From positions 1 to 46,256 of the IMG/VR virus record IMGVR_UViG_3300025151_000067: a stretch of DNA of 46,256 nt; one strand, written 5' to 3'. This DNA comes from a virus. How positions within the stretch are numbered: the stretch's first letter is position 1; every line of letters begins with the position of its first letter. A program made the translations under genes and the position numbers. A model generated the notes under the pieces. It had not been told where the DNA came from. It saw nothing but the letters and a program-made list of their open reading frames with translations, and did no database searches. Positions 1-46,256 of this stretch are shown here, in pieces.

Positions 1-1128
1 GTTGTATCGCTTCCCAGTGCCTCAGGCCTCAATACACTTTTGGCACAGCGTGAATGGGTTTCTAACTATGAAACTGTCGTACTCATGCTCGACCAAGACG
101 ATGCTGGACAGCAAGCGATTGAGAAAGCGGCACGAATCGTGGGTACGGGCAGATGCAAAGTGGCAACGCTTAAGGGATGCAAGGATCCATCAGAACTACT
201 CCTTAGCCACGGACCCGAAGCTGTCGTGGAGAGTATATGGGGCGCTAAAACGTGGTCCCCTGCAGGAATTGTCATGGGTGAAGAGGTCTGGGAACAGTTC
301 AAAGAACGCAAGAACGTTGAGTCGGTTCCTTACCCTGATTGCCTTGCAGGACTCAATGAGAAACTCAAAGGGATAAGATATGGTGAAATTACTTTGTTTA
401 CCTCTGGCACTGGTAGTGGTAAGTCTACTGTCATTAAAGAGATTATTCTTGACCTTCTTGCTAAGACAAGTGATAAAGTTGGACTCATTAGTCTGGAAGA
501 AAGTGTTGGAGATACAGCCGAAAAGTTTATCTCCATGCAGCTTAAACGTAACATCATGGATACTCCAACAATTGATGAGAGCGAACTCCGTAGAGGATAC
601 GAAGCTGTGTTTGGTGACGAGAGACTGGTTCTCTTGGATCATCAAGGCTCCGTTGGGGACGCATCTCTTATCGATAAGATTGAGTACATGGCCCTTATGG
701 GTTGCAAGTACCTCGTTCTTGACCACATTACTATCGCAGTGTCGGAAGGTTCTGAAGGGCTTTCTGGTAACGAAGCGATTGATAAAGTAATGTCTGACCT
801 ACTTAAAGTTGTAAAGAAACACAACGTATGGCTAGGCCTTATTAGCCACCTGCGTAAAGCTCAAGGAGGAAAAAGTTTTGAGGAAGGACATCTCGCATCT
901 ATCGATGATATCAAGGGCAGTGGCTCGATCAAACAGATCTCTTTCGACATCGTTGCCTTCTCAAGAAACCTTGTTGCGGAATCAGAAGGGGAAAGAAACA
1001 CAATCACCTTCAAGGTTCTCAAGTCCAGATTCACAGGGCTTACTGGACCTGCAGGTTCCGCTACATACGACAACAAAACTACCAGACTAATTCCTCGTGG
1101 TGGTTTTGAAGAATGCTTTAATATCTAA
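1..1128 (+). CDS. Replicative primase-helicase, T7 gp4-like (5' end cut by window)
   Basis: The frame is open from base 1 to the TAA at 1126-1128, giving 375 C-terminal residues; the first ATG at 40 lies inside the gene. The first ~60 residues look like the end of a Toprim primase domain (LMLDQDDAGQQA, the acidic DxD-type metal site). After a linker comes a RecA/DnaB-type helicase with Walker A GTGSGKST at about 404-427, Walker B-like YLVLDH near 711-728, and the arginine-rich SHLRK and FSRN segments near the end. In T7-like phages such a protein unwinds the fork and makes primers. It is followed 13 nt later by the RNA polymerase on the same strand, so both belong to the replication/transcription arm that enters from the left. 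Whether the N-terminal zinc finger is present cannot be seen. Confidence 0.9.
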   Translation, partial: VVSLPSASGLNTLLAQREWVSNYETVVLMLDQDDAGQQAIEKAARIVGTGRCKVATLKGCKDPSELLLSHGPEAVVESIWGAKTWSPAGIVMGEEVWEQFKERKNVESVPYPDCLAGLNEKLKGIRYGEITLFTSGTGSGKSTVIKEIILDLLAKTSDKVGLISLEESVGDTAEKFISMQLKRNIMDTPTIDESELRRGYEAVFGDERLVLLDHQGSVGDASLIDKIEYMALMGCKYLVLDHITIAVSEGSEGLSGNEAIDKVMSDLLKVVKKHNVWLGLISHLRKAQGGKSFEEGHLASIDDIKGSGSIKQISFDIVAFSRNLVAESEGERNTITFKVLKSRFTGLTGPAGSATYDNKTTRLIPRGGFEECFNI

Positions 1129-1141
1129 CAAAGGGGATTAT

Positions 1142-3460
1142 ATGAATCCATTCGAATCTATTTCAGAGTACCTACTTGATAAGGTCAACAGGGTTAATCC
1201 AAACAACCCTAAGGCAAACTCAGGTGGCGTACTTATGAAATTATATAAAGACTATAGAACGGCAATGCCTGACTTAGTTTCGGTAGCCTTTCAAACAATA
1301 CAAATGAGATTCACCTATGATACCTCGGATAGTCCTGCAGGGACTGCACAATTAACAGCCGTGTCTACAGCAATTGGACAACGTGTAGCACGTATAATCA
1401 AAAGGGAGCCACCTGTTCTTCCGTGGAATATGCATGTAAGATTAGGTGATCTCTTTATAGAAGCGTTTTATAACTGTGGCTATATAGATATATACTACCC
1501 CAAGACAAGGGATACTAGTTATATCATATCAGCTACAGCTAAATGGATTGACCTAGCTGATATACCTGAGGCAATGTCCAGGATATCACTAGCACATACC
1601 GTCTTAGAAAGACCAGATAGAATAAGAAAGATAATACAAGCAGATAATGAACCCCTAATCAAAGAGTGGACTGAGGAAGACAACCCTGAGTTCCTTACTA
1701 TGATGGGGACACCCTGGATTACATCTGTTGATAAGCTTCAACGAACAGGCTGGAGAATAAACCAGCGTGTTTACGATGCACTCATAGAGAATAAAGATTC
1801 TTTTGTTTCATCAATTCCCATAGAGGACAACGATGCGAAGGAAATGAAACGAAGAAGCAAACTCGTTGAGTGGGGGTTCATAACAACCAAGGCTAAAATG
1901 CTGTATGACAAAGATGTATTCTATCAGTTCATGCAAGCAGACTACCGTGGTAGGTTATACTATTCAGAGTCCTTTCTAAACTACCAAGGATCTGACCTAG
2001 CCAGAGGCATGATGACCTTTGCCAGAGGGAAACCTATGACTGAAGAAGGACTTTTCTGGTTGGCTGTACACACAGCTACCTGCTTTAATCAAAGTTATAA
2101 CTTAGATGAAATACCAGAGTGGTGTGAGGCAGACTACAAAGGATACTTGGAAGACGAAAAGCTAGAGTCAATAAGTGTGGATAAGTTTACCCTTGAAGAC
2201 AGGGTACGCTGGACAAACGATAACATGGATGTCCTAACAGAAATGGGTAGCAGGTCAATCGTTACTGATATGGCTGAGAAACCTGTGTCTTTCCTTGCCT
2301 GTTGCCTTGAGTGGTATGATTACCAACGGGCAACAAAGGATAATAGAATCCACATAAGCCACCTTCCAGTACCCATAGACGGGTCTAACAATGGTTGGCA
2401 GCATCTAGGTGCTATTTCTAAGGATGTCCAGACAGGAAGGCTTGTAGGGCTGATACCTGTAGAAATACAACACGACTTCTATGTGCAAACTGCTAAACAA
2501 CTTTATCATCTTACTACTGATGAACGTCTTAAGTGTATCCTTGACAAAATGCCAATGAAACATATACGAAAAGCTATATCAAAACGTGGAAGCATGACAA
2601 GAGCATACTCTGCAGGTGCTAAACGGATAGCTGAGAATATGTTCTTTGACTGTAAGGCTGAAGACTTTCATATAGAATACGGTATAACACAAGATGATTG
2701 TGACAAGCTGGCAAAACTATTGATAAAAGCAATCAACATAGTATGCCCAGGCCCCCTACATACAATGGCCTACTTGCAGAGACTAGCACAATACGAGATA
2801 GGTGAATATCAAAAGTACGATAAGGATGATAACCCCGCTGGACCTGATTACAAACAACTGGTTAAAGACCAGAAAGCTTTGTACACTAAGAAGGACAAAA
2901 CAGATGAGGAAATAGAAGAGCTTAATCGACTTACTGTACTAATGAAAACTTATAAGAGTAAACTCATTCATGGTAATGGCAGAGATAAGATCACATGGGT
3001 AACACCATCAGGATTTAAAGTTATCTATGCAAACTATACTACAGCTACACGTAAATGTAGAGGTACTATAAGTGGATACAAGTCTGAATCTAAGGGACAC
3101 AAAGGAGTAAACCATGTGGCAAGAGTACCTACGAAGACCCCTGACATTCGCGGATTTATGTGTGGTGTCAGTCCTAACTATATCCACAGCCAGGATGCAA
3201 GTCATATGGCTTTGGTTATTGAGGAATGGAATGGTGATTTCGGAGCAGTACATGATTCCTTTAGTACTCATGCATGTGATGTCGAAGCACTCCTAATGAG
3301 GACCAAGCAGAGCTTTATCGAAATGTATGATAAAGAGAATTACTACGACTTGATACAACAGAACATCATCACTGATGCAACAAACCTTGACGTAGAGCAA
3401 CCAGAACTAGGTGAACTAGATGTAACTCAGATATATGAATCTGATTATTTCTTTGCCTAA
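1142..3460 (+). CDS. T7-type single-subunit DNA-directed RNA polymerase
   Basis: 772 aa. The start at 1142 (MNPFES) follows an AAAGGGG ribosome site; an earlier in-frame ATG at 1097 lies inside the helicase gene and is less likely. All signatures of the T7 family are visible: the DxxGR motif (ADYRGRLY), motif A with catalytic Asp413 (PIDGSNNGWQHL), motif B with Lys481 and Tyr489 (ISKRGSMTRAYSAG), and motif C with HSQDASH and catalytic Asp705 in VHDSF. The Lys-to-Tyr spacing of 8 equals T7 K631-Y639. The glycine that usually follows that Tyr is Ser here. It is expected to transcribe middle/late phage genes from phage-specific promoters, which I could not define. Length is somewhat below T7 (883 aa), mainly at the N-terminus. 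Confidence 0.97.
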   Translation: MNPFESISEYLLDKVNRVNPNNPKANSGGVLMKLYKDYRTAMPDLVSVAFQTIQMRFTYDTSDSPAGTAQLTAVSTAIGQRVARIIKREPPVLPWNMHVRLGDLFIEAFYNCGYIDIYYPKTRDTSYIISATAKWIDLADIPEAMSRISLAHTVLERPDRIRKIIQADNEPLIKEWTEEDNPEFLTMMGTPWITSVDKLQRTGWRINQRVYDALIENKDSFVSSIPIEDNDAKEMKRRSKLVEWGFITTKAKMLYDKDVFYQFMQADYRGRLYYSESFLNYQGSDLARGMMTFARGKPMTEEGLFWLAVHTATCFNQSYNLDEIPEWCEADYKGYLEDEKLESISVDKFTLEDRVRWTNDNMDVLTEMGSRSIVTDMAEKPVSFLACCLEWYDYQRATKDNRIHISHLPVPIDGSNNGWQHLGAISKDVQTGRLVGLIPVEIQHDFYVQTAKQLYHLTTDERLKCILDKMPMKHIRKAISKRGSMTRAYSAGAKRIAENMFFDCKAEDFHIEYGITQDDCDKLAKLLIKAINIVCPGPLHTMAYLQRLAQYEIGEYQKYDKDDNPAGPDYKQLVKDQKALYTKKDKTDEEIEELNRLTVLMKTYKSKLIHGNGRDKITWVTPSGFKVIYANYTTATRKCRGTISGYKSESKGHKGVNHVARVPTKTPDIRGFMCGVSPNYIHSQDASHMALVIEEWNGDFGAVHDSFSTHACDVEALLMRTKQSFIEMYDKENYYDLIQQNIITDATNLDVEQPELGELDVTQIYESDYFFA

Positions 3461-3470
3461 GGAGATAACA

Positions 3471-3719
3471 ATGAGCGAAAAGCGATCATATAACTACTTA
3501 GCTCTACGTGGAGCAGGAGTAGATGATATGGAGTACGTAGAACAATTCGGACTAGATCCTAACTCTGCATACTCAAACAAGATTAACGAAGACATGTTAC
3601 AGTATAACTATGATAAGGCAGTCGAAGGTGGTATGGAGCCTAAGAAAGCTGCTGAGATTAAAAGAAATGCTGAACGTGATATACGAGAGCTACTGGCTAA
3701 GAACGGTATGCTTAAATAA
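3471..3719 (+). CDS. Small protein of unknown function (82 aa)
   Basis: The start is set at 3471 because AAGGAGATAAC precedes this ATG; an upstream in-frame ATG at 3435 would lie inside the polymerase gene. The product is acidic to neutral and probably helical, with a charged C-terminal half rich in Lys/Glu (EPKKAAEIKRNAERDIRELL). No signal peptide, membrane segment or familiar motif is visible. It starts 10 nt after the RNA polymerase stop and is followed directly by the convergent terminator, so it is the last gene of the plus-strand arm. A polymerase- or host-directed regulator would fit the place but nothing in the sequence proves it. Confidence 0.75.
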   Translation: MSEKRSYNYLALRGAGVDDMEYVEQFGLDPNSAYSNKINEDMLQYNYDKAVEGGMEPKKAAEIKRNAERDIRELLAKNGMLK

Positions 3720-3770
3720 AAAAGCCCCTACTAGTTTCCTTAATTGGATTCTAGTAGGGGTATTTTTTTT
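3717..3770. terminator. Bidirectional intrinsic terminator between convergent arms
   Basis: A perfect 10-bp inverted repeat, cccctactag (3725-3734) and ctagtagggg (3751-3760), with a 16-nt loop. It is followed on the plus strand by a run of T (3763-3771) and preceded by a run of A (3718-3723) that serves as the T run for the opposite strand. It lies exactly between the stop codons of the plus-strand arm (3719) and the long minus-strand late arm (3770), so it can end both transcripts. Confidence 0.9.
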
Positions 3771-6700
3771 TAATGTGAGTAATACTGATAAATTAAATTA
3801 CCAGCTTTAATAGCAGCATCAATTTTCTTAAATAGTTTTTCCTTATCAGCTTCTGTTTTATTTATAAAATTAGTAAGCCTTTCAGGTAAGCCTATTATTT
3901 CTTCCATTAACTTATTAAACTCTTTTAGTTCTCCAAGAGTAACAGTTTGAAGATTGCCTGTCCATTCCTCTTTATTAAATGCTTCCCTTCTTCTAATTGT
4001 TTCAAGAAGTCTTTTCAGTTCACCTCTTGCACGAACTCTTTTTATCCATTGATCTTTGCCCTTCTCATTCTTCACATCTTTCTGCTCATTAGTATATTTT
4101 GAAAGCTTGTTTTCTAGATTTACAAAACCATCTTGTTCAAAATCCCACTCTGCAAAATAAGACATCATAAGAGTATCATTAGGATTGGTTAGAACTGTAT
4201 CATCGGAAGTATTCTTCCACTTATCTTTAAAGTTTCTTTTAGATTCATAAAAAGAATCCCTTGCTGCTTTAAGGTAAGACCATTTCCTATTAACCTCATA
4301 CCAATTTCTATTTGCCTCTTTCAATACGACATCGTAAGACATAGCATCAACTTTAAATGCATCGTATACTGTATGTATATATGGGTTGCCTCTCGACTTC
4401 CCAACAAGTTCATCCCAAGATTTACCAGTAAGAACCTTTATAACAGTTGCTGCATCTAATGAGTGTATTGGAGAAGGAACAGATCCACCATAGGCTACAT
4501 CCCCAGGGGTTTCATCAATACGAGTTCCTTGACCAGACTCATCCCACGGCTCATCTTTTAAATCAACTTCACGCCTTTTAGGAAAAGCAGCAGTTGGTTG
4601 TTCATCATATCTAGAAATACTACGATGTTTATAACCACCCGTATTTGTTTTCTTTGAAGGATCTATTGGTACTCCATCTCTGATGTCCATAAGTATTCTA
4701 GGAAACTCTGTCCCCCAGAAACCTTTGTCTTGAGTATGGGTTAATTCAGATCCACGAGTATCTAAAAGGGCTTCCATAGCATCAGGGTTTTGTTCGAAGC
4801 TTGCTCTAATCATAAGCTCCATTAAGTTAGAGCTTTTCTCTTTATCAACTTTAAATAACCCTTCATGTTTTGTACCATGAAGCCACTTTTTATTATAGGT
4901 TACTTCATCAAACTTACCAGACTTCCAAGTTTGATAAGCATGTTCAACTGATTGATATAACCTTCCTTCTTTATCTTTAAATGGACGAGCAGCAAGGTTA
5001 CTTAGAACAGCGTTCTCATCAGTTCCATAATAAATGTTTATAGAGTTATCACTACCTTTAACTGGAACCCAGATTTTATACTGTTGTCTTGTATCAAAAC
5101 CCGTAGTCATAGAACCACCAAGGTTTAGTTCAAAACCTGTTGCCGATATTAAAGACATTGGCTCATTATACATTGCAGCCATACCTGCTACAGATCTCAT
5201 TAAAGACCTAGACTCTTGAAACTCAGGAGATAATGTTTGTACTAAACCATCAACATATCTTTTATGTAGAGCATCCACAATAAAAGTTGTATTCATCCCA
5301 GACAATTTCATAAACTCATCTAATAATTCAAACAAGTATTCTTTTTTAAGATTGCCTGATTTTTGATCTTCATCCTTTTGAACTCTAGATTCTTCAGATA
5401 AAATATGAAGGGTTGGTTCAATATCTCTTTTAAATGATTCTAATTCTCGACCATAAGGAAACGTCATTGTGGTTTGCTTATTAAGGTCTCTATTAGCATA
5501 TATAATTCTAGCTATTTTCTTTAAAAGTACTATTGAAGCCCTACTATTTTCACCAGAACCTAGCTTTAACCCTTTCCAAGGTTCATTGTTTACTAGGTTA
5601 ATAAGATTATCTTTTAATTCATCACGAATATCTTTATTATTATCTAGAAAATACTTACCTTGTGTCCTTAGAACACCTGTCCTAAAGGCCATTATTTCAT
5701 TTCCTAATTGTAAACCATTGATAGATAAACCGCTGGTCTTACCATCCATCATTGAATTAAAATGAGTATGAAACTGCCAGTTACCTTCACTATCTTTTTT
5801 ATTTCTAGCGTCAATGTAATTAGCAAAATCAATTAAACCATCAATAAATACTTGTCCATCCTCACCTTTCTTTCTAATAGCTTTAGCTAAATCAGATTCA
5901 TTTGCAAGAACAGATGACCACTTAGGAAATTTTGGAAAGTTTTCATTAACCCTACCATCAATCATTAGGGGAACGTTGTTATCAATAGCTTCAGAAACCG
6001 TCTGGACATCTGCATCGGAAATGGTATCCATAGCTTCCCTTAGTTTTTTACCCCACTCATATAGCTTTGTTTCATTTGCTTGTAGTGCATTCTCTCTTTC
6101 TTCAGGTAGTAGATCAGCAGCACCATCAACTAACTCGTTTGCATACATCTGTCGTAAGTTTTTATGAACTCTTATTCCAAACGTTCCTTTGTTGCTTACA
6201 ATAGAAGGAGCAGGATTTCCTGTTACAAACCTTGCAGTCTTTGAACGAGTAGGGTTTAATGTGTTTTGTTGTGGATCAGAGATACGACCTGAAAACGCTT
6301 GTATATAATATGTAAAGAAGTTAGCACCTTTTCGTTCTAAATTAACTCCAAAAACATCTTGAGCTAGTTTATTAATTAAAAGTGCATGGTTTTCTTTTAC
6401 ATAATCTATAAGAGCTTGGTCTTTTAATCCCTTCATTCGTGCTCGACCAACAAAAACATTAATAGTATCTTGACCAACATGGTTTAGATCAGACAATCCA
6501 AAATCATCTTTAATAGTGAACCTAATATTACCAGAGTTATCTCTTTGTACTATAAGATTTCCTACAACTTCTGATAAGACAGGGATAGCTGTAGCAAAAA
6601 GTATTTTAAGCCTACGAGGAATAACTAAGTTCCCTACAGTTGATGCATTTTCCGCAGCTTCATTCATTAGTTCAGCACCAACAACAGGTTTCATTGCTCC

Positions 6701-7927
6701 TGAAACCCTTTTAAGATTTCTTCCTGGGTCTCCTGTTAGTCTTCCTTTTGGTAACGGATTCTTAGAAGTTCTTACCTGTTGTTTTGGAAACATTACAGAT
6801 CTTATATCTGCTCCTGCACTTAGTACCTGTTCTCCATAGGGAGTAATACGAAATCCTCTCTGCCATTTATCTCCTTTTGACTTACTAGGGATTCTAACCA
6901 TTTCTATTATAGGGTTTGAAGCACTATCATTAGCAGCAAAATAAAGTTCTTTTACAATGTCTCCAATAGTTTCTGCATCTTGTGGAGATAGATCTTTATA
7001 GTCTTCATTGCCTTTTATTTTTTGATAGTGTTGGTGTACTCTCCTACCAATTTCTCTTCTTCCCTGAGACTTGGGAACAATCTTAGTGATTTGATTTCCC
7101 TTTTTATTTCTACCAATTACAATATTAGTATCGTCCTGCATTTGAGGATCTAAATCAGCATAGGCTATACCATCTTCCATTGACAAGGTTGCGAATGCAT
7201 CTTCAGCAACAATAGAAGCAATTTGTAGAAAATCTCTATCAGGTTGTTTTGTTTCTGGATTAATAGCACCAACAGCAGTTAATGCATTTTTTACTACACT
7301 GTTAGAAGCATCTGTTAAACCATCAAGTCCAATGTTTCTTGATTCTACATGTGCTGCTAGGTTTGCTGCACGTTCAAAGATACCACCATCTAGTTCAGAT
7401 GAAGTGTCATTTATTGTATCTGCTGCTTCAGTTGTTATTCTACGTTGTTCACGGGACCTGTTTGTTAGGTTATTATGAACATCCCAATGTTGGTTTTTTG
7501 GAACAAAGGATTCCATAGCGGAAGCTGGATCATCACCAGCCTCCCATAATCCTTCTTGTGTATTCCGTTCTGCGTATTCTATTGCTGCTTTAGGAGACGT
7601 AAGATTTATTTGTTCTTGTCTTTCCCTAGCCATTGCAGCATCTTGATCAGCAGTTGTTGTATCTTCTATTCCAGTATCAAGATCCGTACCTTGGGTTACA
7701 TTAAAACCATCATTAATGTTTGATTCAAATTCAGGAGAAGGATCAACAGATCCCTCTGCTTCTATTGGTGTGATACTATCAAACAAGGAGAGTTGACCGC
7801 CTGAGTCTTTTTCGTCTATGACACTGCTTTGTCTTTCTGGTTGTTTTAATATTTCCGCTTCTCTTGCTTTGCTTTCAACTGTGGTAATATCACCAGCTTG
7901 CTTAAGAGTACCTCTAGGTGCAGCCAT
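3770..7927 (-). CDS. Putative virion-packaged single-subunit RNA polymerase with inserted NADAR domain
   Basis: 1385 aa, starting in a TAATG overlap with the upstream gene after AAAGGAGATAA. It lacks an obvious annotation at first glance but carries the T7-fold polymerase signatures in order. These are the xxxGR motif (AFSGRISDPQQN, Arg548), motif A (MMDGKTSGLSI, Asp728), motif B (NKQTTMTFPYGRE, Lys817 and Tyr825, spacing 8 as in T7), and motif C (SPIHSLDAATV followed by HTVYDAF, Asp1189). Residues ~960-1085, between motifs B and C, are a NADAR-type domain (AVLSNLAARPF, YQSVEHAYQTWK, then GFWG and ILMDIRD). The first ~400 residues are acidic and unassigned, and contain SLFDSITPIE at 47-56. 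As last gene of the internal-virion-protein block it resembles N4 virion RNA polymerase, though far shorter than N4's ~3500 aa. Virion location is inferred from position; the polymerase fold is well supported. Confidence 0.85.
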   Translation of the reverse strand: MAAPRGTLKQAGDITTVESKAREAEILKQPERQSSVIDEKDSGGQLSLFDSITPIEAEGSVDPSPEFESNINDGFNVTQGTDLDTGIEDTTTADQDAAMARERQEQINLTSPKAAIEYAERNTQEGLWEAGDDPASAMESFVPKNQHWDVHNNLTNRSREQRRITTEAADTINDTSSELDGGIFERAANLAAHVESRNIGLDGLTDASNSVVKNALTAVGAINPETKQPDRDFLQIASIVAEDAFATLSMEDGIAYADLDPQMQDDTNIVIGRNKKGNQITKIVPKSQGRREIGRRVHQHYQKIKGNEDYKDLSPQDAETIGDIVKELYFAANDSASNPIIEMVRIPSKSKGDKWQRGFRITPYGEQVLSAGADIRSVMFPKQQVRTSKNPLPKGRLTGDPGRNLKRVSGAMKPVVGAELMNEAAENASTVGNLVIPRRLKILFATAIPVLSEVVGNLIVQRDNSGNIRFTIKDDFGLSDLNHVGQDTINVFVGRARMKGLKDQALIDYVKENHALLINKLAQDVFGVNLERKGANFFTYYIQAFSGRISDPQQNTLNPTRSKTARFVTGNPAPSIVSNKGTFGIRVHKNLRQMYANELVDGAADLLPEERENALQANETKLYEWGKKLREAMDTISDADVQTVSEAIDNNVPLMIDGRVNENFPKFPKWSSVLANESDLAKAIRKKGEDGQVFIDGLIDFANYIDARNKKDSEGNWQFHTHFNSMMDGKTSGLSINGLQLGNEIMAFRTGVLRTQGKYFLDNNKDIRDELKDNLINLVNNEPWKGLKLGSGENSRASIVLLKKIARIIYANRDLNKQTTMTFPYGRELESFKRDIEPTLHILSEESRVQKDEDQKSGNLKKEYLFELLDEFMKLSGMNTTFIVDALHKRYVDGLVQTLSPEFQESRSLMRSVAGMAAMYNEPMSLISATGFELNLGGSMTTGFDTRQQYKIWVPVKGSDNSINIYYGTDENAVLSNLAARPFKDKEGRLYQSVEHAYQTWKSGKFDEVTYNKKWLHGTKHEGLFKVDKEKSSNLMELMIRASFEQNPDAMEALLDTRGSELTHTQDKGFWGTEFPRILMDIRDGVPIDPSKKTNTGGYKHRSISRYDEQPTAAFPKRREVDLKDEPWDESGQGTRIDETPGDVAYGGSVPSPIHSLDAATVIKVLTGKSWDELVGKSRGNPYIHTVYDAFKVDAMSYDVVLKEANRNWYEVNRKWSYLKAARDSFYESKRNFKDKWKNTSDDTVLTNPNDTLMMSYFAEWDFEQDGFVNLENKLSKYTNEQKDVKNEKGKDQWIKRVRARGELKRLLETIRRREAFNKEEWTGNLQTVTLGELKEFNKLMEEIIGLPERLTNFINKTEADKEKLFKKIDAAIKAGNLIYQYYSH

Positions 7928-10900
7928 TATTTATCTCCTTTAAAATTCCAATTAGGTAAAGACACATCAGACAACGCCTCCTTTATATTACCTGCTGCTT
8001 CTACAACACGAGGAGGACCACCAGCTACACCAATAACAGGTGTTAACCTTCCAATTTGTGCAGCAGCATCTCCTACTTCTCCTTGTGATAGAAATCTACC
8101 AGCATTAAATAAACGCTTTCCGATACCTGATGCAGGAGCTTCACCCGCTACGGTTTTAAATGCCCAATCCAGAGGGCCTTTAGTTCTCTCTTCATAAAGA
8201 TCCATACCCATTAGGTCAAGCATACGCTCAGAGACTCCAAGTAATCCAGAAGAACGAATACCACGTTGAATATACTCAGATGTTTCTAAGTATGGATTAC
8301 CAAGTGTTTTCATTTGTTTATCACTTCCAGCAAACTTAATTAAATCTTTAAGATACTGAGAAGCAAACCCAAGCATGATCATTGTAGTCATTAAAGCAAA
8401 GGCATTGTATTTCATTGAGGGGTTGCCTCTACGTATATAATGTCTCCACAACTTTGGAATATGGTTACTTGAAAATGTAGCTATGAATCCTTGAAACTGT
8501 GTGAACAAAGCAAACCTTGGATCCTGATAGATCAATGGTCTGTTTCCAACAGTAGGCAATGCTACAGCATCATTGATAAAATTAAATGCACCAGTTCTAA
8601 AGTTATCTATAAGAATAGATGCTCGTTCTGGAGGCATAGCTTCTAGGATTTCATCAAAGGATGCATTAGGGTTTTTTTCTAAAAGATTAAACTCTGCTTC
8701 TTGAAACTCTCCAAAAAGACGAACTGCATCATCAACATTAACACCAATGTTTCGTAACATCTCTTCGGATTCTTGTATATCGTTATCCTTAACTAATTGT
8801 GGATTGCTAGATTGTAAAAATCTAAATTGATATATTTTATTTATATGATCTAACATAAAATCAAACGCAATAGAAGCTCTCATAGCACGAGTCATGTTAG
8901 TCCATCCAGTAAGACCTGTCATTTTAAAGAACAGTTCATACCATTTACGATGTAGGGGATTCATTTCTGACACACCTGTTACAGTAGCTGCACCAACATC
9001 CCATTCGTAATAGCCAAGATCTCTTATTATTCTCTGGCCTCTGGATTCATTTGTGTTAGGATTAACTTTCCATCGCACAGTGTTTCCCGTAAAGCCCATA
9101 AAGTCTGCAAGAGTTTGACCCATTTCTCTACCAAAGGATTCAAGAGTTTGACGACCTGATTGTTTACCCTTTCGCCCCCAGATTTGTTCTCTAGTAAGAG
9201 CACGACCTGACAATGCAATTTCTACAAAAGATGATACAGTTGCTAAACCAAGCATAGCAAATGATGCTAAGAACATCATATTCTTTTGAACAGCTACTGC
9301 TGTTTTACCACCTTCAGTTGTAGGTCTTTTATAGTTTCCAGATTCAGCATTTAAAAACTTTCTAATTCTTGATGCTATCTCATCGACTACTTCTCTAGGA
9401 ACACCGTCATCAAATTCCATTTTATCTAAAAGAGAACTTACTATTTCACCGTTCTCTCCAATAAATTTTCTATGGGCTACATAACGAGCAGCAGATTTTG
9501 CTGCATTAGAAATGTTTGCAAAGATATCTTGCTCCATAAAATCTTGGAAAGCATCCTGCTCTGACATAGCCAAGGATCTTTTACGATGTGATCCAGGAAC
9601 AATACCACCCTTAGTAACATTAAAATCTTCAGTTAAAACATCATCAATGGTGTTTATTTCTTCATTGTCTAAAATCCTCTCTGTAAGTTCTTTCGCTTTA
9701 GCTCTAGTCATACCACGACTACCATAGGTTTCAACCAGTTGTTTTATAAAACCTTCTTTATCGTTGGCTACAGATTCTTTACTTAGGGTTTTAAACTTAA
9801 AGAGATAGTTTTGAATATAACCAAGTTTTTTATTATAATCAACTTGATCATTATACATAGCATCAGAAAGTTGATTTAAAGATGTACCCAATTGTTGTAT
9901 TAACGCAACCAGTTCTGGGCTTGCCCAATTAGGTTCAACCTTATTAATCATTTCTTCTATCATTGATGGATCAAAGACACCATCAGAATTAATAGCCCCT
10001 TTTAAAATCTCATATAGTTTTCTACTTATCTCTCCTCTTTTACTTCGGCTTGTTGGTCTGTTATTATTAAGAGCAGCGTAGACAACATCGTGTCGAGGAA
10101 CCATCATACGATACTTAGCAGTACGATCATGTTTTTCAGATTCAAAATCCCTTCCAGAAAAAGACTTCTCATGTGCAGAATCAAATATAGAACCAGTTAT
10201 ATCTCCACTATTTGATTCGTCTCTCCAACGATCAGGCATCATTATACGAGATACCTTTCTCCATAACTTAACACTTCCTTGTAAGGTATTGTCTAACACA
10301 CTTTTAAAAGAAGTATCTACAGGGGCAGCTTCAGCACGATCCGCACGATCATTTATGTTTGTTATATCTGCACGTTTTACTTCTTGATCCTTTCCTCTTA
10401 CTTTAGAAGAATTCTTTTTTGCTGTTTTCCATAGATTGTATTTATAATCATCTATCTTTTCCTGTATTTTTTCCTGTATTACAGACTCTGGTTCTCCTTG
10501 ATTATTTTTTCTAGTTGACTCTTTAATATGTTTTATTTTTTGTTGATAGTTTTTTATAGGGTTTGATGAAGATTTAATTCTTCTATCAATCTCTCTATCA
10601 ATTTCTTCTTTTGATTTATTTTTGAATGTCTTACTATTTCGTACAGTGGATGCTATATTTTGTTTAGTACTTTCCCACTTGTTTAGTAAATAATTCATAC
10701 CAGATAAGAAAGGAGTTCCATCTTTTTCGTGTTGTTCTTTTTCAGCTGCCCACGCTTCTCGACTTAAATCTTTACGACCTTTTATGGTTTCAACATGGTC
10801 TCTTTCTTCAGCAAGTTTTTCAGAATTAGATTGAATTCTTTCACCTTCTTTTGCCCGTTGATGGGCGTAGTTTTCAATATCTGCTTCTTGAAACGCATCA

Positions 10901-12633
10901 AGATTAGAAGCATCATCAATCTCTCCATTATCTATCATAGAGATAATTTTTTCTTGTTTAGCTAATTCATAAGCAGCATCACGATTAATCTTTCTTTCTT
11001 CTTCTGCTCTTGCACCTGCTTCAGATATTCGTTTAGCCTCTGCAGGTTGTTTTCTTACTTTTAAATCTACCCAAGCACCAGTATCATATACAGCCCCTGG
11101 TATGGAAAAACCTATACCAAGAGTTTTACCAGCAATTCCTCCAGCAATAATACGATCTATGAGTTCATTATAATTAAAAGTCTTATCAGAACCCAAGGTT
11201 GCTGCAGTATATGCTGTGGCTTCTTGTAATGCTTCTGTTGCCCCCTCACCAAGGCCACCTCTTAAAGAACGTGTGGCAAGGTTTTTAAATATTGCTTTTG
11301 AAGTTATTTGAGAGGCAGCAGCTTTTGCAGCATCACCTGTAAATTCTGAAACAGATTTACGTGTTGCATTACCAACCATTTTTAAAGCAGTTTCTCTAGA
11401 AACCATCTTACCTTTCCAACCATTCTTTACAAGGTTTTCAACAGCTTCTTCCATAAGTTTCTTTGGATGTACTCCACTTTTAAAAATTGCGTGAAGACCA
11501 AGCCTATCTAATGCCGCTTGCATAATACCTGATGCAGCAGCTACGCCCATATTCTTTTTGCCTTCCATCTCATTCCAAGTTTGAGCAGCATAAATAGATG
11601 AGGGTGCTAGAAGACCAGCAGCTAGTGTTGTACCAGCAGCAACTGTTGCGCCAGCCCCAAGAGCAGCAGCACCTGTTCCAACAATAGGAGCAGCTAATAC
11701 AGAAGCAGCTGTTATACCCATATAGGGTAAAGACATAATAGCATTGTTTACAACATAATCAATACCGTCACTGAAATCATCAATGTCTTTCCAATCTACA
11801 ATACTAGTACCGTATTTGGCTAAACGTTCACGATTACGTTCAACACCTAATCGACCTGCTTCAGCATGGTATTCATTGTCAGTGAGTTCTCCCCACATAT
11901 TTTGTAATCCTGCAGCAGCTTCTTTTACACCGATAAGTGCTTTATCCCAACTGTCAGAATATGGATTTAAAGATACATTATCTAAAGTACGATTTGGGTC
12001 TCTTTCTAAAACTTGATTTTGATCATAATAAGCACCTGCCCCAAGAGCGTTTGCTTGAGCTAACTCAGCTTCATCTTCAGCAACACGCTTTAAGCCAAAC
12101 TGTTTATACCCTTCTTTTACTAGGGCTTCATCAATCATAAACCTTGCCTTATCCCAATCATCTTCCTTTACATCAAAGCCCATACCAGACGCAAGGAACT
12201 CTTGGTCTCTTTGCATTTCACCTAAACTGTGGGTAAGATCTTGTACTTCAGTTGTATATTTAGTTGGATTATAAATTCCTTCTTGAAAAGCACGAGTGCT
12301 CCATGACTCACCTTCAGAATTTTGAAAGTCAGCCATAGTACGACCAAACGGATCAATTATTTTTTCACCATTTTCGTCTAATAATGGTTTTGCATTAGTG
12401 TATCCAAGCTTATTCATTAACTCGTACACAGCATCTGTGGTTGCTGCACCACCTGCTTCACCACTTTTCCACTCGTCTTTTATTAGCTTTTCAACTTCAG
12501 GAGCATCTGCACCAGGGAGTCTATATTTCTCCCCAGTGCTGTCATCAATAACAGTATCCGCATCTAGAAGACGAAGGGTTGTACCTTCTAGTATTCTAGT
12601 TTCAATTGGTTGTATACTATCAAACATTGACAT
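7927..12633 (-). CDS. Large internal/ejection virion protein with N-terminal staphylococcal-nuclease-like domain
   Basis: 1568 aa; ATG preceded by AAGGAGAACTAAC. Residues ~15-115 match the SNase (thermonuclease) pattern: LLDADT (Asp24/Asp26), YRLPGADAPE (Arg38, Asp43, Glu46) and DPFGRTMADF (Arg98). The Arg-Asp-Glu spacing of 5 and 3 equals R35-D40-E43 of staphylococcal nuclease, so activity is plausible. The rest resembles a podovirus ejection protein. It has a Gly/Ala-rich hydrophobic stretch (~300-350), long charged coiled-coil-like stretches (~540-760), and further hydrophobic segments near ~1116-1143 and ~1409-1434 that could insert in the cell envelope. It begins MSMFDSIQPIE, a tag nearly repeated in the downstream polymerase. 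The role in DNA ejection is inferred from size, composition and position. Confidence 0.75.
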   Translation of the reverse strand: MSMFDSIQPIETRILEGTTLRLLDADTVIDDSTGEKYRLPGADAPEVEKLIKDEWKSGEAGGAATTDAVYELMNKLGYTNAKPLLDENGEKIIDPFGRTMADFQNSEGESWSTRAFQEGIYNPTKYTTEVQDLTHSLGEMQRDQEFLASGMGFDVKEDDWDKARFMIDEALVKEGYKQFGLKRVAEDEAELAQANALGAGAYYDQNQVLERDPNRTLDNVSLNPYSDSWDKALIGVKEAAAGLQNMWGELTDNEYHAEAGRLGVERNRERLAKYGTSIVDWKDIDDFSDGIDYVVNNAIMSLPYMGITAASVLAAPIVGTGAAALGAGATVAAGTTLAAGLLAPSSIYAAQTWNEMEGKKNMGVAAASGIMQAALDRLGLHAIFKSGVHPKKLMEEAVENLVKNGWKGKMVSRETALKMVGNATRKSVSEFTGDAAKAAASQITSKAIFKNLATRSLRGGLGEGATEALQEATAYTAATLGSDKTFNYNELIDRIIAGGIAGKTLGIGFSIPGAVYDTGAWVDLKVRKQPAEAKRISEAGARAEEERKINRDAAYELAKQEKIISMIDNGEIDDASNLDAFQEADIENYAHQRAKEGERIQSNSEKLAEERDHVETIKGRKDLSREAWAAEKEQHEKDGTPFLSGMNYLLNKWESTKQNIASTVRNSKTFKNKSKEEIDREIDRRIKSSSNPIKNYQQKIKHIKESTRKNNQGEPESVIQEKIQEKIDDYKYNLWKTAKKNSSKVRGKDQEVKRADITNINDRADRAEAAPVDTSFKSVLDNTLQGSVKLWRKVSRIMMPDRWRDESNSGDITGSIFDSAHEKSFSGRDFESEKHDRTAKYRMMVPRHDVVYAALNNNRPTSRSKRGEISRKLYEILKGAINSDGVFDPSMIEEMINKVEPNWASPELVALIQQLGTSLNQLSDAMYNDQVDYNKKLGYIQNYLFKFKTLSKESVANDKEGFIKQLVETYGSRGMTRAKAKELTERILDNEEINTIDDVLTEDFNVTKGGIVPGSHRKRSLAMSEQDAFQDFMEQDIFANISNAAKSAARYVAHRKFIGENGEIVSSLLDKMEFDDGVPREVVDEIASRIRKFLNAESGNYKRPTTEGGKTAVAVQKNMMFLASFAMLGLATVSSFVEIALSGRALTREQIWGRKGKQSGRQTLESFGREMGQTLADFMGFTGNTVRWKVNPNTNESRGQRIIRDLGYYEWDVGAATVTGVSEMNPLHRKWYELFFKMTGLTGWTNMTRAMRASIAFDFMLDHINKIYQFRFLQSSNPQLVKDNDIQESEEMLRNIGVNVDDAVRLFGEFQEAEFNLLEKNPNASFDEILEAMPPERASILIDNFRTGAFNFINDAVALPTVGNRPLIYQDPRFALFTQFQGFIATFSSNHIPKLWRHYIRRGNPSMKYNAFALMTTMIMLGFASQYLKDLIKFAGSDKQMKTLGNPYLETSEYIQRGIRSSGLLGVSERMLDLMGMDLYEERTKGPLDWAFKTVAGEAPASGIGKRLFNAGRFLSQGEVGDAAAQIGRLTPVIGVAGGPPRVVEAAGNIKEALSDVSLPNWNFKGDK

Positions 12634-12644
12634 GTTAGTTCTCC

Positions 12645-15600
12645 TTAATCGAATTTAAGTCTATCATTTACGTAAGCCATAAACGGAGAGATCCCTTGTT
12701 TCTTTGCTTCTTTTTCCCAGACTTCCATCATCTTTTTATCAATGGTGATTGTCTTCTTATCATTGGGGTTAGAAGAATCAGGATCAGGAACTTGATAAGT
12801 TTGTCCGATAGCAAACGAAGTACTAAGACCGCTTAAGATTTTATCAAGAGCTTGCCTATCGTTAACTCCTTTTCCTATTATGGGGACCTGACCATTAGCA
12901 ATGCGTTTTACATCGTTTTGTTTAGCAGTAGATAAGATATTATCTGTAAAGTCTTTTACAACATCATAGCCTACTGATTCACCATTCTGCGTAAACAGAT
13001 TAGCGTTTCCAACAGTGGCTGTGATATAAGCACCATCCAGATATTTCTTTATATTCTTAACTTCACGATCATCATCATTGTTTAAACGATCTTGTTTTTC
13101 CTTTAGCATTGCAGCTAATCCTGAGTTTAAAAACTCATTTGCTTTAAGAGCACCTACATTATTTCTACGTCTCCATTCAGCTACTTGAATAGCAAGTTGA
13201 TCAGAAGATGCATCAAGTTTTAGATTAGGATTATCTTCATCTTCATAACGCTCCATCCAATTTTCAATTACATCTGAATAGTTCTTACTATCTTTAATCA
13301 CAAAATCATCAAACTCATCAGTTCCAGGGATCTGAGATTTATCAGTATTCCATTTTGCTGAATTTATAGGTTTACCAGTTCTATCAAGTAATACTTTCTT
13401 GGTAGTGTTACCATCTACAATTGTATACTCAGCAGCTTGAATTGCAGATAGCTTCCCTGTTGTTGGATCCTTTTGATAGTATGTTTGGAATAGATCGTTT
13501 TGAGTTACTTCTGGTAACACATCCTTTTTAATTAACAAAGAAGAATCAGCTTTTTGTGTCTTAGGATCCCAAGAATCATTATACGCTTGAATAACTTCAG
13601 GTGAATAATTACCTGACTCTGCAATTCTAGTAACATTAGCTTCATGTTTAACATAAGCTGTTTGGTATTGCTTACGTTGTTCTTTATTAAGAGTTTTTAT
13701 ATGATCTAGTTTTTGCTGTTTAAGTGAAGCCTTAAGAACTCTTGCTTCTTTGTCAATCTCTCTCTTTAATGCTCTTTCTTCTCTACGCTTTAGTCTATCT
13801 TCTGCACGTTCTTCCTTAGCAATTTCTCTTTCAAGTTCTTTTGCTGCGGCATGTTTTGCATCGACTCTTTCAACGTATTGTTTAGCAGCAAAGTTCATAG
13901 ATCCATTATGAGATCCACCCATTAAACGAGAACCAACATACATAATAGCCATACGGTGAAGTTCACCTTTATCAAAGAGATCACCAAAGATAGTTTGCAT
14001 CATACCTTCGACTTTACCAACATCGTCTGCGTTGGCATTTTGTCCTGCTTGTAATGCACTATCTGCTGTTTGACCTTTTGTTGTACCATCGTCTGGTAAG
14101 TTATCATCATCAGCTATGATTTCATTAGCAATGTTTACAGCTTCTTCTTCACCATCGACTGCAGCTATAGCACTATCAATAGCTTCAGTAGTACTTGTAC
14201 CACTACCAGCTAGGTTAGGCTTAGGTGGTTCGTTTAAACTAGGAACACCTAAATTCTCTTCGTCCATGTCTTCTGGGTCTTCACCCGTAGTAACTGCATA
14301 TCTTGGAGTGAAATCATTATCACCCATAGGGTCAACCATACCAAGTAAAGCTTCCTCGGCTTGTGCTGCTTGATCTAAATCTTCATCTTCAGTACCAGCG
14401 AGTTGTAATCCAGAATCAATTACCTTTTGTTGTTCAGCATCTTGATCAAAATCTTCATCTTCACGTTCTTGGTAGTCACCTAGTTCTATAAGCTCTTTAT
14501 CAATAGCTGCTAAAACAACAGGATCTGTTTCATTCTCTCTTTGATTCCTTAAAGATATTTTTCTTTGAGTATCAGCAAGAGCTTTTTCTTCTTTAAGCAT
14601 TAAAGTTTCACTGTCTGTACCAGCTTCTTTATCTTTTAAATAAGATTGATATGCATTGTTTTGTTTAATAGTTTTTTCATATTGAGCTAACTGGTACTGA
14701 TATGCTTGATCACTGATCTTGCCATCAGCTTTTCTTTTACCTAGATCAGATAAGAAGTTTGGATCAAGATATTTACTGTTTTGATTAACAGGTTGTGGGT
14801 TCCCTAAAGAAGTATAGGCCACATCACCATAATTTTTCTTTGGTCCATATTGTGAACCCATAGATCTATTATCGCCTTGCATTTTAGGACTAGTCATCCA
14901 AGGGGCATATTCTTCTAACACTGCCATTTGTTCAGCATCCTGATCCATGTCTTCGTCTTCAAGAACAGGAGGAACGTTTTCTATCTTTGGTACACCAGCA
15001 TCAGCCTTCGGTACACCAGCATCAGCAAACTCATTTGCTCTAACAATTTCTTCTTGTGTTGCAACAGGATCACCAACTAAAGGCGAACCTTCTGCATTAT
15101 TAAGATTAGCTGCATGAAGAGGACCCGCTGGGTCTTTAGCTAACTCCCCATTGTCTTTAATACGATACCACTCATCACCTACTTTTTGATAGTTATCTGT
15201 TTTTCCAAACTTATTAAGACTGCGTATAATAGGAGCAGATTGGGGTGTTTCATTATCTCCCCAGTTTATGTTTGGATTCATACCTTGTGACACACGTTGT
15301 CCAACAGATTGTGAAAGAGGTTGCCAAGGTGTGTTAAATAAGATATTTTCATCACGCCTACGATTCTCTAATCCTGGGATTACTTTTCCATCAGCCATAC
15401 GAAACTCTGCAGCTTCCTTTTGGAAAGCTTCAAAGTCACCTGCATTAAGAGCAGCACGAGCTTTACTGTTAGCAAACTGTGGACCACCAATATTATATAT
15501 CAATGATTTAACAGCAGCTTCTTGGTTGGGATTAAGATCAGCCGTGACAAGATTATTATAATCACGATCAGTAACTGCCATTTCTTCAAGAAGTCTAGCA

Positions 15601-16529
15601 TTAGCAGCTTCTTCAGTCATGGTGTCACCCATCTTAACACCCTTAGTAAACCCGTAACCAATTGTTGGGATACCTGCAGAATCTAAATAGGCTTCATTAC
15701 GGAACCCTTCTTTATCTTTAAGAAGATCCATGTATACCTTATTAGACATAAGTGGGTCTGGTCTTGTAGGTGTTGTAGGTCCTGAAAGGTTAGCTTTATT
15801 TTGAAGACTAGGAATTCTTTCATCAAAGATTTCTTTAGCTGTTCTGGCAGGTTCATTATTGTTACCAGAGAACATCCCTAGTAAACTATCTAACCAACCA
15901 CCTTGGTTCATATACACAGGACCACCACTAGCGTACTCAGTTGGTTCTAATGACTTACTACGTTCTTTAGATGCCTTAATAGCTTCATCAATTGTATCAT
16001 AAACACCTGTAGGATTTAGTTTTCCTAATTGAATTCCTTCTCTTAAGAAATCCTCATTACGCATAACGCCATCTTGAATAGAAGGAATGTTATATATTTT
16101 TCCTAGTCCTACTGGCATAGTGCTGATAGGTATAGACCTACCTTTTTCAGATACATATTCACCTTCATCTGTACGGAAAATAGGTTTTCCATACTGCGTA
16201 TAGTTGCCTGTAGGTTTTCCAACTTGACCACCATGTGCAGAGTACTCAGGGATTGAACCCCCTTGTTGTTCCTGTACAGCACGACCAACATTGTTCATCT
16301 GCTCTATCTGTGGCTCAAATATACGAGTAGCTTCAGCGTTCATTACATATTCACCAGGGGTCAACCAAGCAGGGACTGTATCAGTTCCTTTAGGATCTCC
16401 TGGATGATCAGGAATACCTTCCATCATAGGAACTGATGTCATGTTGATTTCCAAACTAGGATCTTCGAAAAATTCAAAGGAAGTCATGTTGCCATGTCTA
16501 TCTTTTTTCGTAAAACTTTTCAGCTTCAT
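12645..16529 (-). CDS. Internal virion protein with embedded GH24 lysozyme domain
   Basis: 1294 aa; start after AAAGGAGAGTTAC. The N-terminal part has VPAWLTPGEYVMN, a motif often seen in phage structural or tape-measure-like proteins, and GGPV/GGQV turns. Residues ~262-395 form a T4-type lysozyme (GH24): KDKEGFRNEAYLDSAG then TIGYGFT. Catalytic Glu274, Asp283 and Thr289 have the same 9 and 6 spacing as T4 lysozyme E11-D20-T26. The middle is acidic and has three copies of an EDEDxDQxA motif (~523, ~688, ~713). A long Lys/Glu/Arg-rich coiled coil spans ~893-963. It is probably packaged in the virion to open peptidoglycan during DNA entry; a separate lysis endolysin exists at 26625-27068. The domain call is firm, the virion role inferred. 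Confidence 0.85.
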   Translation of the reverse strand: MKLKSFTKKDRHGNMTSFEFFEDPSLEINMTSVPMMEGIPDHPGDPKGTDTVPAWLTPGEYVMNAEATRIFEPQIEQMNNVGRAVQEQQGGSIPEYSAHGGQVGKPTGNYTQYGKPIFRTDEGEYVSEKGRSIPISTMPVGLGKIYNIPSIQDGVMRNEDFLREGIQLGKLNPTGVYDTIDEAIKASKERSKSLEPTEYASGGPVYMNQGGWLDSLLGMFSGNNNEPARTAKEIFDERIPSLQNKANLSGPTTPTRPDPLMSNKVYMDLLKDKEGFRNEAYLDSAGIPTIGYGFTKGVKMGDTMTEEAANARLLEEMAVTDRDYNNLVTADLNPNQEAAVKSLIYNIGGPQFANSKARAALNAGDFEAFQKEAAEFRMADGKVIPGLENRRRDENILFNTPWQPLSQSVGQRVSQGMNPNINWGDNETPQSAPIIRSLNKFGKTDNYQKVGDEWYRIKDNGELAKDPAGPLHAANLNNAEGSPLVGDPVATQEEIVRANEFADAGVPKADAGVPKIENVPPVLEDEDMDQDAEQMAVLEEYAPWMTSPKMQGDNRSMGSQYGPKKNYGDVAYTSLGNPQPVNQNSKYLDPNFLSDLGKRKADGKISDQAYQYQLAQYEKTIKQNNAYQSYLKDKEAGTDSETLMLKEEKALADTQRKISLRNQRENETDPVVLAAIDKELIELGDYQEREDEDFDQDAEQQKVIDSGLQLAGTEDEDLDQAAQAEEALLGMVDPMGDNDFTPRYAVTTGEDPEDMDEENLGVPSLNEPPKPNLAGSGTSTTEAIDSAIAAVDGEEEAVNIANEIIADDDNLPDDGTTKGQTADSALQAGQNANADDVGKVEGMMQTIFGDLFDKGELHRMAIMYVGSRLMGGSHNGSMNFAAKQYVERVDAKHAAAKELEREIAKEERAEDRLKRREERALKREIDKEARVLKASLKQQKLDHIKTLNKEQRKQYQTAYVKHEANVTRIAESGNYSPEVIQAYNDSWDPKTQKADSSLLIKKDVLPEVTQNDLFQTYYQKDPTTGKLSAIQAAEYTIVDGNTTKKVLLDRTGKPINSAKWNTDKSQIPGTDEFDDFVIKDSKNYSDVIENWMERYEDEDNPNLKLDASSDQLAIQVAEWRRRNNVGALKANEFLNSGLAAMLKEKQDRLNNDDDREVKNIKKYLDGAYITATVGNANLFTQNGESVGYDVVKDFTDNILSTAKQNDVKRIANGQVPIIGKGVNDRQALDKILSGLSTSFAIGQTYQVPDPDSSNPNDKKTITIDKKMMEVWEKEAKKQGISPFMAYVNDRLKFD

Positions 16530-16541
16530 GTAACTCTCCTT

Positions 16542-18737
16542 TTATTTTACCGTATCATTAAAGCCTGTCCAAACATCTAAGCCATCAGCCACACCGCCTT
16601 CTAGATCAGTTGGGGTATTAACTTCATTCATATTATCTGTTCCACCACCAAGAACTGTAGTAGGAATACCTGGAGCACCATAAGCAGTTTCATTAACTAA
16701 GCCCATATTATCTGTTCCACCACCAAGGACTGTAGGAGCACCACCATATACAGATGAATTAACTTTACTCATATCATCTGTTGCATAAGGATCACTAAAC
16801 ATAGAATAATAATCTTGTTCACCAGCCGAGCCTATCCCTGCAGTCACCTCGTCAAATGCTTGTTGAAGGCCTGGATCTGCGTGGGCTTGTTGTTCAGCTG
16901 CAGAAGCTTGATTGGGATTTACAGCATTAATATCCTGAATTGCACTTACTAAACTGCTTGTTGCTGGATCATTGGGATTAAAACCTGAAGAATAAGTTCC
17001 AGTACCACCACTCATTCCAGGATGGCTACCTGCTCCAGATGTTGATCCGTAACCACCGTGTGCAGCAGCAGCTAAATCTTGTTGTAAATCAGGATCTATG
17101 TCTTCATCAGACAAACCATAAGAAGATGACGTAGATGACTTGGCAGGAGCCATGTCCCGTTTATCGGTATCACTATCAGCATCACTAGGACCACTGCCGT
17201 TGTGAACCCTAAGGTCTTCAGCAATATAGGTATGATTGTCTTTGACTTCAAAGTTATATACTGTTTGTTTATTAAAGTCTAAGGTTTCAATAGAAGACAC
17301 AGGATACATCATCCCATCTTTAGTCATTACTAGTTCACCTTTTTCAAACAGACCAATCCATTTGAATCCATGATGCTCAGGATTATAGAACGGATGATTA
17401 GATGTAACAATAACTTCTTTATCATTTGATAGTGTAACTTTAACAAGATAGTCTGAACAACACTCATTAAGAGTATGTGCGTGTACCTTAGTAACTTCAT
17501 CTTCAACAATCTTACTGTCTTCACCAAAAGCTAATACTTTATCACCAACTTGGATATCTTCGATATTCTTTGTTGTGTCATCAGCCATAGAAATCTGAGT
17601 TCCCTCAGGGAAACAAGTACCACCATCAGTAGGTCTTTGATTTCCACCATGCCAATTAGTTACAGTGCCTAAGGTTGGATTTGTTGCTTGATCAAGTGCG
17701 GCATTTAGTTCTTTTGAAAGAGGTACTTCTCTTTCCCAAGGGGTTCCTATAAATTCAGTACGTGTTCTTGTAGTAGCATTAACATTAACCATACTATGTT
17801 TGTTACCGTTTGCATCTGTTATGCTCATCGCTGTTCCACCAGTTGGTGATTGCAATTGACCGTTTGCACTAACTTGATACATACCACCACCTGGATTACT
17901 TACATTCATTACGTAATCCCCAGGATTAGTACCTAGAACAGGTCCAGTTGGAATGTTTCCAAATTCATCATCTTGAGCATTAAGTGTGTTTTGTACAACT
18001 GTATTAGTAAAGTTTTGTATAGGAGCACCAGCACCCATTGCACGAGCTAGTCTTGCATCAGGCACATTCATTCCTGGATTTTGATCCATTTGCCTGTAAA
18101 TAGAGTTATCATAACTACCAAGTAAAGAACTAGGTATGCTTTCCCCATGTGATCTTAATTTTCCATAACCACTACTAGGACCACCCAAACCTTCTTCGGT
18201 TCCTGCACCAACCCAATTGCCTAACCAAGAGTTTTCTCCAGTTAGTTGAGGATTACCATATGAGTTTGCAGCTTGTCCTGTTATTGGATCCCATCCTCTT
18301 CCTCTATCATCGAACACATTACCCTGAGTTCCATATGTTCCTGGGGTCCCATAGTTATATTTTTCATTTTGCATACCAGGGATTTGACTTGCAATAGCAT
18401 TTCCAACATATGGAACCGCTCTTACAATGTTTGCAGGATGCTGTTTCCCCTGTGTATAACCATAGGATTGTGCCATATTCATTCTTGCTTGGTTTTGGGC
18501 TTGCATAGGATCACCACCATCGCCACCCATAGGGTCTTGTGCATATGCAGGTGTTTGACCACTAGCACCACCAGCACCTGTCCCCATAACTGGAGGAGGA
18601 GCAGCTTGACTTCCTTGAAGTCCAAGAGGAGGTGGAGCATTTATAGGTTGTACTGGCTGTCCAAATGTCGAGGGGCCATATCTAAAACCATACTTAGGCT
18701 GCAACTGATACGTTGGCTGATAAGGAATTGTTGACAT
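16542..18737 (-). CDS. Internal virion-block protein with self-processing Hint (BIL/intein-like) domain
   Basis: 731 aa; start after AAAGGAGCTTAATC. The N-terminal 374 residues are rich in Gly/Pro/Asn/Gln and low in complexity, and contain LGTNPGDYVMN, akin to the PGEYVMN motif of the next gene. Residues 375-513 are a 139-aa Hint module starting with Cys375 (CFPEGTQI) and ending RVHN; the residue after Asn513 is Gly. The C-terminal 218 residues are again disordered-looking, acidic and Ser/Gly-rich, with a repeated PTVLGGGTDNM. The domain is thus embedded between low-complexity regions, not inside a conserved enzyme. Its probable product is two polypeptides cut at the Hint borders. The gene lies in the internal-protein block, 12 nt before the lysozyme-bearing gene. 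Function beyond this is unknown. Confidence 0.8.
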   Translation of the reverse strand: MSTIPYQPTYQLQPKYGFRYGPSTFGQPVQPINAPPPLGLQGSQAAPPPVMGTGAGGASGQTPAYAQDPMGGDGGDPMQAQNQARMNMAQSYGYTQGKQHPANIVRAVPYVGNAIASQIPGMQNEKYNYGTPGTYGTQGNVFDDRGRGWDPITGQAANSYGNPQLTGENSWLGNWVGAGTEEGLGGPSSGYGKLRSHGESIPSSLLGSYDNSIYRQMDQNPGMNVPDARLARAMGAGAPIQNFTNTVVQNTLNAQDDEFGNIPTGPVLGTNPGDYVMNVSNPGGGMYQVSANGQLQSPTGGTAMSITDANGNKHSMVNVNATTRTRTEFIGTPWEREVPLSKELNAALDQATNPTLGTVTNWHGGNQRPTDGGTCFPEGTQISMADDTTKNIEDIQVGDKVLAFGEDSKIVEDEVTKVHAHTLNECCSDYLVKVTLSNDKEVIVTSNHPFYNPEHHGFKWIGLFEKGELVMTKDGMMYPVSSIETLDFNKQTVYNFEVKDNHTYIAEDLRVHNGSGPSDADSDTDKRDMAPAKSSTSSSYGLSDEDIDPDLQQDLAAAAHGGYGSTSGAGSHPGMSGGTGTYSSGFNPNDPATSSLVSAIQDINAVNPNQASAAEQQAHADPGLQQAFDEVTAGIGSAGEQDYYSMFSDPYATDDMSKVNSSVYGGAPTVLGGGTDNMGLVNETAYGAPGIPTTVLGGGTDNMNEVNTPTDLEGGVADGLDVWTGFNDTVK
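16629..16731 (-). repeat. Two direct repeats encoding PTVLGGGTDNM
   Basis: A ~28-nt unit beginning catattatctgttccaccac occurs at 16629 and again at 16704, 75 nt apart (25 codons). In the protein this gives two copies of VLGGGTDNMxxVN near the C-terminus of the Hint-bearing protein. This looks like an in-frame duplication; no regulatory role is apparent. Confidence 0.75.
17199..17615 (-). other. Hint domain (bacterial-intein-like), coding segment
   Basis: The segment encodes residues 375-513 of the 731-aa protein. Intein block A is CFPEGTQISMADD followed by IEDIQVGDKVLAF. Block B is VTSNHPFY, with the TxxH signature. Blocks F and G are VYNFEVKDNHTYIAEDLRVHN. No homing endonuclease is inserted; the size is that of a minimal Hint fold. 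Because Gly, not Cys/Ser/Thr, follows the terminal Asn, ordinary protein splicing is unlikely; N- and C-terminal cleavage, as in BIL domains, remains possible. Confidence 0.88.
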
Positions 18738-18739
18738 GA

Positions 18740-19357
18740 TTAAGCTCCTTTATTGGATAATGGTCCACCATAAGAAATTTCAATCTCTTCATTTACAGGG
18801 CCACCGCCTTGTTTATATTTTACTTTAGAGATTGGCCCACCTGTAGTTAGGTTTAATGACAATGGTCCTTTTACAGGCCCACCTTTATTAAACAGACCAA
18901 GTGCTTTACCACCAAAGTAACCACCAATGAGCCACGGAGCAACTGCCCCAAGACTTGCCATAGCACCACTACCCGCTGCACCTGTAGCAGCTTGACTGGC
19001 TGCTTGTTTTGCAATTGTATCTTTTGCTACAGCGTTTGCAAGAGGTCCATCGACACCAGATTGCATTAAAGGAGTAGCCACTTCAGACATAGATTGAACT
19101 GGGGGTGGAGTAGTAAATGCAGCTTTGACACCATCAACACCTTTTTGAATGTAAGGGTTTACCTTATCCTTAAATGAGTTCCATATAGAATCTACATGTG
19201 GAGAAGCCATTTCTTGAGCTTTATTCATAGCAACCCTTCTGCCCATTCCCATCGCCTGTTCTTCTAGTGTAGGATCTTGAGGGCGAATTGCAGCATGTTG
19301 ATGTTGACGCATTTTACGTCTAGCGTTAGCTACAGATTGTGCAAGTTGAACTGCCAT
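18740..19357 (-). CDS. Putative internal virion protein, Gly/Ala-rich with hydrophobic segment (205 aa)
   Basis: The start overlaps the preceding stop as TAATG and has a GGAGGAAAA ribosome site. The N-terminal third is basic and helical (ANARRKMRQHQHAA). Residues ~120-160 are Ala/Gly-rich and hydrophobic (SLGAVAPWLIGGYFGGKALG) and could enter a membrane. The last 40 residues contain several GGPV/GGPL turns (NKGGPVKGPL, GGGPVNEE), a glycine-rich motif also found in the lysozyme-bearing protein (ASGGPVYMNQGG). The place between a small internal protein and the Hint protein, and the composition, suggest a small ejection protein comparable in position to T7 gp14; no direct homology is claimed. 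Confidence 0.7.
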   Translation of the reverse strand: MAVQLAQSVANARRKMRQHQHAAIRPQDPTLEEQAMGMGRRVAMNKAQEMASPHVDSIWNSFKDKVNPYIQKGVDGVKAAFTTPPPVQSMSEVATPLMQSGVDGPLANAVAKDTIAKQAASQAATGAAGSGAMASLGAVAPWLIGGYFGGKALGLFNKGGPVKGPLSLNLTTGGPISKVKYKQGGGPVNEEIEISYGGPLSNKGA

Positions 19358-19899
19358 TATTTTCCTCCACTAGATGTAGTTTTAGTTTCTGTACCAGCAC
19401 CAGCAAGGTTAGCAAAGAAATTAGCCAAGGATGTATCTTTAGCTTCTCTTTCTTTCTGTGCTTGTTGCTGTAGAGTAGTACCAGCTTGTCCAATCATATC
19501 AGCACCCATACCAGCCATAGCCTGACGATCAGCTTGATACTGACCTGCCCGATCTGCCAATGCACCTTGCATAGCTGCTTGGCTACGTGCTGACCCTAAA
19601 GAACCACCAGTAGAGGCAGCACCTAAAGCAGTACCCATAAGATTTTTTAATGAACGTTCTTCTGCTGCACGAGTATCATACAGTCCTGTGCCACGAACAG
19701 CTTGTTCACCTAATTGTGACTGATAAGCCAAAGCACGTTGTTGAGGTTCACTAAGACCTGCAACCAATTGACCAGGATTAGCTTGTGTCTCTCTAAGTCT
19801 TGCTAGGTTAATATCAAGACCTTCTCTAATTTGTGGTTTAAATTCTTCTGGAATACCAGAAACTTGTGTTTGACTTCTGCCGCCACCGCCACTACTCAT
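19357..19899 (-). CDS. Putative internal virion protein (180 aa)
   Basis: ATG follows AGGAGACGGTAG and overlaps the end of the upstream gene by 8 nt. The protein begins with a Gly/Ser-rich stretch, then SGIPEEFKP, then a helical, Ala/Gln-rich body with LSEPQQRALAYQ and GGSLGSARSQAAMQGALADR. This composition is typical of short internal or ejection proteins in podoviruses of the T7/P22 type. The downstream gene starts inside its stop codon, so the two are translationally coupled. No enzymatic motif or clear membrane helix is visible. Assignment as an internal virion protein rests on composition and gene order. Confidence 0.7.
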   Translation of the reverse strand: MSSGGGGRSQTQVSGIPEEFKPQIREGLDINLARLRETQANPGQLVAGLSEPQQRALAYQSQLGEQAVRGTGLYDTRAAEERSLKNLMGTALGAASTGGSLGSARSQAAMQGALADRAGQYQADRQAMAGMGADMIGQAGTTLQQQAQKEREAKDTSLANFFANLAGAGTETKTTSSGGK

Positions 19900-20377
19900 C
19901 TACCGTCTCCTGTTTTACAATACCATGTGCTGAGTAGTAGATCTCTGCACCGTATTTTAACTCTAATAGTTTAACATAATTCTCTGAATGTTTTCTTGCT
20001 CTGATGGAATCTGCTCTCCACCGTAAACCACCATGATGTTTTACATGGTTTAACATTGTGTCAAATAGTTTGGTTACAGTAAAGGCAGTTGCAAGATCTT
20101 TATCTACAATACAATCCTTAACATCCATAGTGCATATGTTATTATAATAACTGTTATAGGTAGAAGCTAAAAGAAAACCTACAAGTTTATTATCTTTATA
20201 TTCGCCTATGGCAAGATAATGTGGGTTTCTTTCTTTTTGTTTAGCTACTATCTCTAGGAAAAAGGAAATCCATGCGGCTTCGTTCCTATCGTATCCACCG
20301 TATGAATTCTCTTTAGTTGATTTATTCATAAGCTGAATCGCTTCGAATACATCATTGTCCTCTATATATTTTATCAT
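19892..20377 (-). CDS. GNAT-like protein, possible T7 gp13-type internal protein
   Basis: 161 aa. The pattern YLAIGEYKDNKLVGFLLAS, a beta strand-turn-strand with a GF core, followed by a helix (TAFTVTKLFDTMLNHVKHH) and LRWRAD...ENYVKLLELKYGAEI, resembles the GNAT acetyltransferase fold. T7 gp13, encoded at a comparable place between the nozzle and internal core genes, also has a GNAT-like fold, so this may be a non-catalytic internal or assembly protein, not a real acetyltransferase. I see no clear Q/RxxGxG/A acetyl-CoA loop, which favours the structural reading. It is coupled to both neighbours by overlaps. Confidence 0.55.
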   Translation of the reverse strand: MIKYIEDNDVFEAIQLMNKSTKENSYGGYDRNEAAWISFFLEIVAKQKERNPHYLAIGEYKDNKLVGFLLASTYNSYYNNICTMDVKDCIVDKDLATAFTVTKLFDTMLNHVKHHGGLRWRADSIRARKHSENYVKLLELKYGAEIYYSAHGIVKQETVDE

Positions 20378-20541
20378 TATTGGTCTATCCTTGTTTTTAA
20401 ATCAGCAAAATCGGTAGCTTCTCGTATGTCTTTAAGAAGTTCTAAATGTTTTTGCTCAAGTTCATTTATAAGTCTAACCATTTCTAATAAAGTAAAATCA
20501 AGTGTTGTATCTTCAGTAATAGGAGGATTTTGTAATGCCAT
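20377..20541 (-). CDS. Small helical protein of unknown function (54 aa)
   Basis: The start is taken at 20541 (MALQNPP), where TAATG overlaps the nozzle gene stop; an upstream in-frame ATG at 20592 would lie inside the nozzle gene. The protein is acidic and likely one long helix (LLEMVRLINELEQKHLELLKDI), so probably a coiled-coil oligomer. It sits between the tail nozzle and the GNAT-like gene; a small tail or internal assembly protein is possible. Confidence 0.65.
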   Translation of the reverse strand: MALQNPPITEDTTLDFTLLEMVRLINELEQKHLELLKDIREATDFADLKTRIDQ

Positions 20542-23500
20542 TACTTTGTTCCCCCTTTCTTGACTCCTAGTTGAAATCCAGATACATTCCAAGCTCTTTT
20601 ATTAGAACCTGTATAACCACCAGATGTGCTTGCATTAGCATCATCAATTCGATAATTAAGAAAACGGCCTGTAATCCTAACATCTGTTTTATATGAATCT
20701 GCTACAGTAAACCCATTGACTACAAGCTTATTAGCCTTAGAGCCTGTTTGAGTATTATCTTCATCCGTAGTTAAATAAGAAGCTTCTCCAGGGTTGTTCG
20801 TACCACGAGCACGTACCTGTAGAGTAGCTCTTTCAGGGTCTCCACCAACCGTTGATGGTACACCACCATCGGCCCATAGAGCGATACTGTTTAATGTCTC
20901 TGTATCAAAGTTTGGAGTAATCGATAACTGATCTCTTTCTGCATAAGAGATATACGCTGTTCCAGCAAAGTCATGCCCTAAATCAGCTGCTCTTATTCTG
21001 TTAAACACAGTTCCCGATGTTCGTCCACTTTCTGCAAACACAGGAAATGATTTATTTGGATTAACTAATGAGCTACCCCAAGGTCTTATTAAATCAAATG
21101 TAGTACTAATACCTGTACCTGATGTGCTTTGTGTAGGCGCACTAGCCGCTACAGTTACCCCTTCGGCTGCATTAGTAAGGTTAGTCGTTGTAGGTGCTAC
21201 ACTAGCTGCTACTGTTTGTACATAAGGGCTATACGTAAGAACATATTGTGCAGATGTACTAAACTGACTAGGACCAATATCAATGCTTGTCGGAGCAGAC
21301 GTACTATCTGGGGTTACAATCAATGCATTATTAGTATTAATTGCTCCCAAGGCTGCTAACAGTGCGCTTTGCATAGTAGATACCGTACCATTAGGTTTGG
21401 CTAACTCTGTACCGCTCTGTGTTTTATCAGGGTCATAATAAGCATTAAGGTAATCAGTATCATTTGTATAACTGGTATCTCCATACGTATCATCATCCTG
21501 TGCTTTAGTAAAGTTAGGATCAAGTAATCGACCTGGGCCTTCCCCATAGTGCCTGTCAAAAGCAACAACGTTTCCACTACCAGTGTTTAGTGTGATAGTT
21601 ACTCTTGTCATTTTAGCAAATATAGGAGCAACACCTTCTACAGTTACAATGTTTCCTCCTACTGAATTGCTAATAAGAGGACTGACTCCTGTTCCTGTTC
21701 TAGTATCACCATTAGCCACAGTATAAGCAAAAGTGCCTGTTACATTTTTCCTAGTTGTACTAGTAAATGTTAAAACCTCATTAGACCTAGTTACAGTAAA
21801 ATATGTAGTATCTGTCCAAGCTGCTTGTAAGGCTGTAGCTATTTCGACTGCAGTTATTTCTTCTACATTAGTAGGAGCACTACCTGAATCGGGATTAAAA
21901 GCTGTTGTACTATCAAAGTTAACAGTAATAGGATTACCCTCAGGGGGTGTTAATGTAATACGATCAGTTGTATTGTATGCTGCTCTACCTGCTCTGGTTT
22001 GAGCACCTGTAAAAGTTGAACTACTAAACCCTGTTGGTAATGTGCCAGCACTTGTTATCGCTACACTAAAGTTATTTGTTTGAACTCCCACTGCAGCTGC
22101 TGTAGCTGTTACTAATCCTGTCCCTGTAGTTGTACTCCAATCTGAATCTGCATTAATTAGATTACTAACTGCAGTAACTACTGTAGCCCTTGACTGTGTT
22201 CCTCCCAATGGTGTACTACTAGTTCCCCCATCAGGGAATGTAATAGTCATGTTTGGTATAGGGATACCATTATTAACACCTGTTGTAACTACTGTAACAG
22301 AGTCAGTAAGATTACCACCAAACGTAGTTTCAGTATACGCTGTGCCACCATAGCTGGTTGCAAAAGCAATTGTTAATGCGCTATGATTACCACCATTAAC
22401 AGAAGTAAACCTTATATTATTGCCATTAGCTGCAACACCGTAAATAGCAGTAGCAGACCCATTGAAAACAGCAAGAGCAGATAGCTTAGTAATGATATCA
22501 TCTCTAATCGCTGTTTGAGCCGTGAGATTTTTATCAAGAGTAATTGTCTCGTTGATTGCACCTTGTACACCGCCTACAGCTGGTGCTGTTATTGTCATAG
22601 ATATTGCAGGGCTAAGTGCTGCTGTAATACCATATACACCAACACCCGTTGTTACTAAGTTTGGACTTATATTAGTTGTTGATCCACTACCTGAAACTGC
22701 AAAAGTACAAGTGCTAAACACACGAGGGCCAGGAACATCTGACGTAAGTGTAAGCACATGGTTTGTATTAGTAGCAGTGAAATCAGACAATGCATTATTT
22801 GCGTTAATATAATTTTTGACAGCAGTAACAAACTGCGCCATTGTTATTGTGTCACCTTCGTTATAACTGTTTCCTAAAACAGCACTGGCGGGGAAGCTGA
22901 CATTACCAATAGTAGAATCTCCATTAATAACTGCACTGGCTCCTCCATCTAAATGTGTTGATTTATCTTTATCATATACAAAAGTTGTAGCTGAAGGATA
23001 AGTTATAGTGCTTTGTGTATTAACTGTATTTGGACCTGTGTCCCCTGTCACACTAAGATCTACAACTTCAGACACATCAGTCGTAAAGTTACTAAAGGTT
23101 GCTACTGAAACAGTTTTAATAGCTTTAGTTCCTACAGTTTTCTTAGGTGTTTTACCATTAATTGTAACAGCTTGTGTTTCTTTCTTACCACGATTAGTAT
23201 AACCAGCATTACCACTATTACCTGTTGCAGTAATTGTTGCAGTTGGAATACCACCACCTTTAACTGGACCAGTATCCCCTGATGCAACAGCATCTAGGTC
23301 TCTGATTGTCCATGTATCATCTCTATAGTTCCAGATTAAGGCTTCATCACATTCCCCACCTGTAGATTCAAGTGTAGGATAACATAACCATATTTCATTT
23401 TCTGCATGGTTTTGTAATGTAAACAATTGTTTTTCGTGGATAGGATTTAAATTATTATAAAAGTATTCTCTAACTCTTTTAGCAGAACAAGATTGAATAT

Positions 23501-24806
23501 TTCCTGGATTTCCTGCAAACACGTAAATGTCATTTGATCCAACTACAAAATGTTTACCATCAAATTCAATCACGGCTCCTGTAGTTAGACATCCATACTC
23601 ATCTGTATTAGGTGCAAAAGCAACAGGGGCAAGATCATTACCTGTAAGCCTCATCACATGTATTGAGTCTGTACTATAAATATACATGTTACCCTGAAGG
23701 GATTGCATATCTTGAATAACATTAGTTTCTGACAATGTAAATTCGTCTGCTGTACTTACACCAGCTTCAAATGGATTCCAGTTATTAGGAACTGCCCCAG
23801 GAACTGCAACATCAGAGGTTCTTACAACACCAGACAATCTTCGAATGATGGTAGTTGGTGTTACAGAATCAACTTCTGTAAGATCACCTGCAACAAGTAA
23901 GTCTCTAAATGATCTGATCACACCTGCTCTTACATTTACAGGGTTTCTAGATTTAATTGTAGCTGTAACTGTATCATTCCCCGTCAAGCCCCCAATTACA
24001 ATTACTGTTGTGTTAGTACCTGTGTCAGTATATATCTGGAAATTATTACCAGTTACTGTAGGTGTAGTCCCTGGCAAAGTCCCAGGAACAAAGTTAGTAC
24101 CATTAACTGTACCAGAACCTGCAGGGCTACCTGCTTGTGCTGTTTTAGCATTAGTACCTGTAACTATAATTTCGTTTGCAGTAAAGTCTACTTTCTGACC
24201 AAGATCAAATACAGTTGATCCACCAGCAGTATATGTATCACTGTGGGCTACTTGTTGTACATTATAACTATCCCATCCAGGAAGTTCAGCAAGAACAATA
24301 TTATTAATATTAGTATTTCCAGGAGAGTCTAGGATATAGTGTGGTTTGTCTATTCCATTATTAATAATAAAACTAAAGCCACCACTAAACAATGTGTGTT
24401 GCCATCCTGATGTAGTATATGAAAACCCATTAGTCATAGACGCAGGGGTAATGTCTTTCTTTGTTCCTAAATGGTCTTGGATATAAACCTTTTGACCAAC
24501 GGTAACACCAGCCCGAATATAATCTACTACCCATATATAATAGCATCCAGTAGGGGACTTGTTTGGATTTTCCCATACAGCAAAATATCTGACTTGTCCA
24601 AAATCTTCGTTAGCTGGTACAAGATCTTCTGTTATTGTATTTAATAGAAGTTCTCCAGTTATTTTCTTTACTGCACCATCTTTAAATCTTACATTGCGAA
24701 CATCAGTAAATACGTTTTGTGCTAAAGCAATAGGAGGAGTATCTTTTATAACCCCTGCTTCTGCAATATTGGTAACAGAAATAGTATCTTCAGACTGATC
24801 TGCCAT
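20541..24806 (-). CDS. Tail nozzle (tail tubular protein B, T7 gp12-like) with large repeat insertion
   Basis: 1421 aa; start after CGGAGGGGTAAC. The N-terminal ~500 residues resemble the beta-propeller nozzle of T7-like tails: VRFKDGAVKKITG near the start, then FRDLLVAGD, NPFEAGVSTADEF, HFVVGSNDIYVF, VREYFYNNLNP and IWLCYP. The C-terminal ~200 residues continue that fold (RPWGSSLVNP, SYAERDQLSITP, IALWADGG, GRFLNYRI, WNVSGFQLG). Between them lie ~700 residues of Thr/Ser/Val-rich beta repeats with recurring units such as TVVTAVSNLIN...VTATAAAVG...FSVAITSAGT. T7 gp12 is 794 aa, so the insertion roughly doubles the protein. It should close the tail channel below the adaptor; the repeats may decorate the tail or bind host glycans. 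Confidence 0.85.
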   Translation of the reverse strand: MADQSEDTISVTNIAEAGVIKDTPPIALAQNVFTDVRNVRFKDGAVKKITGELLLNTITEDLVPANEDFGQVRYFAVWENPNKSPTGCYYIWVVDYIRAGVTVGQKVYIQDHLGTKKDITPASMTNGFSYTTSGWQHTLFSGGFSFIINNGIDKPHYILDSPGNTNINNIVLAELPGWDSYNVQQVAHSDTYTAGGSTVFDLGQKVDFTANEIIVTGTNAKTAQAGSPAGSGTVNGTNFVPGTLPGTTPTVTGNNFQIYTDTGTNTTVIVIGGLTGNDTVTATIKSRNPVNVRAGVIRSFRDLLVAGDLTEVDSVTPTTIIRRLSGVVRTSDVAVPGAVPNNWNPFEAGVSTADEFTLSETNVIQDMQSLQGNMYIYSTDSIHVMRLTGNDLAPVAFAPNTDEYGCLTTGAVIEFDGKHFVVGSNDIYVFAGNPGNIQSCSAKRVREYFYNNLNPIHEKQLFTLQNHAENEIWLCYPTLESTGGECDEALIWNYRDDTWTIRDLDAVASGDTGPVKGGGIPTATITATGNSGNAGYTNRGKKETQAVTINGKTPKKTVGTKAIKTVSVATFSNFTTDVSEVVDLSVTGDTGPNTVNTQSTITYPSATTFVYDKDKSTHLDGGASAVINGDSTIGNVSFPASAVLGNSYNEGDTITMAQFVTAVKNYINANNALSDFTATNTNHVLTLTSDVPGPRVFSTCTFAVSGSGSTTNISPNLVTTGVGVYGITAALSPAISMTITAPAVGGVQGAINETITLDKNLTAQTAIRDDIITKLSALAVFNGSATAIYGVAANGNNIRFTSVNGGNHSALTIAFATSYGGTAYTETTFGGNLTDSVTVVTTGVNNGIPIPNMTITFPDGGTSSTPLGGTQSRATVVTAVSNLINADSDWSTTTGTGLVTATAAAVGVQTNNFSVAITSAGTLPTGFSSSTFTGAQTRAGRAAYNTTDRITLTPPEGNPITVNFDSTTAFNPDSGSAPTNVEEITAVEIATALQAAWTDTTYFTVTRSNEVLTFTSTTRKNVTGTFAYTVANGDTRTGTGVSPLISNSVGGNIVTVEGVAPIFAKMTRVTITLNTGSGNVVAFDRHYGEGPGRLLDPNFTKAQDDDTYGDTSYTNDTDYLNAYYDPDKTQSGTELAKPNGTVSTMQSALLAALGAINTNNALIVTPDSTSAPTSIDIGPSQFSTSAQYVLTYSPYVQTVAASVAPTTTNLTNAAEGVTVAASAPTQSTSGTGISTTFDLIRPWGSSLVNPNKSFPVFAESGRTSGTVFNRIRAADLGHDFAGTAYISYAERDQLSITPNFDTETLNSIALWADGGVPSTVGGDPERATLQVRARGTNNPGEASYLTTDEDNTQTGSKANKLVVNGFTVADSYKTDVRITGRFLNYRIDDANASTSGGYTGSNKRAWNVSGFQLGVKKGGTK

Positions 24807-24829
24807 GTTACCCCTCCGTTAATTAATTG

Positions 24830-26575
24830 TTAAGCGCACTCTTTCTGGCCTGTAAGCGGGTCGATAAAGCAAGCCTCAACCTTTCCCTTTTCCTCAGCCA
24901 TTTCCTGAGTTTCGCTAGGTATCTTCGTTTCTTCTTCCACGGTTTCGTTAAGGATACCGAATCGTTTTCCACTCGCCCTGAACGTAGTGCATCCCTTCGC
25001 CCCGCCCTTCCAGGCATCAACATACACCTGTTTAAATTCCTCATACGTGACATCATCCCCCACATTACAAGTCTTTGAACAAGCTGAGTCTACATAATGT
25101 TGTGACAACAGCAACACTGCTAAATGATCTTGAACTGAGATTTCAGATGATGTCCTCCCTTTGACCCCTTTTGCATACGCATAGTCTTCTACACGCTCAA
25201 CACGAGGTCCTTCAAATGTTTGTATGGTTCTGTCATAATAATGACTGAAGACAGGCTCTATTCCACCAGTAACATTATCAGCAACCAAGCTAATAGTGCC
25301 AGTGGGAGCAATACTAGTAAGATGTGAATTACGAATTCCATGCTCTCTGATCTCTTTCTTTACTGATGCAGGAAGTGTACGAATAAAATTAGACTTTAAA
25401 TATTCTTTTCTGTAAGCAGGGAATGGTCCTTTTTCTTTTGCAAGTAAAGCAGATGCTTTGTAAGAATTATCTCTAAGACATGCAAATACTTTTTCTGACC
25501 AATTAAGAAACTCAGGAGAAGCATACGGGTATCCCAAAAGTTCACCAGCGTTTGCTAGTCCAGTAACCCCTAGTCCCATTCGTCTTTTATCTAATGCTTC
25601 ATCGGACTGTTCTTTAAGTGGATAAATAGTACGATCAACAACGTTATCCATAGCACGTACTATTTGGGGAATATCTTTTTTAAACTGTGTAAAGTTAAAA
25701 GAATATTTACCATCATTTTCATCAAGATACTTAACTAGGTTAAAGGATCCAAGTAGACATGCTCCTTGCGGGGGCAACGGCTGCTCTCCACAGGGGTTAG
25801 TGGCTTCAATGGTCTCACAGTACCAGAGATTATTCATCTCCTGTATACGGTCAATAAACAGAACTCCTGGTTCTGCCCAATCCCAAGTCGAATTCATTAT
25901 CTCGTCCCATACCATTTGGGCTGATAAAGACCCACGCACAACACCATCAAAGATAAGATCGTACTCGGTATCACTATCCAAAGCTTCCATAAAGGCATCT
26001 GTAACCCCAACGGAGATGTTAAATCCGGTGAGTTTATCACTGTTACGTTTAGCACGAATAAAGTCGAGTATATCAGGATGGTCAATACGAAGGACACCCA
26101 TTTGTGCTCCTCGCCTGTGACCACTAGAAGCAATTGTTTGACACACTGCATCAAAGATCCCCATAAAAGAAACAGGGCCAGAAGACTGAGAATCGAGAGA
26201 GTTAATATGATCGCCCCGTGGTCGTAGTCTACTAAAATCATATCCAATACCACCACCTTTACGCATAGTCTCAGCAGCTTCTGCTGCACGTTTCATAATG
26301 GATTTCATATTATCATCGATAATACCACTAACAAAACAATTAAATGCTGTAGTAATACGCCTACTGCCCATAGCGTTTTGGACTCTACCTGCTGGTAGAA
26401 ACCTCATATTTCCAAGTATATCTTCTAGTTCTAATTGATGTTCTTGGTCATCATTTAATGCACCTGCCATCCTTTTAACTTTATCATCAAAGGACTCACC
26501 CTCTTGACGGTATTTCATTGCATCAATTTCTTCTGATATAGAAACAGAAGGCCCAGCGTATTCTACATTTCTCAT
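24830..26575 (-). CDS. nrdJ: Adenosylcobalamin-dependent (class II) ribonucleoside-diphosphate/triphosphate reductase
   Basis: 581 aa, using an AAGAGGTAATAATATT leader. It reduces ribonucleotides to deoxyribonucleotides for phage DNA synthesis with coenzyme B12 as radical source. Active-site residues are visible: Cys80 (TAFNCFVSG); the loop ATNPCGEQPL with Asn260, Cys262 (radical cysteine) and Glu264; and Cys273, 11 residues later, as in the Lactobacillus enzyme C408/C419. Also present are GLGVTGLANAG and the phosphate-binding loop SIAPTGTISLVADN. A C-terminal pair (Cys569, Cys580) probably relays electrons from thioredoxin. No small R2-type subunit gene is nearby, in line with class II. It lies oddly inside the late arm, between lysis and tail-nozzle genes. 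No intein is present. Confidence 0.95.
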   Translation of the reverse strand: MRNVEYAGPSVSISEEIDAMKYRQEGESFDDKVKRMAGALNDDQEHQLELEDILGNMRFLPAGRVQNAMGSRRITTAFNCFVSGIIDDNMKSIMKRAAEAAETMRKGGGIGYDFSRLRPRGDHINSLDSQSSGPVSFMGIFDAVCQTIASSGHRRGAQMGVLRIDHPDILDFIRAKRNSDKLTGFNISVGVTDAFMEALDSDTEYDLIFDGVVRGSLSAQMVWDEIMNSTWDWAEPGVLFIDRIQEMNNLWYCETIEATNPCGEQPLPPQGACLLGSFNLVKYLDENDGKYSFNFTQFKKDIPQIVRAMDNVVDRTIYPLKEQSDEALDKRRMGLGVTGLANAGELLGYPYASPEFLNWSEKVFACLRDNSYKASALLAKEKGPFPAYRKEYLKSNFIRTLPASVKKEIREHGIRNSHLTSIAPTGTISLVADNVTGGIEPVFSHYYDRTIQTFEGPRVERVEDYAYAKGVKGRTSSEISVQDHLAVLLLSQHYVDSACSKTCNVGDDVTYEEFKQVYVDAWKGGAKGCTTFRASGKRFGILNETVEEETKIPSETQEMAEEKGKVEACFIDPLTGQKECA

Positions 26576-26585
26576 AATATTATTA

Positions 26586-26618
26586 CCTCTTATACGAATA
26601 GATTTTTCCTATAAGGGG
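26586..26618 (-). promoter_or_regulatory. Hairpin in the nrdJ leader overlapping the ribosome site
   Basis: The inverted repeat cctcttata (26586-26594) and tataagggg (26610-26618) pairs 8 of 9 positions around a 15-nt loop. On the transcribed strand the second arm contains the AAGAGG that serves as the nrdJ ribosome site, so folding would hide it. No T run follows, so it is not a terminator. It is too small for a cobalamin riboswitch. Confidence 0.45.
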
Positions 26619-26624
26619 TATATA

Positions 26625-27068
26625 CTATTGTATGGCTCTCATCCTTTTGCAGAGCCGATCAGCCCTATTTGTAACCTGCTGATACCATCTAGAATCTGCC
26701 ATTTCTACAGATGCTCTGTGCCAATCTCTTGCATCAACAGCAGCTTTCATGTTCTTAAATTTTGAAAGTCGAGGTCTACCCATGTTAAACATCATGTTAG
26801 CTATAATTAATTGGGCTTCTTCGGGCAAGGTATCAAAGTCGGGATAGAGGGTTTTGCAGTCAGACAATACTTGTTGGACATCTGATTCGAAACACTCGTT
26901 AACTCTTTCTTCAGATACAGGCGTTCCAACAGGCTGTCCGTATTCTGGGTCACTGCTAAGTACAAGATGACCAATGCCAAAGGTGCAGAGATGAAGATGA
27001 TCCAAATATATTTCATACTTAACCCCCTCATCAATTTTAAGCTCTTCTCTAAGTTGATCTATGTTCAT
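26625..27068 (-). CDS. Endolysin, GH24 (T4-type) lysozyme
   Basis: 147 aa, starting in an ATGA overlap with the holin stop. It cleaves the MurNAc-GlcNAc bond of peptidoglycan. The catalytic triad is Glu14 (KIDEGVKYEIYLD), Asp23 and Thr29 (LCTFGIGH), spaced 9 and 6 as in T4 lysozyme. The C-terminal half has the usual ANMMFNMG and WYQQVTNRADRL motifs. No signal peptide is present, so it needs the holin to reach the periplasm. It is the soluble lysis enzyme, distinct from the lysozyme domain in the internal virion protein at 12645-16529. Confidence 0.95.
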   Translation of the reverse strand: MNIDQLREELKIDEGVKYEIYLDHLHLCTFGIGHLVLSSDPEYGQPVGTPVSEERVNECFESDVQQVLSDCKTLYPDFDTLPEEAQLIIANMMFNMGRPRLSKFKNMKAAVDARDWHRASVEMADSRWYQQVTNRADRLCKRMRAIQ

Positions 27069-27460
27069 TTAGTTAGCCTCTTTTGTTTTTCATATGTCCT
27101 AAGTCCACCAATTCCCAACATGCCGCCTAGAACGGGCAACAACGTACTCATGTCAAACTCAGGTAGGGTAGGTAGCTGAGTACCTGTTAAGGCCACTACA
27201 AAGAGCAGGACGGGCTGTAAAACAAAATGATATGCAAAGGCACTCGCACACACCCAACCAACTGCTGGTCTCCATCCTCCTTTAAATATAGACCCTGAAG
27301 CTGCTTCTGCCTTATTTACTTCTATCTGGGCAAGTGCTAGTTCTTGAGCATGTTTCTCCCCCATTGTTGCAAGCTCATGTGCAATCCTGGCTTTTTCATC
27401 AGCATCGGGGATAAATTTATCAAGCAGACCTGTAACAGGCCCTATCAATGCTTGTATCAT
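27065..27460 (-). CDS. Holin, three-transmembrane GTA type
   Basis: 131 aa. The start at 27460 (MIQALIG) is favoured over an in-frame ATG at 27493 because it has GAGAGGGA upstream and forms an ATGA overlap with the preceding gene. An amphipathic N-terminal helix is followed by KGGWRPAVGWVCASAFAYHF, then hydrophobic segments LQPVLLFVVALTG and STLLPVLGGMLGIGGLRTYEK. This matches the 'holin of 3TMs' family known from gene transfer agents and marine phages. It makes holes in the inner membrane that release the adjacent endolysin. Confidence 0.9.
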   Translation of the reverse strand: MIQALIGPVTGLLDKFIPDADEKARIAHELATMGEKHAQELALAQIEVNKAEAASGSIFKGGWRPAVGWVCASAFAYHFVLQPVLLFVVALTGTQLPTLPEFDMSTLLPVLGGMLGIGGLRTYEKQKRLTK

Positions 27461-27660
27461 GTTTGTAGTCCCTCTCTTTTTAATTCTAAACATTTATAGG
27501 ATTGAGGATTATGATCGGGAAGTAGCCGTATTGATTCTCTCATTTCTATTGTTCTATCATAACATTCTTGTCTTGTTTCATAAGGACCTCTTTTATCCTG
27601 TGCTTCAAAACAATGTTGTGGATTACTTAATAAACAGACTAATACCCATGCCTCAAACAT
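27457..27660 (-). CDS. Small possibly exported protein in lysis cassette (67 aa)
   Basis: Start after ATAGGAGTATAAA. The first ~12 residues are hydrophobic (FEAWVLVCLLS), followed by a hydrophilic domain with Cys at CFEAQ, ECYDR and YKCLEL. The paired cysteines and short hydrophobic start suggest a small periplasmic or membrane-anchored protein. The same design recurs in 28139-28366 and 45175-45381. It is coupled to the holin by ATGA, so a role in lysis, for example as a spanin partner, is possible but unproven. Confidence 0.7.
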   Translation of the reverse strand: MFEAWVLVCLLSNPQHCFEAQDKRGPYETRQECYDRTIEMRESIRLLPDHNPQSYKCLELKREGLQT

Positions 27661-27669
27661 TTTATACTC

Positions 27670-28137
27670 CTATACTTTCATGGCAATCATAATAAATAAA
27701 GCTATTGAAACTGCAACTACACCTAAAACAATAAGTGAGTTTCTAATAGTTTCCATAAGTTCATTGTGTTTTCTTATTGCCTCTCTTCGTGCAGCGGCAG
27801 CAGCTTCTTTTTCTTCTCTTATTCTTTTTGCTCTTTCATTTACAATAGATTGCCATGTCCCATGACCAAATCGTAAATCAATAAGAGTAGCAACTTCTTG
27901 CATTTTTTCTGCTGCTAACTTAGCATCTATGATTTCTGACGCAACGCCACCAATTCCATCAAAACTACTGACGTTTGATTTTTTATTTCTTTGTTGTTGT
28001 ACTTGTTTCTCGCCCTCAAACAATTTATCTATATAGCCAGCTATGTCGCTAACGTCATTAGCAGTATTTATCATACCTTTAATTCCGTCAACCGCACCCT
28101 TAACTAAGGCTATACCTGCCATTGTTTCTGCGATCAT
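27670..28137 (-). CDS. Membrane-anchored coiled-coil protein of the lysis cassette (155 aa)
   Basis: The N-terminal ~40 residues are moderately hydrophobic. The middle has GHGTWQSIVNERAKRIREE, running into a charged Ala/Glu/Arg coiled coil (EKEAAAAARREAIRKHNEL). A single membrane helix closes the protein (SLIVLGVVAVSIALFIMIAM). A C-terminal anchor with a long coiled coil could act at the inner membrane, as spanin-like or holin-modulating proteins do, but no family is recognised. Start after GAGGTATACTAAA, just behind the stop of the upstream small gene. Confidence 0.75.
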   Translation of the reverse strand: MIAETMAGIALVKGAVDGIKGMINTANDVSDIAGYIDKLFEGEKQVQQQRNKKSNVSSFDGIGGVASEIIDAKLAAEKMQEVATLIDLRFGHGTWQSIVNERAKRIREEKEAAAAARREAIRKHNELMETIRNSLIVLGVVAVSIALFIMIAMKV

Positions 28138-28138
28138 T

Positions 28139-28366
28139 TTAGTATACCTCTACAGCATTGGGATTTACTTTTTTAGGTATGCAATAAACGGTTACTCTGT
28201 CTTTTGGATCAATAAACTGACTTGACACATAGTTACCATATCGTTTAGCCAGTTGAGATGCAAAATAATTGCACCTATCTATACTTCTAAAATACATATC
28301 TCCACTAATTAATTTACGAGCATCTCCTGTCCCCAAATAAGCCATAAGGAGAAATGCGTGTATCAT
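28139..28366 (-). CDS. Small possibly exported protein (75 aa)
   Basis: Starts in an ATGA overlap with the preceding gene. It begins MIHAFLLMAYLG, a short hydrophobic start, then has SGDMYFRSIDRCNYFASQL and ends with a second cysteine in TVYCIPKK. Design and size resemble 27457-27660 and 45175-45381: hydrophobic start, one Cys in a helix, a second Cys ~35 residues on. It may lie in the periplasm with a disulfide. The function is unknown; the position suggests lysis or envelope work. Confidence 0.7.
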   Translation of the reverse strand: MIHAFLLMAYLGTGDARKLISGDMYFRSIDRCNYFASQLAKRYGNYVSSQFIDPKDRVTVYCIPKKVNPNAVEVY

Positions 28367-28566
28367 AGCTTCATTAATAAAGAGGATGCTAGGCCAACGA
28401 CTATTACCGTTGATCCCATTATCATTGCTTCAAGCCTCCACAATCTTTTGTCGAGACCTGATAATTTATCTTCTACTGCTTTATAACGTACAGCACATTC
28501 TTTTTCGTGTGCTTCTAATTCAATAGCGACACGAAGTTCTGGTGAGACTTCTTGTGACATTTTCAT
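28363..28566 (-). CDS. XhlA-like small coiled-coil membrane protein (67 aa)
   Basis: The N-terminal two thirds are a charged helix with a heptad pattern (YKAVEDKLSGLDKRLWRLEAM). A single C-terminal membrane segment follows (STVIVVGLASSLLMKL). This is the layout of haemolysin XhlA-type proteins, which in several phages and prophages cooperate with holins. The start overlaps the upstream fibre-gene stop as TAATG; a second Met two codons later is also possible. It heads the lysis cassette. Confidence 0.65.
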   Translation of the reverse strand: MKMSQEVSPELRVAIELEAHEKECAVRYKAVEDKLSGLDKRLWRLEAMIMGSTVIVVGLASSLLMKL

Positions 28567-29060
28567 TATCCAGCAATTTCCGTAAGGGTAATGCTACTTA
28601 CACCATTAAGTCCTGTGTCACTAGAACCTCCTCTATTAATATAAATTGTTGCCCCATTGTTGTTATCTATATAAACCTTGTAATTTATTGCACTGGTTGT
28701 ATTATGATCGTGGTAAATCTGACCACCAAAATTTACCATTTGATAATCGCTATATTGACCAGATCTTGCTCCAAAAAACCGTGATGAAAAAGCAGTAAAA
28801 GAACCAGTTTGTCCAATGTCATGGTAAACCATGTGATAACCACCATACGCCGCCCCTGTATTATTTGATGAAGTACAAAGACTATATGTAACAAGTATTT
28901 TACTAGTTGCTTTTGTAGGTGTAATGGTAGCAGTTAACCCAGTTGCCTGTGGAGTGTTTGCAGATTGTGTTAAAGATTCTTCAGTGTCGTAAAGAGTATT
29001 AACAACTTGCAACACAGAGCCAGCTGGCATACTACTTCTATTCAATGTTGTGAGTGCCAT
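28566..29060 (-). CDS. Tail-fibre/receptor-binding module protein (164 aa)
   Basis: A Thr/Ser/Gly-rich beta protein with GLTATITPTKATSKILVTYSL in the middle and TLTEIAG at the end. The ITPTxxxSKI segment and the (E)IAG end recur in 29601-30092 and 30102-30650, so these are paralogues. The C-terminal half (TIYINRGGSSDTG) looks like a small jelly-roll tip domain. Ribosome site GGATAGGAGACAG overlaps the stop of the preceding gene by design. It probably forms or decorates the fibre tip. Confidence 0.75.
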   Translation of the reverse strand: MALTTLNRSSMPAGSVLQVVNTLYDTEESLTQSANTPQATGLTATITPTKATSKILVTYSLCTSSNNTGAAYGGYHMVYHDIGQTGSFTAFSSRFFGARSGQYSDYQMVNFGGQIYHDHNTTSAINYKVYIDNNNGATIYINRGGSSDTGLNGVSSITLTEIAG

Positions 29061-29069
29061 ATCTGTCTC

Positions 29070-29591
29070 CTATCCTATTAAGTGACCACTAAATACAATG
29101 TAATCTCTAGTGCTGTCATCGTAATATACATAGCCAATTCTTACGTTTACTTTAATACGCTCATTGGCTGCTAAATGCGTTATGTGTGTAAAAGACGAGT
29201 TTACCCAGTTATCAGCCTGAACCTTTTGATACATTTCGGTTTCGTCAACCCATGCACCGCCTGTGTATTTGAAAAGTCCAACAGCAACAATGCTACCAGA
29301 AGTTCGTTGAGTTCCATCGCTATCACAACCAAATCCAACAAAACTGAATTGGTAGTGTCCATCTATCGGGGCTACAAAATAGTGGTTCGATGTATCCCAA
29401 TGACCACCAACATTTATAGGTGCTTCGTTGAAATCTAAATCACCACTACGTCCACCAGACCCACTTGATGACCTTTTAACTACTCTAAAGATTGGTTTAG
29501 TTGGCTGAATAATTCGACCAGCAGTATCTATAGTTGCTGCTGTAGTGCCATTGCTTTGTGCGATAGAATCTACTTTTAATATGCTTGTCAT
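29070..29591 (-). CDS. Fibre module with C1q-like head (173 aa)
   Basis: The N-terminal ~30 residues (ILKVDSIAQSNGTTAATI) match the start of 29601-30092 and are probably the docking segment. Residues ~55-173 look like a C1q/TNF-type jelly roll: HYFVAPIDGHYQFSFVGFG, VAVGLFKYTGGAW, then HLAANERIKVNVRIG and IVFSGHLIG at the end. Such trimeric heads occur at phage fibre tips and bind surface sugars or proteins. It is one of four neighbouring interchangeable modules. Confidence 0.78.
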   Translation of the reverse strand: MTSILKVDSIAQSNGTTAATIDTAGRIIQPTKPIFRVVKRSSSGSGGRSGDLDFNEAPINVGGHWDTSNHYFVAPIDGHYQFSFVGFGCDSDGTQRTSGSIVAVGLFKYTGGAWVDETEMYQKVQADNWVNSSFTHITHLAANERIKVNVRIGYVYYDDSTRDYIVFSGHLIG

Positions 29592-29600
29592 TTGTATCTC

Positions 29601-30092
29601 CTATCCTGCGACTTCTGTTAGTATCATAGTAGCTGTAGAAGTTCCTGCATTTACATAATTGTAAAATATTTCACCTTGATCTTTTTGACACATAACTTTG
29701 TAAGTAGTAGAACTTGTAGTTGATGGGCTGTCAAGATATGAAAAACTGTGAATTGCAGTTGTGTAAGAATCTTCATTTGTCCACATATTATGCAACATTA
29801 TATTTGAACTTCCTCTAACCAAATAGAAAAGGGCATCTTCTGTATTAGCCAAAACAAGGGGTGCTGATGTTGTAATAAGAATTTTACTACTTGATGCAGT
29901 AGGCGTAATTGATGCTGATAAACCAACATCTTGTGAACTATTGTTTGCAGTCTGTTGAAAGGTACTTGTTGAAGTACCCATTACAACTTGAATTACATGA
30001 CCAGCCGAATAAAGTTTTCCACCAGATGTAATCGTTGCCGCTGTCGTACCGTTAGTATGTTGGAGGGTTTCTACTCCTAATATTGAAGCCAT
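29601..30092 (-). CDS. Tail-fibre/receptor-binding module protein (163 aa)
   Basis: It opens with ILGVETLQHTNGTTAATI, the same docking segment as in the 29070-29591 protein. It then continues with GLSASITPTASSSKILITTS and ends with TMILTEVAG, like its neighbours. The FSYLDSPSTTSSTTYKV stretch is echoed by YFDSPNTTSQITYKL in 30102-30650. The stop codon lies inside GGATAGGAG, which is the ribosome site for the next gene. Likely a fibre tip subunit. Confidence 0.75.
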   Translation of the reverse strand: MASILGVETLQHTNGTTAATITSGGKLYSAGHVIQVVMGTSTSTFQQTANNSSQDVGLSASITPTASSSKILITTSAPLVLANTEDALFYLVRGSSNIMLHNMWTNEDSYTTAIHSFSYLDSPSTTSSTTYKVMCQKDQGEIFYNYVNAGTSTATMILTEVAG

Positions 30093-30101
30093 GTTTTCCT
30101 C

Positions 30102-30650
30102 CTATCCCGCTATCTCTGTTGCCGCAATGTTACTTACAAAATACTCATCAGAAGTATTCACAGTGGTGTTGATATAAAAAGTTGTGGCAATGTTTGAAAC
30201 AATACCTAGCTTATAAGTAATTTGTGATGTCGTGTTTGGACTGTCAAAATAAGTGAAGTAACCAACTTCACCAGTGCTGTTGTCATCCTCGGCGTAATGG
30301 GTTCTTGTTATAGCGGAAATGCCAACCTTTGAACCTGAAGTAGAACCAGTAAATTTCAAAGCAGTTGTGTCTCTGTAGAAAAACACAACGTGGTCAAAAG
30401 TAGCGGAATCACTAGCAAACTCACCTGCAATATGACATTCTAACTTAATTTTACTACTTGTTGATGTTGGCGTAATATTTACAGTCAAATCGCTAAACGC
30501 TGTGGCTGTGTTTGCACTCCATGCTTGGGTTGCCGCTGTGGTTAATTGCGTGTATTGCGTTTGAATAATTGAACCTGATGCTGGCTTTATAATAGAGGTA
30601 GTACCACCAGTAGTTTTAGGATGTATTTCATCTACATATAACTTACTCAT
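30102..30650 (-). CDS. Tail-fibre/receptor-binding module protein (182 aa)
   Basis: The N-terminus (KLYVDEIHPKTTGGTTSIIKPASGSIIQ) is a variant of the docking segment seen in the two downstream modules. NITPTSTSSKIKLECHI and YFDSPNTTSQITYKL are shared with the paralogues, and the end is AATEIAG. It is a beta-rich protein with no enzyme motif. The module set probably arose by duplication and exchange; divergence is strongest in the central loops, as expected for receptor-binding surfaces. Confidence 0.75.
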   Translation of the reverse strand: MSKLYVDEIHPKTTGGTTSIIKPASGSIIQTQYTQLTTAATQAWSANTATAFSDLTVNITPTSTSSKIKLECHIAGEFASDSATFDHVVFFYRDTTALKFTGSTSGSKVGISAITRTHYAEDDNSTGEVGYFTYFDSPNTTSQITYKLGIVSNIATTFYINTTVNTSDEYFVSNIAATEIAG

Positions 30651-30651
30651 A

Positions 30652-31119
30652 TCACACCACCGTAAATGTGCCGTTAACAGTCAACGTAGCTGAAAGTGTA
30701 AATGGTCCTGCTACAAGAGCGTTCTCACCACTGGCAATCGTTGTATTGTCTGTTAGGCTGTTAGGGTTAACACGAATATTAGCTACACCACCACGACTAA
30801 TAGTACTACTAAGTTTTGCTGTAGTAACTGAGTTATCTGTTGGTACTGTATGATTACCTACTTCTCCTAGTGCAAGAATATAATCAATGCTATCTGAAGA
30901 AGTTAAAGCAGAAGCAAACACAATGTTGCTACCACTGACACTGTAAGCATCATTAGGTGCTTGTGTTACACCGTTAAGTGACACAATCAAAGACTCTGCG
31001 TTAGCTGGTGTAAATGCTGCACTGTTGTAAGTAAGTGCATACGTATCTGTAGCAGATGCTGTAAGTGATCCTAGTTTTTTAAAGTCACCCGCTTTAGGTT
31101 GTTTTCCTATATACGGCAT
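30652..31119 (-). CDS. Tail-fibre-associated protein, MPYIG-type (155 aa)
   Basis: It begins MPYIGKQPKAGDF, a start seen in many marine phage fibre proteins and shared here with 35152-35793 (MPYIGNQ). The body has SLIVSLNGVTQAPNDAYSVSGSNIVFASAL, a beta sandwich-like repeat typical of fibre connectors. It then has TVPTDNSVTTAKLSS and a C-terminal beta strand region ending in TVNGTFTVV. Likely a structural fibre or adaptor piece. Confidence 0.75.
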   Translation of the reverse strand: MPYIGKQPKAGDFKKLGSLTASATDTYALTYNSAAFTPANAESLIVSLNGVTQAPNDAYSVSGSNIVFASALTSSDSIDYILALGEVGNHTVPTDNSVTTAKLSSTISRGGVANIRVNPNSLTDNTTIASGENALVAGPFTLSATLTVNGTFTVV

Positions 31120-31120
31120 G

Positions 31121-31303
31121 TTATCCTCCTGCTGCAGCTATCGTAATTTCTTTAGCTTCTACTTGTTTCATTATTTCATCGTAGTGTATATTACCAACTG
31201 CTCCAACTGCAACAGACATTTCTGTTTGTCCATCGCAAGTAAATTTTATTGATATGTTATTTCCACCTTGATCTGTAACATATTTTAAATTAGTAAAAAC
31301 CAT
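31121..31303 (-). CDS. Small protein of unknown function in fibre block (60 aa)
   Basis: Start after CGGAGTTATAAAA. It contains NISIKFTCDGQTEMSVAVGAVGN and ends with a short helix and AAAGG. There is no membrane segment. It lies tightly between two fibre genes; a small fibre or chaperone protein is plausible, without proof. Confidence 0.65.
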   Translation of the reverse strand: MVFTNLKYVTDQGGNNISIKFTCDGQTEMSVAVGAVGNIHYDEIMKQVEAKEITIAAAGG

Positions 31304-31305
31304 TT

Positions 31306-32397
31306 TTATAACTCCGATGAAAAATCAAATGAAACGTCAATGGCTCCAGAAGCACCATTTGACTGAATAGTAGCACCACCACCTGTAGTAAAAGCAGTGC
31401 CACTAGAAGAAGCAGCCGCAATACCTACTTGTGTTACATTTACATCTGAAGCCGCTATCGAAATAGAATTTAAACTGTATGCAAAATTAGTAGAGTTCAC
31501 AGTTTTGTCTATTGTTAGCGTAGGTTGAACTCGCATGGGTTGTGGAAAATATATAATACCTGTGCCATCATCACCACTATAAGTTCGTATTGTACAAAAC
31601 TCGCCATAGGCATTTGTCTTTCGCAGCCTGTAAAAATACCTAAAACAATTATTAAGTGTATCAACGTATGTACGATGTTCGTAAGGTGAAGCTGTAGAGC
31701 CTATTTCAACTTGCCAACCAGTGACGTATAACTCATTATCTGTACTAGATAAAAAGTTTACTTGATTACTTGTTGCTGTTTTATTACCTGCTTGCCAAGT
31801 GTTATTTGTGCCATGAAAGGTACTGCCCATTGATAACGCTATCATATGACGAGCGCCAATTCCAGTTGTAGTAAGCCAAGTTCCAGTTGTATCTCCAGCA
31901 ATACTAAATGAAATTCTTTCCCATGTGTTTGCAGTAGCTAAACTAAATTCTTTTACAAATGATCTATCTACTGCGCTGTTTCTTATACTATAACAAAATG
32001 GACCTGTTAAATTTGATTTTGCCCAAAAAGATATCGTAATAGTTTTTGCACCAGCTGCACCATAACCTAAGACACTATGATTAAGTCCTTCAATGTTTTG
32101 AAAACAAGTAGCGTATTGACCAGCAGCGATAGAACTGTCTGCAGTTGTACAATCAAATTTCATACTTTTAAGAAAGCCTTCACCGCTTGGGACTGTTGTA
32201 TCCTGTGAAACAGTAAAAGCACCATCGTTACTATTGTAAAAAGCAAATCTATCTAAAGAGCCATAAGCACCATCTGTAGTAACTGCATATGAGGTAGCTC
32301 GTTGTGCTACTGCCATATCTCCATTAATTATAAGATTTCTTTTACCATGTATAGCCGAACTATCCATAGCGTTTTGTGAAATTTTACTAACTGCCAT
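31306..32397 (-). CDS. Tail-fibre protein with carbohydrate-binding-like beta domain (363 aa)
   Basis: It starts after GTAGGAGACCCAAACG. The N-terminus (KRNLIINGDMAVAQRAT) and SLDRF motif, with KTITISFWAKSN further on, mark a family common in phage fibres that resembles carbohydrate-binding modules. FLSSTDNELYVTGWQVEIGSTASPYEHR closes the first domain (to about residue 245), followed by a Tyr/Arg-rich strand (NNCFRYFYRL) and a C-terminal beta domain. It probably binds host surface glycans. Confidence 0.8.
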   Translation of the reverse strand: MAVSKISQNAMDSSAIHGKRNLIINGDMAVAQRATSYAVTTDGAYGSLDRFAFYNSNDGAFTVSQDTTVPSGEGFLKSMKFDCTTADSSIAAGQYATCFQNIEGLNHSVLGYGAAGAKTITISFWAKSNLTGPFCYSIRNSAVDRSFVKEFSLATANTWERISFSIAGDTTGTWLTTTGIGARHMIALSMGSTFHGTNNTWQAGNKTATSNQVNFLSSTDNELYVTGWQVEIGSTASPYEHRTYVDTLNNCFRYFYRLRKTNAYGEFCTIRTYSGDDGTGIIYFPQPMRVQPTLTIDKTVNSTNFAYSLNSISIAASDVNVTQVGIAAASSSGTAFTTGGGATIQSNGASGAIDVSFDFSSEL

Positions 32398-32539
32398 CGT
32401 TTGGGTCTCCTACAAATTCTACGCCTACTTCTTTTTTACGCCAGTAATCCCAACGCATCCAATTCCAAGGGTGTTTAGTCCCCTCATCATCCACCCAAGG
32501 TTTACCTACGCGGATTATCCTGTTTTTATATTGCCACAT
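32387..32539 (-). CDS. Small Trp-rich protein (50 aa)
   Basis: The ATG at 32539 follows AGGAGATAACT and the TAG lies at 32387, overlapping the next gene by 11 nt; that gene's ribosome site (GTAGGAGAC) lies inside this frame. The protein is rich in Trp and charged residues (KPWVDDEGTKHPWNWMRWDYW). It fills the only larger gap in the fibre block. It may be a fibre assembly factor; no known family is claimed. Confidence 0.75.
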   Translation of the reverse strand: MWQYKNRIIRVGKPWVDDEGTKHPWNWMRWDYWRKKEVGVEFVGDPNDGS

Positions 32540-32548
32540 AGTTATCTC

Positions 32549-35140
32549 CTATCGTGCATTAGCATATTTAAAAGGTTGTTCGGCAAAAGCAAAATAGATA
32601 AAATTGCCGCCTGAAGCATTCATAAGACTGTTTTGATGTTTTAACTTAAATCCAGTAGAGTAAAAGTCAATCAAGGTTGAGTCAGTGTATTCGGCTGCAG
32701 TGGAATTAGTAATAATAATTTGAGTCGTAACATTAAATGTGTCTCTTTTATTATCCCTCATTAGCCAACTATCTGCTGAATCTGTGCGTTTAAGCATAAT
32801 CCAAGCTGGTCTAAATCCTGTACGAATAAACGGGCCGTCTGCGTTAAAGTTTCCAGTATAGTGACCAAACTTGCTGTAACCTTCAACTGAGGTAAATAAA
32901 TACGCTATATACTCGTCACCACTAGCATTTACTTGGTTGTGAGTTTTTACAGAAAACACGTTAGCAGTAGGTGCAGTATCATTCCAATCGTCAGAATCAT
33001 CCGCTGCTGCACTACTATTAAGATATATATAATCTGTTTCTGCATCAGATGCTATTCCACGGTGATAAGATTGCCAGCTTGTGCCATCATCTGTTAAATT
33101 TTTAACAGTGTAAAAATGTGGAACAGCCCCTAAACCATGAGGAATTGTTCCCGCTGACCCCGTACCTGTCCAACGCACAATGGAAACTCCTGCTGTAGTG
33201 TTTGCCGAAAGTTTTTTAATAGCTATAGATGGAGAACCAGAAAATGCACCGCTTTGATTAGAACCATCTATTTTAGCTGAACCTGCTGTAGGTTCCGCAT
33301 TAGCGGCAGCAACATTATCGGCAGTAGGTGTGCCGCCAGCTTTCCAATTCCATGCCACAAACGTCTCAGAGGATGCGTTTACATTAGAACTACTGCCTAC
33401 TGTAAAACCATCAGCGCCATATGCAGTTAAATAATTAGCATTGTCTTGTTGCCCGTCATCAGATTGGGGCTGTAATAGTTTTGTCCCTCTTGATGAATCA
33501 AACAAATTGTGTATTCCAGCAGCGCTTCTCTTTTTTAGCCAAACCCAATCAGGTTGAAATCCAACGCCAGTAATAGCGTTTGTTCCACCGTTTCCAGTAT
33601 AAAGTACTGTATTAAAATAATCATCAGCTTGTGTGTCGCTGTTTGGCCCAATAACAATCTCTGGTAAGTTTTGAGAACACAACGCTAAAAAGCCAGAGGG
33701 TACTGCGTAACGAAACTCTCCATAACCATTTTCATCAGCATACGCTGTTCCAAGAGCTAGATTTGCACCAAAGCTTCTATCTGAACCAAAGTTAAATCTT
33801 GCACTATTTGAACCAGATGTACCATCAGAACGTAAAGAAATACATGGAGAATAAAATTTACCAGTGCTGTATAATCCACTTAAACTTTCATTTGTACCAT
33901 TCGCTGGATCACCATCAGTACCACCATCGTTTGCTATATACGTTCCATTTTTGCCAAAGTATATTTTATTATCATCAAAGTCTACTGCAACATTAATTAC
34001 ATCACCACTACTTGCAGCGATAGACGTACCAGTGTAACCACCGTTTCCATAGTATTGAGTATTCCAAGATTGATAAGCGTAGTGTCCAGTGTTTCCTAAG
34101 TCACCTGAACCTGTGCCAAATGGATCACCAGATGAACCTAGTCTGTTAAAAACCTTTGTTGATTCTTCTGGTTCTTGTTTCCATCCAGGCACACATCTAA
34201 AGTTATCACTACTGCCTACATTTAGTTGTACTTCATAATACCATTTACCACTTTTAACTGAAAAACTTCCAGCAACACCGTCCCAATATCCAGTTCGTGC
34301 AGTATTAACCCGCATACCTTGATGTTCATGGGTAAGTAAACTTGTATTTGTAAAAGGTATTACATTAAAGTTATTTGTTGGGCTATCTTGTACTGGTCTA
34401 TTTCTACTAGCGTTACCTGCTGTATGAGTAAAGGTATGTCCATTTCCACTACTATCAGTTCCTACTGCACCAGAAGCAAATTTTAAATAAAAACCATTTG
34501 TACCATATGAACCAGAATATTCTTTTGGAACCCAAACACCATTTTTAAATTCACCAAAATCTGTAGGAGCAACAACACTACCATCAATAACATTTAATTC
34601 TGCCATGTAACTATTAGTGTCATAAGAAGAGTTGTCAACATCTCTACCAATATAAGTAACCTGTCCGTTTTTAAGAATATTTGTCACGCTGTCTTGAGGC
34701 GTTAAAGAACTTGAGTTAGCGTTAACTTGTAAAACACCATTCACATAACATATATTTCTGTCTGCTGCTGTAGCTAGTGTACTATCTCCTTGATACACAA
34801 TATGATACCAAGCACTTGTATCTCTAAAAACAGCACTACTTGTAAAACCATTGTAACCAGTATCAAAAGCATTTGCGAATAGTGTGTCACTGTCAAAACC
34901 TATTCTACCCGCCCCACCATTTCGTGAAAATATAATTGTATCTCTTGTTTTGCCAAGAATTCCTCGTTTTACCCAAACAGAAACAGTAATTTTTTTAGTA
35001 TTTGTTTGGGCAGTGCTATAAGTTCTAGATAAGTATGCAGCATCGGCATCGTTAAATCTTAATGATTGATCAATTTTATAATCATAAAAAGGAGGTGTAA
35101 TTCCATACATCCACGGGGAGGCCCCAATTGGTCCACTCAT
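32549..35140 (-). CDS. Large tail fibre: LamG-like, SPRY-like and repeated beta domains (863 aa)
   Basis: Residues ~25-215 resemble a LamG/concanavalin fold (SLRFNDADAAYLSRT, KITVSVWVKRG, WYHIVYQGD, NSYMAELNVIDG). Residues ~285-440 look like a SPRY domain (SGKWYYEVQLN, GDVINVAVDFDDNKIYFGKNG). The rest has repeats opening with GVGFQPDWVWLKKR and TGFRPAWIMLKR, each leading to a GFxxxSS/LKH strand and AWNWKAGG or YFAFAEQPF. This architecture is typical of marine phage fibres and is expected to bind cell-surface polysaccharide. Start in front of GAGGTTAATATG context with close coupling to 35152-35793. Confidence 0.85.
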   Translation of the reverse strand: MSGPIGASPWMYGITPPFYDYKIDQSLRFNDADAAYLSRTYSTAQTNTKKITVSVWVKRGILGKTRDTIIFSRNGGAGRIGFDSDTLFANAFDTGYNGFTSSAVFRDTSAWYHIVYQGDSTLATAADRNICYVNGVLQVNANSSSLTPQDSVTNILKNGQVTYIGRDVDNSSYDTNSYMAELNVIDGSVVAPTDFGEFKNGVWVPKEYSGSYGTNGFYLKFASGAVGTDSSGNGHTFTHTAGNASRNRPVQDSPTNNFNVIPFTNTSLLTHEHQGMRVNTARTGYWDGVAGSFSVKSGKWYYEVQLNVGSSDNFRCVPGWKQEPEESTKVFNRLGSSGDPFGTGSGDLGNTGHYAYQSWNTQYYGNGGYTGTSIAASSGDVINVAVDFDDNKIYFGKNGTYIANDGGTDGDPANGTNESLSGLYSTGKFYSPCISLRSDGTSGSNSARFNFGSDRSFGANLALGTAYADENGYGEFRYAVPSGFLALCSQNLPEIVIGPNSDTQADDYFNTVLYTGNGGTNAITGVGFQPDWVWLKKRSAAGIHNLFDSSRGTKLLQPQSDDGQQDNANYLTAYGADGFTVGSSSNVNASSETFVAWNWKAGGTPTADNVAAANAEPTAGSAKIDGSNQSGAFSGSPSIAIKKLSANTTAGVSIVRWTGTGSAGTIPHGLGAVPHFYTVKNLTDDGTSWQSYHRGIASDAETDYIYLNSSAAADDSDDWNDTAPTANVFSVKTHNQVNASGDEYIAYLFTSVEGYSKFGHYTGNFNADGPFIRTGFRPAWIMLKRTDSADSWLMRDNKRDTFNVTTQIIITNSTAAEYTDSTLIDFYSTGFKLKHQNSLMNASGGNFIYFAFAEQPFKYANAR

Positions 35141-35151
35141 ATTAACCTCCT

Positions 35152-35793
35152 TTATGCAAATGCAAGTTGTGGTGTTCCTAATAAAATTCTATTTGCTGCA
35201 ATTTTAGCGTAAGGTATAAAATCAGTTGCACTTGCTGTTGATGTTAATGCAATCCCTGCTGCTGCTGCGGTTTCAAAATCAGAACCAAGAGATAATGTTC
35301 GTCCTCCAGTTCCATCTTGTATAAGTGCTATAAAGCCTGTTTGCCCAACCGCACCTGTTGTAGGGTTTACAAGTGTAGCTGCACCTGTCATTGTAAGAAC
35401 AAAATGCTGATAAGTATTAAAATCTAATGTAGTATTACCTGTAATATTAGCTGTTTGCACAGGTGCTGCTACGGCTCCTGGAAATGTAAAATTGTGAGCA
35501 AGTTGATTTGCACCAACTGAATCATCAGGGGGTTGCGTTGTTTGTACTGCTTTACCTTGATACACTACATAAAAACTATCGGTACTTGCTATACTGCCTG
35601 TCATAGCAAGTGTAGTATCTGTTACAGTATAAGCTACTAAAGGCTCTTGTCTTACATTATTTACAAACACTTCTATTTCATTAGCATTTGCTACTGGTGT
35701 AGAAAGTGTATAGTTAGTACCGCCATTACCTGTAATTGATTGTTTAGCTAAAGAGGAAAAGTTATCATTAAATTGATTACCAATATAAGGCAT
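35152..35793 (-). CDS. Tail-fibre protein, MPYIG-type (213 aa)
   Basis: Start after AGGAGGAGTAA. It begins MPYIGNQFNDNFSSLAKQ, then has a beta unit (EIEVFVNNVRQEPLVAYTVTD...FYVVYQGKA) parallel to that in 30652-31119, and PPDDSVGANQLAH. The C-terminal half (TGNTTLDFNTYQHFVLTMTG...FIALIQDGTGGRTLSLG) is a frequent fibre end-domain in marine phages. Structural role in the distal fibre is inferred from family resemblance and place. Confidence 0.8.
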   Translation of the reverse strand: MPYIGNQFNDNFSSLAKQSITGNGGTNYTLSTPVANANEIEVFVNNVRQEPLVAYTVTDTTLAMTGSIASTDSFYVVYQGKAVQTTQPPDDSVGANQLAHNFTFPGAVAAPVQTANITGNTTLDFNTYQHFVLTMTGAATLVNPTTGAVGQTGFIALIQDGTGGRTLSLGSDFETAAAAGIALTSTASATDFIPYAKIAANRILLGTPQLAFA

Positions 35794-35802
35794 TTACTCC
35801 TC

Positions 35803-36156
35803 CTATGTGCTAATAGCGTCAACAGCAGATACCCAAGCATCAAGTGAGCTTGCAGTGTCAGATACAATCCAAAGCCTATCACCTGATTGTACTACAATTT
35901 TAGCACCACCATCTAATGCCTGAAGTGTTGATCCTGCTGGGATTGGTGCGTCTTTTACAATGTAGTATCTATTAGCTAAGTTGTCTGTTGCTCCTCCAGC
36001 TAACATATATACTGATACTGTAATCTGTTGAGCAATTCTATTTGCTAAATTTATTCCTACAATTGTGTCGTATGAGTCGAAATTAGCGCCATCAGGAATA
36101 TCAGTTGCCGAGGTTCCAATGGACTTTTCAACGTACCTTCTAAAATTTTGTGCCAT
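35803..36156 (-). CDS. Probable virion/tail protein (117 aa)
   Basis: Start after TATAGGAGGTCTTT. The sequence (MAQNFRRYVEKSIGTSATDIP, GINLANRIAQQITVSVYM, PIPAGSTLQALDGGAKIVVQSGDRLWI) is beta-rich. It resembles small structural proteins that accompany fibre or tail genes in marine myo- and podoviruses. It sits between the repeat fibre and the MPYIG fibre. No catalytic motif. Confidence 0.72.
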   Translation of the reverse strand: MAQNFRRYVEKSIGTSATDIPDGANFDSYDTIVGINLANRIAQQITVSVYMLAGGATDNLANRYYIVKDAPIPAGSTLQALDGGAKIVVQSGDRLWIVSDTASSLDAWVSAVDAIST

Positions 36157-36165
36157 AAAGACCTC

Positions 36166-37491
36166 CTATAATGCAATTGACATTGCAATTGAAAAACCGT
36201 TTGTTGCGTAGCCTGATAAATTCTGTTGTGCTATTTCTGCCCATGTGCCAACTGGCGCACCCGTACCTGATGGGGCTACCTGACAATACTTAACAGCATT
36301 AACTGTTGTATTATAATACAAGTCACCCACTGTTACTGTTTTACCTGCTGCTTCATGTGCATTTTCTGCTGCTGCATCGGTTGCATAATTACCATAGTAT
36401 TTTTCATCAAAGTTAGCTACACTACTAGCTGCTTGATCGGCCCAATACTTAGCTGAGTATTCACCCCCAGAGACTGCCGTAGACATAACAAAGTTACCAC
36501 CACCCAAAGCCCATTGCTTTGCTGATCCGTTACTATTGCCAGCTTGTGTACCAATAGCATATTCTTTAGCTGAGTACTCTGTATTATCAGCAGTTGTTGT
36601 TGTTTCAGTAGCCCAATCTTTAGCGTTACCGCCACCTGAAGCATGGTCTACACCTGTACCTCCAGTTGCCCAAGCTTTAGCTGAATAACCTTCTCCTGTA
36701 ACTGCTTCTCCGTTTACTTTTTGCGCCCAAGCTTCTGCTTCATCTTCACTACCTTGTGCATCTGTAGCACTTGAGGCTGCGCCTGTAGCACTGTTAGCTG
36801 CATTAGTGGCTGATGTGGCTGCTGCTGTAGCACTTGTGGCTGCATTAGTAGCCTGAGTAGTTGCTGTATTGGCTTTTGTTGTTGCGGTTGTTGCACTGTT
36901 AGCTGCATTTGTAGCACTTGTGGCTGCATTAGTGGCTTGCGTAGTCGCTGTTGTAGCCTGTGTTGTAGCTGTGCTGGCTTGCGTAGTCGCTGTCGTAGCA
37001 CTTGATGCGGCTGATGTTGCACTGTTAGCTGCTGCTGTAGCCGAAGTTGCAGCGGAGTTAGCTTGCGTTGTTGCATTAGTGGCTTGAGTTGAAGCCGTAG
37101 TAGCACTAGACGCTGCTGCAGTTTCTGACGCTGCCGCATTAGTTGCACTTGTAGCTGCTTGTGCTGCTTTTGTTGTAGCTGTAGCGGCATCTGCTGCCAC
37201 ACTACTGGCACTACTGGCTGCTGAAGTTGCACTATTAGCGGCATTAGTAGCACTGGTAGATGCATTAGTAGCACTAGTGGCTGCGTTTGTTTCACTTGTG
37301 GCTGCATTAGTTGCGCTAGTTGCAGCGGCTGTTTCTGAAGCCTTTGCGTTAGTCGCGGCTGTTTCGGCTGATGCTACATCGGCTCCTACAATATCGGGGA
37401 TACCGTCAATAAGAGTATCTGTAAACAAACCACCACTAGCGGCATTGTCTGTTGCCCCTGTAAAGGAGCCAGGTCTTGCTGGTGTTGTCAT
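36166..37491 (-). CDS. Repeat-rich tail fibre, proximal shaft (441 aa)
   Basis: The first ~45 residues (RPGSFTGATDNAASGGLFTD...IPDIVG) probably dock to the tail. Residues ~50-245 are Ala/Thr/Ser/Asn heptad repeats (SATNAAT-type), predicted to form a trimeric coiled shaft. Then come EAWAQKVNGEAVTGEGYSAKAWA and further YSAKxWA units, as in other T7-like fibre proteins. The C-terminus (GDLYYNTTVNAVKYCQVAPSGTGAPVGTWAEI) is a common fibre element. The start overlaps the adaptor gene stop as TAATG, so it is the first fibre gene after the tail adaptor. Confidence 0.88.
   Translation of the reverse strand: MTTPARPGSFTGATDNAASGGLFTDTLIDGIPDIVGADVASAETAATNAKASETAAATSATNAATSETNAATSATNASTSATNAANSATSAASSASSVAADAATATTKAAQAATSATNAAASETAAASSATTASTQATNATTQANSAATSATAAANSATSAASSATTATTQASTATTQATTATTQATNAATSATNAANSATTATTKANTATTQATNAATSATAAATSATNAANSATGAASSATDAQGSEDEAEAWAQKVNGEAVTGEGYSAKAWATGGTGVDHASGGGNAKDWATETTTTADNTEYSAKEYAIGTQAGNSNGSAKQWALGGGNFVMSTAVSGGEYSAKYWADQAASSVANFDEKYYGNYATDAAAENAHEAAGKTVTVGDLYYNTTVNAVKYCQVAPSGTGAPVGTWAEIAQQNLSGYATNGFSIAMSIAL
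36760..37340 (-). repeat. Imperfect 21-bp tandem repeats in fibre gene
   Basis: Units such as gtagcacttgtggctgcatt recur many times with a period of 21 bp, that is seven codons of the SATNAAT type. The repetition keeps other frames open as well, producing long non-genuine reading frames. Such repeats let the fibre shaft change length by slippage or recombination. Confidence 0.8.
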
Positions 37492-38588
37492 TATATTAAC
37501 CCTCGCCCATTAAAGTTTACTTGTAGGTTTCCACCCGAAGCATTTCGTTTAGCATCTTCATCATTAATTTCTGCAATTTCTGCTAGAAATGCCTGATTAT
37601 ATTTTGCCGCTTGTTGATCATCTTGAGCATATGCAAAGATTTCTGCAAGTGCTCCAAATAAAAGAATTCTTTGATTTTCATCACGTAGCCAGTTTGGTGT
37701 TTCATTACCAATATACTTTGTGGCAGTTGTGTTTGAAAATGTTATATCTGTATTATCTGTTATCGTTTGCGGAGTATCTACCACTATGCTGTTTTGATTA
37801 CTTGCATCAGTTACTTTTGGTGGAGCACCTGTTGTTGCATTAGCAACTACACCCGTCCCCGATAACTCTTGTCCTACAACAACTGTGCCTGACCTAGTAT
37901 CGTTAGTTATATTAGCACTATTGTTTACTGTTACATTTATTTTAGCAGTTACATTTCCTGTAGCTGCTGCAATAGATTCTGCCTGTGTTGCGTAAGCTGT
38001 TGTGTTAGCTACACCACCAGTTGTTGTAAAGTATAAATACGTAGTTCCACCTGTTGTGGTAAGGAATCCTGCATTATAATTTAAAACTGTTACAGCATAT
38101 TTTGCATCAAGTGCTGGTAATCTTCGATAATAATAAAGCTCAATTGTATTTGCTTGACTACCTGTGTTTCCGTTCCCGAATCCTGGGGTTAGATACACAA
38201 CATTTTGCTGTCGTGACCAATAGTTTAAATTGGTATATTTTTCACTTGTTGTATCATTGAATGTACGTATATCTAATTTTTCATTGAATACCCTTGTAGT
38301 GATACCAGCAGAGTCAAGTTCTCTAATTTGAATAAATTCGATTAAGTCATATGGTAGTTGAATTTCTGTAACACTACCATGTGTGTTTGTTGCTGATGTT
38401 GTGGCTGCAGTCAACAAACTTTTCTCATAGATAGCAACGTTTTCCAGGGGTGGAACCCTAAGGGTTCGATATGCTTTATCTGCCGCATACTTTAGAGAAT
38501 CTTGAATAATAGAATCACTTACTACTTCTTCATCTCTATTACACCATGAACGAACGAGTGCCACTAGCTGAGTATAAGTCAGTGCCAT
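37491..38588 (-). CDS. Head-tail adaptor / tail tubular protein A-like (365 aa)
   Basis: The protein opens with a helical part (YTQLVALVRSWCNRDEEVVSDSIIQDSLKYA...RTLRVPPLE), then ITTRVFNEKLDIRTFND, ELYYYRRLPAL and ETPNWLRDENQRILLFGALAEIFAYAQDD. This is the pattern of podovirus adaptor proteins that join portal and nozzle (T7 gp11 / SU10 adaptor type). A beta-rich insertion of ~120 residues (VTAKINVTVNNSANITNDT) lies between the ELYYYRRLP and ETPNWL parts, so it is longer than T7 gp11 (196 aa). It lies between capsid and fibre genes as expected. Confidence 0.8.
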   Translation of the reverse strand: MALTYTQLVALVRSWCNRDEEVVSDSIIQDSLKYAADKAYRTLRVPPLENVAIYEKSLLTAATTSATNTHGSVTEIQLPYDLIEFIQIRELDSAGITTRVFNEKLDIRTFNDTTSEKYTNLNYWSRQQNVVYLTPGFGNGNTGSQANTIELYYYRRLPALDAKYAVTVLNYNAGFLTTTGGTTYLYFTTTGGVANTTAYATQAESIAAATGNVTAKINVTVNNSANITNDTRSGTVVVGQELSGTGVVANATTGAPPKVTDASNQNSIVVDTPQTITDNTDITFSNTTATKYIGNETPNWLRDENQRILLFGALAEIFAYAQDDQQAAKYNQAFLAEIAEINDEDAKRNASGGNLQVNFNGRGLI

Positions 38589-38602
38589 ATCGGGCCTCCT
38601 AA

Positions 38603-38944
38603 TTAAGTATTGACTACCAAATCAGAGTATTCAGACACAAGGATCTTTTTTAATTTTTTAAGATTGTTTGGATCTTGCATAAAATGAGGATCGTGTAGAT
38701 CTAAATTATGTTCCTGTAAAATCTTAATTGCTACAATATCAGGAATGGTTGCCATTTTACGATAGCCGTTTTTTGTACGACCATAGTAATCTTCTTTTTC
38801 TTTTTGCAATTTAACACTATTTTTATATTGTGTTACATCTTGCACAGCTTGCCAATCGCCTGATTGTAAATCAAATCCAGCGTGAATATCTTCATTAGCT
38901 TTCACAGTGCTGCTGCGAAATTTAAATTCGTTTTCTTTTCCCAT
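38603..38944 (-). CDS. Hypothetical head-region protein (113 aa)
   Basis: Start after AGAGGACATT. A charged protein with KEKEDYYGRTKNGYRKMATIP and HDPHFMQDPNNLKKLKKIL. No membrane segment or signal. The place between capsid and adaptor suggests a head-completion or assembly protein. I do not recognise a named family. Confidence 0.7.
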   Translation of the reverse strand: MGKENEFKFRSSTVKANEDIHAGFDLQSGDWQAVQDVTQYKNSVKLQKEKEDYYGRTKNGYRKMATIPDIVAIKILQEHNLDLHDPHFMQDPNNLKKLKKILVSEYSDLVVNT

Positions 38945-38962
38945 AATGTCCTCTTTACTTAA

Positions 38963-39181
38963 TTAGGCAGGTTCTGTATAAGATACAAACCGTCCTGACT
39001 TTCCAATGTAACCTAGCTCTGCGCCTGATGGTGCCGCTGTGGGATTACCATTAGTCGCTACGTTAGGTGAATTAATATCTAAGTGTGTAAGTTGATAGCC
39101 GCCTGAAGCAACTTGTGCTGTGCGCCATACACATGTTTCTGCGGGGTAAGTATTCCCGTTTGCTGTTCTGATAACTAGCAT
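38963..39181 (-). CDS. Small head-region protein (72 aa)
   Basis: It starts after ATAGGAGTACAGT, just behind the capsid terminator. The sequence (RTANGNTYPAETCVWRTAQVASGGYQLTHLDI...ELGYIGKSGRFVSYTEPA) is beta-rich with no enzyme motif. It may be a small structural or decoration protein; function is not known. Confidence 0.68.
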   Translation of the reverse strand: MLVIRTANGNTYPAETCVWRTAQVASGGYQLTHLDINSPNVATNGNPTAAPSGAELGYIGKSGRFVSYTEPA

Positions 39182-39209
39182 TTTACTGTACTCCTATAAT
39201 TTATTATGA

Positions 39210-39240
39210 AAAAGAAAGGGGAAGCCCTAAGACCTCCCCT
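39210..39240 (-). terminator. Intrinsic terminator downstream of the major capsid gene
   Basis: On the transcribed (minus) strand AGGGGAGG pairs with CTTCCCCT (8 bp with one G-T pair; plus-strand 39217-39224 with 39233-39240), with an 8-nt loop. TTTCTTTTT follows. It stands 14 bases after the capsid stop codon. A partial stop here would lower expression of everything behind the capsid gene. Confidence 0.75.
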
Positions 39241-39253
39241 ATCAAAATACAAC

Positions 39254-40423
39254 CTAGTTAAGGCCGTAAACAGCACCACAACCAAGTGGGTTGCGTACTT
39301 CAAGGGTGCACTCTTCGACCATCATTCCGATAGTTGAATCACCTTTCTGGCCTACGTCAACTTCCTGCATAGGACGCAGAGTAGCTACGTTGAACCACAT
39401 TGGGTCATAAATGAGTGCGGCAAAGTCTGCCATATCTGGAATACCTGCACCTGAGAATGCGGATCCATTATCACCCTTAAGAGCGACAGAATTTGAGAGG
39501 CCCATTACGTAGTTAGGAACTACCATAAGATCTCCAAAGTCTGACATATAAACGTCTACTGACTGACGGAGTTTTCCACCAGCGTCAATATTACGAACAA
39601 CGCCAGTATCACTAACCATCAGGTCAGAGAAGTCACGGCGTAGTTTTGGTGACAGCATGACTTTAGTAGCCTTGCCGCCTTCTTCATAGATTTTCTGCAT
39701 AACTGCATCGATATCAGTCAAAGCAAGTGTTCCACGAGTAGGAGCCGTAGTACCACCGTTGATTGAACCACGAACGGTGTCGGTTCCCTGGTTATCAGTA
39801 CCAGCGTTAGAGCTAGAAGCTGAAGGAGCTTCAAACTGACCTACATAGTTACATGTAGATGCTGAGTTAACAAAAGACTGATATCCACCAGCAGAACGAG
39901 CGTTAGCATTCTGAGTACCAACAGCGTTTGACTCATTATAAGAATGAATCATATCAAATTCGATATCACGCCGAAGCTCAGTTCCACGCTTCTTTAGCTG
40001 ATAGGCATATTCGTCTGCTACACCAGCTTGATCGACTGCGCGGCGTGTACCTGACACAGCGATAGTCTTACCGTTAATTTGAGTATAGTTACCCAAACGT
40101 GTGCGATAAGGTCCAGTGATAGCGAACTTTGCACCAGTTGCTGGAGTTGCACCAGTACCGCCAGAACCAGTAGTATCTGGTTCGATATAGTCAGTACCTT
40201 CACCGATACGAGAGTTGCCTGGGGCTTCTAGTTGATCGGTCTGCCATTCGTGATAAATTGCAGTTGCTTTAGTTTTGCCAATAGATGACATAAAAGGAGT
40301 TTCGTCACGAGTAATCATCGTGATGAAGTTTGCTAGATCTTCCCGTTGGGAAACATCTTTACCTGTGCTGCGGGAGGGACCCCCTGGGCCACCAGCGCCA
40401 CGCACACCAAGTGTATTAGCCAT
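39254..40423 (-). CDS. Major capsid protein, SU10 type (HK97 fold)
   Basis: 389 aa. The sequence pattern GKDVSQREDLANFITMITRD, TPFMSSIGKTKATAIYHEW, GNYTQINGKTIAVSGT and ELRRDIEFDMIHS matches the SU10-type major head protein family, shared by many marine podoviruses and phiEco32-like phages. VMLSPKLRRDFSDLM and the C-terminal ALIYDPMWFNVATLRPMQEVDVGQKGDS are also typical. Several hundred copies form the head. It follows the scaffold gene at once and is followed by a terminator. A palindrome covers its ribosome site. Codon choice is visibly less AT-rich than in its neighbours, which fits strong expression. Confidence 0.95.
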   Translation of the reverse strand: MANTLGVRGAGGPGGPSRSTGKDVSQREDLANFITMITRDETPFMSSIGKTKATAIYHEWQTDQLEAPGNSRIGEGTDYIEPDTTGSGGTGATPATGAKFAITGPYRTRLGNYTQINGKTIAVSGTRRAVDQAGVADEYAYQLKKRGTELRRDIEFDMIHSYNESNAVGTQNANARSAGGYQSFVNSASTCNYVGQFEAPSASSSNAGTDNQGTDTVRGSINGGTTAPTRGTLALTDIDAVMQKIYEEGGKATKVMLSPKLRRDFSDLMVSDTGVVRNIDAGGKLRQSVDVYMSDFGDLMVVPNYVMGLSNSVALKGDNGSAFSGAGIPDMADFAALIYDPMWFNVATLRPMQEVDVGQKGDSTIGMMVEECTLEVRNPLGCGAVYGLN

Positions 40424-40429
40424 TTAATT

Positions 40430-40444
40430 ATACCTCCGAGGTAT
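40430..40444 (-). promoter_or_regulatory. Palindrome over the capsid ribosome site
   Basis: atacctccgaggtat is an inverted repeat with 7-nt arms around one central base. As RNA or single-stranded DNA it can form a 6-bp stem with a 3-nt loop. It contains the capsid gene's GGAGG, 12 bases before the ATG, and its end touches the scaffold stop codon. A role in tuning capsid translation is possible. Confidence 0.5.
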
Positions 40445-41547
40445 TATAGGTTTAAAGAGCGTTGAGCAAGTCCTCTTAAGAAATCCATCTGATCCTCTGG
40501 GGAAGAGTTTGGATCCATAGCCTTAGCTCGTGTAGCAGCGGCTGCGTCTTGTTTCTTTTTAGATGCAGTCTTAGCTTTCTTAAGCGGGGCTTTCTTGGCA
40601 GGTGTGTTCTTTCTTTTAGCAGTACCTTTAGTGATACCTTGCTTTAGTCTACGATAATCATCGACAAATTTAACAATCACAGGATCGGCAATAGTATCCA
40701 GAATCTCTGGAGCAATGCCTTCTTCAATAGCAAATTCACGAATTGCTGTAGCAGTTTTTTCATCGAAGTCTGGAATAATGTTAGGGATTTGCTGGTTAAA
40801 ATACTCAAGCTGTGCCTTCCATTGTTTCTGTGCTTCTTGTTGTTCTGCCCTTTGAAGGGTTTCTACTAGTTCTTCTCGTTTATTACGAGCATCCCAGTAT
40901 TTCTTTTGTGCTTGTTCTCGTTTGTCTTTCAGTTCACCGACTTCATAAGTATCACCTTCTTCACGAGCCTTTTCAATTTGGCTTTCAATTTTATGATACT
41001 CTTTTGAAAGAGCCTGTTCGTTTGAGTACAGTATTGCAGCAGATGCTTTCGAAAGGTTTTGGATTTCCGCTGCCTTATTTTGAAATTCTGCTTCTAACTG
41101 TTTTCTTGCGTCACCGAGTTCACGACCCTTTTTAGAAAGATGTTGTTCAGTAGAGTAACCTTTAATAAGATCACCAAAAGAAACTTCAATTTCTTCCCCG
41201 TCAATTTTGACAGAGACTTTAGCTTCTAGATCTAAATCATCTGTAGAGTACACATCAGATTCATCGGTAGCGGATTCTTCATCGGCATCTTCTTCATCTG
41301 TATCTTCTTCAAACTCTTCGACCTCTTCTTCATCATCTTCGCTATCGGCTTCCTCTGATGCATCTGGGTCTTCGTCATCAGATTCTTCCGTGTCTAACTC
41401 AGGAACTTGCTCTTCGGGTAGAGTATCTACGAAATCGGAGTTTCGTATAATGTCAGCCAGCATAGCTTCTTCAGTTTGACTACTAACCTCGGCTACAGAG
41501 TCATCCGTTTGGGCAGAGTCTGTGGTTGCTTCGGTATTCTTATCCAT
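40444..41547 (-). CDS. Capsid scaffold protein (367 aa)
   Basis: It stands directly upstream of the capsid gene. The N-terminal third is extremely acidic (long runs of Glu/Asp such as EEADSEDDEEEVEEFEED). Then come VKIDGEEIEVSFGDLIKGYST and a charged coiled coil (~125-245) with GRELGDARKQLEAEF and a Gln/Glu-rich helix. The C-terminus is strongly basic (KRKNTPAKKAPLKKAKTASKKK), ending in QMDFLRGLAQRSLNL. A helical rod with a basic end binding the inner capsid wall is the normal scaffold layout. The start overlaps the preceding gene. Confidence 0.88.
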   Translation of the reverse strand: MDKNTEATTDSAQTDDSVAEVSSQTEEAMLADIIRNSDFVDTLPEEQVPELDTEESDDEDPDASEEADSEDDEEEVEEFEEDTDEEDADEESATDESDVYSTDDLDLEAKVSVKIDGEEIEVSFGDLIKGYSTEQHLSKKGRELGDARKQLEAEFQNKAAEIQNLSKASAAILYSNEQALSKEYHKIESQIEKAREEGDTYEVGELKDKREQAQKKYWDARNKREELVETLQRAEQQEAQKQWKAQLEYFNQQIPNIIPDFDEKTATAIREFAIEEGIAPEILDTIADPVIVKFVDDYRRLKQGITKGTAKRKNTPAKKAPLKKAKTASKKKQDAAAATRAKAMDPNSSPEDQMDFLRGLAQRSLNL

Positions 41548-41740
41548 TTGCTACCTCCTTCTTTGGGGTTGCCTTTTTAGAATTTTTCATAGATTCATAA
41601 CGTTCAACAAGCGTATATAGGTTTACTAATTTATCAGCGTTGATCTTAGCCTTACCTGCACTACGCATAGAGTCATACTCTAGAATGTTAATCATATCTT
41701 TATAATTTTCCAATAGAGCATCTATATCAATTGCTCTCAT
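41540..41740 (-). CDS. Small helical protein upstream of scaffold (66 aa)
   Basis: The start is placed at 41740 (MRAIDID), with AGGAGGACAATA upstream; a longer frame to 41785 would overlap the preceding gene more. The product is helical with a Lys-rich end (ESMKNSKKATPKKEV). It overlaps both neighbours. Function unknown; an assembly role is possible given its place before the scaffold. Confidence 0.7.
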   Translation of the reverse strand: MRAIDIDALLENYKDMINILEYDSMRSAGKAKINADKLVNLYTLVERYESMKNSKKATPKKEVANG

Positions 41741-42062
41741 TATTGTCCTCCTGTAAATGCGGAACATTTTTTCCGTACATCTCAAAGTTCATCATTTTCT
41801 CCTTGACACTACCAAGTGCCATAGCAGAATTGTAGAGAAACTCACGAGACTTAGTTTCATGTGGCTCCGTTTTGAGCCATTCCAGGAAAAGGTCAACAAG
41901 AACTTCTCCATATACTTCATCAAAGAACTCATCCCGTTCTTTAGCAGCAAAGTGTCCTTTAACATGTGCTTGTCTTGCTAATTCTTCGGGATGGATCTTA
42001 TGATTTCCGTAGGACTTATCGTTACCCAACCTCTTCTCGGCTGTCTTTCGGTACTTATCCAT
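41727..42062 (-). CDS. Hypothetical head-region protein (111 aa)
   Basis: Charged, helical protein with HPEELARQAHVKGHFAAKERDEF, VDLFLEWLKTEPHETKSREF and YNSAMALGSVKEKM. There is only a weak ribosome site before the ATG. The place between portal and scaffold suggests a head assembly factor. The size would also allow a small-terminase-like protein, but no DNA-binding motif is clear. Confidence 0.68.
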   Translation of the reverse strand: MDKYRKTAEKRLGNDKSYGNHKIHPEELARQAHVKGHFAAKERDEFFDEVYGEVLVDLFLEWLKTEPHETKSREFLYNSAMALGSVKEKMMNFEMYGKNVPHLQEDNNESN

Positions 42063-42066
42063 TATC

Positions 42067-42363
42067 TTAAGTTACAAGTGTGTTGTAAATAATTTCGCCT
42101 GATTGTGCAGCAGTTCCATGTGAAGTACTTACATTGACCAATGTTTGTGCGCCATTATTAAGACCTGATACAATTTTATAATCTTTAGCAGCTACTGTTT
42201 GATTAGATAGTACTGTTGTACCTCCTGTTGCTACATCAAATGTTACGGTTGCATCGCTATCATTTGTTACCATGATAATGCCACCGCCAGAACCACCAGC
42301 TGTAGTTACTGTTCCCGATTGGGCAGCGCCTGTTCCAGTGGCAGAAAGTGTTACTGTTGCCAT
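42067..42363 (-). CDS. Small beta-rich head protein, possible decoration protein (98 aa)
   Basis: Start after CAGGAGAATATGTAA, where the ribosome site lies in the portal C-terminal codons. Composed of Thr/Gly/Val/Ala strands (TVTLSATGTGAAQSGT, GGGIIMVTNDSDATVTFDV) with few charges. Compact beta proteins of this size next to portal genes often decorate heads; this is inferred, not recognised. Confidence 0.68.
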   Translation of the reverse strand: MATVTLSATGTGAAQSGTVTTAGGSGGGIIMVTNDSDATVTFDVATGGTTVLSNQTVAAKDYKIVSGLNNGAQTLVNVSTSHGTAAQSGEIIYNTLVT

Positions 42364-42364
42364 T

Positions 42365-44554
42365 TTACATATTCTCCTGTGGCTGCTGTGGAGCCATCTT
42401 TTGTTGTGACTGTTGTTGAGGTGGGCTTAGGATTTGCCTAGCTAACATAATAATCTGGTCATACCCAGGATGTTCTGGTAACTCTGCACCCTCTTTGGTT
42501 GCTTTAATTTGTAAGTCTGCCCATTCTTGAAAGTGCTTATCAATTGACACTGCAAGTTGTTTAGCATTATCATCCATAGTGTTTTTAGTCTGAGCACCTG
42601 TATAAACAACGTTTGCTTCTGACAAAGCAGCTTCTGCCTGAACTTTTCGTTTGGCTATTTCTTTTTCTTCTTGAGCTTCTTGTTGTTGCGCTTGAAGTGC
42701 CTGTGCTGCTTTTTCTTTAAACTCATCAGTATTATAATTTTCTAAGAAATCATTACTGTCAATATCCATAGCTTCAATTAATTTAGTAGCTAATACTGCA
42801 GGAGCTTCTGGTTTAACAACCATACCTGCACCTTGTTGAGCAAGGCCAGGAAGTATCTCTGCACCAATACGGCTATATTTTTGAATCAAAGAAGAATTAG
42901 AGTTTTCACCTATGTCTAGTAGTACTTCTAAATCCATAGTCGATGGTAGTGTTGACATATCAATGGTCTTATATACACCATCCATATTGTAATTAACAGT
43001 TCCTTTAGTATGACTACGCATTGTAGAATAAACACCAGCTAATAGGCGTTTAAATCCTGTTTCTGCAAACCTACGAGCAATGTGTTGAATACGTTTCTGT
43101 GCTGCTGATTGAACAGCTGATAGTTTCTGCTCTGAGTTTCCAGATACATAAAGAGTATCATTTAATCCTTGAGCAGCTTTTGACATACCCGTAGCTTGTT
43201 CTTTAATAAGCTGTAGATGTTCAAGCAGTGGAACTGTACCAGTTGAAATTGTTTCTGGTGGAAGTTGTGCTACTGCTGCTGCAGGATTTCCATTAGTTGG
43301 AATAATTTGCTTAGGTTTCATATTCTGCAATGCAGAGAAATCTACCACATTAGGATCAGCCAACTTTGGCGAATAGTTAGTGAGGTAGGTATTCTCTACA
43401 AAACCACGTAGTATGGCGGTCGATGCCAATGTAGAACTACGTGTAAAATCTGCCATTGATAAACCATAAAATTCAAATGGAATATCAATAGGGACAATAG
43501 AAGCCATAGGGACTTCATCGCAATCTTCTTCGTGTAGGATATGAGAACCTGCTATGATAAAATGTTTTAGTTCTGCAATACCATCACCATCACGATCAAC
43601 GTTCATCCAGCACTCTGTTACAACAACTTCACGATTAGCTTCCAGTGGAAGTATTTCCTGTTGCATAGATCCTTGATAATATTCTTGACCTGTGACTTGT
43701 TTACGTGCAGCAATATCCTGAGAGTATTTTGTGTTTCCTACCCAGGAATCATCACCAAGCTCATCCCACTCATCGATGTTATCAGCAACATCAGGATAAT
43801 ACTTACGAATCTCTGAACGTGTTAGTTCGGTTTGCATACCAACAAAGGTAGCACTATCAATGCATGTAGCATCTCTGGAGATACGAAAGTTTTCTGGTGG
43901 GACCAGTTCAATTTTAACACGAGACTTATCAATCCGTTTACGTATACGGACATTTATATACATGAGTTCGACTTGGGATTCAAAAGAATCATCTGGTTCA
44001 CTTACATTTTCATATTCTAAGTCACCAACAATTTCTACTCCGTCCTCCGCTAGAAGTTCATCTAGATTTGGTTGACTGATGCGCTCGTATTCTTCGAATA
44101 CGTAATCGTAATCTTCAACATAAGACCATCGGCATACTGCATTCTTCCACAGAAGAGCCGCTTTCATCCACTGTTGAATGATTTCCCAACCATCATTCTT
44201 TTTAAACACACAGTAATTGGTTACGTCAGATGCATCCTTTGCAGCCTGAATTGCTGCAGGGGAACTTTCCCAAGGCATAAACCTAGCCAATCTTTTATTT
44301 GACAAAAAGAGATCAGATAATACTGCAGTGTATGCCTCTACTACTTCTGTGGTTGATGTATCCACAATAGTACTTACGCCCTGTGGGGACAGGTGATAGT
44401 CAGCAACACCAGCATATTCATAAGTTGCCTTAAGTCTTTCTCTTGCTAGTTCAGATGAATTAAGCCAATCGCCTGTAGAGTTCTGAACACCAGTCTCTAC
44501 CATGTTGATTAGCTGTTCATCACTAACAACTTCTTTGTATCCATCGGAGGCCAT
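42365..44554 (-). CDS. Portal protein (729 aa)
   Basis: The start overlaps the preceding stop as TAATG behind AAGGAGG. The body shows the podovirus portal pattern: DTSTTEVVEAYTAVLSDLF, VELVPPENFRISRDA-like PPENFRI, VTECWMNVDRDGDGIAELKHF, and DIPFEFYGLSMADFTRSSTLASTAILRGF. QGLNDTLYVSGNS and KRIQHIARRFAETGFKRLL follow. The C-terminal ~130 residues are Gln/Glu/Ala-rich coiled coil (QALQAQQQEAQEEKEIAKRK), suited to the barrel, and end in a Gln/Pro-rich tail. Twelve copies form the DNA gate of the head. It is coupled to a 46-aa gene in front. Confidence 0.93.
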   Translation of the reverse strand: MASDGYKEVVSDEQLINMVETGVQNSTGDWLNSSELARERLKATYEYAGVADYHLSPQGVSTIVDTSTTEVVEAYTAVLSDLFLSNKRLARFMPWESSPAAIQAAKDASDVTNYCVFKKNDGWEIIQQWMKAALLWKNAVCRWSYVEDYDYVFEEYERISQPNLDELLAEDGVEIVGDLEYENVSEPDDSFESQVELMYINVRIRKRIDKSRVKIELVPPENFRISRDATCIDSATFVGMQTELTRSEIRKYYPDVADNIDEWDELGDDSWVGNTKYSQDIAARKQVTGQEYYQGSMQQEILPLEANREVVVTECWMNVDRDGDGIAELKHFIIAGSHILHEEDCDEVPMASIVPIDIPFEFYGLSMADFTRSSTLASTAILRGFVENTYLTNYSPKLADPNVVDFSALQNMKPKQIIPTNGNPAAAVAQLPPETISTGTVPLLEHLQLIKEQATGMSKAAQGLNDTLYVSGNSEQKLSAVQSAAQKRIQHIARRFAETGFKRLLAGVYSTMRSHTKGTVNYNMDGVYKTIDMSTLPSTMDLEVLLDIGENSNSSLIQKYSRIGAEILPGLAQQGAGMVVKPEAPAVLATKLIEAMDIDSNDFLENYNTDEFKEKAAQALQAQQQEAQEEKEIAKRKVQAEAALSEANVVYTGAQTKNTMDDNAKQLAVSIDKHFQEWADLQIKATKEGAELPEHPGYDQIIMLARQILSPPQQQSQQKMAPQQPQENM

Positions 44555-44694
44555 TATCGTTTTCCTCCTTCAGCGGAATAAATAGGTTTAGCTTTTTCTA
44601 AATCCTTAAGACTGTAAGACCCCGCTTTAGGTAACTTCGGTTGGGGTTTCTTTGGTTCTTTTTGTTTGTGTGTTTCTTGTACAAATCTAGACAT
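44554..44694 (-). CDS. Small basic protein before portal (46 aa)
   Basis: The ATG at 44694 follows CAGGAGTGGTAA, and the stop TAA overlaps the portal ATG (TAATG). The product is Lys/Pro-rich (HKQKEPKKPQPKLPKAG) and carries the portal ribosome site in its last codons. It is probably a real gene given perfect coupling on both sides. No function is assigned. Confidence 0.75.
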   Translation of the reverse strand: MSRFVQETHKQKEPKKPQPKLPKAGSYSLKDLEKAKPIYSAEGGKR

Positions 44695-44737
44695 TTACCA
44701 CTCCTGGGTTATTTCAATCTATGTCCTTACGTCTATA

Positions 44738-44935
44738 TTAGAAGTATTTATCTATAATTTCAATCTTCTCATCCCATACTGCCATAGCTGAGATTTCATC
44801 TTCGATTGACTGTATGATATCACTATGCTCACCAACACCTACAGGGTTTGCTAAATACATGTCAACATTTGCTTTGTGTTTAGCTACATGCCCCTCTGCA
44901 TGTTTTCTTATAGCATCTAATATTTCTACACTCAT
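44738..44935 (-). CDS. Small helical protein (65 aa)
   Basis: The ATG at 44935 forms an ATGA overlap with a 44-aa frame in front and has GAGGAAAAG upstream. The product is acidic and helical with several His (LDAIRKHAEGHVAKHKANVDMYL, SIEDEISAMAVWDEKIEII). Reminiscent of small phage proteins of unknown role near terminase or portal genes. A 43-nt gap follows, then the portal pair. Confidence 0.7.
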   Translation of the reverse strand: MSVEILDAIRKHAEGHVAKHKANVDMYLANPVGVGEHSDIIQSIEDEISAMAVWDEKIEIIDKYF

Positions 44936-45066
44936 TTTTTCTTTTCCTCTATTTTAAATAATTCTGATTTTGAAGTACGAATACTACGAAGCCATACTAT
45001 AGGGCTTTTGTATTCCTTCTTTCTTTTCGGTCTTTTGGGTTTTTGATATGGAACTATATGTGTCAT
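44932..45066 (-). CDS. Possible small basic protein overlapping the DUF1289 gene (44 aa)
   Basis: The frame opens with MTHIVPYQKPKRPKRKKEY and ends EEKKK, with TGA in an ATGA overlap with the next gene. It would fill the otherwise empty 48 bases between its neighbours. Its first ~83 bases overlap the C-terminal codons of the DUF1289 gene in another frame. The ribosome site is weak (GGACTAAAG). It is strongly basic, as nucleic-acid-binding peptides are, but no family is recognised. Confidence 0.5.
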   Translation of the reverse strand: MTHIVPYQKPKRPKRKKEYKSPIVWLRSIRTSKSELFKIEEKKK

Positions 45067-45178
45067 TCTTTAGTCCGTCCAAATAAAAATTTCTTATTTG
45101 ATCTATTGTACGTCCACACCCAATACAATATCGACCCATAGCATCTAGTTTACAAACTTTTATACAAGGGCTTTTCAT
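44984..45178 (-). CDS. DUF1289-type cysteine-rich protein (64 aa)
   Basis: The first 35 residues follow the DUF1289 pattern: SPCIKVCKLD followed by GRYCIGCGRTIDQI, with four cysteines that may bind iron-sulfur or zinc. DUF1289 is widespread in proteobacteria, including marine alphaproteobacteria, and has no settled function. The rest is hydrophilic and Lys/Ser/Thr-rich. The start overlaps the preceding stop as ATGA. Probably acquired from a host. Confidence 0.8.
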   Translation of the reverse strand: MKSPCIKVCKLDAMGRYCIGCGRTIDQIRNFYLDGLKNDTYSSISKTQKTEKKEGIQKPYSMAS

Positions 45179-45381
45179 TTTACAAAGTCTACAATGATAT
45201 AATTATCACCATCTTGTTCCAGCGTTACAGTTTCTTTTTTACAACTATATAAATGACCTGATTTTGAAAGGCGATCAATTTTACGTTTTACAGCAAGACA
45301 CTCTGACAATTTAAAGTGCGGTGTCCATTCTATGGGTTCTCCACCTAATGTTAAGAATAGAACAAAAAGTGTTTCTTTCAT
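45175..45381 (-). CDS. Small possibly exported protein (68 aa)
   Basis: Begins MKETLFVLFLTLGGEP, a short hydrophobic start, followed by SECLAVKRKIDRL and a second cysteine in LYSCKKETVTLE. The layout resembles the two small lysis-cassette proteins at 27457-27660 and 28139-28366. Coupled to both neighbours by ATGA overlaps. It may be membrane-anchored or periplasmic. Confidence 0.7.
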   Translation of the reverse strand: MKETLFVLFLTLGGEPIEWTPHFKLSECLAVKRKIDRLSKSGHLYSCKKETVTLEQDGDNYIIVDFVK

Positions 45382-45776
45382 TCTGATCCTCCGTTACGCA
45401 ACTTCTCTATGCTTTCTTCTAGGCTTGTAATACGCTTTTCATAAAAGTTTAATATAAGTTTTTGTTGTTGATCGTAAGGCGCTTTACCTTCTTCTATTTG
45501 CTTTTGTAATTTTTCTAGTTCGCCTGTAAGATGCTCTATTAGCATATACTGCTCACTATCTGCAGGGAGCGAACCCATCTCACCCCGTGGCCATTTTATA
45601 CGGAACTCTGTGTTTTGTCCTAAGTCTGCTTCCATCATAGTTACATTAGTTTCTATTTGGTTAAGTCTTTCTATGATTCCAAAGTATGCCCATGTAGCAA
45701 TACTTGCAGCTGCTATAAGGCTAATCATATTTCTAAGAGGAAGTGCAACTTCTGTACTATCATTAACTCTAGGCAT
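45378..45776 (-). CDS. Membrane-anchored periplasmic coiled-coil protein (132 aa)
   Basis: A membrane segment at residues ~15-35 (LRNMISLIAAASIATWAYFGII) is followed by a long coiled coil (ERLNQIETNVTMMEADL). A middle part (FRIKWPRGEMGSLPADSEQYMLIEHL) comes next, then a second helix (GELEKLQKQIEEGK...YEKRITSLEESIEKL). The type (N-anchor, extracytoplasmic coiled coil) could fit an inner-membrane spanin, but it lies far from the lysis cassette. Start in a TAATG overlap. Confidence 0.72.
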   Translation of the reverse strand: MPRVNDSTEVALPLRNMISLIAAASIATWAYFGIIERLNQIETNVTMMEADLGQNTEFRIKWPRGEMGSLPADSEQYMLIEHLTGELEKLQKQIEEGKAPYDQQQKLILNFYEKRITSLEESIEKLRNGGSE

Positions 45777-46003
45777 TATTCTACTCCCAGAATTCTAGAT
45801 AGCCCGAATACTTCCATAAGCATAAAGGTAAAGAAAAGGAGTAACACACCACCTGCGATTAGTTTACCACTGAAGTTTGTTGATCCTATCTTTATAGCTA
45901 CGAATTCATTTCCTAATATTCTTAACACAAGCTCAAAGCTATGTTCACCAACTTCTAATGATACTGGCTTTACGCTGCTTTCGCTGGATTTATTCCCATC
46001 CAT
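45776..46003 (-). CDS. Small membrane protein (75 aa)
   Basis: Hydrophilic Ser-rich start, a beta-like middle (VGEHSFELVLRILGNEFVAIKIGST), then one membrane helix (LIAGGVLLLFFTFMLMEVF). The start at 46003 follows GAGGAGTGGGGTAA and lies inside the end of the oxygenase gene, overlapping it by 34 bases in another frame. It forms a pair with the coiled-coil membrane protein behind it. Function unknown. Confidence 0.7.
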   Translation of the reverse strand: MDGNKSSESSVKPVSLEVGEHSFELVLRILGNEFVAIKIGSTNFSGKLIAGGVLLLFFTFMLMEVFGLSRILGVE

Positions 46004-46256
46004 TTACCCCACTCCTCATAATAGTGTCTCATACCTACCTCATCGTGTATGGTTCTGTTTTCATGCCGACCATGTAATATGTTACGTGGCTCTGTACCTT
46101 CACGCATTGTAGTCCCTTGACCAGCAACACCAATCAAGTCTTCATGTAGGTTTCTTCCGAATGGACCCCAAATAGAGTTATGGTGGTTTATACGAGTCTT
46201 CCTATCTTCTGGTGAGTCACTTTTGAGACCATAGCCACGAAACTCAATAAGAACTT
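45970..46256 (-). CDS. C-terminus of Rieske-type oxygenase alpha subunit, possibly methanesulfonate monooxygenase-like (5' part outside window)
   Basis: The last 94 codons, read from 46254 to the TAA at 45972-45970. The pattern FRGYGLKSDSPEDRKTRI...GPFGRNLHEDLIGVAGQG...HGRHENRTIHDEVGMRHYYEEWGKWMG matches the C-terminal end of aromatic-ring-hydroxylase (Rieske) alpha subunits. These end in a (D/S)E...R.(F/Y)(Y/W)..W...M signature. From memory, the marine SAR116 phage HMO-2011 carries a methanesulfonate monooxygenase large-subunit homologue, which belongs to this family; that makes MsmA-like the best guess. The Rieske cluster and mononuclear iron site lie outside the window, so substrate and activity cannot be judged. 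A terminase end was considered and fits less well. Confidence 0.55.
   Translation of the reverse strand, partial: VLIEFRGYGLKSDSPEDRKTRINHHNSIWGPFGRNLHEDLIGVAGQGTTMREGTEPRNILHGRHENRTIHDEVGMRHYYEEWGKWMGINPAKAA

Follow-up and report, generated by a model that had tools for sequence, protein, structure and literature searches.

Why a tailed phage would build a domain of the ADP-ribose-removing NADAR family into the catalytic core of an RNA polymerase that probably travels in its virion is the question raised by the locus described here. It lies in a 46,256-nt stretch of viral DNA (IMG/VR record IMGVR_UViG_3300025151_000067, positions 1 to 46,256; hereafter the window), and related sequences are denoted by L numbers. 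Most descriptions of phage NADARs and anti-DarT factors concern genes of their own, whose products act only once they are expressed. If the reading developed below is true, a NADAR carried inside a virion polymerase would be at work ahead of all phage gene expression, which would mean that defence by ADP-ribosylation exerts pressure from the first minutes of infection onwards.

A Single-Subunit RNA Polymerase Encoded with Inner-Virion Genes

The gene in question (window 3770..7927, minus strand) encodes a 1385-aa protein which, from its open reading frame and an AlphaFold2 model, is a single-subunit RNA polymerase of the virion type with an embedded NADAR. Motif A lies at aa 726–734 (5726..5752, minus strand; DGKTSG, with D728), motif B at aa 817–826 (5450..5479, minus strand; KQTTMTFPYG, with K817, Y825 and G826) and motif C at aa 1187–1194 (4346..4369, minus strand; VYDAFKVD, with D1189). 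Invariance was judged in an alignment of 13 homologues, where DGKT of motif A, the K, M, Y and G of motif B and the D of motif C (D728, K817, Y825, G826 and D1189 among them) do not vary. An HSxD motif at aa 1155–1158 (4454..4465, minus strand), with the NADAR upstream of it, matches H784-S785-x-D787 of T7 RNA polymerase.

The model of aa 190–1385 (pLDDT 80, pTM 0.71) aligns by VIA with T7 RNA polymerase (1H38) at Z 26.7, 3.6 Å over 529 residues, and with the N4 virion RNA polymerase (2PO4) at Z 22.3, and its palm/fingers fold together with motifs A, B and C places the protein in the single-subunit (T7/N4/mitochondrial) class. That placement rests on structure and motifs because sequence-profile alignment to T7-like polymerases is weak: hhalign gave a probability near 0, yet paired motifs A and B correctly. 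Foldseek gives the full model low TM-scores (0.3–0.5), probably as a consequence of domain arrangement and insertions, and the VIA alignment was used in their place. The Pfam virion RNA polymerase families (PF21769, PF21867, PF21624 and PF21894) return no match to the 1385-aa protein up to E=1, so although it seems to function in the manner of a virion RNA polymerase, it falls outside the N4-type Pfam families.

The polymerase is the final gene of a late inner-virion operon, and its start codon, preceded by GGAG, overlaps the stop codon of the gene upstream (TAATG). That gene (7927..12633, minus strand) encodes a 1568-aa inner-virion or injection-type protein that is syntenic in relatives and matches the virion structural family phrog_6958 (1.1e-15); it is preceded by a 1294-aa inner-virion protein with a phage lysozyme domain (12645..16529, minus strand; PF00959, 8.8e-33), and the SU10-type portal protein is encoded at 42365..44554 (minus strand; PF23899, 1.4e-132). 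Convergent with the polymerase gene is that of a separate, 787-aa T7-like RNA polymerase (1097..3460, plus strand; PF00940, 2.2e-54), beyond which lies a DNA primase/helicase gene cut by the window end (1..1128, plus strand; phrog_239, 9.3e-106). Gene order is conserved among the relatives that carry the polymerase, within the reach of their contigs. The first-pass annotation had called this a virion polymerase; operon position, synteny and the overlapping start codon suggest, indirectly, that the protein is probably packaged in the virion and injected with the DNA.

Several other features of the region were seen in passing. A 731-aa late protein of the structural operon (16542–18737, minus strand) contains a Hint/intein-like domain (PT-HINT, aa ~372–508), possibly an intein or autoprocessing module, and a ribonucleotide reductase large subunit is encoded within the late structural region (24830–26575, minus strand). 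The N terminus of the 1568-aa protein appears by eye to be staphylococcal-nuclease-like (LRLLDADTV...YRLPGADAPE), and the giant RNA polymerase L005 starts in much the same way, so that this may be a further injected domain which the two have in common. In the nearest isolate, Roseobacter phage CRP-7, the syntenic gene (gp33; L137:5360-9067) encodes an unannotated 1235-aa protein with LYGK and IHDA motifs; it has no significant profile match, and on its motifs and position it is perhaps a very diverged virion RNA polymerase.

The Insert Is a NADAR Domain with a Phage-Type Active Site

The NADAR domain spans aa ~958–1085 (4673..5056, minus strand) and is identified by Pfam, PHROG and PDB profile matches as well as by its predicted fold. 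Pfam NADAR (PF08719) matches residues 967–1074 at E 1e-4 in the full protein and 2e-6 in the excised domain; both fall below the curated cut-off of 35.1 bits (28.6 for the excised domain), a miss that concerns a sequence-score threshold and is not a biological feature, being outweighed by fold and active site. The region also matches phrog_1017 (E 2.5e-9) and a DUF1768 (NADAR) protein of phage cr126_1 (2e-16). An AlphaFold2 model of aa 954–1101 (pLDDT 84.5) has E. coli YbiA (2B3W) and the NADAR structure 8BAU as its sole PDB matches with probability 1.00, and in VIA it aligns with ADP-ribose-bound 8BAU at Z 13.3 (2.4 Å over 130 residues), with YbiA at 12.6 and with 8BAT at 8.5, the best unrelated structure after these reaching only Z 3.2. 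The reading of residues ~960–1085 as NADAR, made from the letters, therefore holds by profile and by fold, structure prediction against YbiA and NADAR structures having been the proposed check. A search of the window for a second, stand-alone NADAR gene found none. Foreign base composition was considered as a mark of the insert and dropped: its GC content is 36%, as in the rest of the gene, and its GC3, in the top 3% of gene windows, is a weak signal that was not used.

Alignment with 8BAU, a Phytophthora NADAR, places E995 (4943..4945, minus strand) at the catalytic Glu E43 and K1002 (4922..4924, minus strand) at the essential Lys K50, and both are invariant in 68 of 68 NADARs. The third catalytic position (Glu E125 or Asp D171) is taken by H1064 (4736..4738, minus strand; 8BAU and T4 gp30.3 alignments), a His shared by 62 of the 68, and W1071 (4715..4717, minus strand) corresponds to the ADP-ribose-contacting W133 in 67 of the 68 rows, a gap in one truncated fragment being the only exception. 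The catalytic pocket residues are thus conserved among relatives. The pyrophosphate contacts of 8BAU (R79, W89 and R93) are unconserved in the insert by sequence alignment. Glu and Lys have been shown by mutation to matter in the E. coli C7 NADAR, and His is a hallmark of phage NADARs (PMC11543638).

T4 gp30.3 has the same Glu, Lys and His, and like it the insert consists of the core fold without a long extension; unlike gp30.3, which is the product of a separate gene and only 23% identical, the NADAR described here lies inside a virion polymerase. The fold (8BAT, 8BAU, 2B3W) and the Glu/Lys pair are likewise those of the DarT1-associated NADAR antitoxins and of YbiA, which nonetheless have Asp or Glu at the third position where the window NADAR has His. 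A further difference is that DarT1-linked NADARs carry a putative DNA-binding extension, missing from the ~130-aa, core-only insert. Neither an adjacent darT1 toxin gene nor any other ADP-ribosyltransferase (ART) gene was recognised in the window, so that the insert does not qualify as a DarT1 antitoxin by gene association.

A Clean Insertion between Motifs B and C

The first-pass annotation had argued for an inserted domain from the distance between K817 and D1189, 372 residues against 181 in T7 RNA polymerase. The figure of 372 is correct, whereas T7 is the wrong yardstick: homologues without NADAR have a B–C spacing of 207–250, so the real insertion amounts to about 125–165 aa, which the NADAR accounts for. 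The domain is absent from the nearest polymerases, L035 and L036 (50% identical over the body), and from about 25 others, and homologues 35–50% identical over the polymerase body lack it. The sharpest case is a pair of polymerases, L067 and L048, which share 88% identity outside the NADAR and differ precisely in its presence, a clean insertion whose junction reads KIFV[NADAR]TTPKSQVYG in L067 and KIFVDGKLTTPKSQVYG in L048. That a domain sits within the polymerase body is confirmed by this pair and by the homologues without it. The same B–C insertion, which the annotation had proposed to seek in related phage polymerases, was found in L046 and L067, and as these are independent assemblies an assembly chimera is ruled out.

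The insertion site lies between a TGFELNLGG segment and the HSxD motif, and the corresponding segment of T7 RNA polymerase is the one that contains the promoter-specificity loop. The stretches that flank the NADAR are of low confidence in the polymerase model, and the domain is on this account probably tethered flexibly.

The position raises the alternative that the domain serves transcription, aiding promoter or upstream-DNA binding from a loop equivalent to the T7 specificity hairpin, and is no hydrolase in vivo. The site itself would fit, as would its use by three polymerases (window, L046 and L067). However, the domain is dispensable for this type of polymerase, given the close homologues that do without it on intact flanks; in other homologues it is found close to the C-terminal end or is encoded by a gene of its own, and its catalytic residues are retained. 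We therefore regard a transcriptional role as very unlikely.

Mobility and Selection within the Phage Family

Within the family the NADAR takes several forms. In L001 it lies at the C terminus of the polymerase; in L074, whose ORF is cut at its 5′ end, it has a metalloprotease-like HEYMH segment on one side and, on the other, the conserved C-terminal tail of the polymerase (L074:1-1020); in L013, whose portal is 72% identical to that of the window, it is a separate 135-aa gene beside a polymerase without NADAR; and four near-complete relatives of 57–60 kb carry none. As to whether the NADARs at the B–C site go back to one ancestral insertion or to independent ones, the polymerase tree requires three changes, but AU tests do not reject a grouping of the fused NADARs of the family (p 0.36; 0.16 for the subset without L001), so either history may apply. 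Since NADAR recurs in further virion polymerases, also at different positions, and is absent from close relatives, the B–C site does not look functionally special.

The 787-aa RNA polymerase of L074 is 99% identical to that of the window, yet the L074 NADAR groups with that of L067. The virion polymerase of L046 shares only 35% identity with its window counterpart, against 93% for the neighbouring T7-like polymerase, and across L046, L067 and L035 the corresponding ranges are 35–50% and 84–93%. Divergence at such a rate suggests that modules are exchanged or that the host exerts strong selection on the virion polymerase.

A patchy distribution, with losses among close relatives, is also what a degenerate, functionless passenger could leave behind. 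This is the least probable of the explanations considered: E995 and K1002 are invariant across 68 NADARs, the domain has been recruited repeatedly, and dN/dS among the L046, L067 and L074 NADARs is 0.21–0.24, with a similar value for the polymerase body, so that the domain is under purifying selection. The patterns of placement, absence and dN/dS fit an accessory domain that is selected and swappable.

Recurrence in Other Virion RNA Polymerases

The fusion had been thought unique, and this did not hold. Besides L046 and L067, NADAR occurs in the N4-type L099, a protein with all four Pfam N4 virion RNA polymerase domains, in L005, a giant protein with single-subunit RNA polymerase motifs that is probably an N4-like RNA polymerase, and, at various positions, in about 20 distinct crAss-like ORFs with the DFDxD virion RNA polymerase motif. 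The crAss-like set includes L003, L012, L031–L034 and L072, some of them also with a cpYpsA SLOG domain, and the NADAR + DFDxD protein of crAss-like phage cr126_1 (QOR59539.1) is annotated only as ‘DUF1768 domain-containing’. These crAss-like polymerases (phi14:2 gp66 type) resemble the window polymerase in bearing NADAR, but belong to the unrelated double-psi beta-barrel class, and in the cases examined the NADAR lies outside the catalytic core.

The nearest described architecture is that of the N4 virion RNA polymerase (gp50) and its ART-fused relatives, which share with the window protein the single-subunit fold and a polyvalent architecture with ADP-ribose-related domains. Unlike gp50, the window protein has no sequence match to its families and is much shorter (1385 versus ~3500 aa), and where the N4-like relatives carry an ADP-ribose transferase it carries an ADP-ribose remover. 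Iyer et al. (2017) described the ART fusions to N4-like polymerases in their work on polyvalent injected proteins, in which NADAR goes unmentioned (PMC5512222); the window polymerase is like those proteins, multidomain virion components that combine early-life-cycle and counter-defence domains. A survey of 21,191 viral proteomes found viral NADARs outside RNA-virus polyproteins to be typically stand-alone (PMC9503650). In the RNA-virus polyproteins NADAR shares one polypeptide with an RNA-dependent polymerase, as it does here with a polymerase (PMC9503650), though there it belongs to eukaryotic-virus polyproteins and here it is inserted in the catalytic core of a DNA-dependent RNA polymerase. 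A literature search that reached few subscription papers found no description of a NADAR–RNA polymerase fusion. As a theme, the fusion extends beyond the single phage of the first-pass annotation.

Several unrelated virion polymerases of phages have acquired a NADAR, and this recurrence suggests that a counter-defence enzyme is delivered along with the machinery for the first transcription. Its occurrence in several virion polymerase types, including those of the crAss-like phages abundant in the human gut, makes this a general theme and not a curiosity. A stronger proposal, that unrelated phages have repeatedly built NADARs into injected polymerases and so couple the first round of transcription to clearing ADP-ribose from their own template or transcript, is put forward tentatively and with some doubt.

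Proposed Function and Candidate Substrates

On balance, we favour the reading in which a virion-packaged RNA polymerase carries a phage-type NADAR hydrolase as swappable counter-defence cargo, acting most likely on guanine ADP-ribose. The polymerase would be made late alongside the inner-virion proteins, would enter the host together with the ejected DNA and would transcribe the first genes, while the NADAR, entering in the same polypeptide, would be active from the outset, ahead of every early gene product. There it would hydrolyse the N-glycosidic bond of ADP-ribose, the likeliest substrate being guanines, in the incoming DNA or in the first transcripts, that a DarT1-like ADP-ribosyltransferase toxin of the host has modified, with soluble ADP-ribose derivatives as second choice. 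Dedicated DarT1 antitoxins have an extension for nucleic-acid binding that is missing here, so targeting may fall to the polymerase.

Published biochemistry bears on this choice in two ways. T4 gp30.3, for which the activity was shown in vitro, and all other tested NADARs hydrolyse guanosine-ADP-ribose in DNA and RNA (PMC11125620, PMC11833690), but rescue of E. coli from DarT1 in vivo was seen only with the C7 and EPEC NADARs and failed with T4 gp30.3 and YbiA (PMC11125620), so phage NADARs may have a target other than DarT1 lesions. Iyer et al. (2022) favoured soluble ADP-ribose derivatives as the targets of phage NADARs (PMC9503650), and the injected domain might accordingly act on cyclic ADP-ribose-type signals or NAD-derived immunity toxins, the polymerase being a mere delivery vehicle. 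The unconserved position of NADAR within the polypeptide would fit a vehicle, and other giant phage proteins combine NADAR with SLOG/cpYpsA, DUF4326 or LPD38 domains, of which the association with SLOG/cpYpsA or DUF4326 is of the kind from which Iyer et al. argue for soluble targets (PMC9503650). Yet the biochemistry cited here concerns guanine-linked ADP-ribose in DNA and RNA (PMC11543638, PMC11125620, PMC11833690), and RNA polymerases make up many of the fusion partners found; we consider a soluble target the less likely of the two, though credible.

The first-pass annotation had also named RNA polymerase as a possible target. NADAR would in that case reverse ADP-ribosylation of the phage or host enzyme by, for example, a competing phage or a host defence. 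Host RNA polymerase is modified by phage ARTs such as T4 Alt, and fusion of ART to N4-like virion polymerases has been described (PMC5512222). A protein target is nonetheless the less likely half of that earlier proposal, because the substrate of published NADARs is ADP-ribose linked to guanine in DNA or RNA, and they are known for guanine-base, not protein, linkages; moreover the window has no recognised ART gene, and we consider this explanation highly unlikely.

Our preferred reading of guanine ADP-ribose clearance by an injected NADAR polymerase predicts a testable substrate class, and nature provides pairs with and without the domain, L067/L048 and L001/L013.
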